NCBI GenBank assembly: GCA_016756855.1
Contig: JAESPD010000018.1
Coordinates: 1-60,447, forward strand
Length of the DNA: 60,447 nt
Reading direction: 5' to 3'
Source of the DNA: a gamma proteobacterium endosymbiont of Lamellibrachia anaximandri
Lineage (GTDB): Bacteria; Pseudomonadota; Gammaproteobacteria; Chromatiales; Chromatiaceae
Numbering within the stretch: the stretch's first letter is position 1; each line of letters opens with the position of its first letter. The notes below the pieces were generated by a model. It made no database searches and was not told the origin of the DNA. It saw nothing but the letters and a program-made list of their open reading frames with translations. A program made the translations under genes and the position numbers. Below, one piece after another: positions 1 to 60,447 of the stretch.

Positions 1-47
1 CGTGGCAAACTTAGCCCTTTCTGGAATTGAACCTGATTTCTGGCCAT
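1..47 (-). CDS. IS1595-family transposase, N-terminal fragment at window edge
   Basis: Only the first 15 codons lie in the window, read leftwards from ATG at 47; the rest is beyond the edge. The start MARNQVQFQKGLSLP is characteristic of IS1595-type transposases, which begin with a similar M-A-R-N-x-V-Q-F-Q-K-G-L string. A clear GAGGAG ribosome binding site sits just upstream (54-59 on the plus strand). It marks accessory DNA at the left of the window. Whether the element is complete cannot be judged from here. Confidence 0.6.
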   Translation of the reverse strand, partial: MARNQVQFQKGLSLP

Positions 48-249
48 GGCGATCTCCTCATTTGGCTTCAGGTTCAGTATGCGCCACCCACTGACTCAAT
101 AGCTGAGCCTCAGGGGTAATCAGGAAAACTATTGGAGCCGAACCAACTTCCAGTATGTGCCCGATACCGGGAGCTGAGTCGAAAACTCCTTACGCCCTTC
201 TTAGCCGTGAACGACCATACTGACCATGGTACCCAGCGATCGCATACCA

Positions 250-759
250 TCAAACCTCAGAATGTTCAGTCATTTCGACTTCTGACAATGGCAGCATCAG
301 CGTCATCTGCCTCAGCGGTGAATCTCTGAATCCGCATTTCAGGTACCATGCCTTGGCCTCTTCAGACAGGGCGTGGACAAGCAGTGCCCGCACCCCCGCA
401 TGGCGTGATACGATCAATGTTCGGCGTATGGCATCAATTAGCAGGCCGCGCCCGATATTTTTGCTCTGGTGTTGACTGTCTACCGCCAACCGCCCAAGCA
501 CCATAACCGGGATAGGATCAGGCATATTTCGTCGCACACTTCCCGGCGTATCACCTCTGGCGACCGCTCCGGTTGCCAGGGTGTAATATCCGATAACCTT
601 CTGATTCTCATCACAGACCACAAAGGTTCGCGAAGCGCCGGCGAGTTCATTTTTGAACGCACGGCGTTTCAACCATTCATCCAACGTGGCCTGCCCACAT
701 TTGAAGCCATCCAACCCATGCTCCTGAGTGAGCGGTTCCGGTGGTTTCAGGCTTCCCAC
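250..759 (-). CDS. GNAT-family acetyltransferase toxin (TacT/AtaT-like)
   Basis: This 169-residue single-domain Gcn5-related N-acetyltransferase matches the toxin half of DUF1778/GNAT toxin-antitoxin pairs. Known members of this family acetylate the amino group of charged tRNAs and stop translation. Visible features are an N-terminal G-L-D-G-F-x-C-G segment with L-D-E-W-L, a V-x-G-Y-Y-T-L-A strand, the acetyl-CoA loop after V-L-G-R-L-A-V-D (S-K-N-I-G-R-G-L-L), and a C-terminal W-Y-L-K-C-G-F containing the conserved Tyr. Its start overlaps the end of the DUF1778 gene by 13 nt, so the two are translationally coupled, antitoxin first. The exact tRNA target cannot be predicted from sequence. Confidence 0.85.
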   Translation of the reverse strand: MGSLKPPEPLTQEHGLDGFKCGQATLDEWLKRRAFKNELAGASRTFVVCDENQKVIGYYTLATGAVARGDTPGSVRRNMPDPIPVMVLGRLAVDSQHQSKNIGRGLLIDAIRRTLIVSRHAGVRALLVHALSEEAKAWYLKCGFRDSPLRQMTLMLPLSEVEMTEHSEV

Positions 760-1025
760 GGTGCTTTCGTCTTCATCAACTTTTGCAGCGCTGGATTGTC
801 CTCAACCGGGGCCCCTAAGGCTTTTTCGAAGGCTTCGAATTCGACTGCATCGAGATGGAAAAACTGCTGGTTCATTAGTACATTTTCCGCTTCACGGCAG
901 ACCACTTCCAACATGAAGTCGGAACGGCTTTTTCCGAGCACGGCAGCCGCTTTATCGATCAGGGATCGCTGTATTGGCAAGGCTCTGAGGTTAATAGGCG
1001 CATCTCGAATGGTGGAATGTGCCAA
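747..1025 (-). CDS. DUF1778 ribbon-helix-helix antitoxin (TacA-like)
   Basis: This 92-residue protein has an N-terminal ribbon-helix-helix segment (P-I-N-L-R-A-L-P-I-Q-R-S-L-I-D-K-A-A) typical of DUF1778 antitoxins. The C-terminal tail would wrap and neutralise the GNAT toxin encoded immediately downstream. The start is TTG at 1025, seven bases after AGGAG; an ATG at 1032 is out of frame, so TTG is the only reasonable choice. The complex normally represses its own promoter, and a palindrome matching that role lies 38-56 nt upstream. Confidence 0.85.
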   Translation of the reverse strand: MAHSTIRDAPINLRALPIQRSLIDKAAAVLGKSRSDFMLEVVCREAENVLMNQQFFHLDAVEFEAFEKALGAPVEDNPALQKLMKTKAPWEA

Positions 1026-1062
1026 GATTCATCTCCTGTATATCGAATAGACACACACTAGC

Positions 1063-1081
1063 GTATATCTATCGGATATAC
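1063..1081. promoter_or_regulatory. Probable toxin-antitoxin operator, 7-bp inverted repeat
   Basis: A perfect inverted repeat GTATATC-TATCG-GATATAC lies just upstream of the DUF1778 gene. A further GTATATC half-site is at 1038-1044, directly before the ribosome binding site. Position and symmetry fit autoregulatory binding by the ribbon-helix-helix antitoxin. This is inference from spacing and symmetry. Confidence 0.55.
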
Positions 1082-1178
1082 AATATAGGCTTTGGATTCA
1101 AATTTGGCGACCTATAAAGATGCCTTTTCGATTGTAGCCAGCGCGATATCTTTACCAGAGGCTCTTTACGAACAATGG

Positions 1179-1826
1179 CTATGAAATCATGACCAACAGA
1201 TTCATCAGCATCGAGCGGTCCAACCCGCCTTCGGTAGTGGCATTAAGCCGATAGATGGCGACGATCAGCCTGGCTTTCTTCTCGGGGTCCATGGCTTTGC
1301 CAGAGGTTTCCATCAATTCATATGCAATTTCGATCGCCATGCACAGCCCCTTTTCATCGATGGCTGCCTTCTCCACCCGTCGCTCCCAAGCGAGATCACG
1401 CCACAGGATCAATTCATCTTCTTTGATTTGAGTAATATCACCAATCGTGCCGATCTCGAGCAGACCCTCGTTGTATTCCCTCACAAAGATCCTGATAGCG
1501 GTCCGCGTACCAGTATCGGCCCGCATCCGAGCGTAACGCTCGAACTCCAGTACAACGGCCAACTGGGACGGAGTTACACGATCCCACCCGGCTGCATCGC
1601 TCTGGGCACCTTCTCCCGTTGCCAACCAGCGCAGGCTGACACCAGTAGCCTGTGCTATTCGCACCAGCTTGTCGGCCCCAGGAACAGAATCACCCAGGAG
1701 GTATTTTCGGAGCATGCTTTCAGCAAAGTCGCATCTTTTTGCGAACCGAGAGACTGAGTCTTCGCCGATTATCTCTTTCAAGCGTGCCGCAAAAAGGGCC
1801 GAGTCCCAGCCTGTTGAAGAATTCAT
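1179..1826 (-). CDS. XRE-type helix-turn-helix regulator, phage-repressor-like
   Basis: The N-terminal third (from F-A-A-R-L-K-E-I-I-G through S-L-R-W-L-A-T-G-E-G) is a Cro/C1-type helix-turn-helix domain ending in the W-L-x-x-G-E-G signature common in prophage and ICE repressors. The remainder is a helical domain without a visible S24 peptidase Ser-Lys pair. The chosen start (215 residues) begins N-S-S-T-G-W; the reading frame stays open to 1898, so a longer form cannot be excluded. It lies between the toxin-antitoxin pair and the first FlhDC-like pair and could control the island promoters. Its target is unknown. Confidence 0.7.
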   Translation of the reverse strand: MNSSTGWDSALFAARLKEIIGEDSVSRFAKRCDFAESMLRKYLLGDSVPGADKLVRIAQATGVSLRWLATGEGAQSDAAGWDRVTPSQLAVVLEFERYARMRADTGTRTAIRIFVREYNEGLLEIGTIGDITQIKEDELILWRDLAWERRVEKAAIDEKGLCMAIEIAYELMETSGKAMDPEKKARLIVAIYRLNATTEGGLDRSMLMNLLVMIS

Positions 1827-2229
1827 CCCATTGTTTCCATTAAATTTATAGGTTATCTGCTTCTTGGGAGCAATTACGCTCATTGGCCAAAAAAGCACGC
1901 ACTATAGTATTTTTTCGATAAAACAATCGATTTTTAGTGAAAGAAGTACTTTATTATAACGCCACATTATGAAAATTACTGAGCATATTTCTCGATTTTA
2001 CTGGCTTAGTATCGGCATTACTGGGATAAATCTGGATCAACCCTGTTCTGTTAAACAATATATGGCGAATCTTATTCTCAATTTAGTTCAAGCTACCCGA
2101 GCCACGGGAGTATTGCGCAGATCCCTTCGCACGCTGTATCTACCTTATATTGTCAATTCATATTTGCATATTTTAGATGCGCGATCTGTTTGCAGGTTAA
2201 ACGGCGTATATACGTCATAGAGTTGATGC
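1827..2229. other. Intergenic region between divergent repressor and FlhDC-like genes
   Basis: About 400 bp, AT-rich, with no convincing gene; an 83-codon frame starting at 1969 has no ribosome binding site or recognisable content. It should carry divergent promoters. Candidate repressor sites are TCGAT-N6-ATCGA at 1915-1930 and the short palindrome ACTATAGT at about 1901-1908. Confidence 0.4.
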
Positions 2230-2535
2230 ATGCCGACAGCCGATCAAGACATCGTGGATCTGAATCTTTTCTGGCTGATCAAGGCGCGAGAGCTCGCCAG
2301 ATTCAAGCGTGAAAAAGCTGCGATTGTGCTCGGCCTGGATGACGGCCTGCTGGACCTGTTTTCCCACCTCTCCATTGATGATCTGAACACGATGGCACAT
2401 ACCGGCGTTATTTTGTTTCGACCCCGTTTTCGCTCGGTTCTCTGGAGACAGATAATCAAGCGTGGAAGTTCACCTTCCCTGTCGGTTCAGCTCCAGACCC
2501 TGTTGATGGCCGCCGGAGAGACACCCAGTCGATGA
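2230..2535 (+). CDS. FlhD-family transcriptional activator subunit, copy 1
   Basis: This 101-residue protein resembles FlhD. The segment D-L-N-L-F-W-L-I-K-A-R-E-L-A followed by A-A-I-V-L-G-L lines up with the FlhD core D-I-N-L-S-Y-L-L-L-A-Q-R-L...A-S-A-M-F-R-L-G. FlhD works only as a heteromer with FlhC, and the FlhC-like gene follows with an ATGA overlap. The pair sits in an integrase-bearing island, so it more likely resembles the ICE activators SetD/SetC (SXT) than the flagellar master regulator. No flagellar gene is in the window. There is no strong ribosome binding site. Confidence 0.75.
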   Translation: MPTADQDIVDLNLFWLIKARELARFKREKAAIVLGLDDGLLDLFSHLSIDDLNTMAHTGVILFRPRFRSVLWRQIIKRGSSPSLSVQLQTLLMAAGETPSR

Positions 2536-3056
2536 AACTGGCCGCGATCCATAACCTCGATACGGCAGTCGCACTCATTCATCGCGGTTTGCGCCTCTCT
2601 ATCGTGAGCCACATCACCGGCATCCACCCCAAGATACTCCGATCCCTTCATCATGAAATTCATGGCCGCCGACCCACTTCCGGCCAGATGCCTTCCAGCA
2701 GCGGCATCCTCTCCACTCGGTTGGCACAAGCCACGGCCTCCGTGTTTGCTGGACTCTATCGTTCAACAGGCGGCTCTGACATCTACGATCAGATCAATAT
2801 GACGGCCCTGCTGGCTGCGCATGATCTCTACCTGGAACTTATTGAGGGGATTATCCCACGCGCTTCATCGATCAAGCCGATCGATATCAATCAGGCCTGG
2901 GGCATCGCCCGCGACATTCAGACCAAGGCTGTCTATTTCAAACATTGCAGCACTTGCCGCATCTGGTTTCTCTGTTCAGAAGACAGCCGCTTATCGCCCA
3001 GTTGCCCGATTTGCGCTCTGAGACGACGGAATATTTCAGGCACACTTAAAGCTTGA
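2532..3056 (+). CDS. FlhC-family transcriptional activator subunit, copy 1
   Basis: This 174-residue protein has the FlhC layout. An N-terminal helical region begins A-V-A-L-I-H-R-G-L-R-L-S-I-V. The central stretch H-G-R-R-P-T-S-G-Q-M-P-S corresponds to the G-S-P-P-P-K-G-M-L-P-F region of FlhC. A C-terminal zinc site has Cys139, Cys142, Cys158 and Cys161. The start overlaps the FlhD-like stop (ATGA). FlhC contributes most DNA contacts in FlhD4C2. The gene ends 7 bp from the convergent response-regulator gene. Confidence 0.75.
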   Translation: MKLAAIHNLDTAVALIHRGLRLSIVSHITGIHPKILRSLHHEIHGRRPTSGQMPSSSGILSTRLAQATASVFAGLYRSTGGSDIYDQINMTALLAAHDLYLELIEGIIPRASSIKPIDINQAWGIARDIQTKAVYFKHCSTCRIWFLCSEDSRLSPSCPICALRRRNISGTLKA

Positions 3057-3063
3057 TATAAGA

Positions 3064-4062
3064 TCAATCGATGAGGCAGGGTGATCTACTGATGGAGCTG
3101 GTTTCTGACAGCAGAATCCTGTCCAGTCGTTCAAAAAAGGCATCCACACAGTCCGGATCAAACCGCTTTCCGCGGTAGGATTTCAAGTAACCCAACATCT
3201 TGTCGACAGACCAAGCCTTTCTGTAGGGCCGATCGGACAGCAGAGCATCGACGAAGTCAGCAACGGATACGATCCTTGCCTCCAGCGGGATATCCTGTCC
3301 ACCAAATCCATGTGGATAGCCTTTGCCATCAAAATGTTCATGGTGAGACAGGGCAATCTTCGCCCCCTGTTGAAACAGTGGGGAGTCACCCTGCTGTAGC
3401 AAACTGAACCCAGCCAGCGTATGGCCCTGTACTTTCTCCCGCTCTTCCTGGCAAAAAATGGATGGCCGCCACAACAGGTGGCCAGCCACCAGGAAATTGC
3501 CCAGATCATTCAAAGGGGCTGCCCGTTCGATCAGATCGCATTCATCTGTTAACAATCCCATCTGTTCGGCGATATGACGGCTAATGTTCGCCAACCGTTT
3601 GGGATTACGGCCATTGACGGATTTGGTGATATGAAACAGCACCTGGGTCAGATCCTTGTAGAGTGCATCTTGGCGCTGACTTCTGGATAGGTTGAGAATA
3701 TTGCGGCAGCGGAATTGCCACTCTTTCTGGTCCAGGGGTTTCAAAAGGAAGTCGACCACTCCGGCACTCAACGCCTCATACCGGATCTCTTTATCGTGAT
3801 CATCAAGCGCGGTGATCATGACTACCGGCACAACACGGCAGTCAGGCAGATCATGTAATCGACGCGTGAACTCAATACCGTTCATGCTTGGCATCCGATA
3901 GTCAACCAACACCATGGCTACGGGATTCTTCTCTGCCCATTCAAGCGCTGCAGAAAGAGTCTCGAATGTCTTTCCTTCTACATCTGGGCCAATAGATCTA
4001 ATGAACTCATTGAGGATCATTCGTGAGAGTTCCTGGTCATCAATGATCAGCACGGTCTGCAT
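3064..4062 (-). CDS. Response regulator with degenerate HD-GYP domain
   Basis: Residues 1-120 form a CheY-like receiver: the acidic pair is D8/D9, the phosphorylated Asp is D54 in V-L-V-D-Y-R-M, and Lys is in L-L-K-P-L. Residues from about 140 form an HD-GYP output domain with H-H-E-H-F-D-G-K-G-Y-P-H-G and A-R-I-V-S-V-A-D. The defining HD motif, normally L-H-D-I-G-K, reads L-N-D-L-G-N (Asn185 and Asn189), so a metal ligand and the conserved Lys are lost. Cyclic-di-GMP hydrolysis is therefore doubtful. Start MQTVLIIDD is chosen because receivers begin there; the frame extends 21 codons further upstream. No kinase is adjacent. It lies between the two FlhDC-like pairs, in opposite orientation. 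Confidence 0.85.
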   Translation of the reverse strand: MQTVLIIDDQELSRMILNEFIRSIGPDVEGKTFETLSAALEWAEKNPVAMVLVDYRMPSMNGIEFTRRLHDLPDCRVVPVVMITALDDHDKEIRYEALSAGVVDFLLKPLDQKEWQFRCRNILNLSRSQRQDALYKDLTQVLFHITKSVNGRNPKRLANISRHIAEQMGLLTDECDLIERAAPLNDLGNFLVAGHLLWRPSIFCQEEREKVQGHTLAGFSLLQQGDSPLFQQGAKIALSHHEHFDGKGYPHGFGGQDIPLEARIVSVADFVDALLSDRPYRKAWSVDKMLGYLKSYRGKRFDPDCVDAFFERLDRILLSETSSISRSPCLID

Positions 4063-4371
4063 GGACTGTTCCCTGCCCTTTCTGATACGACGTATCGTAA
4101 AATGGCGGCCGCTCCCTAGGGACATTGAATATCCAAGGAATTTTTTTCTTCCGTTACATTAGGTTACAAAGATTTTCCAGACTGACCAGAAGCTCGACCA
4201 GCAAACGTTTCCCACCTCACACACCCACCACAGGAGTATCCGGCTCATAACACAAGTTTTCTTTCTATTGCCCTGAAAAGGTGCCCTCTACGGGTCATCT
4301 TTCCAGAGCTCTACAGATAGCTTCGCGGGTTAGCATGGATGCCATAATAGAAACGGCGAGATTTTCGACTA
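4063..4371. other. Intergenic region upstream of second FlhDC-like pair
   Basis: About 309 bp between divergent genes, with no coding frame of note. It should hold promoters for the response regulator (leftward) and the second activator pair (rightward). A CATAAT hexamer at about 4341-4346 could be a -10 box for the rightward genes, but no good -35 partner is visible, as would fit an activator-dependent promoter. Confidence 0.35.
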
Positions 4372-4683
4372 ATGGACTTTGATTTCTCTCATCTGAATCT
4401 CGAGTACCTGATTCAAGCCCGCGATCTCGCTATAGCGGATCAACACCGGGCCAGTGCAATTCTAGGTATACCAGCTGCTATAGCCAGCATCCTCCCTGAT
4501 CTGTCCCCGCACCTGCTGGTGCGCATTACCCGGATCAGCCACCCGCTGGTAACTCCACGCCAAGACGTCTGGTGGTGGTCACGTCTGTTAATCGCCCTGA
4601 AGGACGGGCGCCCCGAAGAGATAGAGTCCGTCATGGCTCACGCCTCACTGATCCTGGGTGCGGCAGAAGAAAAAAACATCTGA
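4372..4683 (+). CDS. FlhD-family transcriptional activator subunit, copy 2
   Basis: This 103-residue FlhD-like protein has H-L-N-L-E-Y-L-I-Q-A-R-D-L-A and A-S-A-I-L-G-I, matching the FlhD core and copy 1. Its stop codon overlaps the start of the next FlhC-like gene (TGATG). The operon then continues into an excisionase-like gene and the integrase with very short gaps. That arrangement suggests this activator pair is co-expressed with, or controls, the recombination genes. The two FlhD copies are clearly diverged rather than a recent duplication. Confidence 0.72.
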   Translation: MDFDFSHLNLEYLIQARDLAIADQHRASAILGIPAAIASILPDLSPHLLVRITRISHPLVTPRQDVWWWSRLLIALKDGRPEEIESVMAHASLILGAAEEKNI

Positions 4684-5333
4684 TGAACATGACCACCTGC
4701 CCTGCCCTGTTTACCTCGAACCTGCCGTCTTGTGCAGAAAACCAGGGCGGTGGCGATTGCATTGTTGAACGCTGCGGCTATGCCAGAAAGATCCTGGAGT
4801 CGATCCATCTTATAGGACTGGGTGCCAGGATTGGGCTCGCAAGCCATCTAACGGGTCTCGAGATGAAGACCCTCAAACGCATCTATCGGCAACTCATGGG
4901 ACGATCTTCTCCATCCGGTCAGCTGCCGTTCAGTGATACCTGGTTCCTCGAAAACGAGCAACGCCTGTTTCACGCCACCCTGGTCTGGCAGCTGCATCGA
5001 CGTCTGTGCCGGCCAGACTGCAGCCCGGCCCGCCTCTTGATCGATATCTTCGAGGTCTACACCCAGTTGGTACAGGAACCAGTACTAAACCTGGCCCGTA
5101 CCTCCTTTGCAATACAGCTGTTCACGACAGGATTATGGAGCGAACGCCAGTGTTCGTTCTGTGGGATGGCCTTTCCAGCCCCGGCAGACAGCAAGCAAAC
5201 CATCTGCCCCGCTTGCCAGCTTTACCACCGGCATCGATGCTCTCATTGCCATGCCCCTTTAGTGGCGCAATCCAGAGGACGCCGGCGCACGGCCTGTGGT
5301 CACTGCGGCAACAGCCTGACCAACAGTGACTGA
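4683..5333 (+). CDS. FlhC-family activator subunit, copy 2, with an extra zinc ribbon
   Basis: This 216-residue FlhC-like protein includes I-H-L-I-G-L-G-A-R-I-G-L-A, G-R-S-S-P-S-G-Q-L-P-F-S and W-F-L-E-N-E, close to the FlhC segments T-L-G-A-R-L and G-M-L-P-F-S-T-D-W-F. The FlhC zinc site is Cys157, Cys160, Cys175 and Cys178. A second CxxC...CxxC set (Cys186, Cys189, Cys205, Cys208) follows at once, giving a tandem zinc ribbon that copy 1 and enterobacterial FlhC lack. The start ATG overlaps the FlhD-like stop; an ATG six bases on is equally possible. Confidence 0.75.
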   Translation: MNMTTCPALFTSNLPSCAENQGGGDCIVERCGYARKILESIHLIGLGARIGLASHLTGLEMKTLKRIYRQLMGRSSPSGQLPFSDTWFLENEQRLFHATLVWQLHRRLCRPDCSPARLLIDIFEVYTQLVQEPVLNLARTSFAIQLFTTGLWSERQCSFCGMAFPAPADSKQTICPACQLYHRHRCSHCHAPLVAQSRGRRRTACGHCGNSLTNSD

Positions 5334-5344
5334 GGGAACCCTTT

Positions 5345-5671
5345 GTGAACACGCTGGACCTCAAACAGGCGGCTGATTTTCTCAAGATGCATCCGCAAAC
5401 CCTTAGAAACAAAGCCATTTCGGGAGATATCTCCGGTGCCAAGCCGGGGAAGAGCTGGGTTTTCATCGAAGAAGACCTTGTCGAATATATTCGCTCTCGT
5501 TACTCTAAGCCCGGGCGGGCGTCGTATGAGGGAGGTACTACACCATGCTCTACAAACGCCCAAAAAGTCATTACTGGTGGTGTCGCTTCACGGCACCAAA
5601 CGGAAAGGAGATACGCCAATCTACTAAAATTGCCGACAAACGACTCGCAAGGGAATACGAAGACCGACTGA
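5345..5671 (+). CDS. Excisionase-like helix-turn-helix protein
   Basis: The first ~55 residues (L-D-L-K-Q-A-A-D-F-L ... G-K-S-W-V-F-I-E-E-D-L-V-E-Y-I) form a MerR-type/HTH_17 DNA-binding fold found in recombination directionality factors. The start is GTG at 5345 with GAGGGAA upstream, 11 nt after the FlhC-like stop. The last 42 codons overlap the integrase start in another frame, so the C-terminal tail may be little constrained. Its place between the activator pair and the integrase supports a role in excision control, which is inference. Confidence 0.65.
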   Translation: MNTLDLKQAADFLKMHPQTLRNKAISGDISGAKPGKSWVFIEEDLVEYIRSRYSKPGRASYEGGTTPCSTNAQKVITGGVASRHQTERRYANLLKLPTNDSQGNTKTD

Positions 5672-6671
5672 AAGCCGACCTCTGGAGGGTATCCAAACTT
5701 GGAGATCGTCCACGGAGAACCTGGGAAGATGCCGTTGTTCGCTGGATCGATGAAACTGCGGCCAAAACCTCTCAGTCAGACGACATCCGCCACCTTCGAT
5801 GGACCGACCGGTTCCTTGGTGGACGATTCCTGGATGAAGTCTCTCGTGATTTGCTTGATGACCTGTCTACCGCAAAAAAAGCCACAGGAGTGGCCAATTC
5901 GACAGTCAACCGCATGATGGAAGTGGTTCGTGCCATTCTTCATCGCGCGAATGTGGAATGGGAGTGGATAGACCGGACACCAGCAATACGGATGTTGCCA
6001 GAAACCAAACGCAGAATCCGATGGCTAACCAGAGAAGAAGCAGACAGGTTGCTGCTGGTGTTACCCGATCATCTGGAGGCCATGACCCGGTTTGCATTGG
6101 CGACGGGGCTTAGGGAAGCCAACATCACTGGACTGGAGTGGTCTCAGGTTGATCTTCAGCGGCGGGTGGCCTGGATCCATGCGGATCAAGCCAAAGCCAG
6201 GAAATCTATCGGTGTGCCCTTAAATGCAGATGCCATGGTGGTACTGCGTCAACAGCAAGGTAAACACGCCAGGAGAGTGTTTACCTACTTGGGCAAACCC
6301 GTATCCAAGGCAGGTAGCACTGCGTGGAGAAAGGCACTGGATCGCGCTGGGATCAGGAAGTACATAGAGAAGGATAAACGGACGAAGGGTTCACCTTACC
6401 CTCATCATGAAGACAAGGATTATCTCTTCACAGACTTCCGCTGGCATGACCTCAGACACACTTGGGCTTCATGGCAGGAACGCCGATCCATGTACTTCAG
6501 GAACTGGGAGGTTGGAGCGATATACGGATGGTTCAGAAGTATGCCCATCTGGCTCCTGAGCATTTGGCTCAATATGCCGATCTTTTGTCGACACCAAGAG
6601 TAGTGGAATCTAATTCCGGCACATTATCCGGCACACCCGGAGGAGGAAACAAAAAAGCAGCTACCAGCTAG
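5545..6671 (+). pseudogene. Tyrosine integrase of the island, frameshifted near the catalytic C-terminus
   Basis: The frame from 5545 starts after a strong GGGAGG site. It encodes an N-terminal DNA-binding arm, a core-binding region and the catalytic domain, with Arg in A-T-G-L-R-E-A-N and H-x-x-R in [11 protein letters not shown]. The frame then goes wrong at about 6470. The proper continuation, [16 protein letters not shown] and the nucleophile Tyr in M-V-Q-K-Y-A-H-L, is in the next frame and ends at 6671. Intact relatives would read S-W-H-V-M-A-G here, so a 10-nt deletion between two copies of TCATGGCA explains the shift. The gene ends 31 nt from tRNA-Arg, its likely target site. Confidence 0.8.
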
Positions 6672-6702
6672 GCTGATAACTGCTTGTTTTTACTAGCATT
6701 TA

Positions 6703-6779
6703 TGGCGCGCCCGGAAGGATTCGAACCTCCGACCACCTGGTTCGTAGCCAGGTACTCTATCCAGCTGAGCTACGGGCGC
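6703..6779 (-). tRNA. tRNA-Arg (anticodon ACG)
   Basis: A 77-nt cloverleaf with encoded CCA: the acceptor stem pairs GCGCCCG with CGGGCGC, the anticodon loop is CTACGAA with anticodon ACG, and the T-loop is GGTTCGAATCC. ACG is read with inosine to decode CGU/CGC/CGA. The 3' end points at the integrase gene, the usual layout for an island integrated at a tRNA. Confidence 0.97.
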
Positions 6780-6862
6780 GTAGCTTTTTGGAGCGCGAAT
6801 TTTGCTGAATTCGCGCTCTTTTGTCAACACAAAACCGGCTTTCTAGCCAGTGTTTGTCTTTA

Positions 6863-6955
6863 TGGCGGAGAGAGAGGGATTTGAACCCTCGATGGAGCTA
6901 TAAACCCCATACTCCCTTAGCAGGGGAGCGCCTTCAGCCGCTCGGCCATCTCTCC
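6863..6955 (-). tRNA. tRNA-Ser (anticodon GCT)
   Basis: A 93-nt class II tRNA with a long variable arm and encoded CCA. The acceptor stem starts GGAGAGA and the anticodon loop CTGCTAA carries GCT, decoding AGU/AGC. It sits between csrA and tRNA-Arg, as in many gammaproteobacteria. Confidence 0.97.
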
Positions 6956-7100
6956 AAATTTCGTGCGCTTGTTCAGTGGCCCTAGGGACCATAAGAGGAT
7001 CACGCTGTATGGGACTAACGTCCCTCACCTCTCCGGATACGTGCCACTCAGGCTTCCTGCAAAACCGAAACGGATTGTACCGATTTCTCTTCCTACAAAC

Positions 7101-7133
7101 AAAAAAAACTTCGGCAAATGCCGAAGTTTTTTT
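7101..7133 (-). terminator. Rho-independent terminator after csrA
   Basis: The stem AACTTCGGCA/TGCCGAAGTT is flanked by an A-run on one side and a T-run on the other, so it can work in both directions. It lies 35 nt downstream of csrA on the minus strand. Confidence 0.85.
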
Positions 7134-7167
7134 GTGCGGTATAAAACCGCCCCGCGAACCAGCTTTA

Positions 7168-7359
7168 CTATTCTGCAGTACCCTGCTGTTCAGCCTGCTC
7201 GCGTTTGATCCGTTCGTATATCTCTTCACGATGCACGGTCACATCACGCGGAGCATTTACACCAATACGAACCTGGTTACCTTTTACACCCAACACGGTA
7301 ACCGTTACTTCATCGCCAATCATAAGAGTTTCGCCGACACGGCGAGTCAAGATCAACAT
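7168..7359 (-). CDS. csrA: Carbon storage regulator CsrA
   Basis: This 63-residue CsrA/RsmA is a dimeric RNA-binding protein that blocks or stabilises mRNAs with exposed GGA motifs, controlling carbon flow, motility and biofilm. It has the family start [10 protein letters not shown] and the RNA-binding segment [16 protein letters not shown]. It lies downstream of alaS and lysC on the same strand and ends at a strong terminator, the standard gammaproteobacterial order. Confidence 0.98.
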
Positions 7360-7554
7360 AATCCAATCTCCCTGTTTTCCTTCTTACCTGCTGCCAGACC
7401 ATACTGAATGTGTCCGAAACTGCCGACAGCGCTTACCAACCAAGCCAGCGACTATGCTGTAACTGGCATACTTATACTAACAATAGGTTAGACCAGAAAA
7501 AAGTCTAATAGATCCTTATGGTTGGAGATCAACAAGGTTTTAGGAATGTAGTGA

Positions 7555-8784
7555 TTATGCAACGCCCTCCGACTCCAAACCAAATGCCTCATGCAGGGTT
7601 CTTACCCCAAGTTCGAGGTATTTCTCATCTATCACAACTGAAATCTTGATTTCGGATGTAGAGATCATTCGTATGTTGATACCCTCTTTAGCCAGTGCCT
7701 CGAACATCTCACTGGCAATACCTGCGTGAGACCGCATACCCACACCGACCAATGAAATCTTGACCACGGAGTCATCGTTCAACACGTCCTGCGCCTTCAA
7801 AGACTCAGCTACCCCCTGCAGAATCTCTTTGGCCTGAGTGAAATCATTTTGGTGGACTGTGAATGTGAAGTCAGTTGTCGCTTCATCCGCAGCAATATTC
7901 TGCACGATCATATCGACTTCAATATTGGCATCTGAAATCGGACCCAGTATTTTATGTGCCACACCGGGCTGGTCAGGCACGCCGAGAACCGTCAGTTTTG
8001 CCTCGTCGCGATTAAATGCAATGCCAGAGATCTTTGCCGCTTCCACGTTATCTTCCTCAAAGGTTATCAGGGTACCTTCACCCTCTTCAAAGCTGGAAAG
8101 AACCCGCAAAGGTACATTGTATTTTCCAGCAAACTCAACCGCGCGAATCTGCAGTACCTTCGAACCCAGACTGGCCATCTCCAGCATCTCTTCGAAAGTA
8201 ATACGATCCAATCGGCGGGCCTTGGGTTCAATTCTTGGATCAGTCGTATAGACGCCGTCAACATCGGTGTAGATCTGGCACTCATCGGCCTTAAGTGCAG
8301 CAGCCATCGCAACTGCAGTGGTATCGGATCCGCCACGGCCCAACGTCGTGATATTACCGTGATCGTCCACACCCTGAAATCCGGCAATCACGACCACATG
8401 ACCGCTATCAAGATCCGCTTTCACGCGGGCGCCATTGATATCCTTGATTCGAGCCTTGCTGTGTGCCTTGTCCGTAAGAATTTGAACTTGGCCGCCGGTA
8501 TAGGACCGGGCCTGACAACCGACTTTATGCAGTGCCATGCAGAGCAGTGCGATGGTCACCTGTTCACCAGTGGAGACAAGCACATCCATCTCGCGGGGCG
8601 AGGGGGCTTCTTCGATCTCGTCTGCCAAACCAATCAGGCGATTGGTTTCTCCAGACATTGCAGAGACCACAACTACAATCTGATCACCGCGTTCAGCCTT
8701 GGTCTTGATCTTTCCGGCTACTGCCTGGATTCTTTCGATTGTACCGACAGAGGTACCGCCATATTTCTGGACAATCAGCGCCAT
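7555..8784 (-). CDS. lysC: Aspartate kinase
   Basis: This 409-residue enzyme phosphorylates L-aspartate with ATP, the first step to lysine, threonine, methionine and diaminopimelate. The catalytic N-terminal domain begins with K-Y-G-G-T-S-V-G (residues 7-14), and a second conserved stretch is F-Q-G-V...T-T-L-G-R-G-G-S-D-T-T. Two C-terminal ACT domains (from about residue 265, including L-V-G-V-G-M-R-S-H) bind feedback inhibitors. Length fits the monofunctional Pseudomonas/Bacillus-type enzyme with no homoserine dehydrogenase fusion. It is likely co-transcribed with alaS upstream (103 nt gap); about 195 nt separates it from csrA. Confidence 0.97.
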   Translation of the reverse strand: MALIVQKYGGTSVGTIERIQAVAGKIKTKAERGDQIVVVVSAMSGETNRLIGLADEIEEAPSPREMDVLVSTGEQVTIALLCMALHKVGCQARSYTGGQVQILTDKAHSKARIKDINGARVKADLDSGHVVVIAGFQGVDDHGNITTLGRGGSDTTAVAMAAALKADECQIYTDVDGVYTTDPRIEPKARRLDRITFEEMLEMASLGSKVLQIRAVEFAGKYNVPLRVLSSFEEGEGTLITFEEDNVEAAKISGIAFNRDEAKLTVLGVPDQPGVAHKILGPISDANIEVDMIVQNIAADEATTDFTFTVHQNDFTQAKEILQGVAESLKAQDVLNDDSVVKISLVGVGMRSHAGIASEMFEALAKEGINIRMISTSEIKISVVIDEKYLELGVRTLHEAFGLESEGVA

Positions 8785-8887
8785 ATCTAAAACAGTATAC
8801 TTGGTGGAGTTGGCGTTACGGGTGCAACCCGCAACAGGAAAGGGCGTAATTAAACACGAAAATCACGCAGCTGAAAACCCACAGAAA

Positions 8888-11524
8888 TTAAACGCCAGTC
8901 TTCTCACGCACCCAATTTTCGACCTGCGCCAATGCTTCCGGCAGCGCTTCAGGATTATTACCACCGGCCTGCGCCATGTCGGGACGCCCTCCCCCTTTGC
9001 CACCAACCTGCTCTGCCACCATCTTGACTAGATCGCCAGCCTTCATCTTTCCGGTCAGATCCTTCGTAACACCAGCGACCAGAGAGACCTTCTCACCACT
9101 CACAGTCGCCAGCACGATGACAGCCGAACCCAATTTGTTCTTCAGCTGATCCATGGTGTCGCGCAGGGATTTGGGATCGGCTCCCTCAAGCTTGGCAGCG
9201 AGCACTTTCACCCCCCCGACTTCGATGGTACCTGAGGCCAGATCACTCCCGGCAGCACTCGCCAGCTTGGCCTTGAGCTGCTCCAGCTCTTTCTCCAGCT
9301 TGCGGTTGCGATCCAGGATACTGATGACCTTCTCTTCGATATCATCGCGTCCCGACTTGACCAAGTCGGCCAGGCGCTGAACCCGTTCCTCATCCGCTTC
9401 AACCCATTCGAGCGCACGCTGACCGGTGATGCCCTCGATGCGTCGCACGCCGGCGGCGATGCCACTTTCGGAGGTGATCTTGCACAAGCCGATATCGCCC
9501 ACCGCGTTGGCATGGGTGCCGCCACACAGTTCCGTGGAGAAATCCCCCATGCTCAGCACCCGAACCTCGTCGGTGTATTTCTCGCCAAATAGCGCCTTGG
9601 CACCGCTCTCTCGCGCATCATCAAGGGACATGATCTGCGTATCAACAGAGTGATTACGCCGGATCTGTTCATTGACCATCTGTTCGATTTCCTGCAGCTG
9701 CTCACGGGAGATCGGCTCAAAATGGGAGAAGTCGAAGCGCAGCCTCTCCGCATCGACCAGAGAACCCTTCTGCGCAACGTGCTCACCCAGTACGGTATGC
9801 AGCGCAGAATGCAGCAAGTGTGTTGCGGAATGGTTAAGCGCAGTCGCCTGACGGGTAAAACCGTTGACTTGAGCGTTCACGGTATCACCAATATGCAGCT
9901 CACCCTCCTCCAGTTTACCAATGTGGGCAAACACACTACCAGCCTGCTTACGGGTATCGTCCACCTCGAACAGGACACTGTTGGCCTCGAGCACACCCTG
10001 GTCTCCCACCTGTCCGCCAGACTCAGCATAGAATGGGGTCTGATCGAGAATGACCATCCCGGATTCACCCTGCGCGAGGGACTCGACGGACTCTCCATCT
10101 CGCACCAGTGCAACTACATTGCCCTCGCCATCCAGTTGCCCATAGCCAGTGAAGAGGGTCTCCGCATCCAGGCTAAGACTGAACTCCTGGTTGACTCCGA
10201 ACCGGCTGGCGGCCCGGGCGCGCTCCCGTTGGGCTTCCATCTCACGACTGAAGCCATCCATATCGAGAGTCAGATCCCGCTCTCGGGCAATATCGGCGGT
10301 AAGATCAGCAGGGAAGCCATAAGTGTCGTATAGCTTGAAGACGGTCTCGCCGGGGATCACTGTGCTGTCGAGCCCGGCAATCACCTCTTCAAGGATCTTC
10401 AGGCCCTGTTCGAGGGTCTCGGCGAAGCGCTCCTCCTCCTGTTTCAGGACACGTTTTACCTGACCTGCGGCCTGAACCAGTTCCGGATAGCTCTCTCCCA
10501 TCTCTTTTACCAGCGGGTCGACCAGCTGGAAGAAAAAGGGATCGTCCTTACCCAGCATATAACCATGGCGAATAGCGCGCCGGATGATACGGCGCACCAC
10601 AAAGCCTCGCCCCTCGTTGGAGGGCATTACCCCATCCACCACCAAAAAAGCGCAGGAGCGGATATGGTCGGCAATCACTCGCAAGGATTTCTCTTCAAGG
10701 TCATTGCAACCGGTGACCTCACCAGCAGCCTTGATCAGGCTGGTGAATAGGTCAATTTCATAGTTGCTGTGAACGTGCTGCAGCACAGCCGCCAGTCGCT
10801 CCAGTCCCATGCCGGTATCCACGGACGGCCTGGGGAGCGGGGCCATGTTGCCATCGGCATCCCGGTTGTACTGCATGAACACCAGATTCCAGATCTCGAT
10901 GTAGCGGTCACCATCCTCTTCCGGCGTACCGGGCGGGCCACCCCAGACATCCTGGCCGTGGTCGTAGAAGATTTCCGAACAGGGGCCACAGGGACCGGTA
11001 TCCCCCATCGACCAGAAGTTATCGCTCTCGTATCGCTTGCCGGGCTTGTCGCCGATACGGGTAAAACTGGCGGAATTGATACCCACCTCATTGAGCCAGA
11101 TGTCCGCCGCCTCTTCATCCTCATCGTAGATGGTGACCCAAAGCTTTTCTGCAGGCAGACCGAGGGTTACCGTAAGAAACTCCCAGGCATATTTGATAGC
11201 ATCCCGCTTGAAGTAGTCTCCAAAGCTGAAGTTACCCAGCATCTCGAAGAAGGTGTGGTGACGTGCTGTGTAACCGACATTTTCCAGGTCGTTGTGTTTA
11301 CCGCCGGCACGGACACAACGCTGGGAACTGGTAGCACGAACATAATTGCGCTTTTCACGCCCAAGAAAGACATCTTTGAACTGCACCATACCCGCATTGG
11401 TAAAAAGCAGGGTCGGGTCGTTCATGGGTACCAATGGACTGCTGGCTACCACCTCGTGGCCGTGTTCAGCAAAATAGTCCAGGAAGGCCTTACGGATATC
11501 AGCGCTACTTTTCATTTCGGACAA
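8888..11524 (-). CDS. alaS: Alanine--tRNA ligase
   Basis: This 878-residue class II synthetase charges tRNA-Ala with alanine. The catalytic core starts I-R-K-A-F-L-D-Y-F, with motif 2 near [16 protein letters not shown]. The editing domain, which clears Ser/Gly-tRNA-Ala, has zinc ligands in H-S-A-T-H and C-G-G-T-H. The C-Ala domain ends with [15 protein letters not shown]. All domains are present and length is normal. The TTG at 11524 has GGTGA at good spacing; ATG three codons later (11515) also fits the family but has no ribosome binding site at usual distance. Confidence 0.97.
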
Positions 11525-11953
11525 GCAAAATCACCAGAAAAAACAGCCCCTCAAGATACCAGAAAACAGAACAAAACACCCGCTTCCATGAATTTTTTCT
11601 GCCCCTCAATAACATCTCAAAGCCGACGCACATTCAGACTGCAACTCGCAAGGAAACAAGCACTGAAGAAATTTATGCACAACCGATCAATTCAGCCTCA
11701 ATCCATCAGATCACCCAACCGAGGATAAACCACGCACATTATGCCGATGGTGCGCGCGGCGCACCCTACGAAAGGGCATACCCTCAAAATATCCTGATGA
11801 AACCCATGCCTCAGAAATAGCACAGAATGCATTTATCATAGTGATAAATATCAATATGTTATAACAATAAGTTAATATACTTTATTAGAACTGAAGTTGT
11901 TTAAACCCAGGTATTTCAGCTAACTGAGACACCCAAAATAACCCCAACAATGG
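11525..11953. other. Intergenic region between recX and alaS
   Basis: About 430 bp with no gene I can support. It becomes strongly AT-rich at about 11820-11900 and should carry the alaS promoter. No clear terminator or RNA structure was recognised. Confidence 0.4.
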
Positions 11954-12409
11954 TCAATCAAAATCAAACAGGAACTGTCGAATCAGCTCACCTGGAAAAC
12001 CCCGGTATTCCAGAAAGCGCGCACGCCGCGACAACTCCTTACGGTCCTGAGCCGGCTCAGAACCATATTTGCGGTCGTGTACTACTTCCAACAGTTCCTG
12101 CCACTCACCGGAATATGCCTCCAAAAAGCCGGCAATCATGGCACCATCAATGCCCCGCTCTCTCAGTTCACGGCGAATGCGCACCGGTCCACTGCCACGG
12201 CCGACACGCCACTCGATGTAGGACTCAGTAAATCGTGCATCACTCAGCAGCCCGGTACGCTCTAAGCCGTCGAGCACGACTTCGATAACGTCCCTATCAA
12301 AGCCACGCCCACGCAGTTTATTGCACAGCTGACGGCGGGAGTGCTCTCGCGCGGCCAGCAGGCGAACCGCTACCGCCTCAACCTCACCACTGTCCGAAGG
12401 GTCGTTCAG
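11954..12409 (-). CDS. recX: Regulatory protein RecX, probable CTG start
   Basis: RecX binds RecA filaments and limits their growth. The frame gives 151 residues of three-helix RecX repeats, including [19 protein letters not shown] and R-R-E-L-R-E-R-G-I. No ATG, GTG or TTG occurs in frame before 12277, which would cut away a third of the protein. The conserved N-terminus is open back to a CTG at 12409 that overlaps the recA stop codon, with GAGG seven bases upstream. A CTG start coupled to recA translation is therefore the best reading. The other option is a short RecX from GTG at 12277. Confidence 0.85.
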
Positions 12410-13437
12410 GCTTTGGCCTCAACCACTTTAATTTTTGTTTCCTGCTCTTGCGGCAGCAGTTCGTTGCGGATGCGCTCCTCAATATGCTCGGCAATGTCCG
12501 GGTTATCCTTCAAAAATTGCCGTACATTCTCCTTGCCCTGGCCAATACGGTGGCCGTTATAACTATACCAGGCTCCTGCCTTGTCAATGATGCTCTGCTT
12601 GACCCCCAAGTCGATGATCTCCCCTTCATGGGAGATACCCTCACCATAGAGGATCTCGAAATTTGCCTGCTTGAAAGGGGGCGCCACCTTATTTTTCACC
12701 ACCTTGACCTTGGTATCGTTACCGACTATCTCGTCACCCTTCTTGATGGCGCCGATGCGACGGATATCGAGACGTACCGACGAGTAGAACTTGAGGGCGT
12801 TACCGCCGGTAGTGGTCTCCGGGCTGCCAAACATGACACCGATCTTCATACGGATCTGGTTAATAAAGATCACCAGGCAGTTGGTGCGCTTGATATTGGC
12901 AGTAAGCTTTCGCAGGGCTTGTGACATCAAACGGGCCTGCAGACCAACATGGGTATCGCCCATCTCACCTTCGATCTCAGCCTTCGGAGTCAGAGCAGCC
13001 ACCGAGTCCACCACCACCACGTCGACAGCGCCAGAGCGTACCAGCATGTCTGTGATCTCCAGCGCCTGCTCGCCGGTATCGGGCTGGGAGACCAACAGCT
13101 CGTCCACATTGACGCCCAGTTTTTCGGCATAGTCCGGATCGAGGGCGTGCTCTGCATCAATAAAGGCGCAGGTTCCGCTCTGTTTCTGGGCCTCCGCCAC
13201 TACCTGCAGGGTCAGGGTAGTCTTGCCGGAGGACTCCGGGCCGTAGATCTCGACCACACGTCCCTTGGGTAACCCGCCCACACCCAGTGCGATATCCAGA
13301 TTGAGCGAACCTGTGGAGATCACACCAATGTCACGAACAGCGCTGGCATCCCCCATACGCATGACAGAGCCTTTGCCAAACTGTTTCTCGATCTGCCCCA
13401 GGGCCGCGCTGAGTGCTTTTGTGCGATTGTCGTCCAT
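12406..13437 (-). CDS. recA: Recombinase RecA
   Basis: This 343-residue RecA forms ATP-dependent filaments on single-stranded DNA for recombination and triggers LexA cleavage. It has the Walker [19 protein letters not shown] for Walker B, loop regions [13 protein letters not shown] and [11 protein letters not shown], and an acidic tail. The start MDDNRTKAL fits the family; the longer frame to 13479 runs through the LexA box. recX overlaps its stop. Confidence 0.98.
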
Positions 13438-13469
13438 CCGGATTAACCTCTGTAGTGTTGTTCTGTAAG

Positions 13470-13489
13470 TACTGTACATTCATACAGTA
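13470..13489. promoter_or_regulatory. LexA (SOS) box upstream of recA
   Basis: The 20-mer TACTGTACATTCATACAGTA contains a perfect CTGT-N8-ACAG core, the E. coli-type SOS operator. It begins 33 nt upstream of the recA start, so recA is expected to be DNA-damage inducible. Confidence 0.93.
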
Positions 13490-13592
13490 CTTTTTGGAAG
13501 TAAAAATTATCACACAGGTGCAGACTCAAATCATGAGCCCGCGGATCCAGCAACTTGAATCCCTCTCTGCGATCGAGGTGAGACGAACGCAT

Positions 13593-14138
13593 TCATCCAG
13601 ATTCTGTCGAGTTTATCGCTCCCATCGACCAGCGCCCGATGATCCGGTAACGGGATGGTGTATCGGGGCCATTACCGGATGACGCCAGCACAAACTCCCG
13701 CGCCTCCCATTCGATACTTGGCTCAAGCAGACCGGACTCGCCACCGCGCATCTTGCGCAGCAGGGTGACATGAGGTTTGTAGGTTCGCTGTTCAGCTTCA
13801 TAACCACAGCTTTGTAATCCCTGCTTGAGTTCAGCGACCAGATCATTCAAAACATCCGGAGCCTTCTCCGGCCCACACCAGAGAATCCGCGGCCGGGGCC
13901 AATAACCCATTCGATTCAGCACCAGGGAGAAGCGCTCAACATCGACTGCATCCGCCACCGATTTTACGCAGGGCAGTTGCTGCTCCGTCACTTTCCCCAA
14001 AAAGACCAGGGTCATGTGCAGGTCGTCAGGATGGTGTTGTCGCCCCCCCGCTTCACCAAACTGACGACCAACCCGCACCAGTCGGTCCCGCACCTTTCGC
14101 TCCGGCCAGAGCCCAAAGAAGAGTCGTCGATCAGCCAT
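13593..14138 (-). CDS. thpR: RNA 2',3'-cyclic phosphodiesterase ThpR (LigT)
   Basis: This 181-residue member of the 2H phosphoesterase family opens 2',3'-cyclic phosphate ends of RNA to 2'-phosphates. The two H-x-T-x motifs that define the family are present: H-M-T-L in the first half and H-V-T-L in the second. The start begins M-A-D-R-R-L-F-F-G-L-W-P, the typical N-terminus, and overlaps the pncC stop by 8 nt, implying coupling. A longer frame exists upstream but lies inside pncC. Confidence 0.9.
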   Translation of the reverse strand: MADRRLFFGLWPERKVRDRLVRVGRQFGEAGGRQHHPDDLHMTLVFLGKVTEQQLPCVKSVADAVDVERFSLVLNRMGYWPRPRILWCGPEKAPDVLNDLVAELKQGLQSCGYEAEQRTYKPHVTLLRKMRGGESGLLEPSIEWEAREFVLASSGNGPDTPSRYRIIGRWSMGAINSTESG

Positions 14139-14637
14139 TTTCCGCAAGTATCTCGAGCAATTTTTCAAGTGCAAAAAACACCGACTGAAGACGCACGGCT
14201 TCCCGATCCCCGAAAAAGTGTTCGCGCCTCACAACCGGCTCCTGCGAACGCAGTTGCCAGGAGAAACAGACGGTGCCCACAGGTTTTTCTGCGGTTCCAC
14301 CGCCCGGCCCCGCAATACCACTGATGGCAATCGCAACCTCCGCACTGCTGTGGGTAAGCGCCCCGTTCGTCATGGCGGCAACGACCTGCTCACTCACAGC
14401 TCCCCACTGTCCGATGGTAGATGCATCGACACCAAGCATCTCCTGCTTGGCTGCATTGCTGTAGGTAACAAAACCACGGTCGAACCAGGCACTGCTGCCC
14501 GGAATATCGGTCAGCACCTTGGCCACCCAGCCTCCAGTGCAAGATTCCGCCAGAACCAGGGTTAAACTTTGCTGTTGCAGACGCATACCGATACCGCCGG
14601 CAAGTGAGACCAGTTTCAGATCGTTCTCAGAAGTCAT
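14131..14637 (-). CDS. pncC: Nicotinamide-nucleotide amidohydrolase PncC (CinA C-terminal domain)
   Basis: This 168-residue stand-alone CinA-C domain deamidates nicotinamide mononucleotide to nicotinate mononucleotide, recycling NAD breakdown product. Key segments are L-A-E-S-C-T-G-G with the catalytic Ser, V-T-Y-S-N-A-A-K, and G-I-A-G-P-G-G-G-T-A-E-K-P-V-G-T-V. The CinA N-terminal molybdopterin-binding domain is absent, as in E. coli YgaD/PncC. Position just upstream of recA is conserved in many gammaproteobacteria. Confidence 0.95.
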   Translation of the reverse strand: MTSENDLKLVSLAGGIGMRLQQQSLTLVLAESCTGGWVAKVLTDIPGSSAWFDRGFVTYSNAAKQEMLGVDASTIGQWGAVSEQVVAAMTNGALTHSSAEVAIAISGIAGPGGGTAEKPVGTVCFSWQLRSQEPVVRREHFFGDREAVRLQSVFFALEKLLEILAENG

Positions 14638-14756
14638 TTTCCCCCTACCGGTTCAGCAGTTAAATCACAACAGTACAGATATCGTAACCTGCTTGGAGCT
14701 GATGCGCCGAAAAAGGAGTATCTCAGGATATTCGATTGCCGGTTTAATAGTAAACT

Positions 14757-15479
14757 ATGCACTCATCTATCTGGAATAGTGGCGCAGTAACGAATACTGG
14801 TACAGGTATGACCGCAAAAGGTGCAGACGACAATATGGTTCATCCCCAGGCATCACTCACTTTTTCTTACCCGGATGAGTATCAACCCCTGTGCGACCGT
14901 CTGGGCCTCGATCAAGGCTTACCCTACACCGAACATTGGTCGGCCGGAGCTGACTTTTTAGACTTGATCGTTGAGCACTGTCTGCGGGAGAAGCCATCGG
15001 TCGTGTTGGAGTGCAGCAGTGGCTTGAGCACACTGCTGCTGGCACGCTGCTGCCAGTTGAACGGTAACGGCCATGTCTGGAGTCTTGAAAATGGCGAAGA
15101 GTACGCACAAGCCACGCAAGCTGCCTTGGCCTTCTACGGACTGGATAACACGGCATCTGTTCTGCACGCACCATTGGCAGCCACCAATATTGGTGGTCGG
15201 GAATTTCAGTGGTACATGCTCTCCAATCTATCCGTGCCAGAGATAGATATGCTGGTGATCGATGGCCCCCCGGGCTTTATCCAGAAGCACTCACGTTATC
15301 CGGCACTGCCGTTGTTGATGGAAAGGCTGAATAGCCACTGCACCGTCTATCTGGACGACGCTGCGCGAACAGACGAACGGGAACTGGTCGCCCGATGGCA
15401 GGCAGATTACCCGTCTGCCCAGCACAGTTTTATCGAGACGGAGCGTGGCTGCTCCCTGCTGTCTATCGACAAACGATAG
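14757..15479 (+). CDS. Class I SAM-dependent methyltransferase-like protein
   Basis: The Rossmann-type glycine loop V-V-L-E-C-S-S-G-L-S-T-L-L-L-A sits at about residue 83, followed by a strand ending in acid (V-W-S-L-E-N-G) and I-D-M-L-V-I-D-G-P-P-G. These are the order and spacing of a Methyltransf_24-type SAM-binding domain. The substrate cannot be predicted. The 240-residue frame starts at 14757, but the conserved region begins well inside, and in-frame ATGs at 14808 and 14835 are alternatives. It is convergent with the sulfotransferase-like gene, 38 nt away. Confidence 0.6.
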   Translation: MHSSIWNSGAVTNTGTGMTAKGADDNMVHPQASLTFSYPDEYQPLCDRLGLDQGLPYTEHWSAGADFLDLIVEHCLREKPSVVLECSSGLSTLLLARCCQLNGNGHVWSLENGEEYAQATQAALAFYGLDNTASVLHAPLAATNIGGREFQWYMLSNLSVPEIDMLVIDGPPGFIQKHSRYPALPLLMERLNSHCTVYLDDAARTDERELVARWQADYPSAQHSFIETERGCSLLSIDKR

Positions 15480-15517
15480 ACCTGCCGGTACCGGATGCCG
15501 CCCCGCTCCGACAACAT

Positions 15518-16054
15518 TCAGCTGCTGGACTGGTTGTAACGCACATCGAATTCAGCCAGTGCTTTCTCCAGTTCCCCTTCAGCACCAATGGCTTTCCAGA
15601 AGAGAGAGAAATCAGTCTTGGCCGATTCGAGCCGGACACTCATCTTGTTGTGCTTGTCCTTGAGAAATAGCGCGATATTACTCTCCACCGTTTCGATGTA
15701 GTCATGCGCCAGCGCTTCGGCACTATAATCAGACTCTATGTTCAGCAGGATGCCTTCCCGATAGGCGCGCATGATGCCGAAATCGATACGCCTGGAAAAA
15801 CTTTGTGCCGTCTCATCCCGATTGCGACTCAGGTGTAAGTAGAGCGCATCGTCCCCATATATCGCATCCAGTCGACCCAGATACCAGGAGAGGCGGTTGT
15901 CTGCCTCGATATGCCTGGATGGATAGGCCAGCCGCTGCTCACCGACAAGATGACTCCGGGACTCATGGGCCGCAGTGTAATTGCGGATGTATTTACAGGC
16001 CTCGACCCAGGTTGTAGAGCCGCAGCGACCCGTATTGAGGATAAAAACATTCAT
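15518..16054 (-). CDS. Sulfotransferase-like P-loop protein
   Basis: This 178-residue protein opens with V-F-I-L-N-T-G-R-C-G-S-T-T, which resembles the PAPS 5'-phosphosulfate-binding loop of sulfotransferases (x-R-S-G-T-T/S). A later L-H-L-S-R-N-R-D-E-T-A-Q-S is similar to the 3'-phosphate-binding segment with Arg and Ser. It is short for the family, so it may be a minimal domain with a specialised acceptor, which is unknown. The start is placed just before the P-loop. Confidence 0.6.
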   Translation of the reverse strand: MNVFILNTGRCGSTTWVEACKYIRNYTAAHESRSHLVGEQRLAYPSRHIEADNRLSWYLGRLDAIYGDDALYLHLSRNRDETAQSFSRRIDFGIMRAYREGILLNIESDYSAEALAHDYIETVESNIALFLKDKHNKMSVRLESAKTDFSLFWKAIGAEGELEKALAEFDVRYNQSSS

Positions 16055-16224
16055 GGTGTCTTCCGAGCCAGATGGGGATCCGGCATTTCCGGTGATCATA
16101 AACCAATCAAATCAGATCATCACGAAATGGGGCATAAATAATAAATAGGAGCCACCTGTCGGCAGCCCTCAATTCAGGTTAGACTCACCCGATGTAAATC
16201 ACGAGCAGAAAGCAACTAACGAAT

Positions 16225-16506
16225 ATGACACATCACACAATCCATTTTGAACACCGTCCCTCTGCGATGAAGTTGGAAATTACCGGTGTTTTTGACTGGC
16301 CAACCTGGGAAAAAGAGGTCTCCACATTCGAGTGGACCTATGACAAGAGCGAAACCTGCTATTTCCTGCGCGGCAAGGTCATAGTTACGCCGGAGGGCGG
16401 TGAGTCCCAGGAGTTTGGACGCGGTGATCTGGTGACCTTTCCCGCCGGCATGAAGTGCACCTGGCAGATTCTCAAGGACGTGGAAAAGCATTATAGCTTT
16501 GGGTGA
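16225..16506 (+). CDS. Small cupin-domain protein
   Basis: This 93-residue single cupin barrel resembles the DUF861/EutQ-like cupins. Conserved segments are Y-D-K-S-E-T-C-Y-F-L-R-G-K-V, the glycine turn F-G-R-G-D-L-V-T-F-P-A-G and C-T-W-Q-I. These cupins often lack full metal ligands, and here only scattered Glu/His residues are seen, so no reaction is proposed. The stop codon falls inside a short tandem repeat. Confidence 0.75.
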   Translation: MTHHTIHFEHRPSAMKLEITGVFDWPTWEKEVSTFEWTYDKSETCYFLRGKVIVTPEGGESQEFGRGDLVTFPAGMKCTWQILKDVEKHYSFG

Positions 16507-16529
16507 CAGGTGACAGGTGACAGGTGACA
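16502..16529 (+). repeat. Tandem repeat, four copies of a 7-bp unit
   Basis: Four head-to-tail copies of GGTGACA overlap the last codon and stop of the cupin gene. Because 7 is not a multiple of 3 and each unit contains TGA, copy-number change would leave the first stop in place and alter only the trailer. Confidence 0.85.
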
Positions 16530-16705
16530 GCAGGATTATTGCGGAAGCAATATACGGGTCAAGAGGAAACTATCATATTTTTTCTCCGCCCTCGCAGAAT
16601 GGTCCCCTCCCTTGGGAGGAACAGGGAGGGGATCAGTCAGTCCTGAAACCTGTAACCTTAATTCTCCACGACAATTAAAGGCTCCAACCCAGCTCCAATC
16701 TCCAA

Positions 16706-19273
16706 ATGACGGAAAACGCACCCAAACACACGCCTATGATTCAGCAATATCTTCGCATCAAGGGGGAACACCCCAATATGCTGGTGTTCTATCGCATGGG
16801 AGATTTCTACGAGCTCTTTTTCGCAGACGCGGAGAAGGCCTCACGCCTGCTCGACATCACCCTGACCAAGCGGGGCCAGTCCGCCGGTAAGCCGATCCCC
16901 ATGGCCGGGATCCCCTATCACGCCGCCGAAGGCTATCTGGCCAAACTGGTGCGTTTGGGGGAATCAGTCGCCATCTGCGAACAGATCGGCGACCCAGCGA
17001 CCAGCAAAGGTCCGGTGGAACGCAAGGTGGTACGTATCGTTACCCCCGGCACGGTGACTGACGAGGCCCTGCTCGAAGAACGGCGGGAAAACCTACTGGC
17101 TGCGCTTTATGAAACGGAGAAGGGTTTCGGCCTCGCGGTGCTTGACCTCGGCAGCGGCCGTTTCACAGTCCAGCAACTCGACACAAATGAAGCGCTAACC
17201 AGCGAACTCGAACGACTGCATCCGGCAGAACTGCTGCTGGATGAGGACTCCTGCCTGCCGGAGAGTCTCGACCTGCAGTGCGGCATCACCCGCCGCCCTG
17301 TCTGGCATTTCGATCTGGACGCCGCCACCCAACTGCTGACACGCCAATTCGGCACCCGTGAACTCACCGGCTTCGGCTGTCAGGATCAGCCCCTGGCAGT
17401 CGGCGCTGCCGGTTGTCTGTTGCAGTATGTGGAGGAGACCCAACACAGCGCCCTGCCCCACATCCGCAGCCTGCGGGTCGAACGGCGTGAGGACGCCATT
17501 ATCATCGATGCCGCCACCCGCCGCAATCTCGAACTGGATCACTCCCTGTCGAACCAGCCCCAACACACTTTGGCAGGTATCATGGATCGCACTTCCACGC
17601 CGATGGGCAGCCGTATGCTGCGGCGCTGGATCAACCGACCCCTGCGGGATGCCGGTGCCGTCTCTGAGCGCCACGCGGCGATCGATGAATTACTTACCCA
17701 CCGAGCCTTTCCCACTCTGCAGGAGACGCTGCAGGGTATCGGCGATATCGAACGAATCCTTGCCAGGGTTGCATTGAAGAGCGCACGTCCACGGGATCTC
17801 AGTGTGCTGCGGGACGCCCTAGGAACCCTGCCCGAGCTGCAGCAGCAGTTGACACTGCTCACCTCGCCCCTGCCTGGGATCCTGTCGGATATGATCGGCA
17901 GACATCCGGAGGTTCACGATCTGCTGCAACGCGCCATCATCGAACAGCCACCGATGCTGATCCGCGACGGCGGTGTATTGGCGGAAGGTTATGATGAAGA
18001 GCTCGACAGACTGCGCAACCTGTCGCAAAATGCCGACCAGTTTCTGCTCGACCTGGAACAGCGCGAGCGGCAGCGCACCGGCATCAGCAATCTCAAGGTC
18101 AGCTACAATCGGGTACACGGCTACTACATCGAGATCAGCCGTCTTCAATCGGATAAGGCGCCGGAAGATTACGTCCGCCGCCAGACATTGAAGGGGGCAG
18201 AACGTTTCATCACCCCGGAACTGAAGAAGTTCGAGGATCAGGTACTCAGTGCCAGAGAGCGTTCACTGGCACGGGAAAAATCACTCTACAATGAACTATT
18301 GGACCGACTGGGAGTGCACCTCCAACCCCTGCAAAACTGTGCTGAGGGTCTCGCCGCCCTGGATGTCCTCTGTAATCTGGCGGAACGGGCCGAGACCCTC
18401 GACCTGCGCCAGCCTGAGCTGAATCGGGAGCCTGGCCTCGAGATCCTGGATGGCCGTCACCCAGTTGTAGAGCAGGTCAGCAGCACACCCTTCGTTGCCA
18501 ACAACGTGCGCTTCGATGAGAAACGCCGCATCCTGATCATCACCGGCCCCAACATGGGCGGCAAATCGACCTACATGCGGCAGATCGCAATCATCACGCT
18601 GCTGGCCTATGCGGGCAGTTTCATACCGGCAAAGGCGGCCAGCCTAGGCCCCATCGACCGCATATTCTCCCGCATCGGCGCGTCGGACGATCTTGCCGGT
18701 GGACGTTCCACCTTTATGGTGGAGATGGAGGAGACCGCAAACATCCTGCACAACGCCTCCGAGCAGAGCCTGGTGTTGATGGATGAGATCGGACGCGGCA
18801 CTTCCACCTTCGACGGACTCTCCCTCGCCTGGGCCTGCGGCGTCGAGTTGGCAACACGCATCCGCGCGTTCACCCTCTTCGCCACCCACTACTTTGAACT
18901 GACCACCCTGCCCGATGAGTATCCCGGCATCGCCAACGTACATCTGGATGCAGTGGAACATGGCGACTCCATCGTCTTTCTGCACGCTGTGCGGGAGGGA
19001 CCGGCAAATCAGAGTTACGGACTGCAGGTCGCAGCACTGGCGGGGGTTCCCAAGGGCGTGATAAAACGTGCCCGGCAGCGATTACTGGAATTGGAACAGG
19101 CAGCCCAGCAACACGCGGACCAACAGCAGAACCAGTTGCCTCTGTTTGCAGCGGAACCTCAAGAGTCTCCCGCACTTGATATGTTGCGTGAGATCGATCC
19201 CGATGATCTCTCTCCCAGAGCGGCACTGGAACAGCTCTATCTGCTGAAAAAGAAGCTGGAGCTACAAACATAG
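16706..19273 (+). CDS. mutS: DNA mismatch repair protein MutS
   Basis: This 855-residue MutS recognises mismatches and recruits MutL. The N-terminal mismatch-binding motif lies in [10 protein letters not shown]. Connector, lever and clamp regions follow. The ATPase domain has Walker [11 protein letters not shown] at about residue 612 and [12 protein letters not shown]. Length equals the family norm. Its direct neighbours are not repair genes. Confidence 0.98.
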
Positions 19274-19304
19274 AAAAATCAAACCCCAATCAAGGAGTAT
19301 CACA

Positions 19305-19514
19305 ATGAGTGACCATGTCTACAAAAAGATCGAAGTGGTGGGTTCTTCCACCAAAAGCAGCGACGCGGCAATCCGCAATGCTATTAAACGCGCGGGGAAG
19401 TCGGTCCACAACATGAACTGGTTCGAGGTGGTCGAGACCCGTGGCCATATCCTGGACGGCAAGGTGTCTCACTGGCAGGTCACCGTGAAGATCGGATTTC
19501 GCCTGGATGACTGA
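19305..19514 (+). CDS. Dodecin flavin-binding protein
   Basis: This 69-residue protein forms hollow dodecamers that store or buffer flavins. The family pattern is clear: H-V-Y-K-K-I-E-V-V-G-S-S, D-A-A-I-R-N-A-I-K-R-A, M-N-W-F-E-V-V-E-T-R-G with the flavin-stacking Trp, and a final W-Q-V-T-V-K-I-G-F-R-L. It follows mutS by 31 nt with its own AAGGAG site. A 40-bp remnant of a second dodecin gene is at 25351-25390. Confidence 0.95.
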   Translation: MSDHVYKKIEVVGSSTKSSDAAIRNAIKRAGKSVHNMNWFEVVETRGHILDGKVSHWQVTVKIGFRLDD

Positions 19515-19730
19515 GACGATCCTGTTTAGCCTTCGCCTTGCAGCGTCACTGAAAACGTAAGGGATCGATCCCATTGGGATCGGAGATAGTGACAGGACCA
19601 CTGGATTGGTCAATACAAGTGGGCCATATATACCGCAGGAACTGATCCTGATCAGGTACAACCGAAAACGAGTGGTAGAGAATCACGTCGAAATATCCTC
19701 TGCACTTTTCCAGATAACACAGGAGATGAG

Positions 19731-20123
19731 ATGGACTGGAAAGCCACCGCCATTGGTTTTGTCTCGACTGTCATTGTCGGACTGGTTATACAACTGATTT
19801 ATGTATTGGTAGCGGCCCTGATTGGCGCCTACGGCTTTCATTCCCCGTGGTTATCAGAATACAAGGAGGTATTCTGGCTTGGCGGTGCAACATTGGCTTT
19901 TGCCATCACCATGCTGATGGGAGGCGCCATTACCGTCGCTGTCGCCCGCTCCTCACGTCTGATCAATCCCGTAGTGGCCTGTACATTGGCTGGCCTGGTC
20001 TCTCTGATGACCTCACTCGATTATAGCCATCTGCAGTGGTTGAGCCTGGTATACCTGTTGATGAGCGGTGTATTTTCGGCCATTGGCGGCAAGATTGTGC
20101 TGAGTCGCAGTATCCGTACTTAA
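19731..20123 (+). CDS. Small integral membrane protein, unknown function
   Basis: This 130-residue protein has four hydrophobic segments that can span the membrane: about 7-36, 49-73, 82-94 and 103-124. The start follows AGGAG closely. I recognise no family motif. Upstream, 19515-19730 has nothing identifiable. Confidence 0.6.
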   Translation: MDWKATAIGFVSTVIVGLVIQLIYVLVAALIGAYGFHSPWLSEYKEVFWLGGATLAFAITMLMGGAITVAVARSSRLINPVVACTLAGLVSLMTSLDYSHLQWLSLVYLLMSGVFSAIGGKIVLSRSIRT

Positions 20124-20487
20124 AAAGAGGGCAGAGATGAGTGTCACTCACTTAAAGCACAACGCGCCAATACTTGAACGTTTGAGTAGGTTGGGTTACT
20201 ACGTCTTTATGGCCGTAAAACAACAATTTGCGCCAATATTATCGTGTTACGCTACGCTAACATGACCTACTGTTTGTCGAGGCAGGTGATTTCAAGCCTT
20301 TGGCATATAAACATTATTGCCTTAAGCAAGACATCCGCCATACCCTATTCCACTATCTTTCGCTTCTTGAAGAAGGAGTGGGAGACGATTCTTCCATCTG
20401 CCGTTACGTTCCACAGATGGTATAGTTTCCCCAGCATCGCCTGTGCATCCATCCCAATAACCACCAGCCAAGCCGAAAGGACAGAAA
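20124..20487. other. Intergenic region with degraded dispersed repeat
   Basis: About 360 bp without a credible gene. At 20187-20273 the ends GTAGGTTGGGTTA and TAACATGACCTAC form an imperfect inverted repeat with an inner TTACGCTACGCTAA hairpin. This resembles the 54721-54745 element (GGTTACGCTGCGCTAACC) and looks like a diverged intergenic repeat. Confidence 0.5.
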
Positions 20488-21465
20488 ATGAAAGGAATTG
20501 TATCCCAACCCAATACCCTATCTGACAGACGTGGTTTTCAACGTGGCTTCCTCAACGCCGTGGCACTTATCCTCTCCGGTCTGCTGCTGAGTGCCTGCGG
20601 CACAGGCGCATCAAAGATCAAACTGACAAATGGGCACATGGACAAACTCAGGCTCGCCTTTGTCGGACGGGAGTTTGTTTTTCGAACGGATTGGCACTCC
20701 AAAATGGTTATTTACAAAGGCAAGCCGGTTCACTGGTATGCCACCCATTACAACCAATCCCCACATGATAAGAAAGAGCAGCAGAAGCTCGGCAAGTTTC
20801 AGGCGCGTGGAGGAGACGTTGCCACCTTCACCGATGTCAGGCCGTGGACACACCATGCACTGGCGCTCTATTTCAAAAATCAGCAAGGCAATAGAGGCAT
20901 CCTCAGAATAAGCACACCCAACAAAGATTCTTGGGGTAGCGAATTCTATGAAGACATGACAAACCAAACAGCCACCGTGGACTGGGTCGAGGATCAGCTC
21001 ACTAACGCAACCATCAAGTTCCTTGACAAGACGGAAACGAGCACCGCAGAGATCCCCGCTACGCTGCCGACACCACCGACCCAGCCGGAACTGACTCCCG
21101 TTGCGCCCGTCGCACCAGCCCCGGCACAGATGGCTGAACCATCGATTTCCCGCCTCACCGTAGCCGCAACACCATCCCGTGTCAGGCACGGAGAGGTCTT
21201 GAAACTGCAACTCGACTACACCATCGACGCGGCCGACGGGCAGCCTGTGCAGGTGACCGAATCACGCAACCTGGTCTTCAACAGCAAGGCTCTGCCGGGT
21301 TATCCCAAAGAACGACAGGAAACCCGCAGCAGCGGGAAGCATGCGACCAGCTTCCGGCAGAAGATCCCGCCACAGGCAACACCAGGCACCTATACTTACA
21401 AAGGCGAGGTCTGTATCCAGACCGGTTGTACCAGCCGGCTAGTGAGGTTCACAATCGAACCCTGA
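20488..21465 (+). CDS. Lipoprotein with C-terminal Ig-like domain, unknown function
   Basis: The 325-residue protein has a signal peptide ending in the lipobox L-L-S-A-C (Cys at about residue 37), so it should be lipidated at the periplasmic face. A proline/alanine/threonine-rich linker lies at about residues 190-220. The C-terminal ~100 residues (S-R-L-T-V-A-A-T-P-S ... Y-T-Y-K-G-E-V-C-I-Q-T-G-C) resemble a beta-sandwich domain with a Cys pair. The middle region is not recognised. It is convergent with the large secreted protein at 21507-25151 (41 nt gap); a shared envelope role is only a guess. Confidence 0.65.
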   Translation: MKGIVSQPNTLSDRRGFQRGFLNAVALILSGLLLSACGTGASKIKLTNGHMDKLRLAFVGREFVFRTDWHSKMVIYKGKPVHWYATHYNQSPHDKKEQQKLGKFQARGGDVATFTDVRPWTHHALALYFKNQQGNRGILRISTPNKDSWGSEFYEDMTNQTATVDWVEDQLTNATIKFLDKTETSTAEIPATLPTPPTQPELTPVAPVAPAPAQMAEPSISRLTVAATPSRVRHGEVLKLQLDYTIDAADGQPVQVTESRNLVFNSKALPGYPKERQETRSSGKHATSFRQKIPPQATPGTYTYKGEVCIQTGCTSRLVRFTIEP

Positions 21466-21506
21466 CAATTCGACCATTTAGAAGTGACGGCTGACGCATT
21501 GTCTGG

Positions 21507-24500
21507 TTAAAAATCGGTATGTTCGAAACATTCTCCAAACTCGTAGATACCCGGGGCCTTGCCATCGCATTGACTGCTGAAATCGCCTTCCCATTTATCG
21601 AACCCCGAAGACTTGGTCTTGGCTGCGGGCTGTGACGACTTGGTTGCCCACCCCGCATTTGCGTTGTTGCCGGGTTGCCGTCTGGGTGTCTTGGGCGCAG
21701 TATGGAGATTTTGGCGATGGCTCTGTTCGTACTTTTTCATCAAATCGCCATACTTGCGTTGGTTCTCCCGCACCTTGCGCTGGATGATGTCGTCGGAATA
21801 GGCACCCGGATTTACTGTTGTACTGGTGCTACGCGCGGCCTTGGCCTGACTGACCGCCCCCAGGACACCCATCAGGGCTCCCCTCAAGGCCTGGGCTGAA
21901 CGTCTGTTCTCTTCCCGGCGCTGTTGATAGCGCGCCCGTTCGCGGTCCCGCTCGTAGGCACTCCTCTCCCCTTCCCGACGCGCCCGCTCTATGGCCTCCT
22001 CGCGCTCCATTTGGGCGATCCGTTTGGCGTCCTCCAGCAGGGTGCGGACATCCTGATCCTGTCCCAACCGGGTCGAGGCATTCTGCATTGCCCTCTTTAG
22101 CGCATCAATGCTCTCATCGACATTGCCGCGCTCCAGATTGCTGATCGCGTTTTGGATAGCTTCCCGATAGCGTTTATCACGTTCCGCAAGCAGCTGAATG
22201 GTACCGTAGTTCTGATTCAGCCATGCATGCTCCGGGTCTGCGTCTCGGGCCTGGTTGGCCAGACGCATTGCCCGCTGGAAATCGCCATCGGCATTGGCGG
22301 CCCTGATGGCACTGACATACTGCTCCGCGGGGCTTGCCTGTTCGTATCCGCCGTCGCCCCATGCACCGTCATCTGCACCACCCTGTTGCCCACCACCGGC
22401 ATGTTTCCGGATGGCCTGTCGGATGAGTTCCTTTCGGCGTTCAGGGTCCGGCTCGGTGAGCATGATCTCGGTGATCTTGTCAGTGAGTGCCTCTTCGCCG
22501 GAGGCTGCCGTCTTTGGCGCCTCGTCACCGTAACCACTCTCGGCGCTGCCCCATCCGTCATCGGCCTCTGTCTCTTTCTGCTTATTCTGCTCGGCCAGAC
22601 GGGCCTTCTCCTCCTCTACCTTCCTCCGCTTTTCCTCCTCGGCACGGCGGGCCTGCTTCCGTTTTTTCTCCTTGTCGAGCCAGGACTCTTCCTCTTCCGC
22701 CTTTTGCCTTGCACCTTCGGACATCTGCCGGGCATAGTCTCGCATGGCATCTGGATCGGGTTGGCTACCAGCCAAGCCCCGGATCGTAGCGAGCTTTTTC
22801 GGATCGACTTCACTCAGGTTGCCATTGGCGATGGCGACGATTTTGTCCATCTCTGCCTGGTTTGCCGCGATCTCACCCAGCAGTTGCTCGACGCGCTGTT
22901 GATTCTCCGGGCTGTCTGCGTTGCCTGAAAACAGGATGCCTTCCAGCTCCGCCGTTGCCTTGCGGTTTCGCTTGTCCGCCCAGCGCGCTTTGTCGTTAAG
23001 GTGTTGCACCATGGCGTTTTTCTGTGCCGACCAGTCGGAGCGCTCGTTGAAGGTCTCCATCTCGGCTGCCATATTGGCCGCCGCCCCGATTCCGACAGCG
23101 TTTCCAACCACTTCGGCCCCGGCCTTTCCCATGGCCGGTAGGCCATCCCGCAGAAATTCCGACTTGCGTCCCTCCGCCTTGGCCTGCGCCTCCATTTCAC
23201 CCATCCGGCGGCCGATGATCTCCTTGTTGGGGTCGACCAGCATCTGCTGGCCCAGATCCTGCAAATTCGAGGTGGTCGTGTCTGTATTGGCGGCCTGCTG
23301 TTTCAACCGACCCAGTTCACTCTGTTCAGCAGCGGTCAACGACCCCGGTTTCTTCTCCAGATCACGAATCTTGTTTTCCAGCTCGATCTTCTTGATGCGC
23401 TGCCGCATCCGGGTATCTTCCACCGCCTTGCGCATCGGCTCATATCCCGAACCCTCTTTGACGATGTCCGCCATGTCCTTCCCGGTGACGGTCTGGTCGG
23501 AGCGATCCAGCACCTCACCCAGCTTTCGCGCCGTGGCTTCACCCATCTGCAGGCCAGCTTCCACGCCGGCTCCGACAGCACCTTTGATGTTTGGCTTGGA
23601 CTTGGGGAGTCGGCCATCGATGGCGGTCACCTTGGCCTTGCCTCTCTTGCCCACAACCACCACGTCAGTCGGGCCATCTGCCCAGGAGGGCCGCCTACCG
23701 GCAGAGGGGAGATCCGGATCTGGAATACCCTGCCCTCTTCTTGCGCCTATTCCGCTCGCAGGCAGATCACCGTCACTTGAAATTCCCCTCTTCGGGGCAC
23801 CGCCATCCGGACTGTCGATTCCACCCTGCTTCTTCGCGTTGGCACTCTGTTCCGCCGCGTTTAGCCGCCGCTGCAGCTCATCATCAGGAATCGCGCCCTT
23901 GACCGGCTCTCCCCGATCTTTCCAGCCGCCACTGTAGGTCTCATCAGCCGTCTTCCTGCGTTTCTCGCCACTGAGAAATCTATCGCCGACCTCGTTGCCC
24001 TCCCGCACCCGCCGCCGATTGTTATCAATGTCATCGGCAGCGTTTCTGTTCCACTCCTTTTCCGCCGGATCGGCACTGTTTGCGTTGCGATAGGACTGCT
24101 CGACGTTTTCCGTCACCTTGTCCCGGACATCCCCACGACGATTTGCCCTCTGCTCAGCTGCATCCATATACTTATTGGATCTCTTTTGCCACTCTTTCAC
24201 CTTTTGCGCCTGAACCTCCGGTGAATCGCCCAGATCAGCGATGCCTGCGGTCACCGGATCACCATATTTCTGAAAGGCCTTTGCCTGGTCGACCAGCGTA
24301 TCGGCCTGGGATTTGCCGGTTTTCGGGTCGATCTTAGCCAGCGCCCTCATCTCGGGATCGGGATGCTCTGCCAGCGAACGTCTGAACTCCCCCTGGTCTT
24401 TGACAAAGGCGCCTTTGGTCTCGTCATACCTGACCCGGTCCGACGCCTTGTCCATCTTCGACACCGACTTGCCCATGGTCTTCAGGTCACCGTCCGCGCG

Positions 24501-25151
24501 CCCGTGGTGATATTTGGATGAGTGGTCGATCCCTTCACCCCGTGCATCCCTCACCTCCCCAAGGTTGCCGGTGGCATCACGCCCGCCAGGGGTCTTGAAG
24601 GAGTCGAAATCGGTCTCCTTGGCCTTGTTCCCCGCCGCAGTCTCCTTGCGCCAGTAGACATGGTCATCCGTATGGTCGACCACCTTGCTGGGGTTGCTGG
24701 TATCGACATCATGACCGCGCCGCTTCAGCTCCTCGACCATTTTCCTGTCGATCTGATCCGTGTTGCCTGCGGTATCGACATCGGCCCGCACATCCTTGGT
24801 ATTACTTCCGGTCTGGGCGGCACCGGTCTGCTTGATCATCTCATCAACGCGTTTGTTACGCGTGTCCAGACGATTATATTTTTCCTGGAGGCGATTCCGA
24901 TCCGATCGGTAACGGTCAAAGAGTGCATCCTGATCGGCGCCGGGTTTATTGGCCTGATTTCGATAACCTTCACGCAGGGCATCCAATTCCTTTTGCTGAG
25001 CAGCACGCAACTGGTCGATGGGGATGGCGCCGTCTTGAATAGCGGTTTCAGAGTATGTCGGGGTGAGATACCCCAGGGAAAGACAGAGGACGATGCAGAT
25101 CCTTGCAAGGCTCTGCAGGTGCGGATGAAAACGTTTTTTCACACTGCCCAT
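21507..25151 (-). CDS. Large secreted, charged coiled-coil/TPR-like protein, unknown function
   Basis: The protein is 1,214 residues from the ATG at 25151, chosen because GGGAG lies six bases upstream and a signal peptide (K-K-R-F then A-R-I-C-I-V-L-C-L-S-L, ending near residue 35) starts there; the frame runs 22 codons further. Most of it is extremely charged (Lys, Glu, Asp, Arg, Gln), with long predicted coiled coils, for example E-E-K-R-R-K-V-E-E-E-K. Residues ~960-1080 look like TPR helices (A-I-R-A-A-N-A-D-G-D-F-Q-R-A-M-R-L-A). It is tail-most in the unusual cluster, 271 nt after the GTPase gene, so co-transcription is uncertain. No catalytic motif was seen. Confidence 0.75.
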   Translation of the reverse strand: MGSVKKRFHPHLQSLARICIVLCLSLGYLTPTYSETAIQDGAIPIDQLRAAQQKELDALREGYRNQANKPGADQDALFDRYRSDRNRLQEKYNRLDTRNKRVDEMIKQTGAAQTGSNTKDVRADVDTAGNTDQIDRKMVEELKRRGHDVDTSNPSKVVDHTDDHVYWRKETAAGNKAKETDFDSFKTPGGRDATGNLGEVRDARGEGIDHSSKYHHGRADGDLKTMGKSVSKMDKASDRVRYDETKGAFVKDQGEFRRSLAEHPDPEMRALAKIDPKTGKSQADTLVDQAKAFQKYGDPVTAGIADLGDSPEVQAQKVKEWQKRSNKYMDAAEQRANRRGDVRDKVTENVEQSYRNANSADPAEKEWNRNAADDIDNNRRRVREGNEVGDRFLSGEKRRKTADETYSGGWKDRGEPVKGAIPDDELQRRLNAAEQSANAKKQGGIDSPDGGAPKRGISSDGDLPASGIGARRGQGIPDPDLPSAGRRPSWADGPTDVVVVGKRGKAKVTAIDGRLPKSKPNIKGAVGAGVEAGLQMGEATARKLGEVLDRSDQTVTGKDMADIVKEGSGYEPMRKAVEDTRMRQRIKKIELENKIRDLEKKPGSLTAAEQSELGRLKQQAANTDTTTSNLQDLGQQMLVDPNKEIIGRRMGEMEAQAKAEGRKSEFLRDGLPAMGKAGAEVVGNAVGIGAAANMAAEMETFNERSDWSAQKNAMVQHLNDKARWADKRNRKATAELEGILFSGNADSPENQQRVEQLLGEIAANQAEMDKIVAIANGNLSEVDPKKLATIRGLAGSQPDPDAMRDYARQMSEGARQKAEEEESWLDKEKKRKQARRAEEEKRRKVEEEKARLAEQNKQKETEADDGWGSAESGYGDEAPKTAASGEEALTDKITEIMLTEPDPERRKELIRQAIRKHAGGGQQGGADDGAWGDGGYEQASPAEQYVSAIRAANADGDFQRAMRLANQARDADPEHAWLNQNYGTIQLLAERDKRYREAIQNAISNLERGNVDESIDALKRAMQNASTRLGQDQDVRTLLEDAKRIAQMEREEAIERARREGERSAYERDRERARYQQRREENRRSAQALRGALMGVLGAVSQAKAARSTSTTVNPGAYSDDIIQRKVRENQRKYGDLMKKYEQSHRQNLHTAPKTPRRQPGNNANAGWATKSSQPAAKTKSSGFDKWEGDFSSQCDGKAPGIYEFGECFEHTDF

Positions 25152-25350
25152 GTCCATCTCCCAATGATCAGGCATTTGGGGAAAGCCGGTATTGTTCCCC
25201 GTTTGATGGGACGCCACCAGTTGCTGATAGGGAAATCTGATCCGTCAGCATGTGTGATTATCCATCTGAATAAATTATAACCACTCTCGATGCATACTTA
25301 CTAATCGCCGGATGCTCCTAGTGCCTGTTAACACTATGCGGATACCCATT

Positions 25351-25390
25351 GCAGGTCACCGTGAAGATCGGTTTTCGCTTGGATCATTAA
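25351..25390 (+). pseudogene. Remnant of a second dodecin gene (3' end only)
   Basis: Forty bases match the end of the dodecin gene at 19475-19514 with about six differences. They still spell Q-V-T-V-K-I-G-F-R-L-D-H followed by TAA. The upstream part shows no dodecin similarity. The remnant has the same orientation as the intact gene, so the two ends form direct repeats around 19515-25350. Confidence 0.75.
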
Positions 25391-25422
25391 TAAGCGTTCT
25401 CCCGGCGATCAGGCTGACCGAT

Positions 25423-26988
25423 TTAATTTTGGCGATCTGCAGATCCGGGGCCTCTACTAAGATTGTACTCGATCCTCTCGTAGGATCGTGCGAGTGCATT
25501 TGCAGCTGAAATCGTAGCCCTGCCGGCACCCATTACGTCATTCGCCCTTTGGTACCAATACCTCTTTCGCTCAAGGCAGGCAGCAAGGAGAGTCGCGGGG
25601 TCCGCTTGCTGGTCAGCCCCCAGTCTTTCGCCTATAGACGCGCCATACTCGCCGGTTATCTGCAGCAGGTGTTGCGCTTCATCCGGGGTAATCTCCAATC
25701 CACCATCGTAATAGCTGCGTAGTATTCGTAATTCGGTGAATTCATGTTGCTGTGCTTCAAAGGCCTCGAACTTTGCCCTGATCTGCGAGACGATTCCGCG
25801 CTCCAGCCCGGAGAGTCTTCTCTCTGCAACAAAACAACTCGCAGCGGTCTTGTGCAATCCGGTACTCAGCTTGATCAAAAAAGCGCGGTTGCCAAAATGA
25901 GACATGACACAATCCGTGAGTTGGGGCAGACCACTCCGGCTGACCAACGCCTGAGACAGAGCATCCTTTTCACCAATGCCGTCAGATATTGCTGAATATG
26001 CCTCCCCTATACCAAATTGCCCCAGCCGCATCAAAAGTGATTGCCGACGCTGTGGGGAGACGTCAATGTCGTCGTATTCACGTTGAGCAAAGCGATTGAC
26101 GTTCCGGATCAGTCGTTGAAAACGCGCTTGCGGCAACCTGGCCAATTGCAGAAGCGTCCCATGTTCTTCCCTGGTAAGTGTCTTTGCACCAAACGCCAAC
26201 AGCCCGGAAACCGGAAAAATATTATAAAAAACCCCCTTGACCTCATTATGCTCTGAGCGGAGCCGGTTAATGACATTTTGTCCGCCGGCCAGCGGGTTAT
26301 CCTCTGTCGGCCAATAGGCGTCAATTCGTGTAAGCACACCGATGGTGTTTATCGGCGACGCCTCTCCTATGGATGCACCCTGAAACTCTTCAAGAATGCT
26401 TTTGTCCGACTGGCCTATGCTCTGGCTGAACAGATAGAGGATAGCGTCCGCACCTGAGGCCTCAGCCTCGGTTCGCTCAGTGAGCTTGTGTGCATCCAGA
26501 CCGAGAAAATCAAGGGTATTGCGGCTGTCATCCAGATAGGCAGACCCAAGACCAGGGGTATCGATAAGGTTGAAGTTTTTCAGCATATCGTTTGGGTAAC
26601 CGACTTCGACATACTTGATCTGTTTCAATTGTTCCATATCGAAACCCCGCCGTCGGGTCAGCGATTCCAGTTCTTCGAGGGACTTCTCCTCGGCTGGACG
26701 GTCATCCTTGTAGTGGACCAGCAGAAACGGTTCCGAAGCATATCTCAGCCAGTTGACATTGAAGGTAAGTTCCTCCGCGCCAGTGGCCACCATCTGCTCA
26801 CCGAGCAGCGCATTCATCATGGTCGATTTACCCGCCTTGATTTTCCCGACAATGGCAACCTGCATGGGCTGGTGAAGCCGCTGGTAATGAGACTGCAGTT
26901 CACAATGCAGTTCCTGTAGGGAGGGGTGGCCTTGCGTCAGGGCAAGAACTGACTCGAACAGTTCTCTGGAATTTTGCTGGATATTCAC
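25423..26988 (-). CDS. Dynamin-like GTPase, second of a pair
   Basis: This 521-residue large GTPase has G1 G-K-I-K-A-G-K-S-T-M-M-N-A-L-L, G3 D-T-P-G-L-G-S and G4 T-R-I-D, then a long helical stalk region. These features match bacterial dynamin-like proteins, which often come in pairs and remodel membranes. The start is taken as GTG at 26988, one base after the stop of the upstream GTPase; a TTG at 27021 would give 11 more residues overlapping that gene. Bacterial dynamin pairs usually form hetero-oligomers. Confidence 0.85.
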   Translation of the reverse strand: MNIQQNSRELFESVLALTQGHPSLQELHCELQSHYQRLHQPMQVAIVGKIKAGKSTMMNALLGEQMVATGAEELTFNVNWLRYASEPFLLVHYKDDRPAEEKSLEELESLTRRRGFDMEQLKQIKYVEVGYPNDMLKNFNLIDTPGLGSAYLDDSRNTLDFLGLDAHKLTERTEAEASGADAILYLFSQSIGQSDKSILEEFQGASIGEASPINTIGVLTRIDAYWPTEDNPLAGGQNVINRLRSEHNEVKGVFYNIFPVSGLLAFGAKTLTREEHGTLLQLARLPQARFQRLIRNVNRFAQREYDDIDVSPQRRQSLLMRLGQFGIGEAYSAISDGIGEKDALSQALVSRSGLPQLTDCVMSHFGNRAFLIKLSTGLHKTAASCFVAERRLSGLERGIVSQIRAKFEAFEAQQHEFTELRILRSYYDGGLEITPDEAQHLLQITGEYGASIGERLGADQQADPATLLAACLERKRYWYQRANDVMGAGRATISAANALARSYERIEYNLSRGPGSADRQN

Positions 26989-26989
26989 G

Positions 26990-29050
26990 CTATCCGTCAG
27001 CCCAGTCGCCCTTATCAGCAATTTCCGGCTTCTGATTATGCGTTGCTTGATTATCGATGCGACTCATCTCCTCTTCCCGGCCCGTATGGGTACTTTCGGC
27101 TGCGATTTTAGATAGGATGGTTCTCGTCGATTCCCGTGCTGCTGTGCTAATCCGGGTAATTCTTTGGATTTCCCGCTTGATCTTGAGCGATCTCTCCTCG
27201 CTCGCTTTCTGCGACAGCTTGCCCCCACCGGAAATCGAAGTGAGCGTGCGCTCGCATCGTTGCTTCTCCTCTCTGAGTTGATTGACGAGTTCATCCCGCA
27301 TAATGCGTTCGAGTTTTGAAGTCGCCTCGGTAAGCTTCTTTTGGCACAACCGCTGGCTGTCTTCGAGATAAGGCCTGATGATCTTTACGATTTGGACCTT
27401 TCTTGCTTTCCTGTCCTTTTCTGTGATCTGCGCCAATCCTTCCTTGGCACCAGACGCAATTCCGGCGACTCCACCCAAAGCAGCACCCGCCATAAGCCCG
27501 AGTTCGACGCCAGGGAGGAACCCTGCACCTCCAGTCACTGCGCCGAGGGCACCGCCGACCACGAGGCCTAACACGCCGCCGACAACACTGCCCGCATAGA
27601 TATTGAAAATCCCGCCACGCGCCACGGAACGGGATTTCGCGAACCAATCGGAGTCCTGCGTTCCCATTTCATCTGCAGAGATTTCTGCCTTGAGGATGCC
27701 CTCTTTATTCAGGCCAACTACCCCCATGCTCAATCCAGTGACCGATTCCATCTGTCCAAACAGGTCACTCGCCCGCTTGTTCAGCGACGCCCACAGATCC
27801 GTCATGAGGGAGTCGATGTTCAACTCAAGCAGACTCACGATCTGCTGTGGATTTCGCAGCAGGGCTTCATCATCCAGGCTAGCGTTGTTATGGCGATTTA
27901 TCCCGACGAAACCGTCTTGGAATTCCGCCAGTACCTCCATGCGTATATCCTGAAGTCCATCACTCAACATAGTCCTCCACTGGGTGTTGCTGTCCAACAT
28001 CTCCTGCAGCCGGCTCCTCGAGTCACGGTACTGCTGTTCCAGCGCTTCGAGTTTTTGTTTACTGCGTTGCTCGATTGCACTCAGTTCAACCTGTAGCGGC
28101 TCGTTCAGTCTTGCCATGGCAAGCGATAGTCTGTTCAATGCATGCAGCGTCAATGTTGCTGCCCTGTTATTGCCGATCAGTCTCCACAACTGTTCGCGGA
28201 AAATATCAAAGTTACTGTCCGCCAAATCCTCCTCATCCTGGGATTCAAGATAATCCAGTTTTGCAAAACTTGATACCGGAACAACAGCGATCTTCTCTTT
28301 GCCGTCACCCAGCATATCGGCCAGTTTGGCGCGGTTGCTTTCGACGATCTTTACATAGTCCTGAACAGAATCGATCTTTGTCACGACCTGAATAATATGG
28401 GGACAGTGGTGCGCGATGTTGGAGATAAAATTCAGCTCGGAGGTGGTTAGTGGTGCATGAGCATCGCTGACGAAAATTGCAGCATCCGCATTCGGGATAA
28501 ACGTCTGGGTCACCTCCGTATGTCGTTCATTCAGACCGCCAATTCCCGGCGTGTCCACGAACACAAGTCCGTCTTTCAGCAATTCGTTCGGACTTATGAT
28601 CGTCAACAAGCGTACATTTCTTACATTGTCCTTGTTCTTCTGTTCGGTAGAGAATGTTGCTATTTCGTCGCGGCTGATCGCCTTGGAGATTATATTCCCT
28701 GTTTCACCAGCCAACACCTCAATCACTTCGTGGGGGCCGTAACTGATGGTGGAGACCAGATTCGTGGTGATGTCAATGTCGACAGGAAACAGATTGGACT
28801 CGTCGAGCAGTGCATTGATGAACGATGATTTACCCTGCTTGAACTCACCGCATGCGACGATGTATATCTTCCCTTCTGTCAGGTGATTGGCTGCTTCTTC
28901 CAGCTCCTCGGCTATTGAATCCTGGCCTTGGGATTGCGCCAGATCGATTGCGCTGCGAATCAACAGCAGCGTGCTGTTTTTGTATTGTGAAAACACAAGC
29001 ATGGGGCGATCTCTCGTAATTTGGTTATTTTCAATCCTCAATGCAGACAA
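26990..29050 (-). CDS. Dynamin-like GTPase, first of a pair, with Gly-rich membrane segment
   Basis: This 686-residue GTPase has G1 G-E-F-K-Q-G-K-S-S-F-I-N-A-L-L, G3 D-T-P-G-I-G-G and G4 T-K-I-D. Long coiled helices flank a hydrophobic, glycine/alanine-rich stretch at about residues 485-545 (G-G-V-L-G-L-V-V-G-G-A-L-G), which looks like a membrane-inserting hairpin or glycine-zipper. It should be membrane associated. It follows the unknown 197-residue protein by 15 nt and directly precedes the second GTPase, so the set is one operon. LeoA/BDLP-type proteins are the nearest known comparison. Confidence 0.85.
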   Translation of the reverse strand: MSALRIENNQITRDRPMLVFSQYKNSTLLLIRSAIDLAQSQGQDSIAEELEEAANHLTEGKIYIVACGEFKQGKSSFINALLDESNLFPVDIDITTNLVSTISYGPHEVIEVLAGETGNIISKAISRDEIATFSTEQKNKDNVRNVRLLTIISPNELLKDGLVFVDTPGIGGLNERHTEVTQTFIPNADAAIFVSDAHAPLTTSELNFISNIAHHCPHIIQVVTKIDSVQDYVKIVESNRAKLADMLGDGKEKIAVVPVSSFAKLDYLESQDEEDLADSNFDIFREQLWRLIGNNRAATLTLHALNRLSLAMARLNEPLQVELSAIEQRSKQKLEALEQQYRDSRSRLQEMLDSNTQWRTMLSDGLQDIRMEVLAEFQDGFVGINRHNNASLDDEALLRNPQQIVSLLELNIDSLMTDLWASLNKRASDLFGQMESVTGLSMGVVGLNKEGILKAEISADEMGTQDSDWFAKSRSVARGGIFNIYAGSVVGGVLGLVVGGALGAVTGGAGFLPGVELGLMAGAALGGVAGIASGAKEGLAQITEKDRKARKVQIVKIIRPYLEDSQRLCQKKLTEATSKLERIMRDELVNQLREEKQRCERTLTSISGGGKLSQKASEERSLKIKREIQRITRISTAARESTRTILSKIAAESTHTGREEEMSRIDNQATHNQKPEIADKGDWADG

Positions 29051-29065
29051 TGTTTGCCCTAACTA

Positions 29066-29659
29066 TTAGCGCGTTTTCGACGGAAGATAGTGATTAAAAA
29101 AGTTTTTGCCGAGCGTCCTGTAGTAGGGCTCCAGTGAGGGCTCCATCAGTATATTTAGTGTTGTTGAAAATCTGTGATTCCATTCTTCAGAGAAATCAGA
29201 TCCCTGCGACAGCTTGTCGAACAACTCATTGTATAGCTCAAGCAGTTCCTTACGCTTTTCTTTGTACTCACCGACGGCAAGGGAGGCAACTGACTCGTGA
29301 GGAAAATGTCCGACAGGCTTCCCCCACTCCACATCAGGCCAAGGATTGCGAAACTGCAGGTTTACATATTCAGCTGGAACCAAGCTGGCCCAATCCAGGG
29401 TGACTAGGGCAAAAGGAGGAAACAGGGCAGTTTTTCCCTTCTCGCTCGTGGGCGAGAATCCAAAAAACGGGATTCGCATATAGACTTTTCCGTTCCTGCG
29501 CAAGGGGATCGGCCATCCTATGCCCGCTTCCGCAGGAATCAGTTGCTGAAACCAGGGGGTTTTTCTGAGTCTTTCCAGTAGCGCGGATGTCCTGCGGACC
29601 GACTGCTGTGTTGACCTGTTTGAATGAGTTTCCTGAGTCTGTTCACTTAAGTGCGACAT
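29066..29659 (-). CDS. Protein of unknown family in the Hsp70/GTPase operon
   Basis: This 197-residue protein shows no signal peptide or membrane span. The N-terminal ~40 residues are polar (Ser/Thr/Gln-rich). The middle has F-F-G-F-S-P and a proline/tryptophan-rich segment (F-R-N-P-W-P-D-V-E-W-G-K-P), and the C-terminal part is helical (Y-K-E-K-R-K-E-L-L-E-L-Y-N-E-L-F). I do not recognise it. Gaps of 15 nt downstream and 53 nt upstream place it in the operon, so it probably serves the same process as the GTPases. Confidence 0.7.
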   Translation of the reverse strand: MSHLSEQTQETHSNRSTQQSVRRTSALLERLRKTPWFQQLIPAEAGIGWPIPLRRNGKVYMRIPFFGFSPTSEKGKTALFPPFALVTLDWASLVPAEYVNLQFRNPWPDVEWGKPVGHFPHESVASLAVGEYKEKRKELLELYNELFDKLSQGSDFSEEWNHRFSTTLNILMEPSLEPYYRTLGKNFFNHYLPSKTR

Positions 29660-29712
29660 GATCGATTCTCCCTCTGAATAAGTTCATGATTGCAATTTAA
29701 ACGGTGGTCAAA

Positions 29713-30690
29713 TTAGTAATAGCCCGTGTCCCAGTTATATCTCTCTGGTGTACCATCATCGTAATACCAGGTTCCATAGCGATCATAGTAGTTGCCGATC
29801 ATCTGATCCGACACCTGGGATGCTCCACTGGATACCATGAAATGATTGCTGTCTTCCCAGGCGTCCATAAATTTATCGGCTGGAATCATGACCCCACTAC
29901 CATCTGGGGAACCGGGATCATTCAGAATTACCTTTGGGCTGCCCTGATCACTGTAATCGATACCGATAACCTGAACCGCATGGTTGGCATCCTGACCAGG
30001 CATGCCGAAATACTCGGAAAGCATGTCGTCAAGATCGGCCCCTGTGTTCCATATTTCATCAGAGTCCAACGCGACTAAAATCGATTCTCCCTGCTCAAGC
30101 TTTGCCGATAGATCATCCATGGTGCAATTAATGTCGTAGTCGACCTGGCATTCGAAATGTTCGAGTATGCGTCCCATCTCATTCATCGGCGTTCCTCCAC
30201 CGGGGGTGTACCAACCCGCATCAGTTGCAACACTGGTCAGTTCCTCTTCGGTGACATCGCGCCCAAGCACCTTATCCAGAATAAATTCCTGAGAGACCAA
30301 TGCGCAAGATGACTGGGTCGACTGCATGTGCCAGTTCTCCATGTCCTGGGCCGGATCGCCTACGATTTGCTCCAGATCGGCGTTCTCCGGATCAAAAACG
30401 GGATACTCGATAAAGAAGGACTCCGCCGTGTTTTCCGGCTGCAGTTCGCCAGAGTCAAGTGACTGGATTGAGGATAGATCAGTCTGATCCATAGGCTCAA
30501 CATCGGGCAAATACGCATCATTCTCTTCACTTGGGGAGGTAAAGATGCCATTCCACTCGACGGGAGCCTGATAGGCTGAACCGACCGATAAATCAGCTAC
30601 GGGTTCCATTGCATCGTCAGCAATTGGGCCCCAGAGGTCATCTTCGAATTCGTCAAACTGATCGAATAGCTCATTCATCATCCTCTCCAT
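29713..30690 (-). CDS. Papain-like (C39-type) cysteine protease-like protein, intact catalytic residues
   Basis: This 325-residue protein has an acidic, disordered N-terminal ~110 residues. The papain-like domain follows, with Gln123 (oxyanion), Cys129 in Q-S-T-Q-S-S-C-A, His237 in N-H-A-V-Q-V-I-G and Asn257/Asp258 in V-I-L-N-D-P-G, the arrangement of C39_2-like peptidases. The C-terminus is rich in Tyr/Trp (Y-Y-D-R-Y-G-T-W-Y-Y-D-D). No signal peptide, so it acts in the cytoplasm or is exported otherwise. Its paralogue lies directly upstream. A peptidase role is inferred from motif layout; substrates are unknown. Confidence 0.75.
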   Translation of the reverse strand: MERMMNELFDQFDEFEDDLWGPIADDAMEPVADLSVGSAYQAPVEWNGIFTSPSEENDAYLPDVEPMDQTDLSSIQSLDSGELQPENTAESFFIEYPVFDPENADLEQIVGDPAQDMENWHMQSTQSSCALVSQEFILDKVLGRDVTEEELTSVATDAGWYTPGGGTPMNEMGRILEHFECQVDYDINCTMDDLSAKLEQGESILVALDSDEIWNTGADLDDMLSEYFGMPGQDANHAVQVIGIDYSDQGSPKVILNDPGSPDGSGVMIPADKFMDAWEDSNHFMVSSGASQVSDQMIGNYYDRYGTWYYDDGTPERYNWDTGYY

Positions 30691-30770
30691 ACCAGAATAT
30701 TGGTCTGTACCTTGCGCATATCCACCCGATCATTCCACGCAACTGTTTACTCGTGAATCTGTCTGGCTCG

Positions 30771-31751
30771 TTAATAGTTGTAATAATGACCCCATTTGAA
30801 GTCTTCCTCCCAAGTACCATCGTCATACTGCCAATATCCCCATTTGTTGTAGCCGCCCGCCAACAGGGGTGAGGATTCTGCACCTGCACCTGCACCTGCA
30901 CCTGCACCTGTCGCCGATACCATGTAACCACCGCTCTCGTTCCACGCGTCAATAAAAGCTTCCGCTGAAATCATGATGCCAGAACCATTTTGCAAACCCG
31001 GATCGTTTAGTATGACAACCGGGTTCTGCGCATCGGCCCGGTCGATGCCGATGACCTGAACCGCACCCAAGGCTTGCTGGCCGGGAATCCCTTGATAGTC
31101 GCCCAGATTGTCATCATCGGCGGACGGGGCCCACAATTTGGTTGTACTCACGGCCGCGATAACCGTTCGTCCTTCCGCCAACTGTTGGGCCAAGTCATCG
31201 AGGGTGGCGGATTGGTCGTATTCGACCTCCAAGCCGCCGAATTCGAGTAGATTGCCGATACTGGCAATCGGGGTCCCGGCTCCAACAACCTGCCATCCCG
31301 CATCAGTCGCCATGGCGCTGAGCTGTTCGTCCGATATTCCCTCAGCAAGTTGCTCGGACAGAATGAAATTCTGACAGGTCGTCGCACCGAATCCTGGCTC
31401 GGGTTGCATTCGCCAGTACTGCAGATAAGCCCATGGATCACCGATGACATCTTCAGGCTGAACGCTGGCGGTGATTAATGATTTCGCATCGAACAATTCA
31501 GTGGCCCAGTATCCTTCTCCGTAAGTAATACTCTCTGTCGGGAAGTTCGCATCCAGGGTGTTAATAGGTTCCCCAATGGTTTCGGCAGCCATGACCCGAC
31601 TAAACTCAGATGCGTCACCGTCTGGAATATCGGGAACAGCAAACTCGTTACCTTCGATCCCGCTATATTCACTCTCCATCTGTTCAGAAATTTCATGGGT
31701 GTCCTCGAAATCATCATCGAGCGATTCAAGATAGTCATCGAAATCGATCAT
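30771..31751 (-). CDS. Papain-like pseudo-protease, paralogue lacking Cys and His
   Basis: This 326-residue protein aligns along its whole length with its downstream neighbour. It shares the acidic N-terminus, the M-Q-x-x-P/Q anchor, T-D-A-G-W, A-V-Q-V-I-G-I-D, V-I-L-N-D-P-G and the aromatic tail (Y-W-Q-Y-D-D-G-T-W). The catalytic Cys is Gly122 and the catalytic His is Gly229, so proteolysis is not expected. A nearby Cys126 sits four residues late, where the paralogue has Ser. A run of Gly-Ala repeats follows V-S-A-T. It may bind the same target as the active copy or hold it inactive. Confidence 0.75.
   Translation of the reverse strand: MIDFDDYLESLDDDFEDTHEISEQMESEYSGIEGNEFAVPDIPDGDASEFSRVMAAETIGEPINTLDANFPTESITYGEGYWATELFDAKSLITASVQPEDVIGDPWAYLQYWRMQPEPGFGATTCQNFILSEQLAEGISDEQLSAMATDAGWQVVGAGTPIASIGNLLEFGGLEVEYDQSATLDDLAQQLAEGRTVIAAVSTTKLWAPSADDDNLGDYQGIPGQQALGAVQVIGIDRADAQNPVVILNDPGLQNGSGIMISAEAFIDAWNESGGYMVSATGAGAGAGAGAESSPLLAGGYNKWGYWQYDDGTWEEDFKWGHYYNY
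30878..30910 (-). repeat. In-frame hexanucleotide repeat, 5.5 copies
   Basis: CTGCAC is repeated head to tail five and a half times inside the pseudo-protease gene, encoding an alternating Gly-Ala run. Each unit is two codons, so slippage would change length without a frameshift. Confidence 0.9.
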
Positions 31752-31810
31752 ACTTCAGTCCCATGTCGGTCGTGGGATTACCCATGGTGTGCCCGGCGTC
31801 TTCGGCACAG

Positions 31811-34800
31811 TCAGAGTCCCAGTTCGTGGAGTCTTCGCAGCATCCAGCTTTCATCACTGAACCAGCCTACCGTCGTGATCTCTCCGTCTTCAGAGAACCA
31901 CGCTTGTTGAGACAGCGGGCGGTGTCCGGCTTGTATCCATGCCTCGTTCAAGTTGCGCAGCAACTGATAGGGAACACCGCGCATCTTTCTCTTTTTGTCG
32001 ATGCATTGATGGCCGGTTATCTCACGGACCAACCGGAACGTCTCGCGTTTTGCGCCCTTGACATTGCGACCGCTCTTGGCCAACAGTTCGCGTAGTTTTT
32101 GATATGGGTCATGCGACCAAACGATGCTTACATCGCTTTGCGGTTCGATCTCCCAGGATCCGTCCGTGTTTTTTTCAATGGTGCAGTCCTCAAGTGTTGT
32201 ACGCCCCTGTGCCGACACGAAAACGCCAACACCGAGGTTTTCATGTATCTTGCAGACGCGTATCAGTGGCCGCGCTCTTTCAGTAATTTGAATTCCGCTA
32301 ACTGAGTTCTCTTTGATGACGCAACGCTCAATCATTCCCTGGGCCTGATTATCGAAGATGATCCCGACATCGTTATCGCGTAAGGTGCAGTTTCGGATTA
32401 CAGGGCTGGCCCGACCTGAAATATATAGTCCGCACCGGAGATCGAAGAGCTCACACTCCGAAATCGAACACTTCGCAGTGGTTTTTATCAGGAACCCACG
32501 TTCGGCGTTTCCGTGCAGTTTACAGCCCCTGACCGAGGGACTGGCACCATCGGTGATCTCCATGCAGGAGATATCCCAAAAAGCCCCGTCATCCGCCTTC
32601 GAGATATCGCAATTCTCGAATGTTCCCAAGCCCTTGTCAGATACGATAATTTCAGAGGTTATAGCGTCATGGATTTTACATCCACTGAACAATGGATCGC
32701 CATTACGCTTGATCTCGACCCCGGATTTTCCATTGGCAAATACGTTGCATTCAATGAACTGCCCCCTGCCACTATCGATAACAGATATCCCGGTCACTTC
32801 CCCGCCACGGATTGTGCATCGCCGCACAACAGGTGACGCGCCTGTTTTGCTTATGACATTGGCATTGGTGTTGGAATGGATCTCACATTGGTCCAGTGAG
32901 CCAACTGCATCGGCATCGAAAATCACACCGGAATCTTTTCCATCGTAAATCCTGCAGTGGATAAATCTTGGGTCACTACCTCCGGTAACTGATGCACCCG
33001 GCCCTGTGTTGGAAAAAATATCGCAGTTTTTGAAGATACCTTTTCCAGCACCGACCGTAAGCACACCCTCTTTCGTACCATCATGAATTCTGCATGAGCG
33101 GATTTCAGGGTTTCCCCCCGGCCCAATCACCAAGCCGGCCTCCTGATTATCGTGGATATCACACCCTTCTACGATGCAGCCATCACTGGACTGGATCCAC
33201 ATACCGGATTGCTTTCCAAAATGGATATTGCTGTGGGAGATGGTGGGAGCGCTCGCTGCATCGACGGAAACGCCTGGTTTTTCAGTTCCGCGTATATCGC
33301 AATACTCAACCGATCCCATTCCATTGTCACTGAAACGGATACCGTTACTCTTTCCTCCGCGGACATTGCAATGGTCGATCTTGGGAGCGGCACCGGTAGA
33401 AACAGAGATTCCAGGACCTGCATTTTCAATGATTTTGCAATGCTCGAGCGTTCCAGCAGCGCCTTCGGAAATCGCAATCCCTGCCTCCTTTCCATGATGG
33501 ATCCGACACTTGCAGATCAGCGGATCGGTTTGTGCGCCGCTAATCAGGATGCACGGGCCGTCTTGAGATGTCACCCGGCATTCGACCATTGTGGGTTTTC
33601 CTTGTGAGATCGACACGGCGCAATGCGCATCGTGGGATCTGCTCTCCGATTTCTCGCGCTTTCGCGAGGACTCAGCACGGCGCAGGGTAAGCCCTCTCAG
33701 AGTTGCACGCTCTGTCTGCATCGAAACACAGGGGCCAGTCTCCGATTCAACAATGATCTGATCGACCGCACCCGCACCGGTAATTTCCACCGGTTTATCG
33801 ATGATCAGGGTTTCCCTATAGATCCCGGGTTCCACCTGGATACGGGTTTCAGGCTTAACCGTTTGAATCGCCTCGGAGATGCTCGAGAAGAGTCCCCAGC
33901 CACCGTTCGCTGAGACGACTGGATTATCGTCTCGCCGCTCCAGTTCAGCAGCATAGATCGCCGCACCACGTGATATGGCCAGTTCCGGGTCGTCCACCCG
34001 TTCAACCCGGCACTGAAACTCGTTTTCCAGTAACTCCTTGATATAGGGTATCCGGCTGCACCCTCCGACCAGCAACAGGTAGTCTACCGACTCCCAGCCA
34101 ATTCCTGCCATCTCGACAAGCTTATGGCAGAGCTGGGCCGTCTCCTTTGCCAAACTAGCGACCATCTCGTTAAAGGTGTCCCTGTCGAGACTGAATGGCT
34201 CCATAGCTGTGGCACCGGGAACAGGGATAGATACGAACGCCTCCTGAGCTTCACTCAGTTGATGCTTGAGCCCCCTGCACCATTCAGTAACCATGGCCCG
34301 CAGGCGCATCGCATCTTCATCCCGCTGTTCGAGCAGAGTGCGCAACTCCTGACTGCAATTTCGCTTGAGATGTTCGAAAATCATGCGGTCGAGGTCTATC
34401 CCTCCACACTGTTCCAGACCGACAGGAAGGGCAAGCAGTTCATAGCCGAATTCGGTCTTGCGTACCAGAGCCGCGTCGAAGGTACCTCCGCCAAGATCGT
34501 AGACCAGCACGACCTCTCCGCCGGAGGGCCGCTGTTCTGCGCCCGCTTTCCAAGTGTGGTAGATGGCTGTTGCCACCGGCTCATCCAACAGAGCCACCTC
34601 AAGCCCAGCCATCATTCCGGCGCGCGCCATCAGTCCGCGTTTGTAATCGGCGTAGATCGCTGGAACCGTCAAAACCGCTGAGGTGATAGCGGCCCCACCG
34701 TTCATCTGCTCCGCTTCAGTTTTGAGCTTTTTCAGAACCTCTGCGATCAGTTCCTCCGGCTGCATTGCCCGTTCGCCGAGCTGGAATGGCTCCTGTTGAC

Positions 34801-35017
34801 CCAGATCGCGCTTGAAACCGCTTCGGTAGCGAGACAAGGCTTGCAAACGCTGGTTTTCGGCTGCTTGTCCAACCAGGACTTCGCCCTGCTGGGTTATATA
34901 GAGACTCGATGGGAATGAAAAAGTATGGGAGAGGGGTTCCTTGACCAATACAAGGTCATCCCGCAACAGAAACGCGGAACTGGAATAACAAGTACCGAAA
35001 TCAATACCCAGGCGCAT
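31811..35017 (-). CDS. Hsp70 ATPase domain fused to a long right-handed beta-helix
   Basis: In this 1,068-residue protein, residues 1 to about 360 form an Hsp70/actin-fold ATPase, with phosphate-1 loop G-I-D-F-G-T-C-Y-S-S, phosphate-2 V-Y-D-L-G-G-G-T-F-D-A-A and adenosine motif L-L-L-V-G-G-C-S-R-I-P. The DnaK substrate-binding domain is missing. From about 375 to 960 there are some two dozen ~23-residue rungs of the parallel beta-helix type (x-I-x-x-C-x-I-x-x-x-x-x-x-G-I/V-x-V), rich in Cys and Gly. A C-terminal ~90-residue domain with H-D-P-Y-Q-K-L follows. It is first in the operon. The helix may act as a scaffold or ligand-binding arm driven by ATP. Confidence 0.88.
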   Translation of the reverse strand: MRLGIDFGTCYSSSAFLLRDDLVLVKEPLSHTFSFPSSLYITQQGEVLVGQAAENQRLQALSRYRSGFKRDLGQQEPFQLGERAMQPEELIAEVLKKLKTEAEQMNGGAAITSAVLTVPAIYADYKRGLMARAGMMAGLEVALLDEPVATAIYHTWKAGAEQRPSGGEVVLVYDLGGGTFDAALVRKTEFGYELLALPVGLEQCGGIDLDRMIFEHLKRNCSQELRTLLEQRDEDAMRLRAMVTEWCRGLKHQLSEAQEAFVSIPVPGATAMEPFSLDRDTFNEMVASLAKETAQLCHKLVEMAGIGWESVDYLLLVGGCSRIPYIKELLENEFQCRVERVDDPELAISRGAAIYAAELERRDDNPVVSANGGWGLFSSISEAIQTVKPETRIQVEPGIYRETLIIDKPVEITGAGAVDQIIVESETGPCVSMQTERATLRGLTLRRAESSRKREKSESRSHDAHCAVSISQGKPTMVECRVTSQDGPCILISGAQTDPLICKCRIHHGKEAGIAISEGAAGTLEHCKIIENAGPGISVSTGAAPKIDHCNVRGGKSNGIRFSDNGMGSVEYCDIRGTEKPGVSVDAASAPTISHSNIHFGKQSGMWIQSSDGCIVEGCDIHDNQEAGLVIGPGGNPEIRSCRIHDGTKEGVLTVGAGKGIFKNCDIFSNTGPGASVTGGSDPRFIHCRIYDGKDSGVIFDADAVGSLDQCEIHSNTNANVISKTGASPVVRRCTIRGGEVTGISVIDSGRGQFIECNVFANGKSGVEIKRNGDPLFSGCKIHDAITSEIIVSDKGLGTFENCDISKADDGAFWDISCMEITDGASPSVRGCKLHGNAERGFLIKTTAKCSISECELFDLRCGLYISGRASPVIRNCTLRDNDVGIIFDNQAQGMIERCVIKENSVSGIQITERARPLIRVCKIHENLGVGVFVSAQGRTTLEDCTIEKNTDGSWEIEPQSDVSIVWSHDPYQKLRELLAKSGRNVKGAKRETFRLVREITGHQCIDKKRKMRGVPYQLLRNLNEAWIQAGHRPLSQQAWFSEDGEITTVGWFSDESWMLRRLHELGL

Positions 35018-35304
35018 GGCCTTGATCCATCTTCAACGAGGTTACAGCTTGATCACAGATAGGCAATGTAAGGCTTAGGGAAACGCCGCATCGCCAGACA
35101 TCAATTATGCGTTGTGATCCTCCTCTCTAATACAGTATAGCGCCAAACAATCGGAATACCTGGAGGGCACGCGTCGCACTGGGGGATAGGCATTGGTTTT
35201 CGCAAACGCACACAAGGGGTCGATATCAATCCATGCAATAGCGGATAGTTAAACAACACTTGGCGGACCGGATTGGCTCCGTTCCCGGAATTCAAACGCA
35301 GCTT

Positions 35305-36369
35305 TCAGGTTACTGGTGACCGAATGCTGGAAAAAAACTCACCTATGGCTGCCGACAGTGTCTCGGATCGTTTGGGATCGCGCAGACTGGCCAACATGAA
35401 GCTGCGGGTGCCGGGAAGAAAAAGCAGATCTGCCAGCACCCGGTTGAAAAAGTCCTGCGACTCATCAGATGCCGCCAGGCATTCAAGATAGCGGCAGCGC
35501 AGCTCCTCGTCCTCCAACGCCTCCCAGGCCCGTCCCCCAATCGCCGTGAGCACGTCGCTGCGAGAGGCTATCGGATGATTCAGCACGCTGTCGATCAGCT
35601 TATCCCTATAGGTCAGGGAGATACTGTTGGAGATGCCACGAATGCCAGCAGTAACTATTTGGGGATCAGGTTCGTCCTCTGCCAGGGTCACCCCCACCCT
35701 TTTACAGAGCGCTTCGGCAATCGCCACCGGCACCGCTTCATTTTCCAAACAATGACAGAGCGCCTCCAACGGGGATGGGGGCAGATGTGGAATCGCCTCG
35801 GCGATTTGCCTGGCCATCTCCGGCCCGGCACAGCGGACCGCCAGATCAGCAATGCCCTGATAGCCGATAAAAGACCACTGATCCCAGCCGAGCTTACCCT
35901 GAAAATAGTCGGCCGCATGATCATAGTAGCGGGAAGCAGGCTGTTTCAGCAGCAGGGTAATCTTGGCATGCAGCACAGCCAAACGCTCCTGTTTAGGCTG
36001 AAAGACGTAGGGATTCTCTTCCAGGGCTGCCTGCAGGTGTTCGCCTTTGCGTGCTGCCTCGATATTTTCCCCCAGGCTCTCCACCAGTCGATGCATGAAA
36101 TCGTCCCGTGCGGCCAGCACCAGTTTGCCCTGCTCGTCCAAAGGGAAACGCAGGAACCAGATAAAGGGTTCATCCTGACTTTCACGATCATGAAAGACCA
36201 GGGCAAACCAGGCCTGCTGTTGTAGTGGCTGTGGATAGGGAAGCTCAGTTTTTTCGAACTTGAGAAAATCATCGTGAGGGATTTTGCTGACACGGCGCCC
36301 CATATCGAAGAAACGCAGCTTTCCGCCTGTGGCTTCGAGAAACTCCGTCAGGCTGGCTATTTCGCTCAT
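35305..36369 (-). CDS. DUF3549 family protein
   Basis: This 354-residue protein belongs to the gammaproteobacterial DUF3549 family. It has the start S-L-T-E-F-L-E-A-T-G-G-K-L-R-F-F-D-M-G-R-R-V and the segment F-I-W-F-L-R-F-P-L-D-E-Q-G-K-L. The remainder is HEAT-like helices. Function is unknown. The start overlaps the ycgN stop (ATGA), so the two are coupled. The 287 nt on its downstream side (35018-35304) hold nothing I recognise. Confidence 0.85.
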   Translation of the reverse strand: MSEIASLTEFLEATGGKLRFFDMGRRVSKIPHDDFLKFEKTELPYPQPLQQQAWFALVFHDRESQDEPFIWFLRFPLDEQGKLVLAARDDFMHRLVESLGENIEAARKGEHLQAALEENPYVFQPKQERLAVLHAKITLLLKQPASRYYDHAADYFQGKLGWDQWSFIGYQGIADLAVRCAGPEMARQIAEAIPHLPPSPLEALCHCLENEAVPVAIAEALCKRVGVTLAEDEPDPQIVTAGIRGISNSISLTYRDKLIDSVLNHPIASRSDVLTAIGGRAWEALEDEELRCRYLECLAASDESQDFFNRVLADLLFLPGTRSFMLASLRDPKRSETLSAAIGEFFSSIRSPVT

Positions 36370-36830
36370 ACTTCGACCCAATCGATCAAGTGATAGACCA
36401 GATCATCCGCCTCTGCTTCGCGAACCACACGACCCAGAATCGAGTTGCCACTCTCCTCCACCGTCTCCTGCCTTCCGGAAACCAGTGGATGCCAATCAGG
36501 CAGATCCTTGCCTTCCGCCAACAATCGATAGGCGCAAGTGGCGGGAAGCCAGTAGGGATCCTCCAGATCCTGCGGCGTCAAGGTGACACAGGTGGGCACC
36601 AGCACGGATCGATCCATATAACAGGTGCAGCGGCAACCTTCGAGATCCAGTAGATCACAGACCACATTGGTGAAATAGATCTCACGGGTATCTTCGTCTT
36701 CCAGTTTCTGCAGACAACATTTGGCACAACCATCACAGAGAGATTCCCACTGTAATGGGCTCATCTCCGTCAGTTTTACTTCCCGCCAGAATTTTCTTTT
36801 TTTCTCAACCATTGGCCTCTCTTTTTTCAT
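36366..36830 (-). CDS. ycgN: YcgN/UPF0260 cysteine-cluster protein
   Basis: The 154-residue protein has the YcgN signature: W-E-S-L-C-D-G-C-A-K-C-C-L-Q-K-L near residue 30 and C-R-C-T-C-Y near 67, with Y-W-L-P-A-T-C-A-Y-R-L. The Cys set probably binds a metal or an iron-sulfur cluster. Cellular role is not established. An internal ATG at 36812 has GAGAGG very close and is a possible start. Confidence 0.92.
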   Translation of the reverse strand: MKKERPMVEKKRKFWREVKLTEMSPLQWESLCDGCAKCCLQKLEDEDTREIYFTNVVCDLLDLEGCRCTCYMDRSVLVPTCVTLTPQDLEDPYWLPATCAYRLLAEGKDLPDWHPLVSGRQETVEESGNSILGRVVREAEADDLVYHLIDWVEV

Positions 36831-37140
36831 CCGCGCAATTCTCCGGCTTCAGCATCAATCAGGCAATGAAATTATCTCATGAAAAGTGAAATACCCCTAT
36901 TCACACTAGGTATTTTTCCTAATCCAGCACAAGGCACTGGAGAAACAACTTGTCAATCTCTTTTATGCACATTAGTGAAACGAAGGCATCAGGTTATTGG
37001 CTTACATTTTATTCTTGTGAAAATACATATTAAATACAATATAACTTATTGATTAGTTTAGGTTTATTTGCATTGTGCAGAAATTAAACAATTTAACAAC
37101 AATACTGGAACAGCAAGGGCTGGGGGCAAACATAATCACC

Positions 37141-37174
37141 TTACCCACAAAGTTATCCACAGGATCTGTGGAAA
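37141..37174. promoter_or_regulatory. Cluster of DnaA-box-like 9-mers in an AT-rich gap
   Basis: Within 34 bp lie TTACCCACA (37141-37149), a perfect TTATCCACA (37153-37161) and the reverse-strand TTTCCACA (37167-37174). They lie at the right of a 536-bp gene-free region (36831-37366) whose 36870-37130 part is very AT-rich. It could be a replication origin or a DnaA-titrating or regulatory site. No dnaA, dnaN, gidA or parAB gene is nearby, which argues for caution. An 85-codon frame across it looks spurious. Confidence 0.5.
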
Positions 37175-37366
37175 GATTTCAGTAATGAAATATACCGATC
37201 CAACAGCCTCCGACTGCGTTATTCCAGCGCTGAATGAACTAACAACTGGCAGCGAGTCTCCTTTTTGCAATAACCCGCTTATGGGGTATTCAGCAAAGCC
37301 CCGCAGAGGTAAGGTAGCGGAATAACTTGGACGATAGGATCTATCGCGCACCGACAAAGATAGACG

Positions 37367-37855
37367 ATGAGTCAGCAACACAGAGAATTCCAGGCGATTT
37401 TCCCCGTTCCATTTGGCGCGTTAGGGATTGTAATGCGGGGTGAAACACTGCATCAGATAGACTTTCTGCCCCAGAATGCTTCACCCAAACCCCCATCAGA
37501 TGATGTCACCAGAAACGTAGTTTCCCAGATTCAACGCTATTTAGTCGATGGTAAGCGCCTGTTCACTCCGCCCCTGCAACTGCATGGCACCGATTTCCAA
37601 CAGAGAGTCTGGGCTGAGCTTCAAACGATACCATCCGGTGAGGTCCGCACTTACGGAGAGGTTGCCAAACGACTCAACAGTAGCCCCCGTGCCGTCGGCA
37701 ATGCCTGTCGCGCCAATCCCTGTCCTGTAGTAATACCCTGCCACCGAGTGGTGGGCGCCGGTGGTATCGGTGGATTTGCGGGTAAGCGGGAGGGTGGGCC
37801 GCTGGCGATCAAACACTGGTTGCTGAATCACGAAGGCTGGTCCGGTTGCAACTGA
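37367..37855 (+). CDS. ogt: Methylated-DNA--protein-cysteine methyltransferase
   Basis: This 162-residue suicide enzyme moves alkyl groups from O6-alkylguanine to its own cysteine. The active-site motif V-V-I-P-C-H-R-V-V-G and the helix-turn-helix R-A-V-G-N-A-C-R-A-N-P-C carrying the Arg finger are intact, with V-W-A-E-L-Q-T-I-P-S-G-E-V upstream. There is no AraC-like Ada domain, so it matches Ogt. Its stop overlaps the xerD start (TGATG). Confidence 0.93.
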   Translation: MSQQHREFQAIFPVPFGALGIVMRGETLHQIDFLPQNASPKPPSDDVTRNVVSQIQRYLVDGKRLFTPPLQLHGTDFQQRVWAELQTIPSGEVRTYGEVAKRLNSSPRAVGNACRANPCPVVIPCHRVVGAGGIGGFAGKREGGPLAIKHWLLNHEGWSGCN

Positions 37856-38760
37856 TGGTATCACCGGCAGAGGTTCAGGGACGCATCGAAAGTTTTGCCG
37901 ACGCCCTTTGGATGGAGCGAGGACTGAGCCGCAATACCCTCAGTGCCTATCAAAGCGATCTAAACAAGGTTTCGATCTGGCTGCTACAGCAACGAAAAAC
38001 CGATCTGCTGAATGCTGAACGCAGTGATCTGTTGCTCTATCTGGCCGAGCTTGCCCGGCAGGGTCTCAAACCCCGATCAACCGCACGAAGACTCTCCTGC
38101 CTGCGCCAGTTCTATCAATATGCCCTGCGTGAAGGCTGGATCGAACACGATCCCAGCGCCATCATCGACGCTCCCAAGATCGGGCGCCCCCTGCCCGGCG
38201 CCCTGACTGAAGCGGAAGTCGAGGCCCTGCTCGACGCTCCGGATCTGGCGGATGCCCAGGGGTTTCGGGACCGCACCATGCTGGAAGTCCTCTATGCCTC
38301 CGGCCTACGGGTCTCGGAACTGATCAGCCTGCGTCCGGAGCAGGTCAGCCTAACCCAAGGCGTGATAAGGGTCATCGGCAAAGGCGGGAAAGAGCGGCTG
38401 GTGCCACTGGGAGATGAGGCTCAATCCTGGCTGATACGTTTCCTGAAAGGCCCCCGACAAGAGATCCTGGGTGCCCGGCTCTGTCCCGATCTCTTCCCCA
38501 CACGCCGTGGCAGCGGAATGACCCGTCAGGCCTTCTGGTACCTGATCAAAAAACATGCGGTCACTGCTGGCATCAGCAAGCATCTCTCCCCACACACCCT
38601 GCGACACGCCTTCGCCACCCACCTGCTGAACCACGGGGCGGACCTGCGGGTTGTACAACTGTTACTCGGTCACAGCGATCTGTCCACCACCCAGATCTAC
38701 ACCCACGTAGCGAGGGAACGGCTGAAAAGCCTGCACGCCACCCATCATCCCAGAGGTTGA
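37855..38760 (+). CDS. xerD: Tyrosine recombinase XerD
   Basis: This 301-residue recombinase works with XerC at the dif site to resolve chromosome dimers at division. Catalytic residues are visible: Arg in A-S-G-L-R-V-S-E-L, Lys in G-K-G-G-K-E-R, H-T-L-R-H-A-F-A-T-H-L, G-H-S-D-L-S-T-T-Q and the nucleophile in I-Y-T-H-V. The start ATG overlaps the ogt stop; a TTG three codons earlier is less likely. In many gammaproteobacteria xerD lies beside dsbC, and here dsbC is two genes away. Confidence 0.95.
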   Translation: MVSPAEVQGRIESFADALWMERGLSRNTLSAYQSDLNKVSIWLLQQRKTDLLNAERSDLLLYLAELARQGLKPRSTARRLSCLRQFYQYALREGWIEHDPSAIIDAPKIGRPLPGALTEAEVEALLDAPDLADAQGFRDRTMLEVLYASGLRVSELISLRPEQVSLTQGVIRVIGKGGKERLVPLGDEAQSWLIRFLKGPRQEILGARLCPDLFPTRRGSGMTRQAFWYLIKKHAVTAGISKHLSPHTLRHAFATHLLNHGADLRVVQLLLGHSDLSTTQIYTHVARERLKSLHATHHPRG

Positions 38761-38860
38761 GAATAGTTTGTCATCTCGACTTTACGGGTTATGAAGCCAA
38801 CCTCACATTGTGCTACATTCCGGGGAGTTCCAGGTTGACCTGGCAAATCAGGAGTTTTCA

Positions 38861-39343
38861 ATGCCGTCATTCGATATTGTGTCAGAAGTCGACGTCCAGG
38901 AGGTGAGGAACGCCGTGGATCAGGCGAACCGTGAGATCGGTACCCGCTTTGACTTCAAAGGCGTGGACGCAAAATTCGAGCAGAATGAGAGCGAAATCAC
39001 CCTGCGCGCCGAGCAAGAGTTCCAACTACAGCAGATGATGGATATTTTGCGGCAAAAACTTGTCAAACGGAAAGTCGATATCGCCTGTATGGATATCAAG
39101 GATCCGGAAACCACACTTAGTGCCGCCCGCCAGCAAGTCATCATTAAACAGGGCATAGATACCGATACCGCCAGGAAGATGGTCAAGGCGATCAAGGCAA
39201 GCAAGATCAAGGTTCAGGCCCAGATCCAGGGTGAACAGGTTCGGGTAACCGGCAAGAAACGGGATGATCTGCAGCAGGTCATCACCATGTTACGGGAGGC
39301 TGACTACGGCCTGCCAGTGCAATATCAGAATTTTCGGGATTGA
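38861..39343 (+). CDS. yajQ: YajQ family nucleotide-binding protein
   Basis: This 160-residue UPF0234 protein starts [11 protein letters not shown], with the family segments R-F-D-F-K-G and [14 protein letters not shown]. Members bind nucleotides, and in some pathogens cyclic di-GMP, to tune transcription. The start follows an AGGAG site; the frame also extends 17 codons upstream but without family similarity. Confidence 0.95.
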
Positions 39344-39346
39344 TTA

Positions 39347-40108
39347 ATGAAGAAAAATTTTAATTTCCGCCGCAAACAGGCAGGCATCCTCTCAGCAGCA
39401 ACCTTAGTTGCCCTGCTCTCCTTCGGCAATACCCTGGCTGCGAACGATGCCGCAACGATCAAACAAATCCAGGATGGGATCGCCAAGCTGATCCCCGGAG
39501 AGACTCCGGACAACATCACCGAATCGGTGGTTCCCGGTCTGTACGAAGTGATGATAGGGCCACGTCTGTTCTATGTCAGCGGTGATGGAAAGTATCTCTT
39601 CAACGGTAAACTTTTTGAGATCGCGACAAGAGAGGATCTCTCAACGCCTAAGATCTCCCTGGCCAAGGCGGATGCCATTACCAAGGTTGGTGAGGAGAAC
39701 ATGGTCATTTTCGGCCCCGGTGATGCCAAACACACCATCACCGTGTTCACCGATATCGACTGCGGTTACTGCCGCAAACTGCACAGTGAGATCACGCAAT
39801 ACAACGATCTTGGCATTCGTGTCCGCTATATGATGTTTCCCCGTGCCGGTGTAGGCAGCGCCTCCTATACAAAGGCCGTCTCTGTCTGGTGCGCCGATGA
39901 CCAGAAGGCTGCAATGACCCTTTCCAAGGCCGGTAAGCCTATCGATGAAAAGCTGTGTGACAATCCAATCGTGGATCACATGAAACTGGGCGAAGTGCTC
40001 GGCGTAACAGGAACCCCGGCGGTCTTCCTTTCCGATGGGGAACTCCTGCCCGGTTATGTTCCGGCGGCCAAGATGTCGGCCTACCTGAATGGACGGACCA
40101 ACCAATAG
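39347..40108 (+). CDS. dsbC: Thiol:disulfide interchange protein DsbC
   Basis: This 253-residue periplasmic disulfide isomerase has a signal peptide (F-R-R-K then hydrophobic to S-F-G-N-T-L-A-A, cleaved near residue 32), an N-terminal dimerisation domain, and a thioredoxin domain with F-T-D-I-D-C-G-Y-C-R-K and the cis-Pro V-T-G-T-P-A. It repairs wrongly paired cysteines and is kept reduced by DsbD. It follows yajQ by 3 nt and has a strong terminator downstream. Confidence 0.95.
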   Translation: MKKNFNFRRKQAGILSAATLVALLSFGNTLAANDAATIKQIQDGIAKLIPGETPDNITESVVPGLYEVMIGPRLFYVSGDGKYLFNGKLFEIATREDLSTPKISLAKADAITKVGEENMVIFGPGDAKHTITVFTDIDCGYCRKLHSEITQYNDLGIRVRYMMFPRAGVGSASYTKAVSVWCADDQKAAMTLSKAGKPIDEKLCDNPIVDHMKLGEVLGVTGTPAVFLSDGELLPGYVPAAKMSAYLNGRTNQ

Positions 40109-40134
40109 TTCGACCACCTTGCGAGACAGCCAAC

Positions 40135-40160
40135 GGGGAGCTTCTGCTCCCCATTTTTTT
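40135..40160 (+). terminator. Rho-independent terminator after dsbC
   Basis: Stem GGGGAGC/GCTCCCC with a TTCT loop (40135-40152) is followed by seven T residues. It lies 27 nt after the dsbC stop. Confidence 0.9.
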
Positions 40161-40278
40161 GCCTGATTTTCGTGATACGGCTCACAATCAGCAGAATTGT
40201 GAACTAATGAGGTCAATAAATTGAAAAAACCGCCGATAACCTTCCCGAGCAACAATAGTCATTAGGGGAACTAAAATA

Positions 40279-41031
40279 GTGCAGGCCCATAAACTGGATC
40301 TGGCATATCGCTCCGAAACGGGGCCCGTACGCAAGAGCAATCAGGACACGATCGGCACAGATGAGGCTGCCGGTATCGTAATCGTTGCCGACGGCATGGG
40401 GGGCGCGAATGGCGGTGAGATCGCCAGTCAACTGGCAGTTGATCTGTTGATGCAATATTTCACTGACGATGAACGTAACCCAGTCGCTGAATCCGACCAC
40501 CAACTCCAGGAGAGCCTATCAGTTGTCAACAATGCCATCCTGGAGGCTGCAGAGCAGATGCCGGAACTACAGGGAATGGGTACCACGCTGGTATTGGGCA
40601 TGTTCGATGAGAATCATCTGCGCTACGCACACGTTGGCGACTCCCGACTCTACCGTCTGCGTAACGGCAAGCTGACCTCTCTGACCCGCGATCACAGTCT
40701 GATCGAGGATATGATCGATAAGCAAGTATTCTCCTCATCGCTTGAAGCTATTGAAGCAGGTGTTCCACGCAACATTCTTTCCAAAGCATTCGGTACTGCA
40801 CCAAATGTCGAGGCTGATATCGCTAAGACCGATCTCAAGATGGGAGATATCTACCTGTTCTGCTCCGACGGGCTGACCAGCATCGTTTCCGACGAAAAGA
40901 TAGAGGATGAATTGCTCAGCACAGAGAAGAATTTGATTAAACAGGTCGATGAACTGATTGAAAACGCCTGCAACAATGGCGGTACCGATAATGTTTCGAT
41001 TGTGCTGGTAAGCATTGATGAGGCGGCTTGA
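40279..41031 (+). CDS. PP2C-family protein serine/threonine phosphatase
   Basis: The 250-residue phosphatase has the metal-binding motifs N-Q-D-T, V-A-D-G-M-G-G, H-V-G-D-S-R, F-C-S-D-G-L-T and G-G-T-D-N-V-S, all expected for Stp1/PrpC-type enzymes needing Mn or Mg. The start is GTG at 40279. It precedes an FHA-domain gene by 60 nt; the matching Hanks-type kinase is not in the window. Such pairs are found in type VI secretion or cell-division signalling, but nothing here decides which. Confidence 0.93.
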   Translation: MQAHKLDLAYRSETGPVRKSNQDTIGTDEAAGIVIVADGMGGANGGEIASQLAVDLLMQYFTDDERNPVAESDHQLQESLSVVNNAILEAAEQMPELQGMGTTLVLGMFDENHLRYAHVGDSRLYRLRNGKLTSLTRDHSLIEDMIDKQVFSSSLEAIEAGVPRNILSKAFGTAPNVEADIAKTDLKMGDIYLFCSDGLTSIVSDEKIEDELLSTEKNLIKQVDELIENACNNGGTDNVSIVLVSIDEAA

Positions 41032-41091
41032 GTGAAGACCCGCCGGGTTATGAATGCGAAGATTTATTTACTGTATTGGGGTAGTTGAATC

Positions 41092-41751
41092 ATGGAAAAG
41101 CTTCTCGTTTTAAACAACAACGAAACGCTTCAGGAGTTTCCTTTGGAGCAGAGACGCGTTGAACTGGGACGGGATCCAACCAACGACCTCTGTCTTGGTG
41201 ACCAGTCAGTCAGTCGCCATCATGCCAGTCTTGTGCGAATCTATACCGAGTACTATCTGGAAGATCATCGCAGTACCAATGGTACCCGGCTGAATGGCCA
41301 GGATATCAAAAAACATATGCTGAAAAACGGCGATGTCATCGAGATCGGAAAGTATCGCCTCAAATACAAGAAACAACAGGAGAAGAGCAACGAGAGCGAC
41401 CTCGACAGGACGGTCGTCATACAACCGTCAGTCCTAAAACGCGTATCACGGGCAAAAACGGCCAACAATCCGCCAACCTCAAAACCTGGCTTGGCCTTTA
41501 TCCACTATCTGGCAGGACCGGAGAAAGGTCAGGAAGCAAAACTTAACCGCGCCTTCTTCACTATCGGGGAGACAGGCGGCGATCTTGCGCTGATTACCAA
41601 ACGTCATCAAGGTTACTATCTGCTGAAGCTTGGCGGACACACAATCCCATCGGTTAACGGAAACTCTGTGCGCGCAGGAGGCGTCGAACTCACACATGGC
41701 GATCAAATCGTATTTGGTGAACGCCAATGGGAGTTTCTGTCAGGGAGTTGA
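41092..41751 (+). CDS. FHA-domain protein, two FHA-like modules
   Basis: The N-terminal ~85 residues form a canonical phosphothreonine-binding FHA domain with G-R-D-P-T-N-D, S-V-S-R-H-H-A and S-T-N-G-T. A Lys/Ser linker follows, containing D-L-D-R-T-V-V-I-Q-P. Residues ~140-219 repeat the fold (F-F-T-I-G-E-T-G-G-D ... V-N-G-N-S-V) but lack the Arg, Ser and His that bind phosphate, so that copy is degenerate. It is probably a substrate or reader in a Ser/Thr phosphorylation pathway undone by the PP2C upstream. Confidence 0.9.
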   Translation: MEKLLVLNNNETLQEFPLEQRRVELGRDPTNDLCLGDQSVSRHHASLVRIYTEYYLEDHRSTNGTRLNGQDIKKHMLKNGDVIEIGKYRLKYKKQQEKSNESDLDRTVVIQPSVLKRVSRAKTANNPPTSKPGLAFIHYLAGPEKGQEAKLNRAFFTIGETGGDLALITKRHQGYYLLKLGGHTIPSVNGNSVRAGGVELTHGDQIVFGERQWEFLSGS

Positions 41752-41925
41752 GCCTTATTCTGGGAAAGTAAAAAAATTGTTGGAGCAGCGTCCCTCCGCG
41801 CCCACGAACTCTTCTCAGCAAGCGGCTGGTTAAATTAAAGTTCCTTCTCTCTCTGCCGCATCAATCAATAGATTCCCGATCATTGATCGTTAAACACAAG
41901 TCCAGCCGTTAAGGAGTAACAGACC

Positions 41926-42249
41926 ATGGCACCAGAATCACTTGATCACAACCGCATGCTGCTGGAGATCGACCGCACGATCCGTGATCTCAACCGTAAC
42001 ACCATCAACCCCATGATCCCTGAGCTCACACTGAAAGATCTCTGCCCGGTCATGGAACTGGTCGCCCGTGCAAGGGGACTCTATCTGAAAGAGCTGTTTG
42101 AGATCACTGAGATTGCAGGAGATAAAATGCCCTCCCAGGATCAGATAGGACGATTGCAAAAGCTGCGGAAGAACTTCGAGGAGCTGGTCAAGGGCGCACA
42201 AGCGCTGGAAATTGCCATAGAGCGTGGATATCTGGACGTCAACCGCTGA
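41926..42249 (+). CDS. Small helical protein of unknown function
   Basis: This 107-residue protein follows AAGGAG. Its pattern is of amphipathic helices (N-R-M-L-L-E-I-D-R-T-I-R-D-L-N-R and Q-K-L-R-K-N-F-E-E-L-V-K-G), with no signal peptide or catalytic motif. It stands 175 nt after the FHA gene and before a hairpin. I do not recognise the family. Confidence 0.65.
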   Translation: MAPESLDHNRMLLEIDRTIRDLNRNTINPMIPELTLKDLCPVMELVARARGLYLKELFEITEIAGDKMPSQDQIGRLQKLRKNFEELVKGAQALEIAIERGYLDVNR

Positions 42250-42291
42250 ACCGAAATCCGCCCCCCTTCCACCGTAACTCGCGCGGTTATT

Positions 42292-42330
42292 AACGGCAGA
42301 GACGCATTGCGATCTCTGCCGTTCTCATAT
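42292..42330 (+). terminator. Terminator-like hairpin
   Basis: Perfect 11-bp stem AACGGCAGAGA/TCTCTGCCGTT with a 10-nt loop, followed by a weak T tract (GTTCTCAT). It separates the small helical protein gene from hemF. Confidence 0.6.
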
Positions 42331-42343
42331 ACAACATCCCTGA

Positions 42344-43300
<957 letters not shown>

Positions 43301-43365
43301 GATTGAATCCTTGGGTTTTTGACCTACCATCAAAGTAAACCTGATAACGCTGAACGGAGGGAGTC

Positions 43366-44055
43366 ATGAGTGCTTTCAAAGGATTTCCCGAGGCCTGTCT
43401 CCCTTTTCTAGAGACTCTGTCAAACAACAATAACAGAGCCTGGTTTAGCGAAAACAAAACCGCTTACGAACAGCAAGTTCGTGAACCGGCACTGGCATTC
43501 ATCGAGCATATGCAACCCAGGCTGCAGAAGATCTCCCCACGGTTCCGCGCCATCGCAAAAAAGTCCGGCGGATCTCTGATGCGGGTCTACCGGGACACCC
43601 GGTTCTCAAAAGACAAAACGCCCTACAAAACCAACATCGGCATTCAGTTCCGGCACGAACTGGGAAAGGATGTCCATGCACCGGGTTTTTATGTTCACAT
43701 AGAACCGGAACTCTGCTTTGTCGGCGCCGGTATCTGGCATCCAGAGAACCCCATCCTTGGGAATATCCGTGATTTCATCGTAGACAATCCGGCATCGTGG
43801 AAAGCCGCCAGGGATGACAAAACCTTCCGCAGACATTTCACCCTCGAGGGTGATTCGCTCAAACGTCCTCCCCGGGGTTTCCCCCCTGATCATGCGTTGA
43901 TGGATGATCTCAAACGCAAGGATTTCATTGCCTGCAAATATTTTGATAGCGGAAAGATAATAGCCCCATCCTTTGCCCAGTTCGTAACCAACAGCTTCAA
44001 ACAGGCAGACCCGTTCATGCGCTACCTGTGCAGCGCAGTGAATGTGAACTATTAA
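43366..44055 (+). CDS. DUF2461 family protein
   Basis: This 229-residue protein matches the DUF2461/TIGR02453 family: N-N-N-R-A-W-F-S-E-N-K-T-A-Y near the start, R-D-T-R-F-S-K-D-K-T-P-Y-K-T-N, and G-F-Y-V-H-I-E-P. Function is unknown. It has a GGAGGG ribosome binding site and stands alone before a dispersed repeat. Confidence 0.9.
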   Translation: MSAFKGFPEACLPFLETLSNNNNRAWFSENKTAYEQQVREPALAFIEHMQPRLQKISPRFRAIAKKSGGSLMRVYRDTRFSKDKTPYKTNIGIQFRHELGKDVHAPGFYVHIEPELCFVGAGIWHPENPILGNIRDFIVDNPASWKAARDDKTFRRHFTLEGDSLKRPPRGFPPDHALMDDLKRKDFIACKYFDSGKIIAPSFAQFVTNSFKQADPFMRYLCSAVNVNY

Positions 44056-44058
44056 GCC

Positions 44059-44150
44059 GTAGGCCCGATCAAGCGTAGCAGATCGGGCGTTATTGCATCG
44101 GCAGGATCAACAAGATTGCCGGTTCCGCTGCGCTTGAACCGGCCTACATC
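44059..44150. repeat. Dispersed intergenic repeat, copy A
   Basis: A ~92-bp element made of two hairpins: GCCCGATC...GATCGGGC and GCCGGTTC...GAACCGGC, bounded by GTAGGC/GCCTAC. The reverse complement is strongly similar to 52695-52793. It fills the gap between the DUF2461 gene and ybiT. Confidence 0.85.
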
Positions 44151-44332
44151 TAAGGAGTCATCCGGAAAGGGTGACTTCTTGCTGCGAAGTAATAACTCAC
44201 TTCAATCCAGGGTTGCACCCCCCACCCCAGGCTGTGTCATAATGCGCCGCTTTTGTGCTTAACGCCTTCTCGCTTGCACTTTCTCGCCTGTCCAGCAGTC
44301 CACAAGCATCTCACTATTTTCCGGAAAACATT

Positions 44333-45937
44333 TTGATCTCAACAGCCAATATCACCATGCAGTTCGGGGCCAAGCCCCTGTTTGAAAATATCTCGGTCAA
44401 GTTCGGCAGCGGCAACCGCTACGGACTGATCGGCGCCAACGGTTGCGGCAAGTCGACTCTGATGAAAATCCTCGGCGGAGATCTGGAGCCGACTGCCGGC
44501 AACGTCACCGTCGACCCCAACGAGCGGTTGGGCAAACTGCGCCAGGACCAGTTCGCCTATGAAGAATCTACGGTGCTCGACACCGTGATCATGGGACACG
44601 CCGAGCTGTGGAAGGTAAAGCAGGAACGTGACCGCATCTACGCACTACCGGAGATGAGCGAAGAGGAAGGGATGCAGGTGGCCGAGCTGGAGGTGGAGTT
44701 TGCCGAGTTCGACGGCTATACCGCCGAGTCGCGTGCCGGTGAGTTGTTGCTCGGCCTGGATATCCCGCTGGAGCAGCACAACGGCCCAATGAGCGCCGTG
44801 GCTCCCGGCTGGAAACTGCGCGTTCTGCTGGCCCAGGCGCTGTTCGCCGAGCCGGACATCATGCTGCTCGACGAGCCCACCAACAACCTCGACATCAATA
44901 CCATCCGCTGGCTGGAGGATGTGCTCAACGAACGCAACTCCACCATGATCATCATCTCCCACGACCGTCACTTTCTTAACAGCGTCTGCACCCACATGGC
45001 CGACCTGGATTACGGCGAATTGCGGGTCTATCCGGGCAACTACGATGAGTACATGACTGCTGCCAGCCAGGTTCGCGAACGTCAGTTGGCCAACAACGCC
45101 AAGAAAAAGGCGCAGATCGCCGAACTGCAAACCTTTGTCAGCCGCTTCTCCGCCAACGCATCAAAGGCCAAGCAGGCCACCTCACGCGCCAGACAGATCG
45201 ACAAGATCCAGCTTGATGAGATCAAGCCCTCCAGCCGTCAGAACCCTTTCATCCGCTTCGAGCAGGAGAAGAGACTCTATCGCCTCGCCCTGGAGGTTGA
45301 GGGACTCAGCAAAGGTTATGATGAAAAGCCACTGTTCAACGGCCTGGATCTGATGGTCGAGGTTGGTGAACGCATCGCCATCATCGGACCTAACGGGATC
45401 GGAAAAACCACACTGCTTCGCACCCTGGTCGGCACCGGGCACAGGGGCCTGAGTCCAGACAGCGGCACGGTGAAATGGTCGGAGAATGTCACTATCGGCT
45501 ACTACGCCCAGGACCACGCCGTCGACTTTGAAGATGATATGAACCTGCTGGAATGGATGAGCCAGTGGCAGCAGAAGGGCGACGATGAACAGGTTGTGCG
45601 CAGCTACCTCGGTCGCATGCTCTTCTCGCAGAAGGAGATCGAAAAATCTGTAAAAGTGATCTCTGGTGGAGAACAGGGACGCATGCTCTTCGGCAAGATC
45701 ATGATGCAGAAACCCAACGTACTGGTGATGGACGAGCCCACCAACCATCTGGATATGGAATCCATCGAGTCACTCAACACGGCGCTGGAGAACTACCCCG
45801 GCACACTGATCTTCGTCAGTCATGACCGGGAGATAGTCTCCTCACTGGCCACCCGCATTATCGAACTCACTCCCGAGGGTGAGATCACCTTTAATGGCAA
45901 CTATGAGGAGTATCTGCGCGGTCAGGACGTAGTTTGA
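44333..45937 (+). CDS. ybiT: ABC-F ATPase YbiT
   Basis: This 534-residue protein has two ABC ATPase domains and no membrane part. It is closest to YbiT by its N-terminus, [16 protein letters not shown]. Walker A motifs are G-A-N-G-C-G-K-S-T and G-P-N-G-I-G-K-T-T; Walker B regions are [10 protein letters not shown] and [14 protein letters not shown] proteins bind the ribosomal E site. The start is TTG at 44333 with GGAAA upstream; the extra 26 codons to 44255 have no family match. It is convergent with jetD (6 nt gap). Confidence 0.93.
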
Positions 45938-45943
45938 CATCTC

Positions 45944-47092
45944 TCAAGAAAGTGAATGCCAACGGGCAATCTCATTTTTCACCAGGTCATCAGGAACAAA
46001 CTCCTGCTCCAGCCGGCCTTTCTCTGATCGGCAGAGTCTGAGATATAGCGCCTTCTCCTGTTCGGTGAGTTTGGAGGGGATGGACTCTCCTGCCGTTACG
46101 GGTTCGGCAACAGCCTTCTCTTTGTTACAGTGTTCAAAGGTCTCCTCATCCATCAATACCGGCGTCAGGGCTGGCTGGTATGAACGGGCTGAGGCGAGCA
46201 TGGACAGGCCCCAGGTGTCGATATCTCCCCAATAGGCGATATTTTTGTTGCCGATCCAGTCGGCTTGCATCCAGCTTAGATTAAGCCCCGCCCCGAGTAT
46301 GGCAATGGTGTCGGGCAGTGACGGCAGTTGATAGAGGGAACGTTCGTTCTCGACAATCAGCAGATGAGTGCCAGGAAGTGGTGTCTGCGTCAGCTCGCTG
46401 CTTCTCACTCTGAGTTGCCTGAAGGGGAGAAGTCCCGCCTCCAATGGAACGACTAATAGCCAGTGCTCGCTCTCATCGAGCGCCCTGAGGAAAAACTCAA
46501 GACCCCGATCTATAACCTGCTGGCCGAATCGCAACTCAAGCAGCTTGCCCACCAGGGTGCGATTGCGCTCGAAAAACTTGCTGTCGCAACCAGCGACAGA
46601 GAGCGCCCGCAAGGGTTTGCCTTCGGCGCATCCTGATTCAAGTTGCAGCGCTACCTCACAGGCCTTGATGGTCTCTTCAACACCTCTGGACAACAGCTGT
46701 TGCCGCTGGCGAATCAGAAGGGGGTGAAACAGCGGGTCGACGTCAGCCAAGATTGTGGTTACCAACAGGTATTCCTGCCGGATCGTCGTATCGGCCATCG
46801 CCTCTATCCACTCGTCAGCCGATTGCAATACCCAGTTCAGTGGGAGTTGAACCGCTTCTGCAGTGCTACGGTAGTTGACGGGCTGCCAGTCGATCTCCCC
46901 TGCTGTTACTTTTCGCCAGAGATTGATGTGTTTTCTGACGGCAGAGATTTCATTGTTGATTTGTGCAGGAGAGGGCTTTCCGATAGGCAGCGTCAAAGGC
47001 CAGGCGCTATGATCCAACAGCCGTTGTTCGCGCAACTTGCCGTTTTGCCATTGACGTCTGAGTTTGTGGCGTAGATCTTCAGGCGTTTTCAT
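45944..47092 (-). CDS. jetD: Wadjet nuclease subunit JetD
   Basis: This 382-residue protein is of the DUF3322/DUF2220 type. The C-terminal half has the TOPRIM-like acidic segment Y-W-G-D-I-D-T-W-G-L with an upstream G-A-G-L-N, placing the cleavage site there. JetD cuts circular DNA that the JetABC loop-extrusion motor has reeled in. The start ATG overlaps the jetC end by 14 nt; the long upstream frame to 47374 is a shadow of jetC. It is last in the jetABCD operon. Confidence 0.93.
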   Translation of the reverse strand: MKTPEDLRHKLRRQWQNGKLREQRLLDHSAWPLTLPIGKPSPAQINNEISAVRKHINLWRKVTAGEIDWQPVNYRSTAEAVQLPLNWVLQSADEWIEAMADTTIRQEYLLVTTILADVDPLFHPLLIRQRQQLLSRGVEETIKACEVALQLESGCAEGKPLRALSVAGCDSKFFERNRTLVGKLLELRFGQQVIDRGLEFFLRALDESEHWLLVVPLEAGLLPFRQLRVRSSELTQTPLPGTHLLIVENERSLYQLPSLPDTIAILGAGLNLSWMQADWIGNKNIAYWGDIDTWGLSMLASARSYQPALTPVLMDEETFEHCNKEKAVAEPVTAGESIPSKLTEQEKALYLRLCRSEKGRLEQEFVPDDLVKNEIARWHSLS

Positions 47093-50000
47093 TGGAACGT
47101 TCCAGCCGTTTCCTGGCCTGCTGATCCAGCTCTTCCCAACTGAGAGATGTGGTGGTGGCGCGTTGTCCACGCCTGTGTACCAATATCGCCGAGCGTGTGT
47201 GTGAACGCAGCAGCCGCATCTCTTTGTTGGGAGTGATGAACAGGGGATGCAGCCCGAACTGGCGTAATGCCCCGATGATACGTGCGGCGACGGACTGAGA
47301 ACTCTTGGAGAAGGCCTCGTCGAGTACCACCGTGCCGAACAGGGGATGACCCATGCCATCAGGGCAGAGTGCATAACTCAATGAGGCGGTGAGGATATAG
47401 CTGGTTATGATCTCCTTTTCGCCACCACTGCCTCCCTGTGATCCGGTGCGAACCTCGATCACCCGCTCTCCGTCACGTTCAATGACCGAAACGTAGAACT
47501 GCAGGCGATAGCGTGGATCGAGCAGCGCCTTTGCGCCCACGGTCTTGTGGCGTTCCACCGCATCGCGTAACAGGCGAACCACCTCCACCAGGGCGCGATA
47601 GTGGGACTCTCCCTGATCCTCTTTCAACGCGGCACTACGCAGATGGCGTTGCGCCTTCTGGATGGCTGTCAGGGTCTCATGGATCACCCGCCGCGGTTGC
47701 AGTTGCAGGTAACATCCGGGCTGAAAATCGACCTTGACCATGGTCTGGTTGAGTTCATCTATCCGCTCCTCGATGATTGACGTTTCGTTGTCAATATAGG
47801 CCAGTAGTTGGGTCACCCCCTCATCCGAGGATTTGTTGAGGTACTCCAGAAATCGTTCTACTTTTTCCGGTAGCGCCTCCTTGGTCAGCAGTTCCAATTG
47901 TTGAAGATAGCTGGGAATATCACGAATCTCGGTACCCGTTTCTGCAAGTGCGCCGGTATCCTTGGTCTTCGCATTTCCCATCGATGAGATCAGTCTTTTT
48001 TCAGTGGCTGAGAGTGTACCTTCAGCCTTGGTCAACTGATTCTGGGATATAGCACTCGCTTCACGTTCTTTCTCATCCAGGAGTTCAATCTCTTCAATCG
48101 CTATTATTCCAAATTGGCTGTCTCCTATTGACTGTTGTTCCGTTGACAGCACACTACTCATCCGCTTGGAAAGCAGGCTGATTTTATCCTTCGCCCGTTT
48201 CATCTCTGCCTGAAAGATTTTTTTCTGCTGCTCACTTTCCAACAGTTTCTGTTGGCACTTGTGCAGTTTCTGCTTCGCCTGCTGCCACTGCTCTTTGGCG
48301 CGCGTGGTGTCGGAGTCGGGATCCTGTAACTGCTCAAGTTGTTGCCGCAGGCGTAGCAGCAACGTCTCGGCAGATGCTATATCGATCTCACTGAATTGCA
48401 GCTCTTCCAATCTGGAAAGCAGTTGGATCTGTTGACCAAGCTGTTCATGTCGCTCTTTTGTCCTGGTAAACAGTTTCTTTTTTTCTACAACTTCCTGGCC
48501 CACTTGAGACAGTTCATGCTCCAGTTCGCGCAGCCGGTCACGATTACTGAAGCCAGTCATCCAGTCGGCATCGAGACGCCGTTGGTCCTGCTTGTCGAAC
48601 TGGCCACGCTTACCCGACATCATCCCCTCAACGGTCATTGCGTGTGGGGTTCTATGCAGCACCTCACTGCTATCGACGCAGTGGCGGTCTATATCGGCAA
48701 GGAAGGTTTTTATTGCTTCACGCAGCGGGTGTTGCCCAAAGTTTAGTTTGTGGGTGAAACCGTCATTGAGGAAACTGGCCCGGCCGGAATACTCTGCCGC
48801 GTCGAGCAGACGCACATGCAGGCGATTGTCGCGTTGGTTGACCCATGCGAGGGCCTGCTGCATCTGTTCGCCCGGTACGATCAGGCGCAGACGATGACTG
48901 CCGATGGCACGTTCGATTGCACCTCGCCACGCCCTTTCCTCCTCTTTTATCTCAACCAGTTCCGCGACATAGGCAACAGCATTGAGATCTATACCGAGCG
49001 CATCGGTTAGATTCTGTTTGAACTTGAGATAGCGGCTGTCGATGTTGGAGCCGCTATGACTGCGCGCCTCCTGTAACGCTGTTTTTAGACTCGCTTCACG
49101 CTCTCTCTTGGAGAAGAGTGACCCACCCTGTTGATCCCGCTGCTGATCCAGTTCGGCCAGCTTGGGTTCGTTCTCTCTACGCACAGCCTCACTGCGTTGC
49201 CGGTTTCCGGCAAGTGCGGCCTCCGAGAGGGTTGCATCGAGATCAAGCGCCTTCGCCAGTTGCAGATAGTCGTGAGCCTCACGTTGACAGTTACGAAGAT
49301 TGCTCTCCTGGATCGTGATCTGCTGTTCCAACTGCTCGATGTTGCCGCCGCCTTGTTCGATATAGAGGCGATGCAGATCTTCAGTCTCCTGTTCCTGTTT
49401 GTGCTGGCGGTTTTTCAGGTCAACCGAGAGGTGTTCTCTCTGTGCGAGATCATCTTTGAGACTGGCGTGTTTCTGTTGCCATAATCTGTGTCCCTGGGTA
49501 GCGAACCAGAGCGGCAGAATCTGTTTCAAACGGGAAAGCCGTTCGACCTCTTCACTCTTGCGCAAGCGAACCCGCTCTTCCGCCTCGATCGGCAATAGGG
49601 ATTGTTGCTGGGTGCGGGCGATCTCCAGTTCGCTGTGGATCTCCTTGAGTACATCAAATCCATCCACCACATCGGCAGCGCGTTTGAAGGCCGATTTATC
49701 CTCCAGAACCAGTTCGCGAAACAGCGCGTCGATGCTGTTGAGCTGTTTGAGCCCGGCGGCGCGATTGAGCAGGGAGAAGGCATTCTCGCCCACCTCGAAA
49801 AATCGCCGCAGTTGGGCCAGATAGGCTTTTTTACTGTCGTGGGTATGGAGGTTGCTCTGTTCCCTGCCAAACCGTTTTACCGCCCTGGCACCACCCTCGC
49901 GATGCAGTTCCAGCCAGTCGCCAATACCCAGCTCACTGTTACGACTGAATATCCAGAGCCGTTTGAGGTCACTCATGGATGAACTGCTGCCGTCGAGCCA

Positions 50001-50408
50001 GAAGAGTCCGGTAAGCGAGACATACTGCCCCCCGTCTGTAAAACGGACGCCGACGGCAGTAACCGTGGAGCCGCTTCTGGCAATATGCGCATTGTCGCCG
50101 CTCTCGTTGCCTTCGCCGGAGACTCCGCGAATATAGGAGACCAGGTCACGATCACTCTCGTGCCCTCCGGTGGAAGCGAGATTGTAGAGCGGGCGGGCGG
50201 CGACCAGGGTCATCAAGGCATCTACCAGGGTGGTCTTGCCGCTGCCTGTCTGGCCGATGATGGCGCTGCCGTGGGGGTCGATCTCGGCCCGGTGAAGGCC
50301 ACTGAACGGACCCCAGTTATAGACCTCCAGTTGTTCGATGATATAGGGGGTGCGGCTCTGCAGCTCCTCAAACATCAGCCCTTGCCCGGACTGTTTGGCA
50401 CGGCTCAT
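47079..50408 (-). CDS. jetC: Wadjet SMC-like ATPase JetC
   Basis: This 1,109-residue MukB-like SMC has Walker A G-Q-T-G-S-G-K-T-T-L-V-D-A-L near residue 52, long coiled-coil arms (about 280-460 and 660-870) around a hinge, then signature G-G-S-G-G-E-K-E and Walker B V-V-L-D-E-A-F-S-K. It is the loop-extruding motor of Wadjet, which recognises plasmids by shape and size. Its ATG overlaps the jetB stop (ATGA). Length agrees with the family. Confidence 0.96.
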   Translation of the reverse strand: MSRAKQSGQGLMFEELQSRTPYIIEQLEVYNWGPFSGLHRAEIDPHGSAIIGQTGSGKTTLVDALMTLVAARPLYNLASTGGHESDRDLVSYIRGVSGEGNESGDNAHIARSGSTVTAVGVRFTDGGQYVSLTGLFWLDGSSSSMSDLKRLWIFSRNSELGIGDWLELHREGGARAVKRFGREQSNLHTHDSKKAYLAQLRRFFEVGENAFSLLNRAAGLKQLNSIDALFRELVLEDKSAFKRAADVVDGFDVLKEIHSELEIARTQQQSLLPIEAEERVRLRKSEEVERLSRLKQILPLWFATQGHRLWQQKHASLKDDLAQREHLSVDLKNRQHKQEQETEDLHRLYIEQGGGNIEQLEQQITIQESNLRNCQREAHDYLQLAKALDLDATLSEAALAGNRQRSEAVRRENEPKLAELDQQRDQQGGSLFSKREREASLKTALQEARSHSGSNIDSRYLKFKQNLTDALGIDLNAVAYVAELVEIKEEERAWRGAIERAIGSHRLRLIVPGEQMQQALAWVNQRDNRLHVRLLDAAEYSGRASFLNDGFTHKLNFGQHPLREAIKTFLADIDRHCVDSSEVLHRTPHAMTVEGMMSGKRGQFDKQDQRRLDADWMTGFSNRDRLRELEHELSQVGQEVVEKKKLFTRTKERHEQLGQQIQLLSRLEELQFSEIDIASAETLLLRLRQQLEQLQDPDSDTTRAKEQWQQAKQKLHKCQQKLLESEQQKKIFQAEMKRAKDKISLLSKRMSSVLSTEQQSIGDSQFGIIAIEEIELLDEKEREASAISQNQLTKAEGTLSATEKRLISSMGNAKTKDTGALAETGTEIRDIPSYLQQLELLTKEALPEKVERFLEYLNKSSDEGVTQLLAYIDNETSIIEERIDELNQTMVKVDFQPGCYLQLQPRRVIHETLTAIQKAQRHLRSAALKEDQGESHYRALVEVVRLLRDAVERHKTVGAKALLDPRYRLQFYVSVIERDGERVIEVRTGSQGGSGGEKEIITSYILTASLSYALCPDGMGHPLFGTVVLDEAFSKSSQSVAARIIGALRQFGLHPLFITPNKEMRLLRSHTRSAILVHRRGQRATTTSLSWEELDQQARKRLERSNENA

Positions 50409-51070
50409 TCCTCGGACTCCTGCTGCGCTTTGATCTGTAGTTTAAAGGCCGTCAGCAGGTTCTGCAGGTTTTCCGGGTTGGCGATATGCACAATCAGCGG
50501 CCGGATGGTGAGTTGATCGTTTTTATCCACTTCCGAAACCAGGCCGTGGCCCCGTAACTGCTCCAGTAACTGGCGCAGCCGTTTGTCATTGCGGCTGTCG
50601 CTGCCGGTCTCGCCGAGAAACTGGTTCAACTCCGGCATCAGTTCATCGAGATGAGCCAGCGCCGTTTTTGTCCCAATACCTGATTCCATCTCATGGGCGA
50701 TATAGATCCGGCGCAGGATCGCCACCAGCAACGACTGCTCCAGATTGAGCCGTTGACGGCGCACCAACGGGTGGCTCCACTCATCCTTTTCGCTATCTGC
50801 GTAGTTTTCAACGATAGCGAGGTATGCGATGCCGCGGATGTCATCGATCTTCAGCGCCAGATCCAATGGTTCAAGGATGGTGTTGACCGCTTGAAAAGAG
50901 GTCAGCGCAGTACGATAGAGATTGGGTTTGTGCTCTGCTTCCAAAACACCATATTTGAGCAGCTCCTGCACGACACTTTTTAACGATTGCGGAGTGACCT
51001 TCTGCAAGTCAGTGGAAATTGTTTCACCGTTTGTCCCTTCGTCCATGGGAGTCTGTTGTTCTTCACTCAT
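50405..51070 (-). CDS. jetB: Wadjet MukE-like subunit JetB
   Basis: This 222-residue DUF4194 protein is the kite (MukE-like) partner that bridges JetA and JetC. It is built of winged-helix elements, including S-L-K-S-V-V-Q-E-L-L-K-Y-G-V-L and R-Q-L-L-E-Q-L-R-G-H-G-L-V-S. The start is ATG at 51070, overlapping the jetA stop (TGATG); a GTG directly before it is also possible. The overlaps on both sides indicate tight stoichiometric coupling. Confidence 0.94.
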   Translation of the reverse strand: MSEEQQTPMDEGTNGETISTDLQKVTPQSLKSVVQELLKYGVLEAEHKPNLYRTALTSFQAVNTILEPLDLALKIDDIRGIAYLAIVENYADSEKDEWSHPLVRRQRLNLEQSLLVAILRRIYIAHEMESGIGTKTALAHLDELMPELNQFLGETGSDSRNDKRLRQLLEQLRGHGLVSEVDKNDQLTIRPLIVHIANPENLQNLLTAFKLQIKAQQESEE

Positions 51071-52563
51071 CACAGTTCCAATTCGATACCACTCAAGGCA
51101 TCGCTGCTCAGTTCCACCTTCGGCAGTGTAAAGCGGTAGCGGATGCCGTCCGGGTTGTTCAGATCAATATGTTCTTGTTCGTCATCGAAGGGGATATCGG
51201 CCTCCAACGCCATGGACAGCCAAAGCGCCAGTGACTCCAGATCGTGGGTTGGTGGGATTTTTCCGGCGATTTCGCCGATGGTCATACTGCGTCCCTCGGC
51301 AGCCAACAACGCTTGCGTCTCCTCCACCAGCGCCTGCCTGTCCAATGCGTCGAAGGTTGACCAGAATTCATCATCCACCTCATCCAGGTTGGTAGTCTGT
51401 TCCACCAGATCAAGCATGGGTTCGATGCCTTCGGAAAGATCTTTAAAACGCAGACGTTCCAGTACAGGCAGGCTGCTGTTGGCGATCCCGATGGGTGGCA
51501 GGGGGCCGGGGGTTCGTCGCAGGGCCTGACGACTCCAGTCGATGGTCGTGGCCTGGGCAAAGATATCGTTCAGCAGTTGGCCGACCCTGTGGTGTTCGGA
51601 GGCGAGGCCGGTTTTGAGGAAGCCTTTTACGTCACGTTCACTGCGCGCCCGGGCGCGGATCACGATACCGCTCTCACCCACCAACCGGATGATCAGTCGA
51701 CTCAGCTCTGTTTGCTGCTCCCTGGTCAGCGCCTTATGCACCACGGGCCGCTTCACCAATGAGCGAATGCGCAGTTTCATATTATCCAGTTCGAGTTTGC
51801 GCGCCAGTTGCCGTTGAAAGGCGTCGAATACCTTTCCCTCATCGGTCTGCAGCAGCTGCTCATGGCTCTCCAGCAGGCTGTCGACGATATTGCCCCGGTG
51901 GCTCTGTTCGCCGATGATCGACTGACGAAGCTGCTGATCAGCTTCCCGGTATGAGTCCTCCACCCGGCGAAAATCGTTACGCAGGCTCATCGAGAGGTTA
52001 TATACTTCGCGGATCGACTCTATTGCGGACTGTTCCGACAATACTTTGACTTCACCCTTCTGCACTGCGGCAAGTTCAGCTTCCAGGGCGGCTATTTTAT
52101 GTCGTATCAGCGCCTCGCGGCTCTTCGGATCGGGATTGATGCTCGATTCGAGATTTTCGATTTCACGCTGCACGATGGAGAGGCGCGAGGCGGTGGAGGT
52201 CATGATGCGGTTATCCAGGCCATCCACGAAACGGAAGGCCGACTCCAGGGCATCGGTTGCGATCAGACGCCCTTCACGTTCCACCACCAGACCCCGCCGA
52301 ACCCACTGGCGAATCTCACGTCGCGCCTCCAGCAGATAGTCGCCACCACTTTCAATCTCACCCATCTCGTGGGAGAGTTGCAGCACCTCGCTCAACACCT
52401 GAATAGCGCCGTCGAGATCAATACCGTTCAGATTGTCGTCAAATAGCGTTTTGAGCGAACTGATGACCAGTGGCCCGGTGTGGGCCACCAATAGTTGCCA
52501 GGCGGGATGGTGTTTCTTGAGGTCGAGCAGAAACCGGGCATTGGATTTTGTATTTTCTGTCAC
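51070..52563 (-). CDS. jetA: Wadjet MukF-like kleisin JetA
   Basis: This 497-residue DUF3375 protein is the kleisin that closes the JetC ring; the family defines type I Wadjet. It begins with F-L-L-D-L-K-K-H-H-P-A-W-Q-L-L and has a C-terminal winged-helix region (M-T-I-G-E-I-A-G-K-I-P-P-T-H). It is first in the jetABCD operon; the promoter should lie in 52564-52694. Confidence 0.94.
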   Translation of the reverse strand: MTENTKSNARFLLDLKKHHPAWQLLVAHTGPLVISSLKTLFDDNLNGIDLDGAIQVLSEVLQLSHEMGEIESGGDYLLEARREIRQWVRRGLVVEREGRLIATDALESAFRFVDGLDNRIMTSTASRLSIVQREIENLESSINPDPKSREALIRHKIAALEAELAAVQKGEVKVLSEQSAIESIREVYNLSMSLRNDFRRVEDSYREADQQLRQSIIGEQSHRGNIVDSLLESHEQLLQTDEGKVFDAFQRQLARKLELDNMKLRIRSLVKRPVVHKALTREQQTELSRLIIRLVGESGIVIRARARSERDVKGFLKTGLASEHHRVGQLLNDIFAQATTIDWSRQALRRTPGPLPPIGIANSSLPVLERLRFKDLSEGIEPMLDLVEQTTNLDEVDDEFWSTFDALDRQALVEETQALLAAEGRSMTIGEIAGKIPPTHDLESLALWLSMALEADIPFDDEQEHIDLNNPDGIRYRFTLPKVELSSDALSGIELEL

Positions 52564-52694
52564 CTGAATAGTGCCCTGAATAATATAGAGGTCTGAGGCC
52601 AGACCCTATATTAAAACAGCGCGCGTAACTATTCAGCTTGCCTTTGATATGTGCATCACGACATACAAATTATCAACCCTGAACTTTTGAATTG

Positions 52695-52793
52695 ATGTAG
52701 GCTGGTTCAAGCGCAGCGGAACCGGCATCCTTATCGTTCTGCCGACTCAATCGCCCGATCCGCTACGCTTGATCGTGCCTACGCTTTGAACAG
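52695..52793. repeat. Dispersed intergenic repeat, copy B (inverted relative to copy A)
   Basis: It begins GATGTAGGCTGGTTCAAGCG, with GGTTC...GAACC and GATC...GATC arms. It matches the reverse complement of 44059-44150 over almost its whole length, with differences mainly in the middle spacer. It sits between jetA and the nitrate operon's last gene. The rest of 52564-52808 shows nothing else. Confidence 0.85.
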
Positions 52794-52808
52794 GAGCAAA
52801 CCATATTC

Positions 52809-54698
52809 TTACCCTGTCACGATACGTCGCACCTGAGCGATCTTCTCACTCAGGGATGTCGAGCGAATCGTCTCAAGCAACTCACCGAGTTTGAAAGAGT
52901 GATGCTGCTCATAGGCCACACCCAGTTGCGGCATGTCAGCCAGTCCTGATTCACGGGCGTGCTCGACAAAGCCTTTGTTCTTCCAGAAGAAGGCGCCTGG
53001 CATGGTGGTGGGGATCACCACTACATAGAAGAGTGCCCGGCCTATGACTGAACTGGTAAGGGTCAGCAGTAACAGCGGTCCGAATACCCAGGCACTGGAG
53101 ATGCCAGTTACTGCCACGCCCGCGGCCAGCAGCAGTGCGATTGCCAAGGCACCGTTTCTTAACCAGTAAGAGCAGCCATAGGTGGTTGTCTGTTCATAGA
53201 AGGAGGCAGCACCTTCGCTCTCTTTCGCTTTCAGGTCTCGGGCATGGGCCAGCAAGCCGAATCCTTCCAGTGCCAGTCCTGCGGTGGCTGCAATCAGCAA
53301 AACCTGTGCAAGTTGGGAAGTCAGGGCACCAAATACCAGGGCAATCAGCGCCAGCAGCAATGATCCAAGACTCAGGCCAGTACCTATGAAGCTTGCCCCG
53401 GTATGCCAGTGATTCCAGAAGGGACGGGCCTCGATGCGGTAGAGCTTGTACATGAAATACCCACCGAACCCCATGCCCAACAGGCCCAGCCCGACGAAGA
53501 TGGTCTGCAGGAGAGTGGCAAACATACCGTCAAAGAAGCTGAACAGCGTATAACCCGCCAGTCCGCCAAAAAAGGCTGAAACACCGGCGATTTCACGACT
53601 CACCGGAGAGAGACGCAGGTTGTAAAAACCTCGATAAAATCGATGCGGCTTACCCAGGTGCATATTAAGTTTGAACAGTCCGATAGTTGTGAGTAGAAGC
53701 ATGATCAGCAGGGCGGGCAGGAAATCATCACTGGCAGTAAAACCACTCACTGCGTCCAACCCGGACCAAGGGCCGATGGTCAACATCGCGAAGGCGCCCA
53801 TCACCATCTGAATGCTGAGGGTAAAGGCGATATGGGCGTTCTCGTGGGAGCCTAGCAGCTTGCCCAGATTCCACGCCCGTTTGAAACCGTGCTTGGGATC
53901 TAGTGTTGGACGAAAGCTGCCATCCGCGTCATCACGATGATATTTCAGCGCAGTACTATCCACACGCGCCATATCCCGCTGGGTGGTGCGGGTCTGCTGG
54001 AAGCGGATATTGGGATGGGTAATATCGGTGCGCGGGAAGCCGGGAATCTCAGTCTTCGCCTGGGTGCGGCCTTCGGGGATGTTTTCGATAACACCGAAGT
54101 CCAGGGCCTTGCCCAGACAGGCCGAGACACAGGCGGGCTTGAGGCCCACTTCGAGCCGATCCACGCACATGTTGCACTTGGTCACCTGGCCCTTCACCGA
54201 GTCAAGTTGGGGCGCATTGTAGGGACAAACCCAAGTGCAGTAACCGCAACCAAAACAGATGTCCGGATCCTGCAACACGGCACCATACTCGGTGAACTTG
54301 GTGTAAGCGCGAGTCGGACAGCCTTTGAGGCAGACCGGATCGTCGCAATGGTTACAGGCCATGGAGATGTTGAGGCGCTGATAGGCGGGATAGGAGCCGC
54401 CCTCCACAAAACCCACTGAACGAAAGGCGATGTATGCCGGGTTGTCGTTCTTCTCGCTGCAAGCGGCTTCGCAGGCGTGACAGGCGATACAGTTGTCGGC
54501 ATTAAAGTAGAAACCGTGCTGCTTGTTGCGGTTGGGGTTCTCACCGATGCCGTCGTCATCGTTGATGTTGAGACTGACACCATGACGAGGGTCGTCTTCG
54601 CTTACGGTTTCAATGGACTTGCCGTAACGATTCTGACCCTGACATGTCGGGTCATTGAGAAGCGCGTATTCTGGTTCGTTTTCGCGTACTTGAAACAT
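52809..54698 (-). CDS. Fused 4x[4Fe-4S] and DmsC-like membrane subunit
   Basis: In this 629-residue protein, the N-terminal ~240 residues are a DmsB/NrfC-type ferredoxin with four Cys clusters (C-I-A-C-H-A-C-E-A-A-C, C-N-H-C...C-L-K-G-C-P, C-F-G-C-G-Y-C-T-W-V-C-P, C-N-M-C...C-V-S-A-C). The C-terminal ~350 residues hold about eight hydrophobic spans resembling the DmsC/NrfD quinol-oxidising anchor. It follows nasA by 64 nt, so it most likely passes electrons from quinol to NasA in place of the usual NasB or ferredoxin. No Tat signal is present, so the Fe-S part faces the cytoplasm. Confidence 0.85.
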   Translation of the reverse strand: MFQVRENEPEYALLNDPTCQGQNRYGKSIETVSEDDPRHGVSLNINDDDGIGENPNRNKQHGFYFNADNCIACHACEAACSEKNDNPAYIAFRSVGFVEGGSYPAYQRLNISMACNHCDDPVCLKGCPTRAYTKFTEYGAVLQDPDICFGCGYCTWVCPYNAPQLDSVKGQVTKCNMCVDRLEVGLKPACVSACLGKALDFGVIENIPEGRTQAKTEIPGFPRTDITHPNIRFQQTRTTQRDMARVDSTALKYHRDDADGSFRPTLDPKHGFKRAWNLGKLLGSHENAHIAFTLSIQMVMGAFAMLTIGPWSGLDAVSGFTASDDFLPALLIMLLLTTIGLFKLNMHLGKPHRFYRGFYNLRLSPVSREIAGVSAFFGGLAGYTLFSFFDGMFATLLQTIFVGLGLLGMGFGGYFMYKLYRIEARPFWNHWHTGASFIGTGLSLGSLLLALIALVFGALTSQLAQVLLIAATAGLALEGFGLLAHARDLKAKESEGAASFYEQTTTYGCSYWLRNGALAIALLLAAGVAVTGISSAWVFGPLLLLTLTSSVIGRALFYVVVIPTTMPGAFFWKNKGFVEHARESGLADMPQLGVAYEQHHSFKLGELLETIRSTSLSEKIAQVRRIVTG

Positions 54699-54720
54699 TA
54701 CTAAACCTTTGGGGCAATTT

Positions 54721-54745
54721 GTCGGGTTACGCTGCGCTAACCCAA
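54721..54745. repeat. Short palindromic element in the nas operon
   Basis: GGGTTACGCTGCGCTAACCC forms a hairpin between nasA and the fused Fe-S/DmsC gene. A diverged relative is at 20187-20273. It may adjust mRNA stability between the two cistrons. Confidence 0.6.
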
Positions 54746-54762
54746 TCTACCTACGTGATTCC

Positions 54763-56967
54763 TTAAAACTTGCGCATTTCCATGCTCAACCTGGCCGCAG
54801 CCTGCTGATCGGCAATGCGCTCGATGCGTATCGCCGACTGTTTGTAAGCAGGCTGACGCGAGTGCGGATCCAACAAACCCAGGGTCAGACGATTAGCACA
54901 GTCGTGAAAATGAAACGGCAGGAAAACCATGTTCTTCGCCACCCGCTGGGTAGGCTGGGCCATCACCACCGCATCGGAGCGGCGTGATATCAGGCGTACA
55001 TACTCGCCACGTTGTATGCCCAACTCGGCACACAGATCCGGACTGATCTCGATGAACGGGATCGGGCTGTACTTGTTGTTGTTGCCGATCTTGCCGGTCT
55101 TGGTGCGACCGTGCCAATGTTCGATCAGACGCCCGGTATTGAGCCAGATGGGGAACTTCTCATCCGGCACCTCGTTGTTGTCGATAAAGGGCAGCGGGAT
55201 CAGCTTGGCCTTGCCGTCTGCATAACGGAATGTCGTCTCTTCGGTATAGAGGCGCTTGCCACCTTTGGGCGGTGCCTCGCCTTTGTCCACCTGTTCCTGG
55301 GTGTAGGGCCACTGGATACCACGGTTTTTTTCGATCAGCTCGTGATTCATGCCGGAGATGTCTGACAAACGACCTTTGGACAGCCTGCCCATCTCCAGAA
55401 AAATGTCGGGAGCATGTTCCGGAAAATCTACCTTGCCGTCGCGATTAAAGCGTTCGGCCATGCGGTTGAAGATCCACAGATCGGGCTTGGCCTGGCCTGG
55501 AGGGCGACTGATGGGGTTTATCAGATTGATCCGCCGCTCCGTATTCGTCATCACGCCCTCCTTCTCCGCCCAAGTACCGGCGGGCAGGTAGACATGGGCG
55601 TACTGGGCACTCTCTGAATCCTCATAACAGTCCTGCACCACGCAGAACTCCAGCTTCTCCATCGCCTTGCGAACACGCGAACTGTTGGGCAGGGAGGTCA
55701 GCGGATTGGTGGCGATCAGCCATAGTCCTTTGATCTGGCCTGACTCGATGGCGTGATAGATATCTGTCTGGAACATGCCGCGCTTTTTGGGAAAGAACTC
55801 GGGATCGACGTTCCAGGCACTGGCGATCTCTTCGCGATCTTCCGGGTTCTCCAGATAACGGTAGTTAGGCAGACCAGAGCAAGAGGACCACTCGCGGGTT
55901 CCCATGGCGTTACATTGGCCGGTAATCGAAAGGCTTGTGCCGCCGGGCTTGCCGATGTTGCCGGTGAGCAGTGCCAGATTGTTGATACCCACCACGCCGT
56001 CAGAGCCATGGGTCGACTGGTTGATGCCCATGGTCCAGATCTGCATGGCGGCGCCTGCATCTGCAAACAGACGCGCCACATGGCGGATGGTGTCTTCATC
56101 TATGCCGCAGATCTTTGATGCAGTCACCGGATCGTAATTGGCGACTTCGGCCCGCAGTTCATCGATGCCGTTGGTATTGGCCGCAATGTAGGACGCATCT
56201 TCCAGACCCTCGTCGAGGATCACATGCATCAGGGCGTTCTGCAGCACCACGTCCGTTCCCGGGGTGATGGGCAGATGCATGTGGGCGTTCTGCGCCAGCA
56301 TGGTGACACGCGGGTCGACCACGATCAGTGGGAAGCCTCTTTTCTCCTGCGCCTCTTTCATGCGCCAGTAGATAATCGGGTGTTGCTCCGGCAGGTTGGA
56401 TCCCCAGGCGATCAGACAATCGGTATGCTCAAAGTCTTCATAACAACCCGGTGGGCCGTCAGAACCGAAAGAGCGCTTGTAACCAGAGACCGCAGAGGCC
56501 ATGCACAGCGTGGTATTGCCGTCGTAGTTATTGGTGCCGATCAAGCCACGGGTCAGCTTGCCGAGTGTGTAAAACTCCTCGGTAAGCATCTGCCCGGTGG
56601 AGATGATGGCGAAAGCGTCACGACCGTACTTCTCCTGGATACGCCGGATCTCGGCGTGGGTCTTATCCAGAGCCGTGTCCCACTCTGTGGACTCCCACGG
56701 CTGATGCCATTGCACTCGAATCTTGGGTTTCAGACCACGCCCTGCGGAGTCGAACAGTTCATGCTCGAAGATCCCCTTCAGACAGAGCTTGCCACGATTG
56801 ACATCAGCCTCGGCCACGCCACGGGACGCCACTGCCCTACCCTCGTCATTCAGCCCCACTTCGATGGAACAGCCGGTAGAGCAGTAGCCACAAGCAGCAT
56901 ACTTCCACTCAACCACGCCCTTATCGGCAATCTTGATGGGGTTCTTTTTAGAGCGTCCGAATAACAT
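54763..56967 (-). CDS. nasA: Assimilatory nitrate reductase catalytic subunit
   Basis: This 734-residue molybdopterin oxidoreductase reduces nitrate to nitrite in the cytoplasm. The N-terminal [4Fe-4S] site is C-G-Y-C-S-T-G-C with a later Cys in L-C-L-K-G. The Mo-bis-MGD domains include C-M-A-S-A-V, in which Cys is a likely Mo ligand, and G-I-N-Q-S-T-H-G-S-D. The C-terminal [2Fe-2S] BFD domain of Klebsiella-type NasA is absent. There is no Tat signal. It lies downstream of nirBD and upstream of a membrane electron-transfer subunit. Confidence 0.9.
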   Translation of the reverse strand: MLFGRSKKNPIKIADKGVVEWKYAACGYCSTGCSIEVGLNDEGRAVASRGVAEADVNRGKLCLKGIFEHELFDSAGRGLKPKIRVQWHQPWESTEWDTALDKTHAEIRRIQEKYGRDAFAIISTGQMLTEEFYTLGKLTRGLIGTNNYDGNTTLCMASAVSGYKRSFGSDGPPGCYEDFEHTDCLIAWGSNLPEQHPIIYWRMKEAQEKRGFPLIVVDPRVTMLAQNAHMHLPITPGTDVVLQNALMHVILDEGLEDASYIAANTNGIDELRAEVANYDPVTASKICGIDEDTIRHVARLFADAGAAMQIWTMGINQSTHGSDGVVGINNLALLTGNIGKPGGTSLSITGQCNAMGTREWSSCSGLPNYRYLENPEDREEIASAWNVDPEFFPKKRGMFQTDIYHAIESGQIKGLWLIATNPLTSLPNSSRVRKAMEKLEFCVVQDCYEDSESAQYAHVYLPAGTWAEKEGVMTNTERRINLINPISRPPGQAKPDLWIFNRMAERFNRDGKVDFPEHAPDIFLEMGRLSKGRLSDISGMNHELIEKNRGIQWPYTQEQVDKGEAPPKGGKRLYTEETTFRYADGKAKLIPLPFIDNNEVPDEKFPIWLNTGRLIEHWHGRTKTGKIGNNNKYSPIPFIEISPDLCAELGIQRGEYVRLISRRSDAVVMAQPTQRVAKNMVFLPFHFHDCANRLTLGLLDPHSRQPAYKQSAIRIERIADQQAAARLSMEMRKF

Positions 56968-57010
56968 GGAGCCTCTCTCAGTCGATTGATATCTGATTCG
57001 TGCAATTGTT

Positions 57011-57069
57011 GTAGGAGCGGCGCCTCGTCGCGATCAGATGGTGAGTATCGCGACGAGGCGCACTCCTAC
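57011..57069. repeat. REP-like palindrome between nirD and nasA
   Basis: GTAGGAGCGGCGCCTCGTCG...CGACGAGGCGCACTCCTAC forms a nearly perfect 23-bp stem with a 12-nt loop. This is typical of bacterial intergenic REP elements and may cap transcripts between cistrons. Confidence 0.8.
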
Positions 57070-57090
57070 GCTTTATAAGGTAGCCAGAGG

Positions 57091-57420
57091 TTAAGCCACT
57101 GCTTCTACCGGTTTCAGTTGCAGGTAGACCCGACCATCCTCCACCCGCGCCGGGAAGACATTGGCACAGCCCTCATCCGGTCCCATCGCTTCACCACTGT
57201 TCAGGTCAATCTTCCAGTTATGCAGAGGGCAGGTGACGGAGCTGCCGTGCATGATGCCTTGTGACAAGGGGCCGTTCTTGTGCGGACAGGCATCCCGGAT
57301 GGCGTAGACCGTATCATCGGAACCCCGAAATAGTGCGATATCCATCTCCCGGGTCTTGATCACTCGGGAGCCGAGAACCGGAATCTGCGTCAGCTCTACC
57401 ACTTCAATCCACTCACTCAT
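57091..57420 (-). CDS. nirD: Nitrite reductase small subunit NirD
   Basis: This 109-residue Rieske-type protein partners NirB in reducing nitrite to ammonia. The start M-S-E-W-I-E-V-V is chosen over a frame five codons longer. C-P-H (near residue 45) and C-P-L-H-N-W (near 64) supply a complete set of Rieske Cys/His ligands, unlike E. coli NirD where they are lost. Its start is 11 nt from the nirB stop. Confidence 0.94.
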   Translation of the reverse strand: MSEWIEVVELTQIPVLGSRVIKTREMDIALFRGSDDTVYAIRDACPHKNGPLSQGIMHGSSVTCPLHNWKIDLNSGEAMGPDEGCANVFPARVEDGRVYLQLKPVEAVA

Positions 57421-57431
57421 TGTCTTACTCC

Positions 57432-59921
57432 TCACACTGCCAGTTCGATAGGGGTGAATTCATTCGCTTGCGCACCGTCAGCCCGCGCTTTCCATGGGTC
57501 GATCTGGGCGTACTGCTGACCTATTTTGAAGCGCTCATTAAGCGCCTTGCGTCCGGCCTCATCATCGAGGATGCACTGCTTGATATGGCTCAGCCCCACG
57601 CGCTCGACCCAAGGGGCGGTACGCTCCAGGTAGTGGGCCTCTTCACGATAGAGTTGGGTAAAGGCACCGCAATATTCCAGCACCTCTTCTTCAGTCTCTA
57701 CCCTGCAGAGCAGGTCGGTAACGCGCACCTTGATACCCCCGTTACCGCCGATATGTAATTCATAACCCGAGTCGACACAGACCACGCCGAAGTCCTTGAT
57801 GGTCGCCTCGGCGCAGTTACGCGGACAACCGGAGACCGCCAGCTTGAACTTGTGCGGCATCCAGGAGCCCCAGGTAAGTTCCTCGAGTTTCACCCCCAGA
57901 CCGGTTGAGTTCTGGGTGCCGAAGCGGCACCAGGTCTTGCCGGCACAGGTCTTCACTGTACGCATCGCTTTGCCGTATGCGTGGCCGGAGACAAAACCTG
58001 CAGCAGAGAGATCCTTCCACATCGCCGGCAGGTCTTCTTTCTTGATGCCGAATAGGTCAATACGCTGACCGCCGGTGACCTTCATCTCCGGCACGTCGAA
58101 CTTGTCGCAAACATCGGCGATGGCGCGAAGATCCTTGGGTGTGCAGAGTCCACCAAACATACGTGGCACCACCGAGTAGGTACCATCCTTCTGGATGTTG
58201 CCGTGGGCACGCTCATTGATGAAGCGCGACTGGGCATCGTCTTGGTACTCCTCCGGCCAACGCGCCAGCAGATAATAATTCAATGCGGGGCGGCAACTGG
58301 CGCAGCCATCCGGGGTCTTCCAGTTGAGGTAGTCGAACAACTGCCGCATCGATTTGAGTTCTTCTTTGTTTATCGCCTCGATCACTTCATCATGGCTGCG
58401 CTCGGTGCAACTGCACATAGGCTTTTTGCTCGGCGCGGCGGAGTAGCCTTCGCCCACTGTACTGGCCAGGATCGACTCCACCAGACCGGTACAGGAGCCG
58501 CAGGATGCAGATGCCTTGGTGTGGATCCGCACATCTTCGAGTGTAAAAAGTCCCTTGGTGGTTATGGCATTGACGATATCGCCCTTGCAGACACCGTTAC
58601 AGCCGCAGATCTCGGCATCGTCTGAGAGATTGGCAACCCGTGCCTCGTCACCGTGACCGGCATCACCAAGGTCGTGCTGACCAAAGAGAATCGTGCTGCG
58701 GAAACCGGAGATGTCGGTACCCTCACGCAGCAGCTGGAAATACCAGGTGCCGTCCATGGTATCGCCGTACATCACCGCACCCTTGATTTGGTTATCGCGG
58801 ATCACCAGCTTTTTATAGACACCCTGCGCCGGATCCTGCATCACCAGGGTCTCGTCGCCCTCCTCCTCGTTGAACTCACCGGCGGAGAAGAGATCGATGC
58901 CGGTCACCTTCAGCCTGGTTGAGGTGACTGAACCTTCGTAGCGGCCATAACCGAGATGAGCCAGGTGGTTGGCACAGACCTTGGCCTGTTCAAAGAGAGG
59001 CGCCACCAGACCGTAACAGTTGCCCCGATGCTGTACGCACTCGCCCACAGCATAGATCTTTGGGTCGAAGGTCTGCATGGTATCGTTGACCACGATGCCG
59101 CGTTCGCAGTGGATGCCCGCCTGTTGCGCCAGGGCGAAACTGGGGCGAATGCCTACGGCCATCACCACCAGGTCAGCATCGATATTGGAGCCGGCCGCTC
59201 CCGGCGTCCTGTCTCCCGCGACACTTGCACATCCCTGTACGGCGTCGGCTAACTTCACACCGGTGACCCGCTCCTCTCCCAGGATTTCAATGGTCTGCGC
59301 CTCCATCAGAAAGTTCATACCTTTCTGCTCAAGGGATGCCTTCAGCAGGTTGGCCGCCGGTTTGTCGAGCTGGCGTTCCATGAGGATGTCCATCAGATGC
59401 ACTACTGTGACATCCATGCCGTTCTTCATCAGGCCGTTGGCTGCTTCCAGGCCGAGCAGACCACCGCCGATCACCACCGCCTTCTTATAGTTTGTGGCGG
59501 TCTCCAGCATGGTCTCTACGTCCTTGATATCGCGGAAACCGATAACGCCATCCAGATCGGCGCCGGGCACGGGAATAATGAAAGGAGTGGAGCCTGTGGC
59601 GATCAACAGTCGGTCATAAGCCACCGACTTGCCGACTGCGCTCCTGACCTGACGTCCAACCCGGTCGATCTCCACCACCGGGTCTCCGGTGTGCAGGGTA
59701 ATACCGTTCTCCGCGTACCACTCATGGCTGTTAAGAATAATGTCGTCGATGGTCTTTTCGCCAGCCAATACCGGCGAGAGCATGATGCGATTGTAGTTGG
59801 GATGGGGTTCGTCCCCGAAAACGGTGATTTCGTATTTGTCCGCCTCTTCGAGCTTGAACAGCTCTTCCAGGGTGCGGATACCGGCCATGCCGTTACCGAT
59901 TAGTACCAACTTCTCTTTCAT
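57432..59921 (-). CDS. nirB: NAD(P)H nitrite reductase large subunit NirB
   Basis: This 829-residue cytoplasmic enzyme reduces nitrite to ammonia with six electrons. Domains in order: FAD/NAD binding (G-N-G-M-A-G-I-R-T-L from residue 8), a second dinucleotide loop (V-I-G-G-G-L-L-G-L-E-A-A), a BFD-like [2Fe-2S] site (C-G-C-N-G-V-C...C-G-S-C), then sulfite/nitrite reductase repeats with sirohaem/[4Fe-4S] ligands in C-A-G-K-T-W-C and C-P-R-N-C. It is first in the operon and has a sigma-54 promoter upstream. Confidence 0.97.
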   Translation of the reverse strand: MKEKLVLIGNGMAGIRTLEELFKLEEADKYEITVFGDEPHPNYNRIMLSPVLAGEKTIDDIILNSHEWYAENGITLHTGDPVVEIDRVGRQVRSAVGKSVAYDRLLIATGSTPFIIPVPGADLDGVIGFRDIKDVETMLETATNYKKAVVIGGGLLGLEAANGLMKNGMDVTVVHLMDILMERQLDKPAANLLKASLEQKGMNFLMEAQTIEILGEERVTGVKLADAVQGCASVAGDRTPGAAGSNIDADLVVMAVGIRPSFALAQQAGIHCERGIVVNDTMQTFDPKIYAVGECVQHRGNCYGLVAPLFEQAKVCANHLAHLGYGRYEGSVTSTRLKVTGIDLFSAGEFNEEEGDETLVMQDPAQGVYKKLVIRDNQIKGAVMYGDTMDGTWYFQLLREGTDISGFRSTILFGQHDLGDAGHGDEARVANLSDDAEICGCNGVCKGDIVNAITTKGLFTLEDVRIHTKASASCGSCTGLVESILASTVGEGYSAAPSKKPMCSCTERSHDEVIEAINKEELKSMRQLFDYLNWKTPDGCASCRPALNYYLLARWPEEYQDDAQSRFINERAHGNIQKDGTYSVVPRMFGGLCTPKDLRAIADVCDKFDVPEMKVTGGQRIDLFGIKKEDLPAMWKDLSAAGFVSGHAYGKAMRTVKTCAGKTWCRFGTQNSTGLGVKLEELTWGSWMPHKFKLAVSGCPRNCAEATIKDFGVVCVDSGYELHIGGNGGIKVRVTDLLCRVETEEEVLEYCGAFTQLYREEAHYLERTAPWVERVGLSHIKQCILDDEAGRKALNERFKIGQQYAQIDPWKARADGAQANEFTPIELAV

Positions 59922-59980
59922 GGTTACCCTCTACATCTGATCCTGCAGCGGAGTTACGCCGCTCTGTTTCGGATCCTTAA

Positions 59981-59996
59981 TGCAAAGGCTATGCCA
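59981..59996 (-). promoter_or_regulatory. Sigma-54 promoter of the nirB-nirD-nasA operon
   Basis: On the minus strand TGGCATAGCCTTTGCA matches the -24/-12 consensus TGGCAYR-N4-TTGCW exactly, with GG and GC ten bases apart. It lies 60 nt upstream of the nirB start, implying nitrogen control through RpoN and an enhancer-binding protein such as NtrC. Confidence 0.88.
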
Positions 59997-60029
59997 ACAA
60001 TGAAAAATATTGGGCTATCCCTTTGTTTA

Positions 60030-60050
60030 TGCGTAATCCTTATTTACGCA
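60030..60050. promoter_or_regulatory. Perfect inverted repeat upstream of the sigma-54 promoter
   Basis: TGCGTAA-TCCTTAT-TTACGCA is a 7-bp perfect inverted repeat with a 7-bp spacer, about 34 nt upstream of the -24 element. It is a candidate binding site for a regulator of nitrate assimilation. A TGCACC half-site on the minus strand (60097-60102) resembles half of an NtrC enhancer. Confidence 0.5.
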
Positions 60051-60140
60051 AAGTCGACGAACCGAACGCTATAGCACACAGCTACGCTCTATTTTGGTGC
60101 ATCCATCCACTCATTCGCCCCTCAATAAACCCTACTCTAC

Positions 60141-60386
60141 TTATGGGCGGTATCTCCTGCCCATCTGTCTCCCTAACAGTGCTCTGAGAACCTGTTGGGC
60201 CAATTGATACACGCTCGGGAAACCGAGAACTTCAGACTGCTCCAAAATCGAACGAAGCTGGCCCTGCCACGCACCGCCATTGAGCCATTTCATGATGTCT
60301 GAATGGATTGATATACAAAATTCGTAACTACTCACCCCCCCACCATCCAGATTAACAAACTTGCACCAATAGAAGCTTGACAACAT
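60141..60386 (-). CDS. Possible small protein, unknown
   Basis: An 81-codon frame upstream of the nirB promoter, read on the same strand. It has no good ribosome binding site and no recognised motif; its middle (W-Q-G-Q-L-R-S-I-L-E-Q-S-E-V-L) could be a helix. The start codon is also not preceded by a clear promoter. It may not be real. Confidence 0.3.
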   Translation of the reverse strand: MLSSFYWCKFVNLDGGGVSSYEFCISIHSDIMKWLNGGAWQGQLRSILEQSEVLGFPSVYQLAQQVLRALLGRQMGRRYRP

Positions 60387-60447
60387 AGCTTGCTGATTCT
60401 ATGCTGTTGATCCAATGCGATGCAAAGGATCAAAGCTCATGAGCAGC

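Follow-up and report, generated by a model that had tools for sequence, protein, structure and literature searches.

The window, as we call the whole stretch of DNA analysed (60,447 nucleotides of contig JAESPD010000018.1, from a gamma proteobacterium endosymbiont of Lamellibrachia anaximandri), carries six genes of the same (minus) strand, A to F, arranged as an operon between positions 25423 and 35017 (Table 1). The genes are separated by tight gaps, and F overlaps the 3' end of E by 32 nt. Scans of the operon for sigma-70 promoters and terminators gave fewer matches than were obtained in shuffles. The initial annotation had regarded the six genes as a linked unit, and this was borne out by the tight spacing and the overlap, by the clean empty sites found in two congeners (G001 and G002), and by the low dN/dS values of the operon genes in the comparison with a third (G004). 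It is thus very probable that A to F form a genuine module.

Table 1. Genes of the operon and the segment absent from two congeners
Feature	Position	Strand	Description	Basis
gene A	31811..35017	-	1068 aa; Hsp70 nucleotide-binding domain + right-handed beta-helix	Pfam, motifs
gene B	30771..31751	-	326 aa; predicted dead paralogue of C	alignment, motifs
gene C	29713..30690	-	325 aa; predicted C39-like papain-fold cysteine peptidase	alignment, structure model + fold match
gene D	29066..29659	-	197 aa; unknown protein	sequence identity to relatives, model
gene E	26990..29050	-	686 aa; predicted dynamin-like GTPase 1, IniA-like	Pfam, IniA match, motifs
gene F	25423..27021	-	532 aa; predicted dynamin-like GTPase 2	Pfam, structure-sequence match, motifs
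segment missing from G001, G002	25307..35302		alignment resumes at 35303 (G001) or 35299 (G002) after 25306	

The product of gene A starts with an Hsp70 nucleotide-binding domain (approximately residues 1 to 370; Pfam HSP70, residues 3 to 360, E 2.5e-49) in which the phosphate and adenosine motifs are present, followed by the beta-helix (approximately 376 to 985; Pfam Beta_helix, E 3.2e-75) and a short C-terminal part (985 to 1068). It lacks an Hsp70 substrate-binding domain: the match to the HSP70 profile stops at position 376 of 599, and the beta-helix comes next. The proposal that this fusion belongs to a set with its neighbours held in part, given that Hsp70 recurs elsewhere beside peptidase or dynamin genes, while scanning of 46 other loci gave no match to the beta-helix profile and the fusion was observed only in this genus. 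The C-terminal part of the Hsp70 varies by lineage: the beta-helix of the window gives way to a short tail in cyanobacteria, and to a hydrophobic segment plus a further tail behind the ATPase domain in most actinobacterial copies. With a hydropathy cut of 2.0, chosen by ourselves, 17 of the 21 Hsp70-like ORFs from actinobacteria carry such a strongly hydrophobic segment, which would resemble a membrane anchor. When the window was compared with the congener G005, the beta-helix block comprising residues ~600 to 990 showed a dS of 0.36 to 0.65 per comparison window, against 0.11 to 0.18 in the ATPase part. This divergence is compatible with a swapping of the recognition part, as judged from a single pair in which one gene is split.

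The catalytic residues of C were assigned by alignment to Cys129, His237 and Asn257, and both the predicted model and its fold match were in agreement with a papain fold with Cys-His-Asn. The N-terminal region is acidic and was modelled with low confidence, and no hydrophobic segment was found in the protein. No Pfam C39-type profile matched C above the cut-off; its relatives from Anabaena and Rhodococcus WAY2 do pass. C is 51 to 55% identical to the Anabaena copy, and two Rhodococcus copies have Ser in place of Asn257. For its part, B has Gly at both the catalytic Cys and His positions and is a predicted pseudoenzyme, in concordance with the active/inactive peptidase pair previously read in these genes. 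As part of the wider set, the active partner recurs elsewhere, whereas dead B was confined to this genus among the 19 sequences aligned (from 12 of 20 loci, five other relatives, and B and C of the window). A restraint exerted by B would therefore not be general. D accompanies C in four phyla, with identities of ~52 to 53% to Anabaena D, 41% to that of Dactylosporangium and 19% to that of Merdimonas. Its structure model had a mean pLDDT of 81, and a search with it for solved structural relatives gave no clear one.

Both E and F matched Pfam Dynamin_N and contain the G1, G3 and G4 motifs. They are predicted to be dynamin-superfamily proteins with GTPase activity and a role in membrane remodelling. 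E has a hydrophobic segment (~480 to 512), and its nearest solved structure by sequence is mycobacterial IniA (residues 37 to 628, E 2.2e-33), a protein that cuts membranes in vitro and has been proposed, in the portions of the paper available, to keep the plasma membrane intact (PMC6715688). The best match of F among solved structures was a Campylobacter DLP (5owv_C, E 3e-14). The C-terminal end of E reads DWADG in the window and GWADG in G005; cyanobacterial E ends in SWADD and that of Dactylosporangium in DWADA, and the stretches preceding this W-A-D tag look dissimilar between the lineages. None of 29 other dynamin-1-like ORFs (one of them a fragment) had a W-A-D ending, and none of the 29 lies beside D in the fetched stretch. 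Thus, the tag was found on E only where D is present, in three lineages having D and dynamins. In Anabaena, the Hsp70 terminates in WF, as do three of the four proteins that follow it (L049, 8202 to 14286). The W-A-D and WF endings may serve the C-D pair as signals for docking or cutting.

Within the set of 142 genomes, C was found in four, all of this genus, and D and E in the same four of its six genomes. The genes that flank the operon are also found in G001 and G002, where nothing of the operon lies between them. In G005, a transposase pair that looks IS3-like by eye has inserted into A where its two parts meet and interrupts the gene. G003 has lost A by deletion, apart from the first codons, which are now in frame with B; there, the reading frames of B, C, D and F remain open, and that of E is broken by a stop at codon 6 but continues open afterwards. 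The operon is an accessory unit. Synonymous divergence from G004 was 0.014 to 0.098 in the operon and 0.062 to 0.352 in seven flanking genes, and the high identity spans from ~20.5 kb to 35.9 kb, which suggests that a longer stretch was recently exchanged by recombination. Since this identity extends beyond the operon, over a 1236-aa gene downstream, homologous exchange is likelier than movement of the operon as a mobile element of its own. The latter was rejected, with no transposase or recombinase match among A to F, target-site repeats being judged by eye only. Among 299 proteobacterial genomes (the organism's own included), a search for F at E up to 1e-15 yielded only the copy of the window and one weak match; given this near absence, the operon was probably imported into the genus.

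The 1236-aa gene downstream and a DUF3549 gene upstream were considered as operon members and left out, because both are kept in G001 and G002, which are without A to F. The 1236-aa gene (21507 to 25217) has no clear family, with a weak TPR match only, and is much diverged in G005 (78% identity). Its 325-aa neighbour (20488 to 21465) has no Pfam match, and an additional, diverged copy of it is present in both G005 and G001. The two look like a fast-evolving pair. A 34-base repeat, 94% identical, lies just behind the operon (25351 to 25384) and at 19475 to 19508, these being its only two copies in the genome. It looks like the last part of a small gene following mutS, an ending that presumably resembles dodecin, and is possibly the trace of a segment insertion. 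On the other side, 11 kb from the operon, a complete Wadjet type I anti-plasmid locus with JetA, JetB, JetC and JetD is located at 45944 to 52563 (best PADLOC E, 5.1e-215, 8.5e-92, 0 and 2.4e-160, respectively).

Outside the genus, matches to C were obtained in 27 of 72,556 plasmid records (14 of Rhodococcus, 12 of Prescottella and 1 of Anabaena). F matched in 33 records, including all 27 with C, at a C-F distance of 2.8 to 9.0 kb by the listed coordinates; the six without C belong to Gordonia (four), Nocardia and Nonomuraea. A dynamin, a GTPase, an Hsp70 and a C39 peptidase were present in all three of the Rhodococcus plasmids opened, out of 14 records, while two Gordonia plasmids had the dynamin, the GTPase and the Hsp70 without C39. 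The Anabaena plasmid shows the order Hsp70, four further genes, C, D, E and F, and Dolichospermum carries the same set. In the matched parts, the Anabaena proteins are 55% (C), 53% (D), 41% (E) and 47% (F) identical to those of the window, and the Hsp70 domain is 47% identical. One of the four further genes of Anabaena encodes a DO-GTPase above the Pfam cut-off, and a second match falls below it. Thus, the co-occurrence of Hsp70, a C39-like peptidase and a dynamin pair extends far outside the genus, to cyanobacteria and Rhodococcus plasmids. The possibility, foreseen in the initial annotation, that the genes are scattered and unlinked in relatives was looked at, and linkage was instead found to recur.

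The full set is subject to departures, with Hsp70 missing at some loci, C at others, and the dynamin in Merdimonas. Dactylosporangium sucinum (Actinomycetota) has E-C-D-F, preceded by a gene matching the Rhodococcus sigma factor, and no Hsp70 was found in 39 kb. No dynamin was found on a 12-kb contig of Merdimonas (Bacillota; L055), where a HerA-like ATPase, the C39-like peptidase C, a short D, a regulator and the Hsp70 stand in a row, the regulator being probably of the LytTR type. Eight of 339 cyanobacterial genomes contain a relative of C; besides Dolichospermum, four of these loci have three dynamins each and three have none. The three-dynamin clusters (L089 to L092) read dynamin-C39-dynamin-dynamin in three cases and C39-dynamin-dynamin-dynamin in one, with no Hsp70 match in the 8.3 to 19.5 kb fetched. 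One dynamin per cluster bears a long N-terminal extension. A dynamin match was present in the fetched stretch of 11 of 14 loci with a C39 profile E of 1e-40 or better versus none of 13 weaker loci, a count that includes a fragment at a contig end (L096) and in which L049/L056, L050/L051 and L089 to L092 are kin groups and therefore not independent. The 21 actinobacterial C39 matches contributed 13 fetched loci (L096 to L108) and one already in the set, the weakest seven being dropped, and the HMMs were built from members of the system itself.

A survey of 246 actinobacterial genomes for F-like dynamins (E up to 1e-20) was positive in 13. An Hsp70-profile match lay at most 3.5 kb from the dynamin in 12 of the 13 loci opened, compared to none of 12 control windows, distances being approximate as actinobacterial ORFs run from stop to stop. 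The 13 loci correspond to L128 to L139, from 11 genomes including G486, and to the Dactylosporangium C-D locus of G486, the single one without Hsp70; the weakest two of the 13 genomes (G905 and G957) were left out. The controls (L097 to L108) surround unrelated C39 genes in five genomes of the same phylum and showed neither an Hsp70 nor a dynamin match; two of these windows cover less than 19.5 kb (11.7 and 14.0 kb). At two of the 12 positive loci, the sole Hsp70 match was weak (E 3e-15 and 2e-14). Two also carry an Hsp70 with a tail that we take to be of the housekeeping DnaK kind; there, a second Hsp70-like gene is nearer in one locus and about equally near in the other. No C39 match was found at any of L128 to L139, and the Hsp70-dynamin set therefore goes without the peptidase in most of the Actinobacteria sampled. 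As for genomes closer to the endosymbiont, G022 (same family; L142) has a pair of Hsp70-like genes immediately next to three dynamin-like ORFs, G024 (same family) has a weak Hsp70 match beside two dynamins, and G112 (same class) has three dynamin-like ORFs with no Hsp70 match nearby.

Several known systems resemble parts of the operon. Eleos LeoABC is a bacterial dynamin pair. F matched the PADLOC LeoA and LeoBC models weakly and over short parts (E 1e-10 and 8.6e-9, respectively), and A to F have the Hsp70, the peptidases and D in addition. The likeness to iniBAC resides in the IniA-like E and in two dynamin-like genes side by side, while C, D and the Hsp70 fusion are additional features of the operon; in the text available, the words "Hsp70" and "chaperone" are absent from PMC5760070 and PMC6715688, and "peptidase" from PMC5760070. 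The Campylobacter DLP1/DLP2 proteins, to which F is closest, are described in the accessible part of PMC6104087 as a heterotypic pair tethering membranes, and their operon putatively contains an HcpA-like beta-lactamase, not Hsp70 or C39. The GTPase-centric HSP70 conflict systems (Kaur et al. 2020, PMC7159879) share a GTPase, an HSP70, in some cases without the peptide-binding domain, and variable parts. According to the available text, they are built on DO-GTPase and GAP1, neither of which was recognised in A to F (no DO-GTPase match at E up to 1, and no GAP1 match with Pfam profiles); the Anabaena relative carries the DO-GTPase and the weaker second one, and that paper makes no use of the word "dynamin". 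C39-like papain-fold enzymes (3erv and the phytochelatin synthase Alr0975) are 14 to 17% identical to C, which differs from them in its operon partners, its dead twin and the absence of an ABC transporter. Within the accessible text of the open-access literature searched, including PMC8195603, PMC6104087 and PMC9950537, no description of the combination of Hsp70, peptidase and dynamin pair was found, in agreement with the initial suggestion that the system might be undescribed. The nearest published frames, as far as their available text goes, are the GTPase-HSP70 conflict systems (PMC7159879) and the ini papers. Bacterial dynamin-pair systems are already known, and this combination with Hsp70 and a peptidase is apparently undescribed.

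On the evidence of gene content and motifs, A to F may constitute a membrane-remodelling module whose dynamin pair is under the control of a cysteine peptidase and of an ATP switch of the Hsp70 type, a reading that we hold plausible with somewhat less than even confidence. The variable C-terminal part of the Hsp70 would sense a ligand or membrane or envelope damage, upon which the ATPase domain would change state and free or recruit active peptidase C. D would bind C, and dead twin B would restrain C or hold it on its substrate. C, probably with D, would recognise the W-A-D tail of E and either cut the tail or use it for docking. The last step would be the assembly of E and F on the inner membrane, which they would seal, tubulate or cut. 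Under stress, the cell could benefit through repair of its membrane; if the module acts in defence, the gain could be delayed lysis or isolation of the damage. This particular order of events is put forward with clear reservation.

A role in anti-phage or anti-plasmid defence, in which the beta-helix Hsp70 would recognise an invader product and the peptidase would activate the dynamins, resulting in lysis delay, sealing or cell death, is possible but doubtful. The accessory presence at one site in four of six congeners and the nearby Wadjet locus are in accordance with it, and, in the available text, Bacillus DynA delays phage lysis (review PMC9950537) and the GTPase-HSP70 conflict systems follow a similar logic (PMC7159879). 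The plasmid location of relatives also fits, although such copies could equally serve the plasmid, and the divergent beta-helix block of G005 (residues ~600 to 990) would agree with changing recognition but comes from one pair only, with the gene split by an IS. Defence models offered little: in PADLOC (2023), no model matched B, C or D, A matched at chance level only (E 0.04), and E and F resemble Eleos LeoA/LeoBC weakly. No relatives of C or D appeared in viral contigs searched with short patterns, weak evidence on which a viral origin of the operon was rejected as well.

It is conceivable, with comparable doubt, that the operon is instead a module for envelope-stress repair akin to ini, which damage to the cell wall or membrane would induce and in which the peptidase and Hsp70 would act as sensors or in quality control. 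IniA, the closest solved structure to E, has a proposed role in membrane maintenance (PMC6715688), and the response of iniBAC to envelope stress runs through IniR (PMC5760070), both as stated in the text available. Sigma-70 family sigma factors and MspA porins occur in the same stretch as the Rhodococcus and Gordonia plasmid copies, but neither a sigma factor nor an envelope gene lies inside A to F, and its loss in two of six congeners, together with the deletion of Hsp70 in G003, suggests that its role is dispensable. A conflict or defence role is possible and an IniA-like membrane-stress role fits equally well; stress repair and defence are indistinguishable from sequence alone.

C39 enzymes are best known for trimming leader peptides. 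By analogy, C could trim a secreted or conjugative peptide, with the dynamins and Hsp70 assisting secretion or plasmid transfer, as the C39-like fold, the plasmid setting in Rhodococcus and Gordonia, and the repetitive acidic proteins beside Rhodococcus C, possible substrates, might indicate. This is quite improbable, with no ABC transporter among the A to F products, no hydrophobic segment in C, and the operon here located on a long contig that contains core genes and is not plasmid-like. That an accessory island merely collected unrelated genes, as the accessory site and the IS and deletion in relatives might suggest, is scarcely credible and is contradicted by the recurrence in other phyla, with overlapping combinations in three further phyla, C and F together on every plasmid that matched C, and Hsp70 by the dynamin at actinobacterial loci versus none in the controls.

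Returning to the membrane-remodelling module, a beta-helix replacing the Hsp70 substrate domain and a dead/active peptidase twin are each unusual in themselves, and the set links three protein classes usually studied apart. Its recurrence makes the role and the trigger of the dynamin pair, here accompanied by an Hsp70 sensor, a peptidase and a tag, a testable question. The operon might even represent an unnamed class of Hsp70-gated dynamin systems, in which an Hsp70-fused sensor would control the peptidase with its dead twin and D, the W-A-D tag would be read, and the membrane-cutting dynamin would be switched on, a generalisation that seems rather unlikely at present. If true, proteolysis would license bacterial membrane remodelling, as it does for gasdermin pores.
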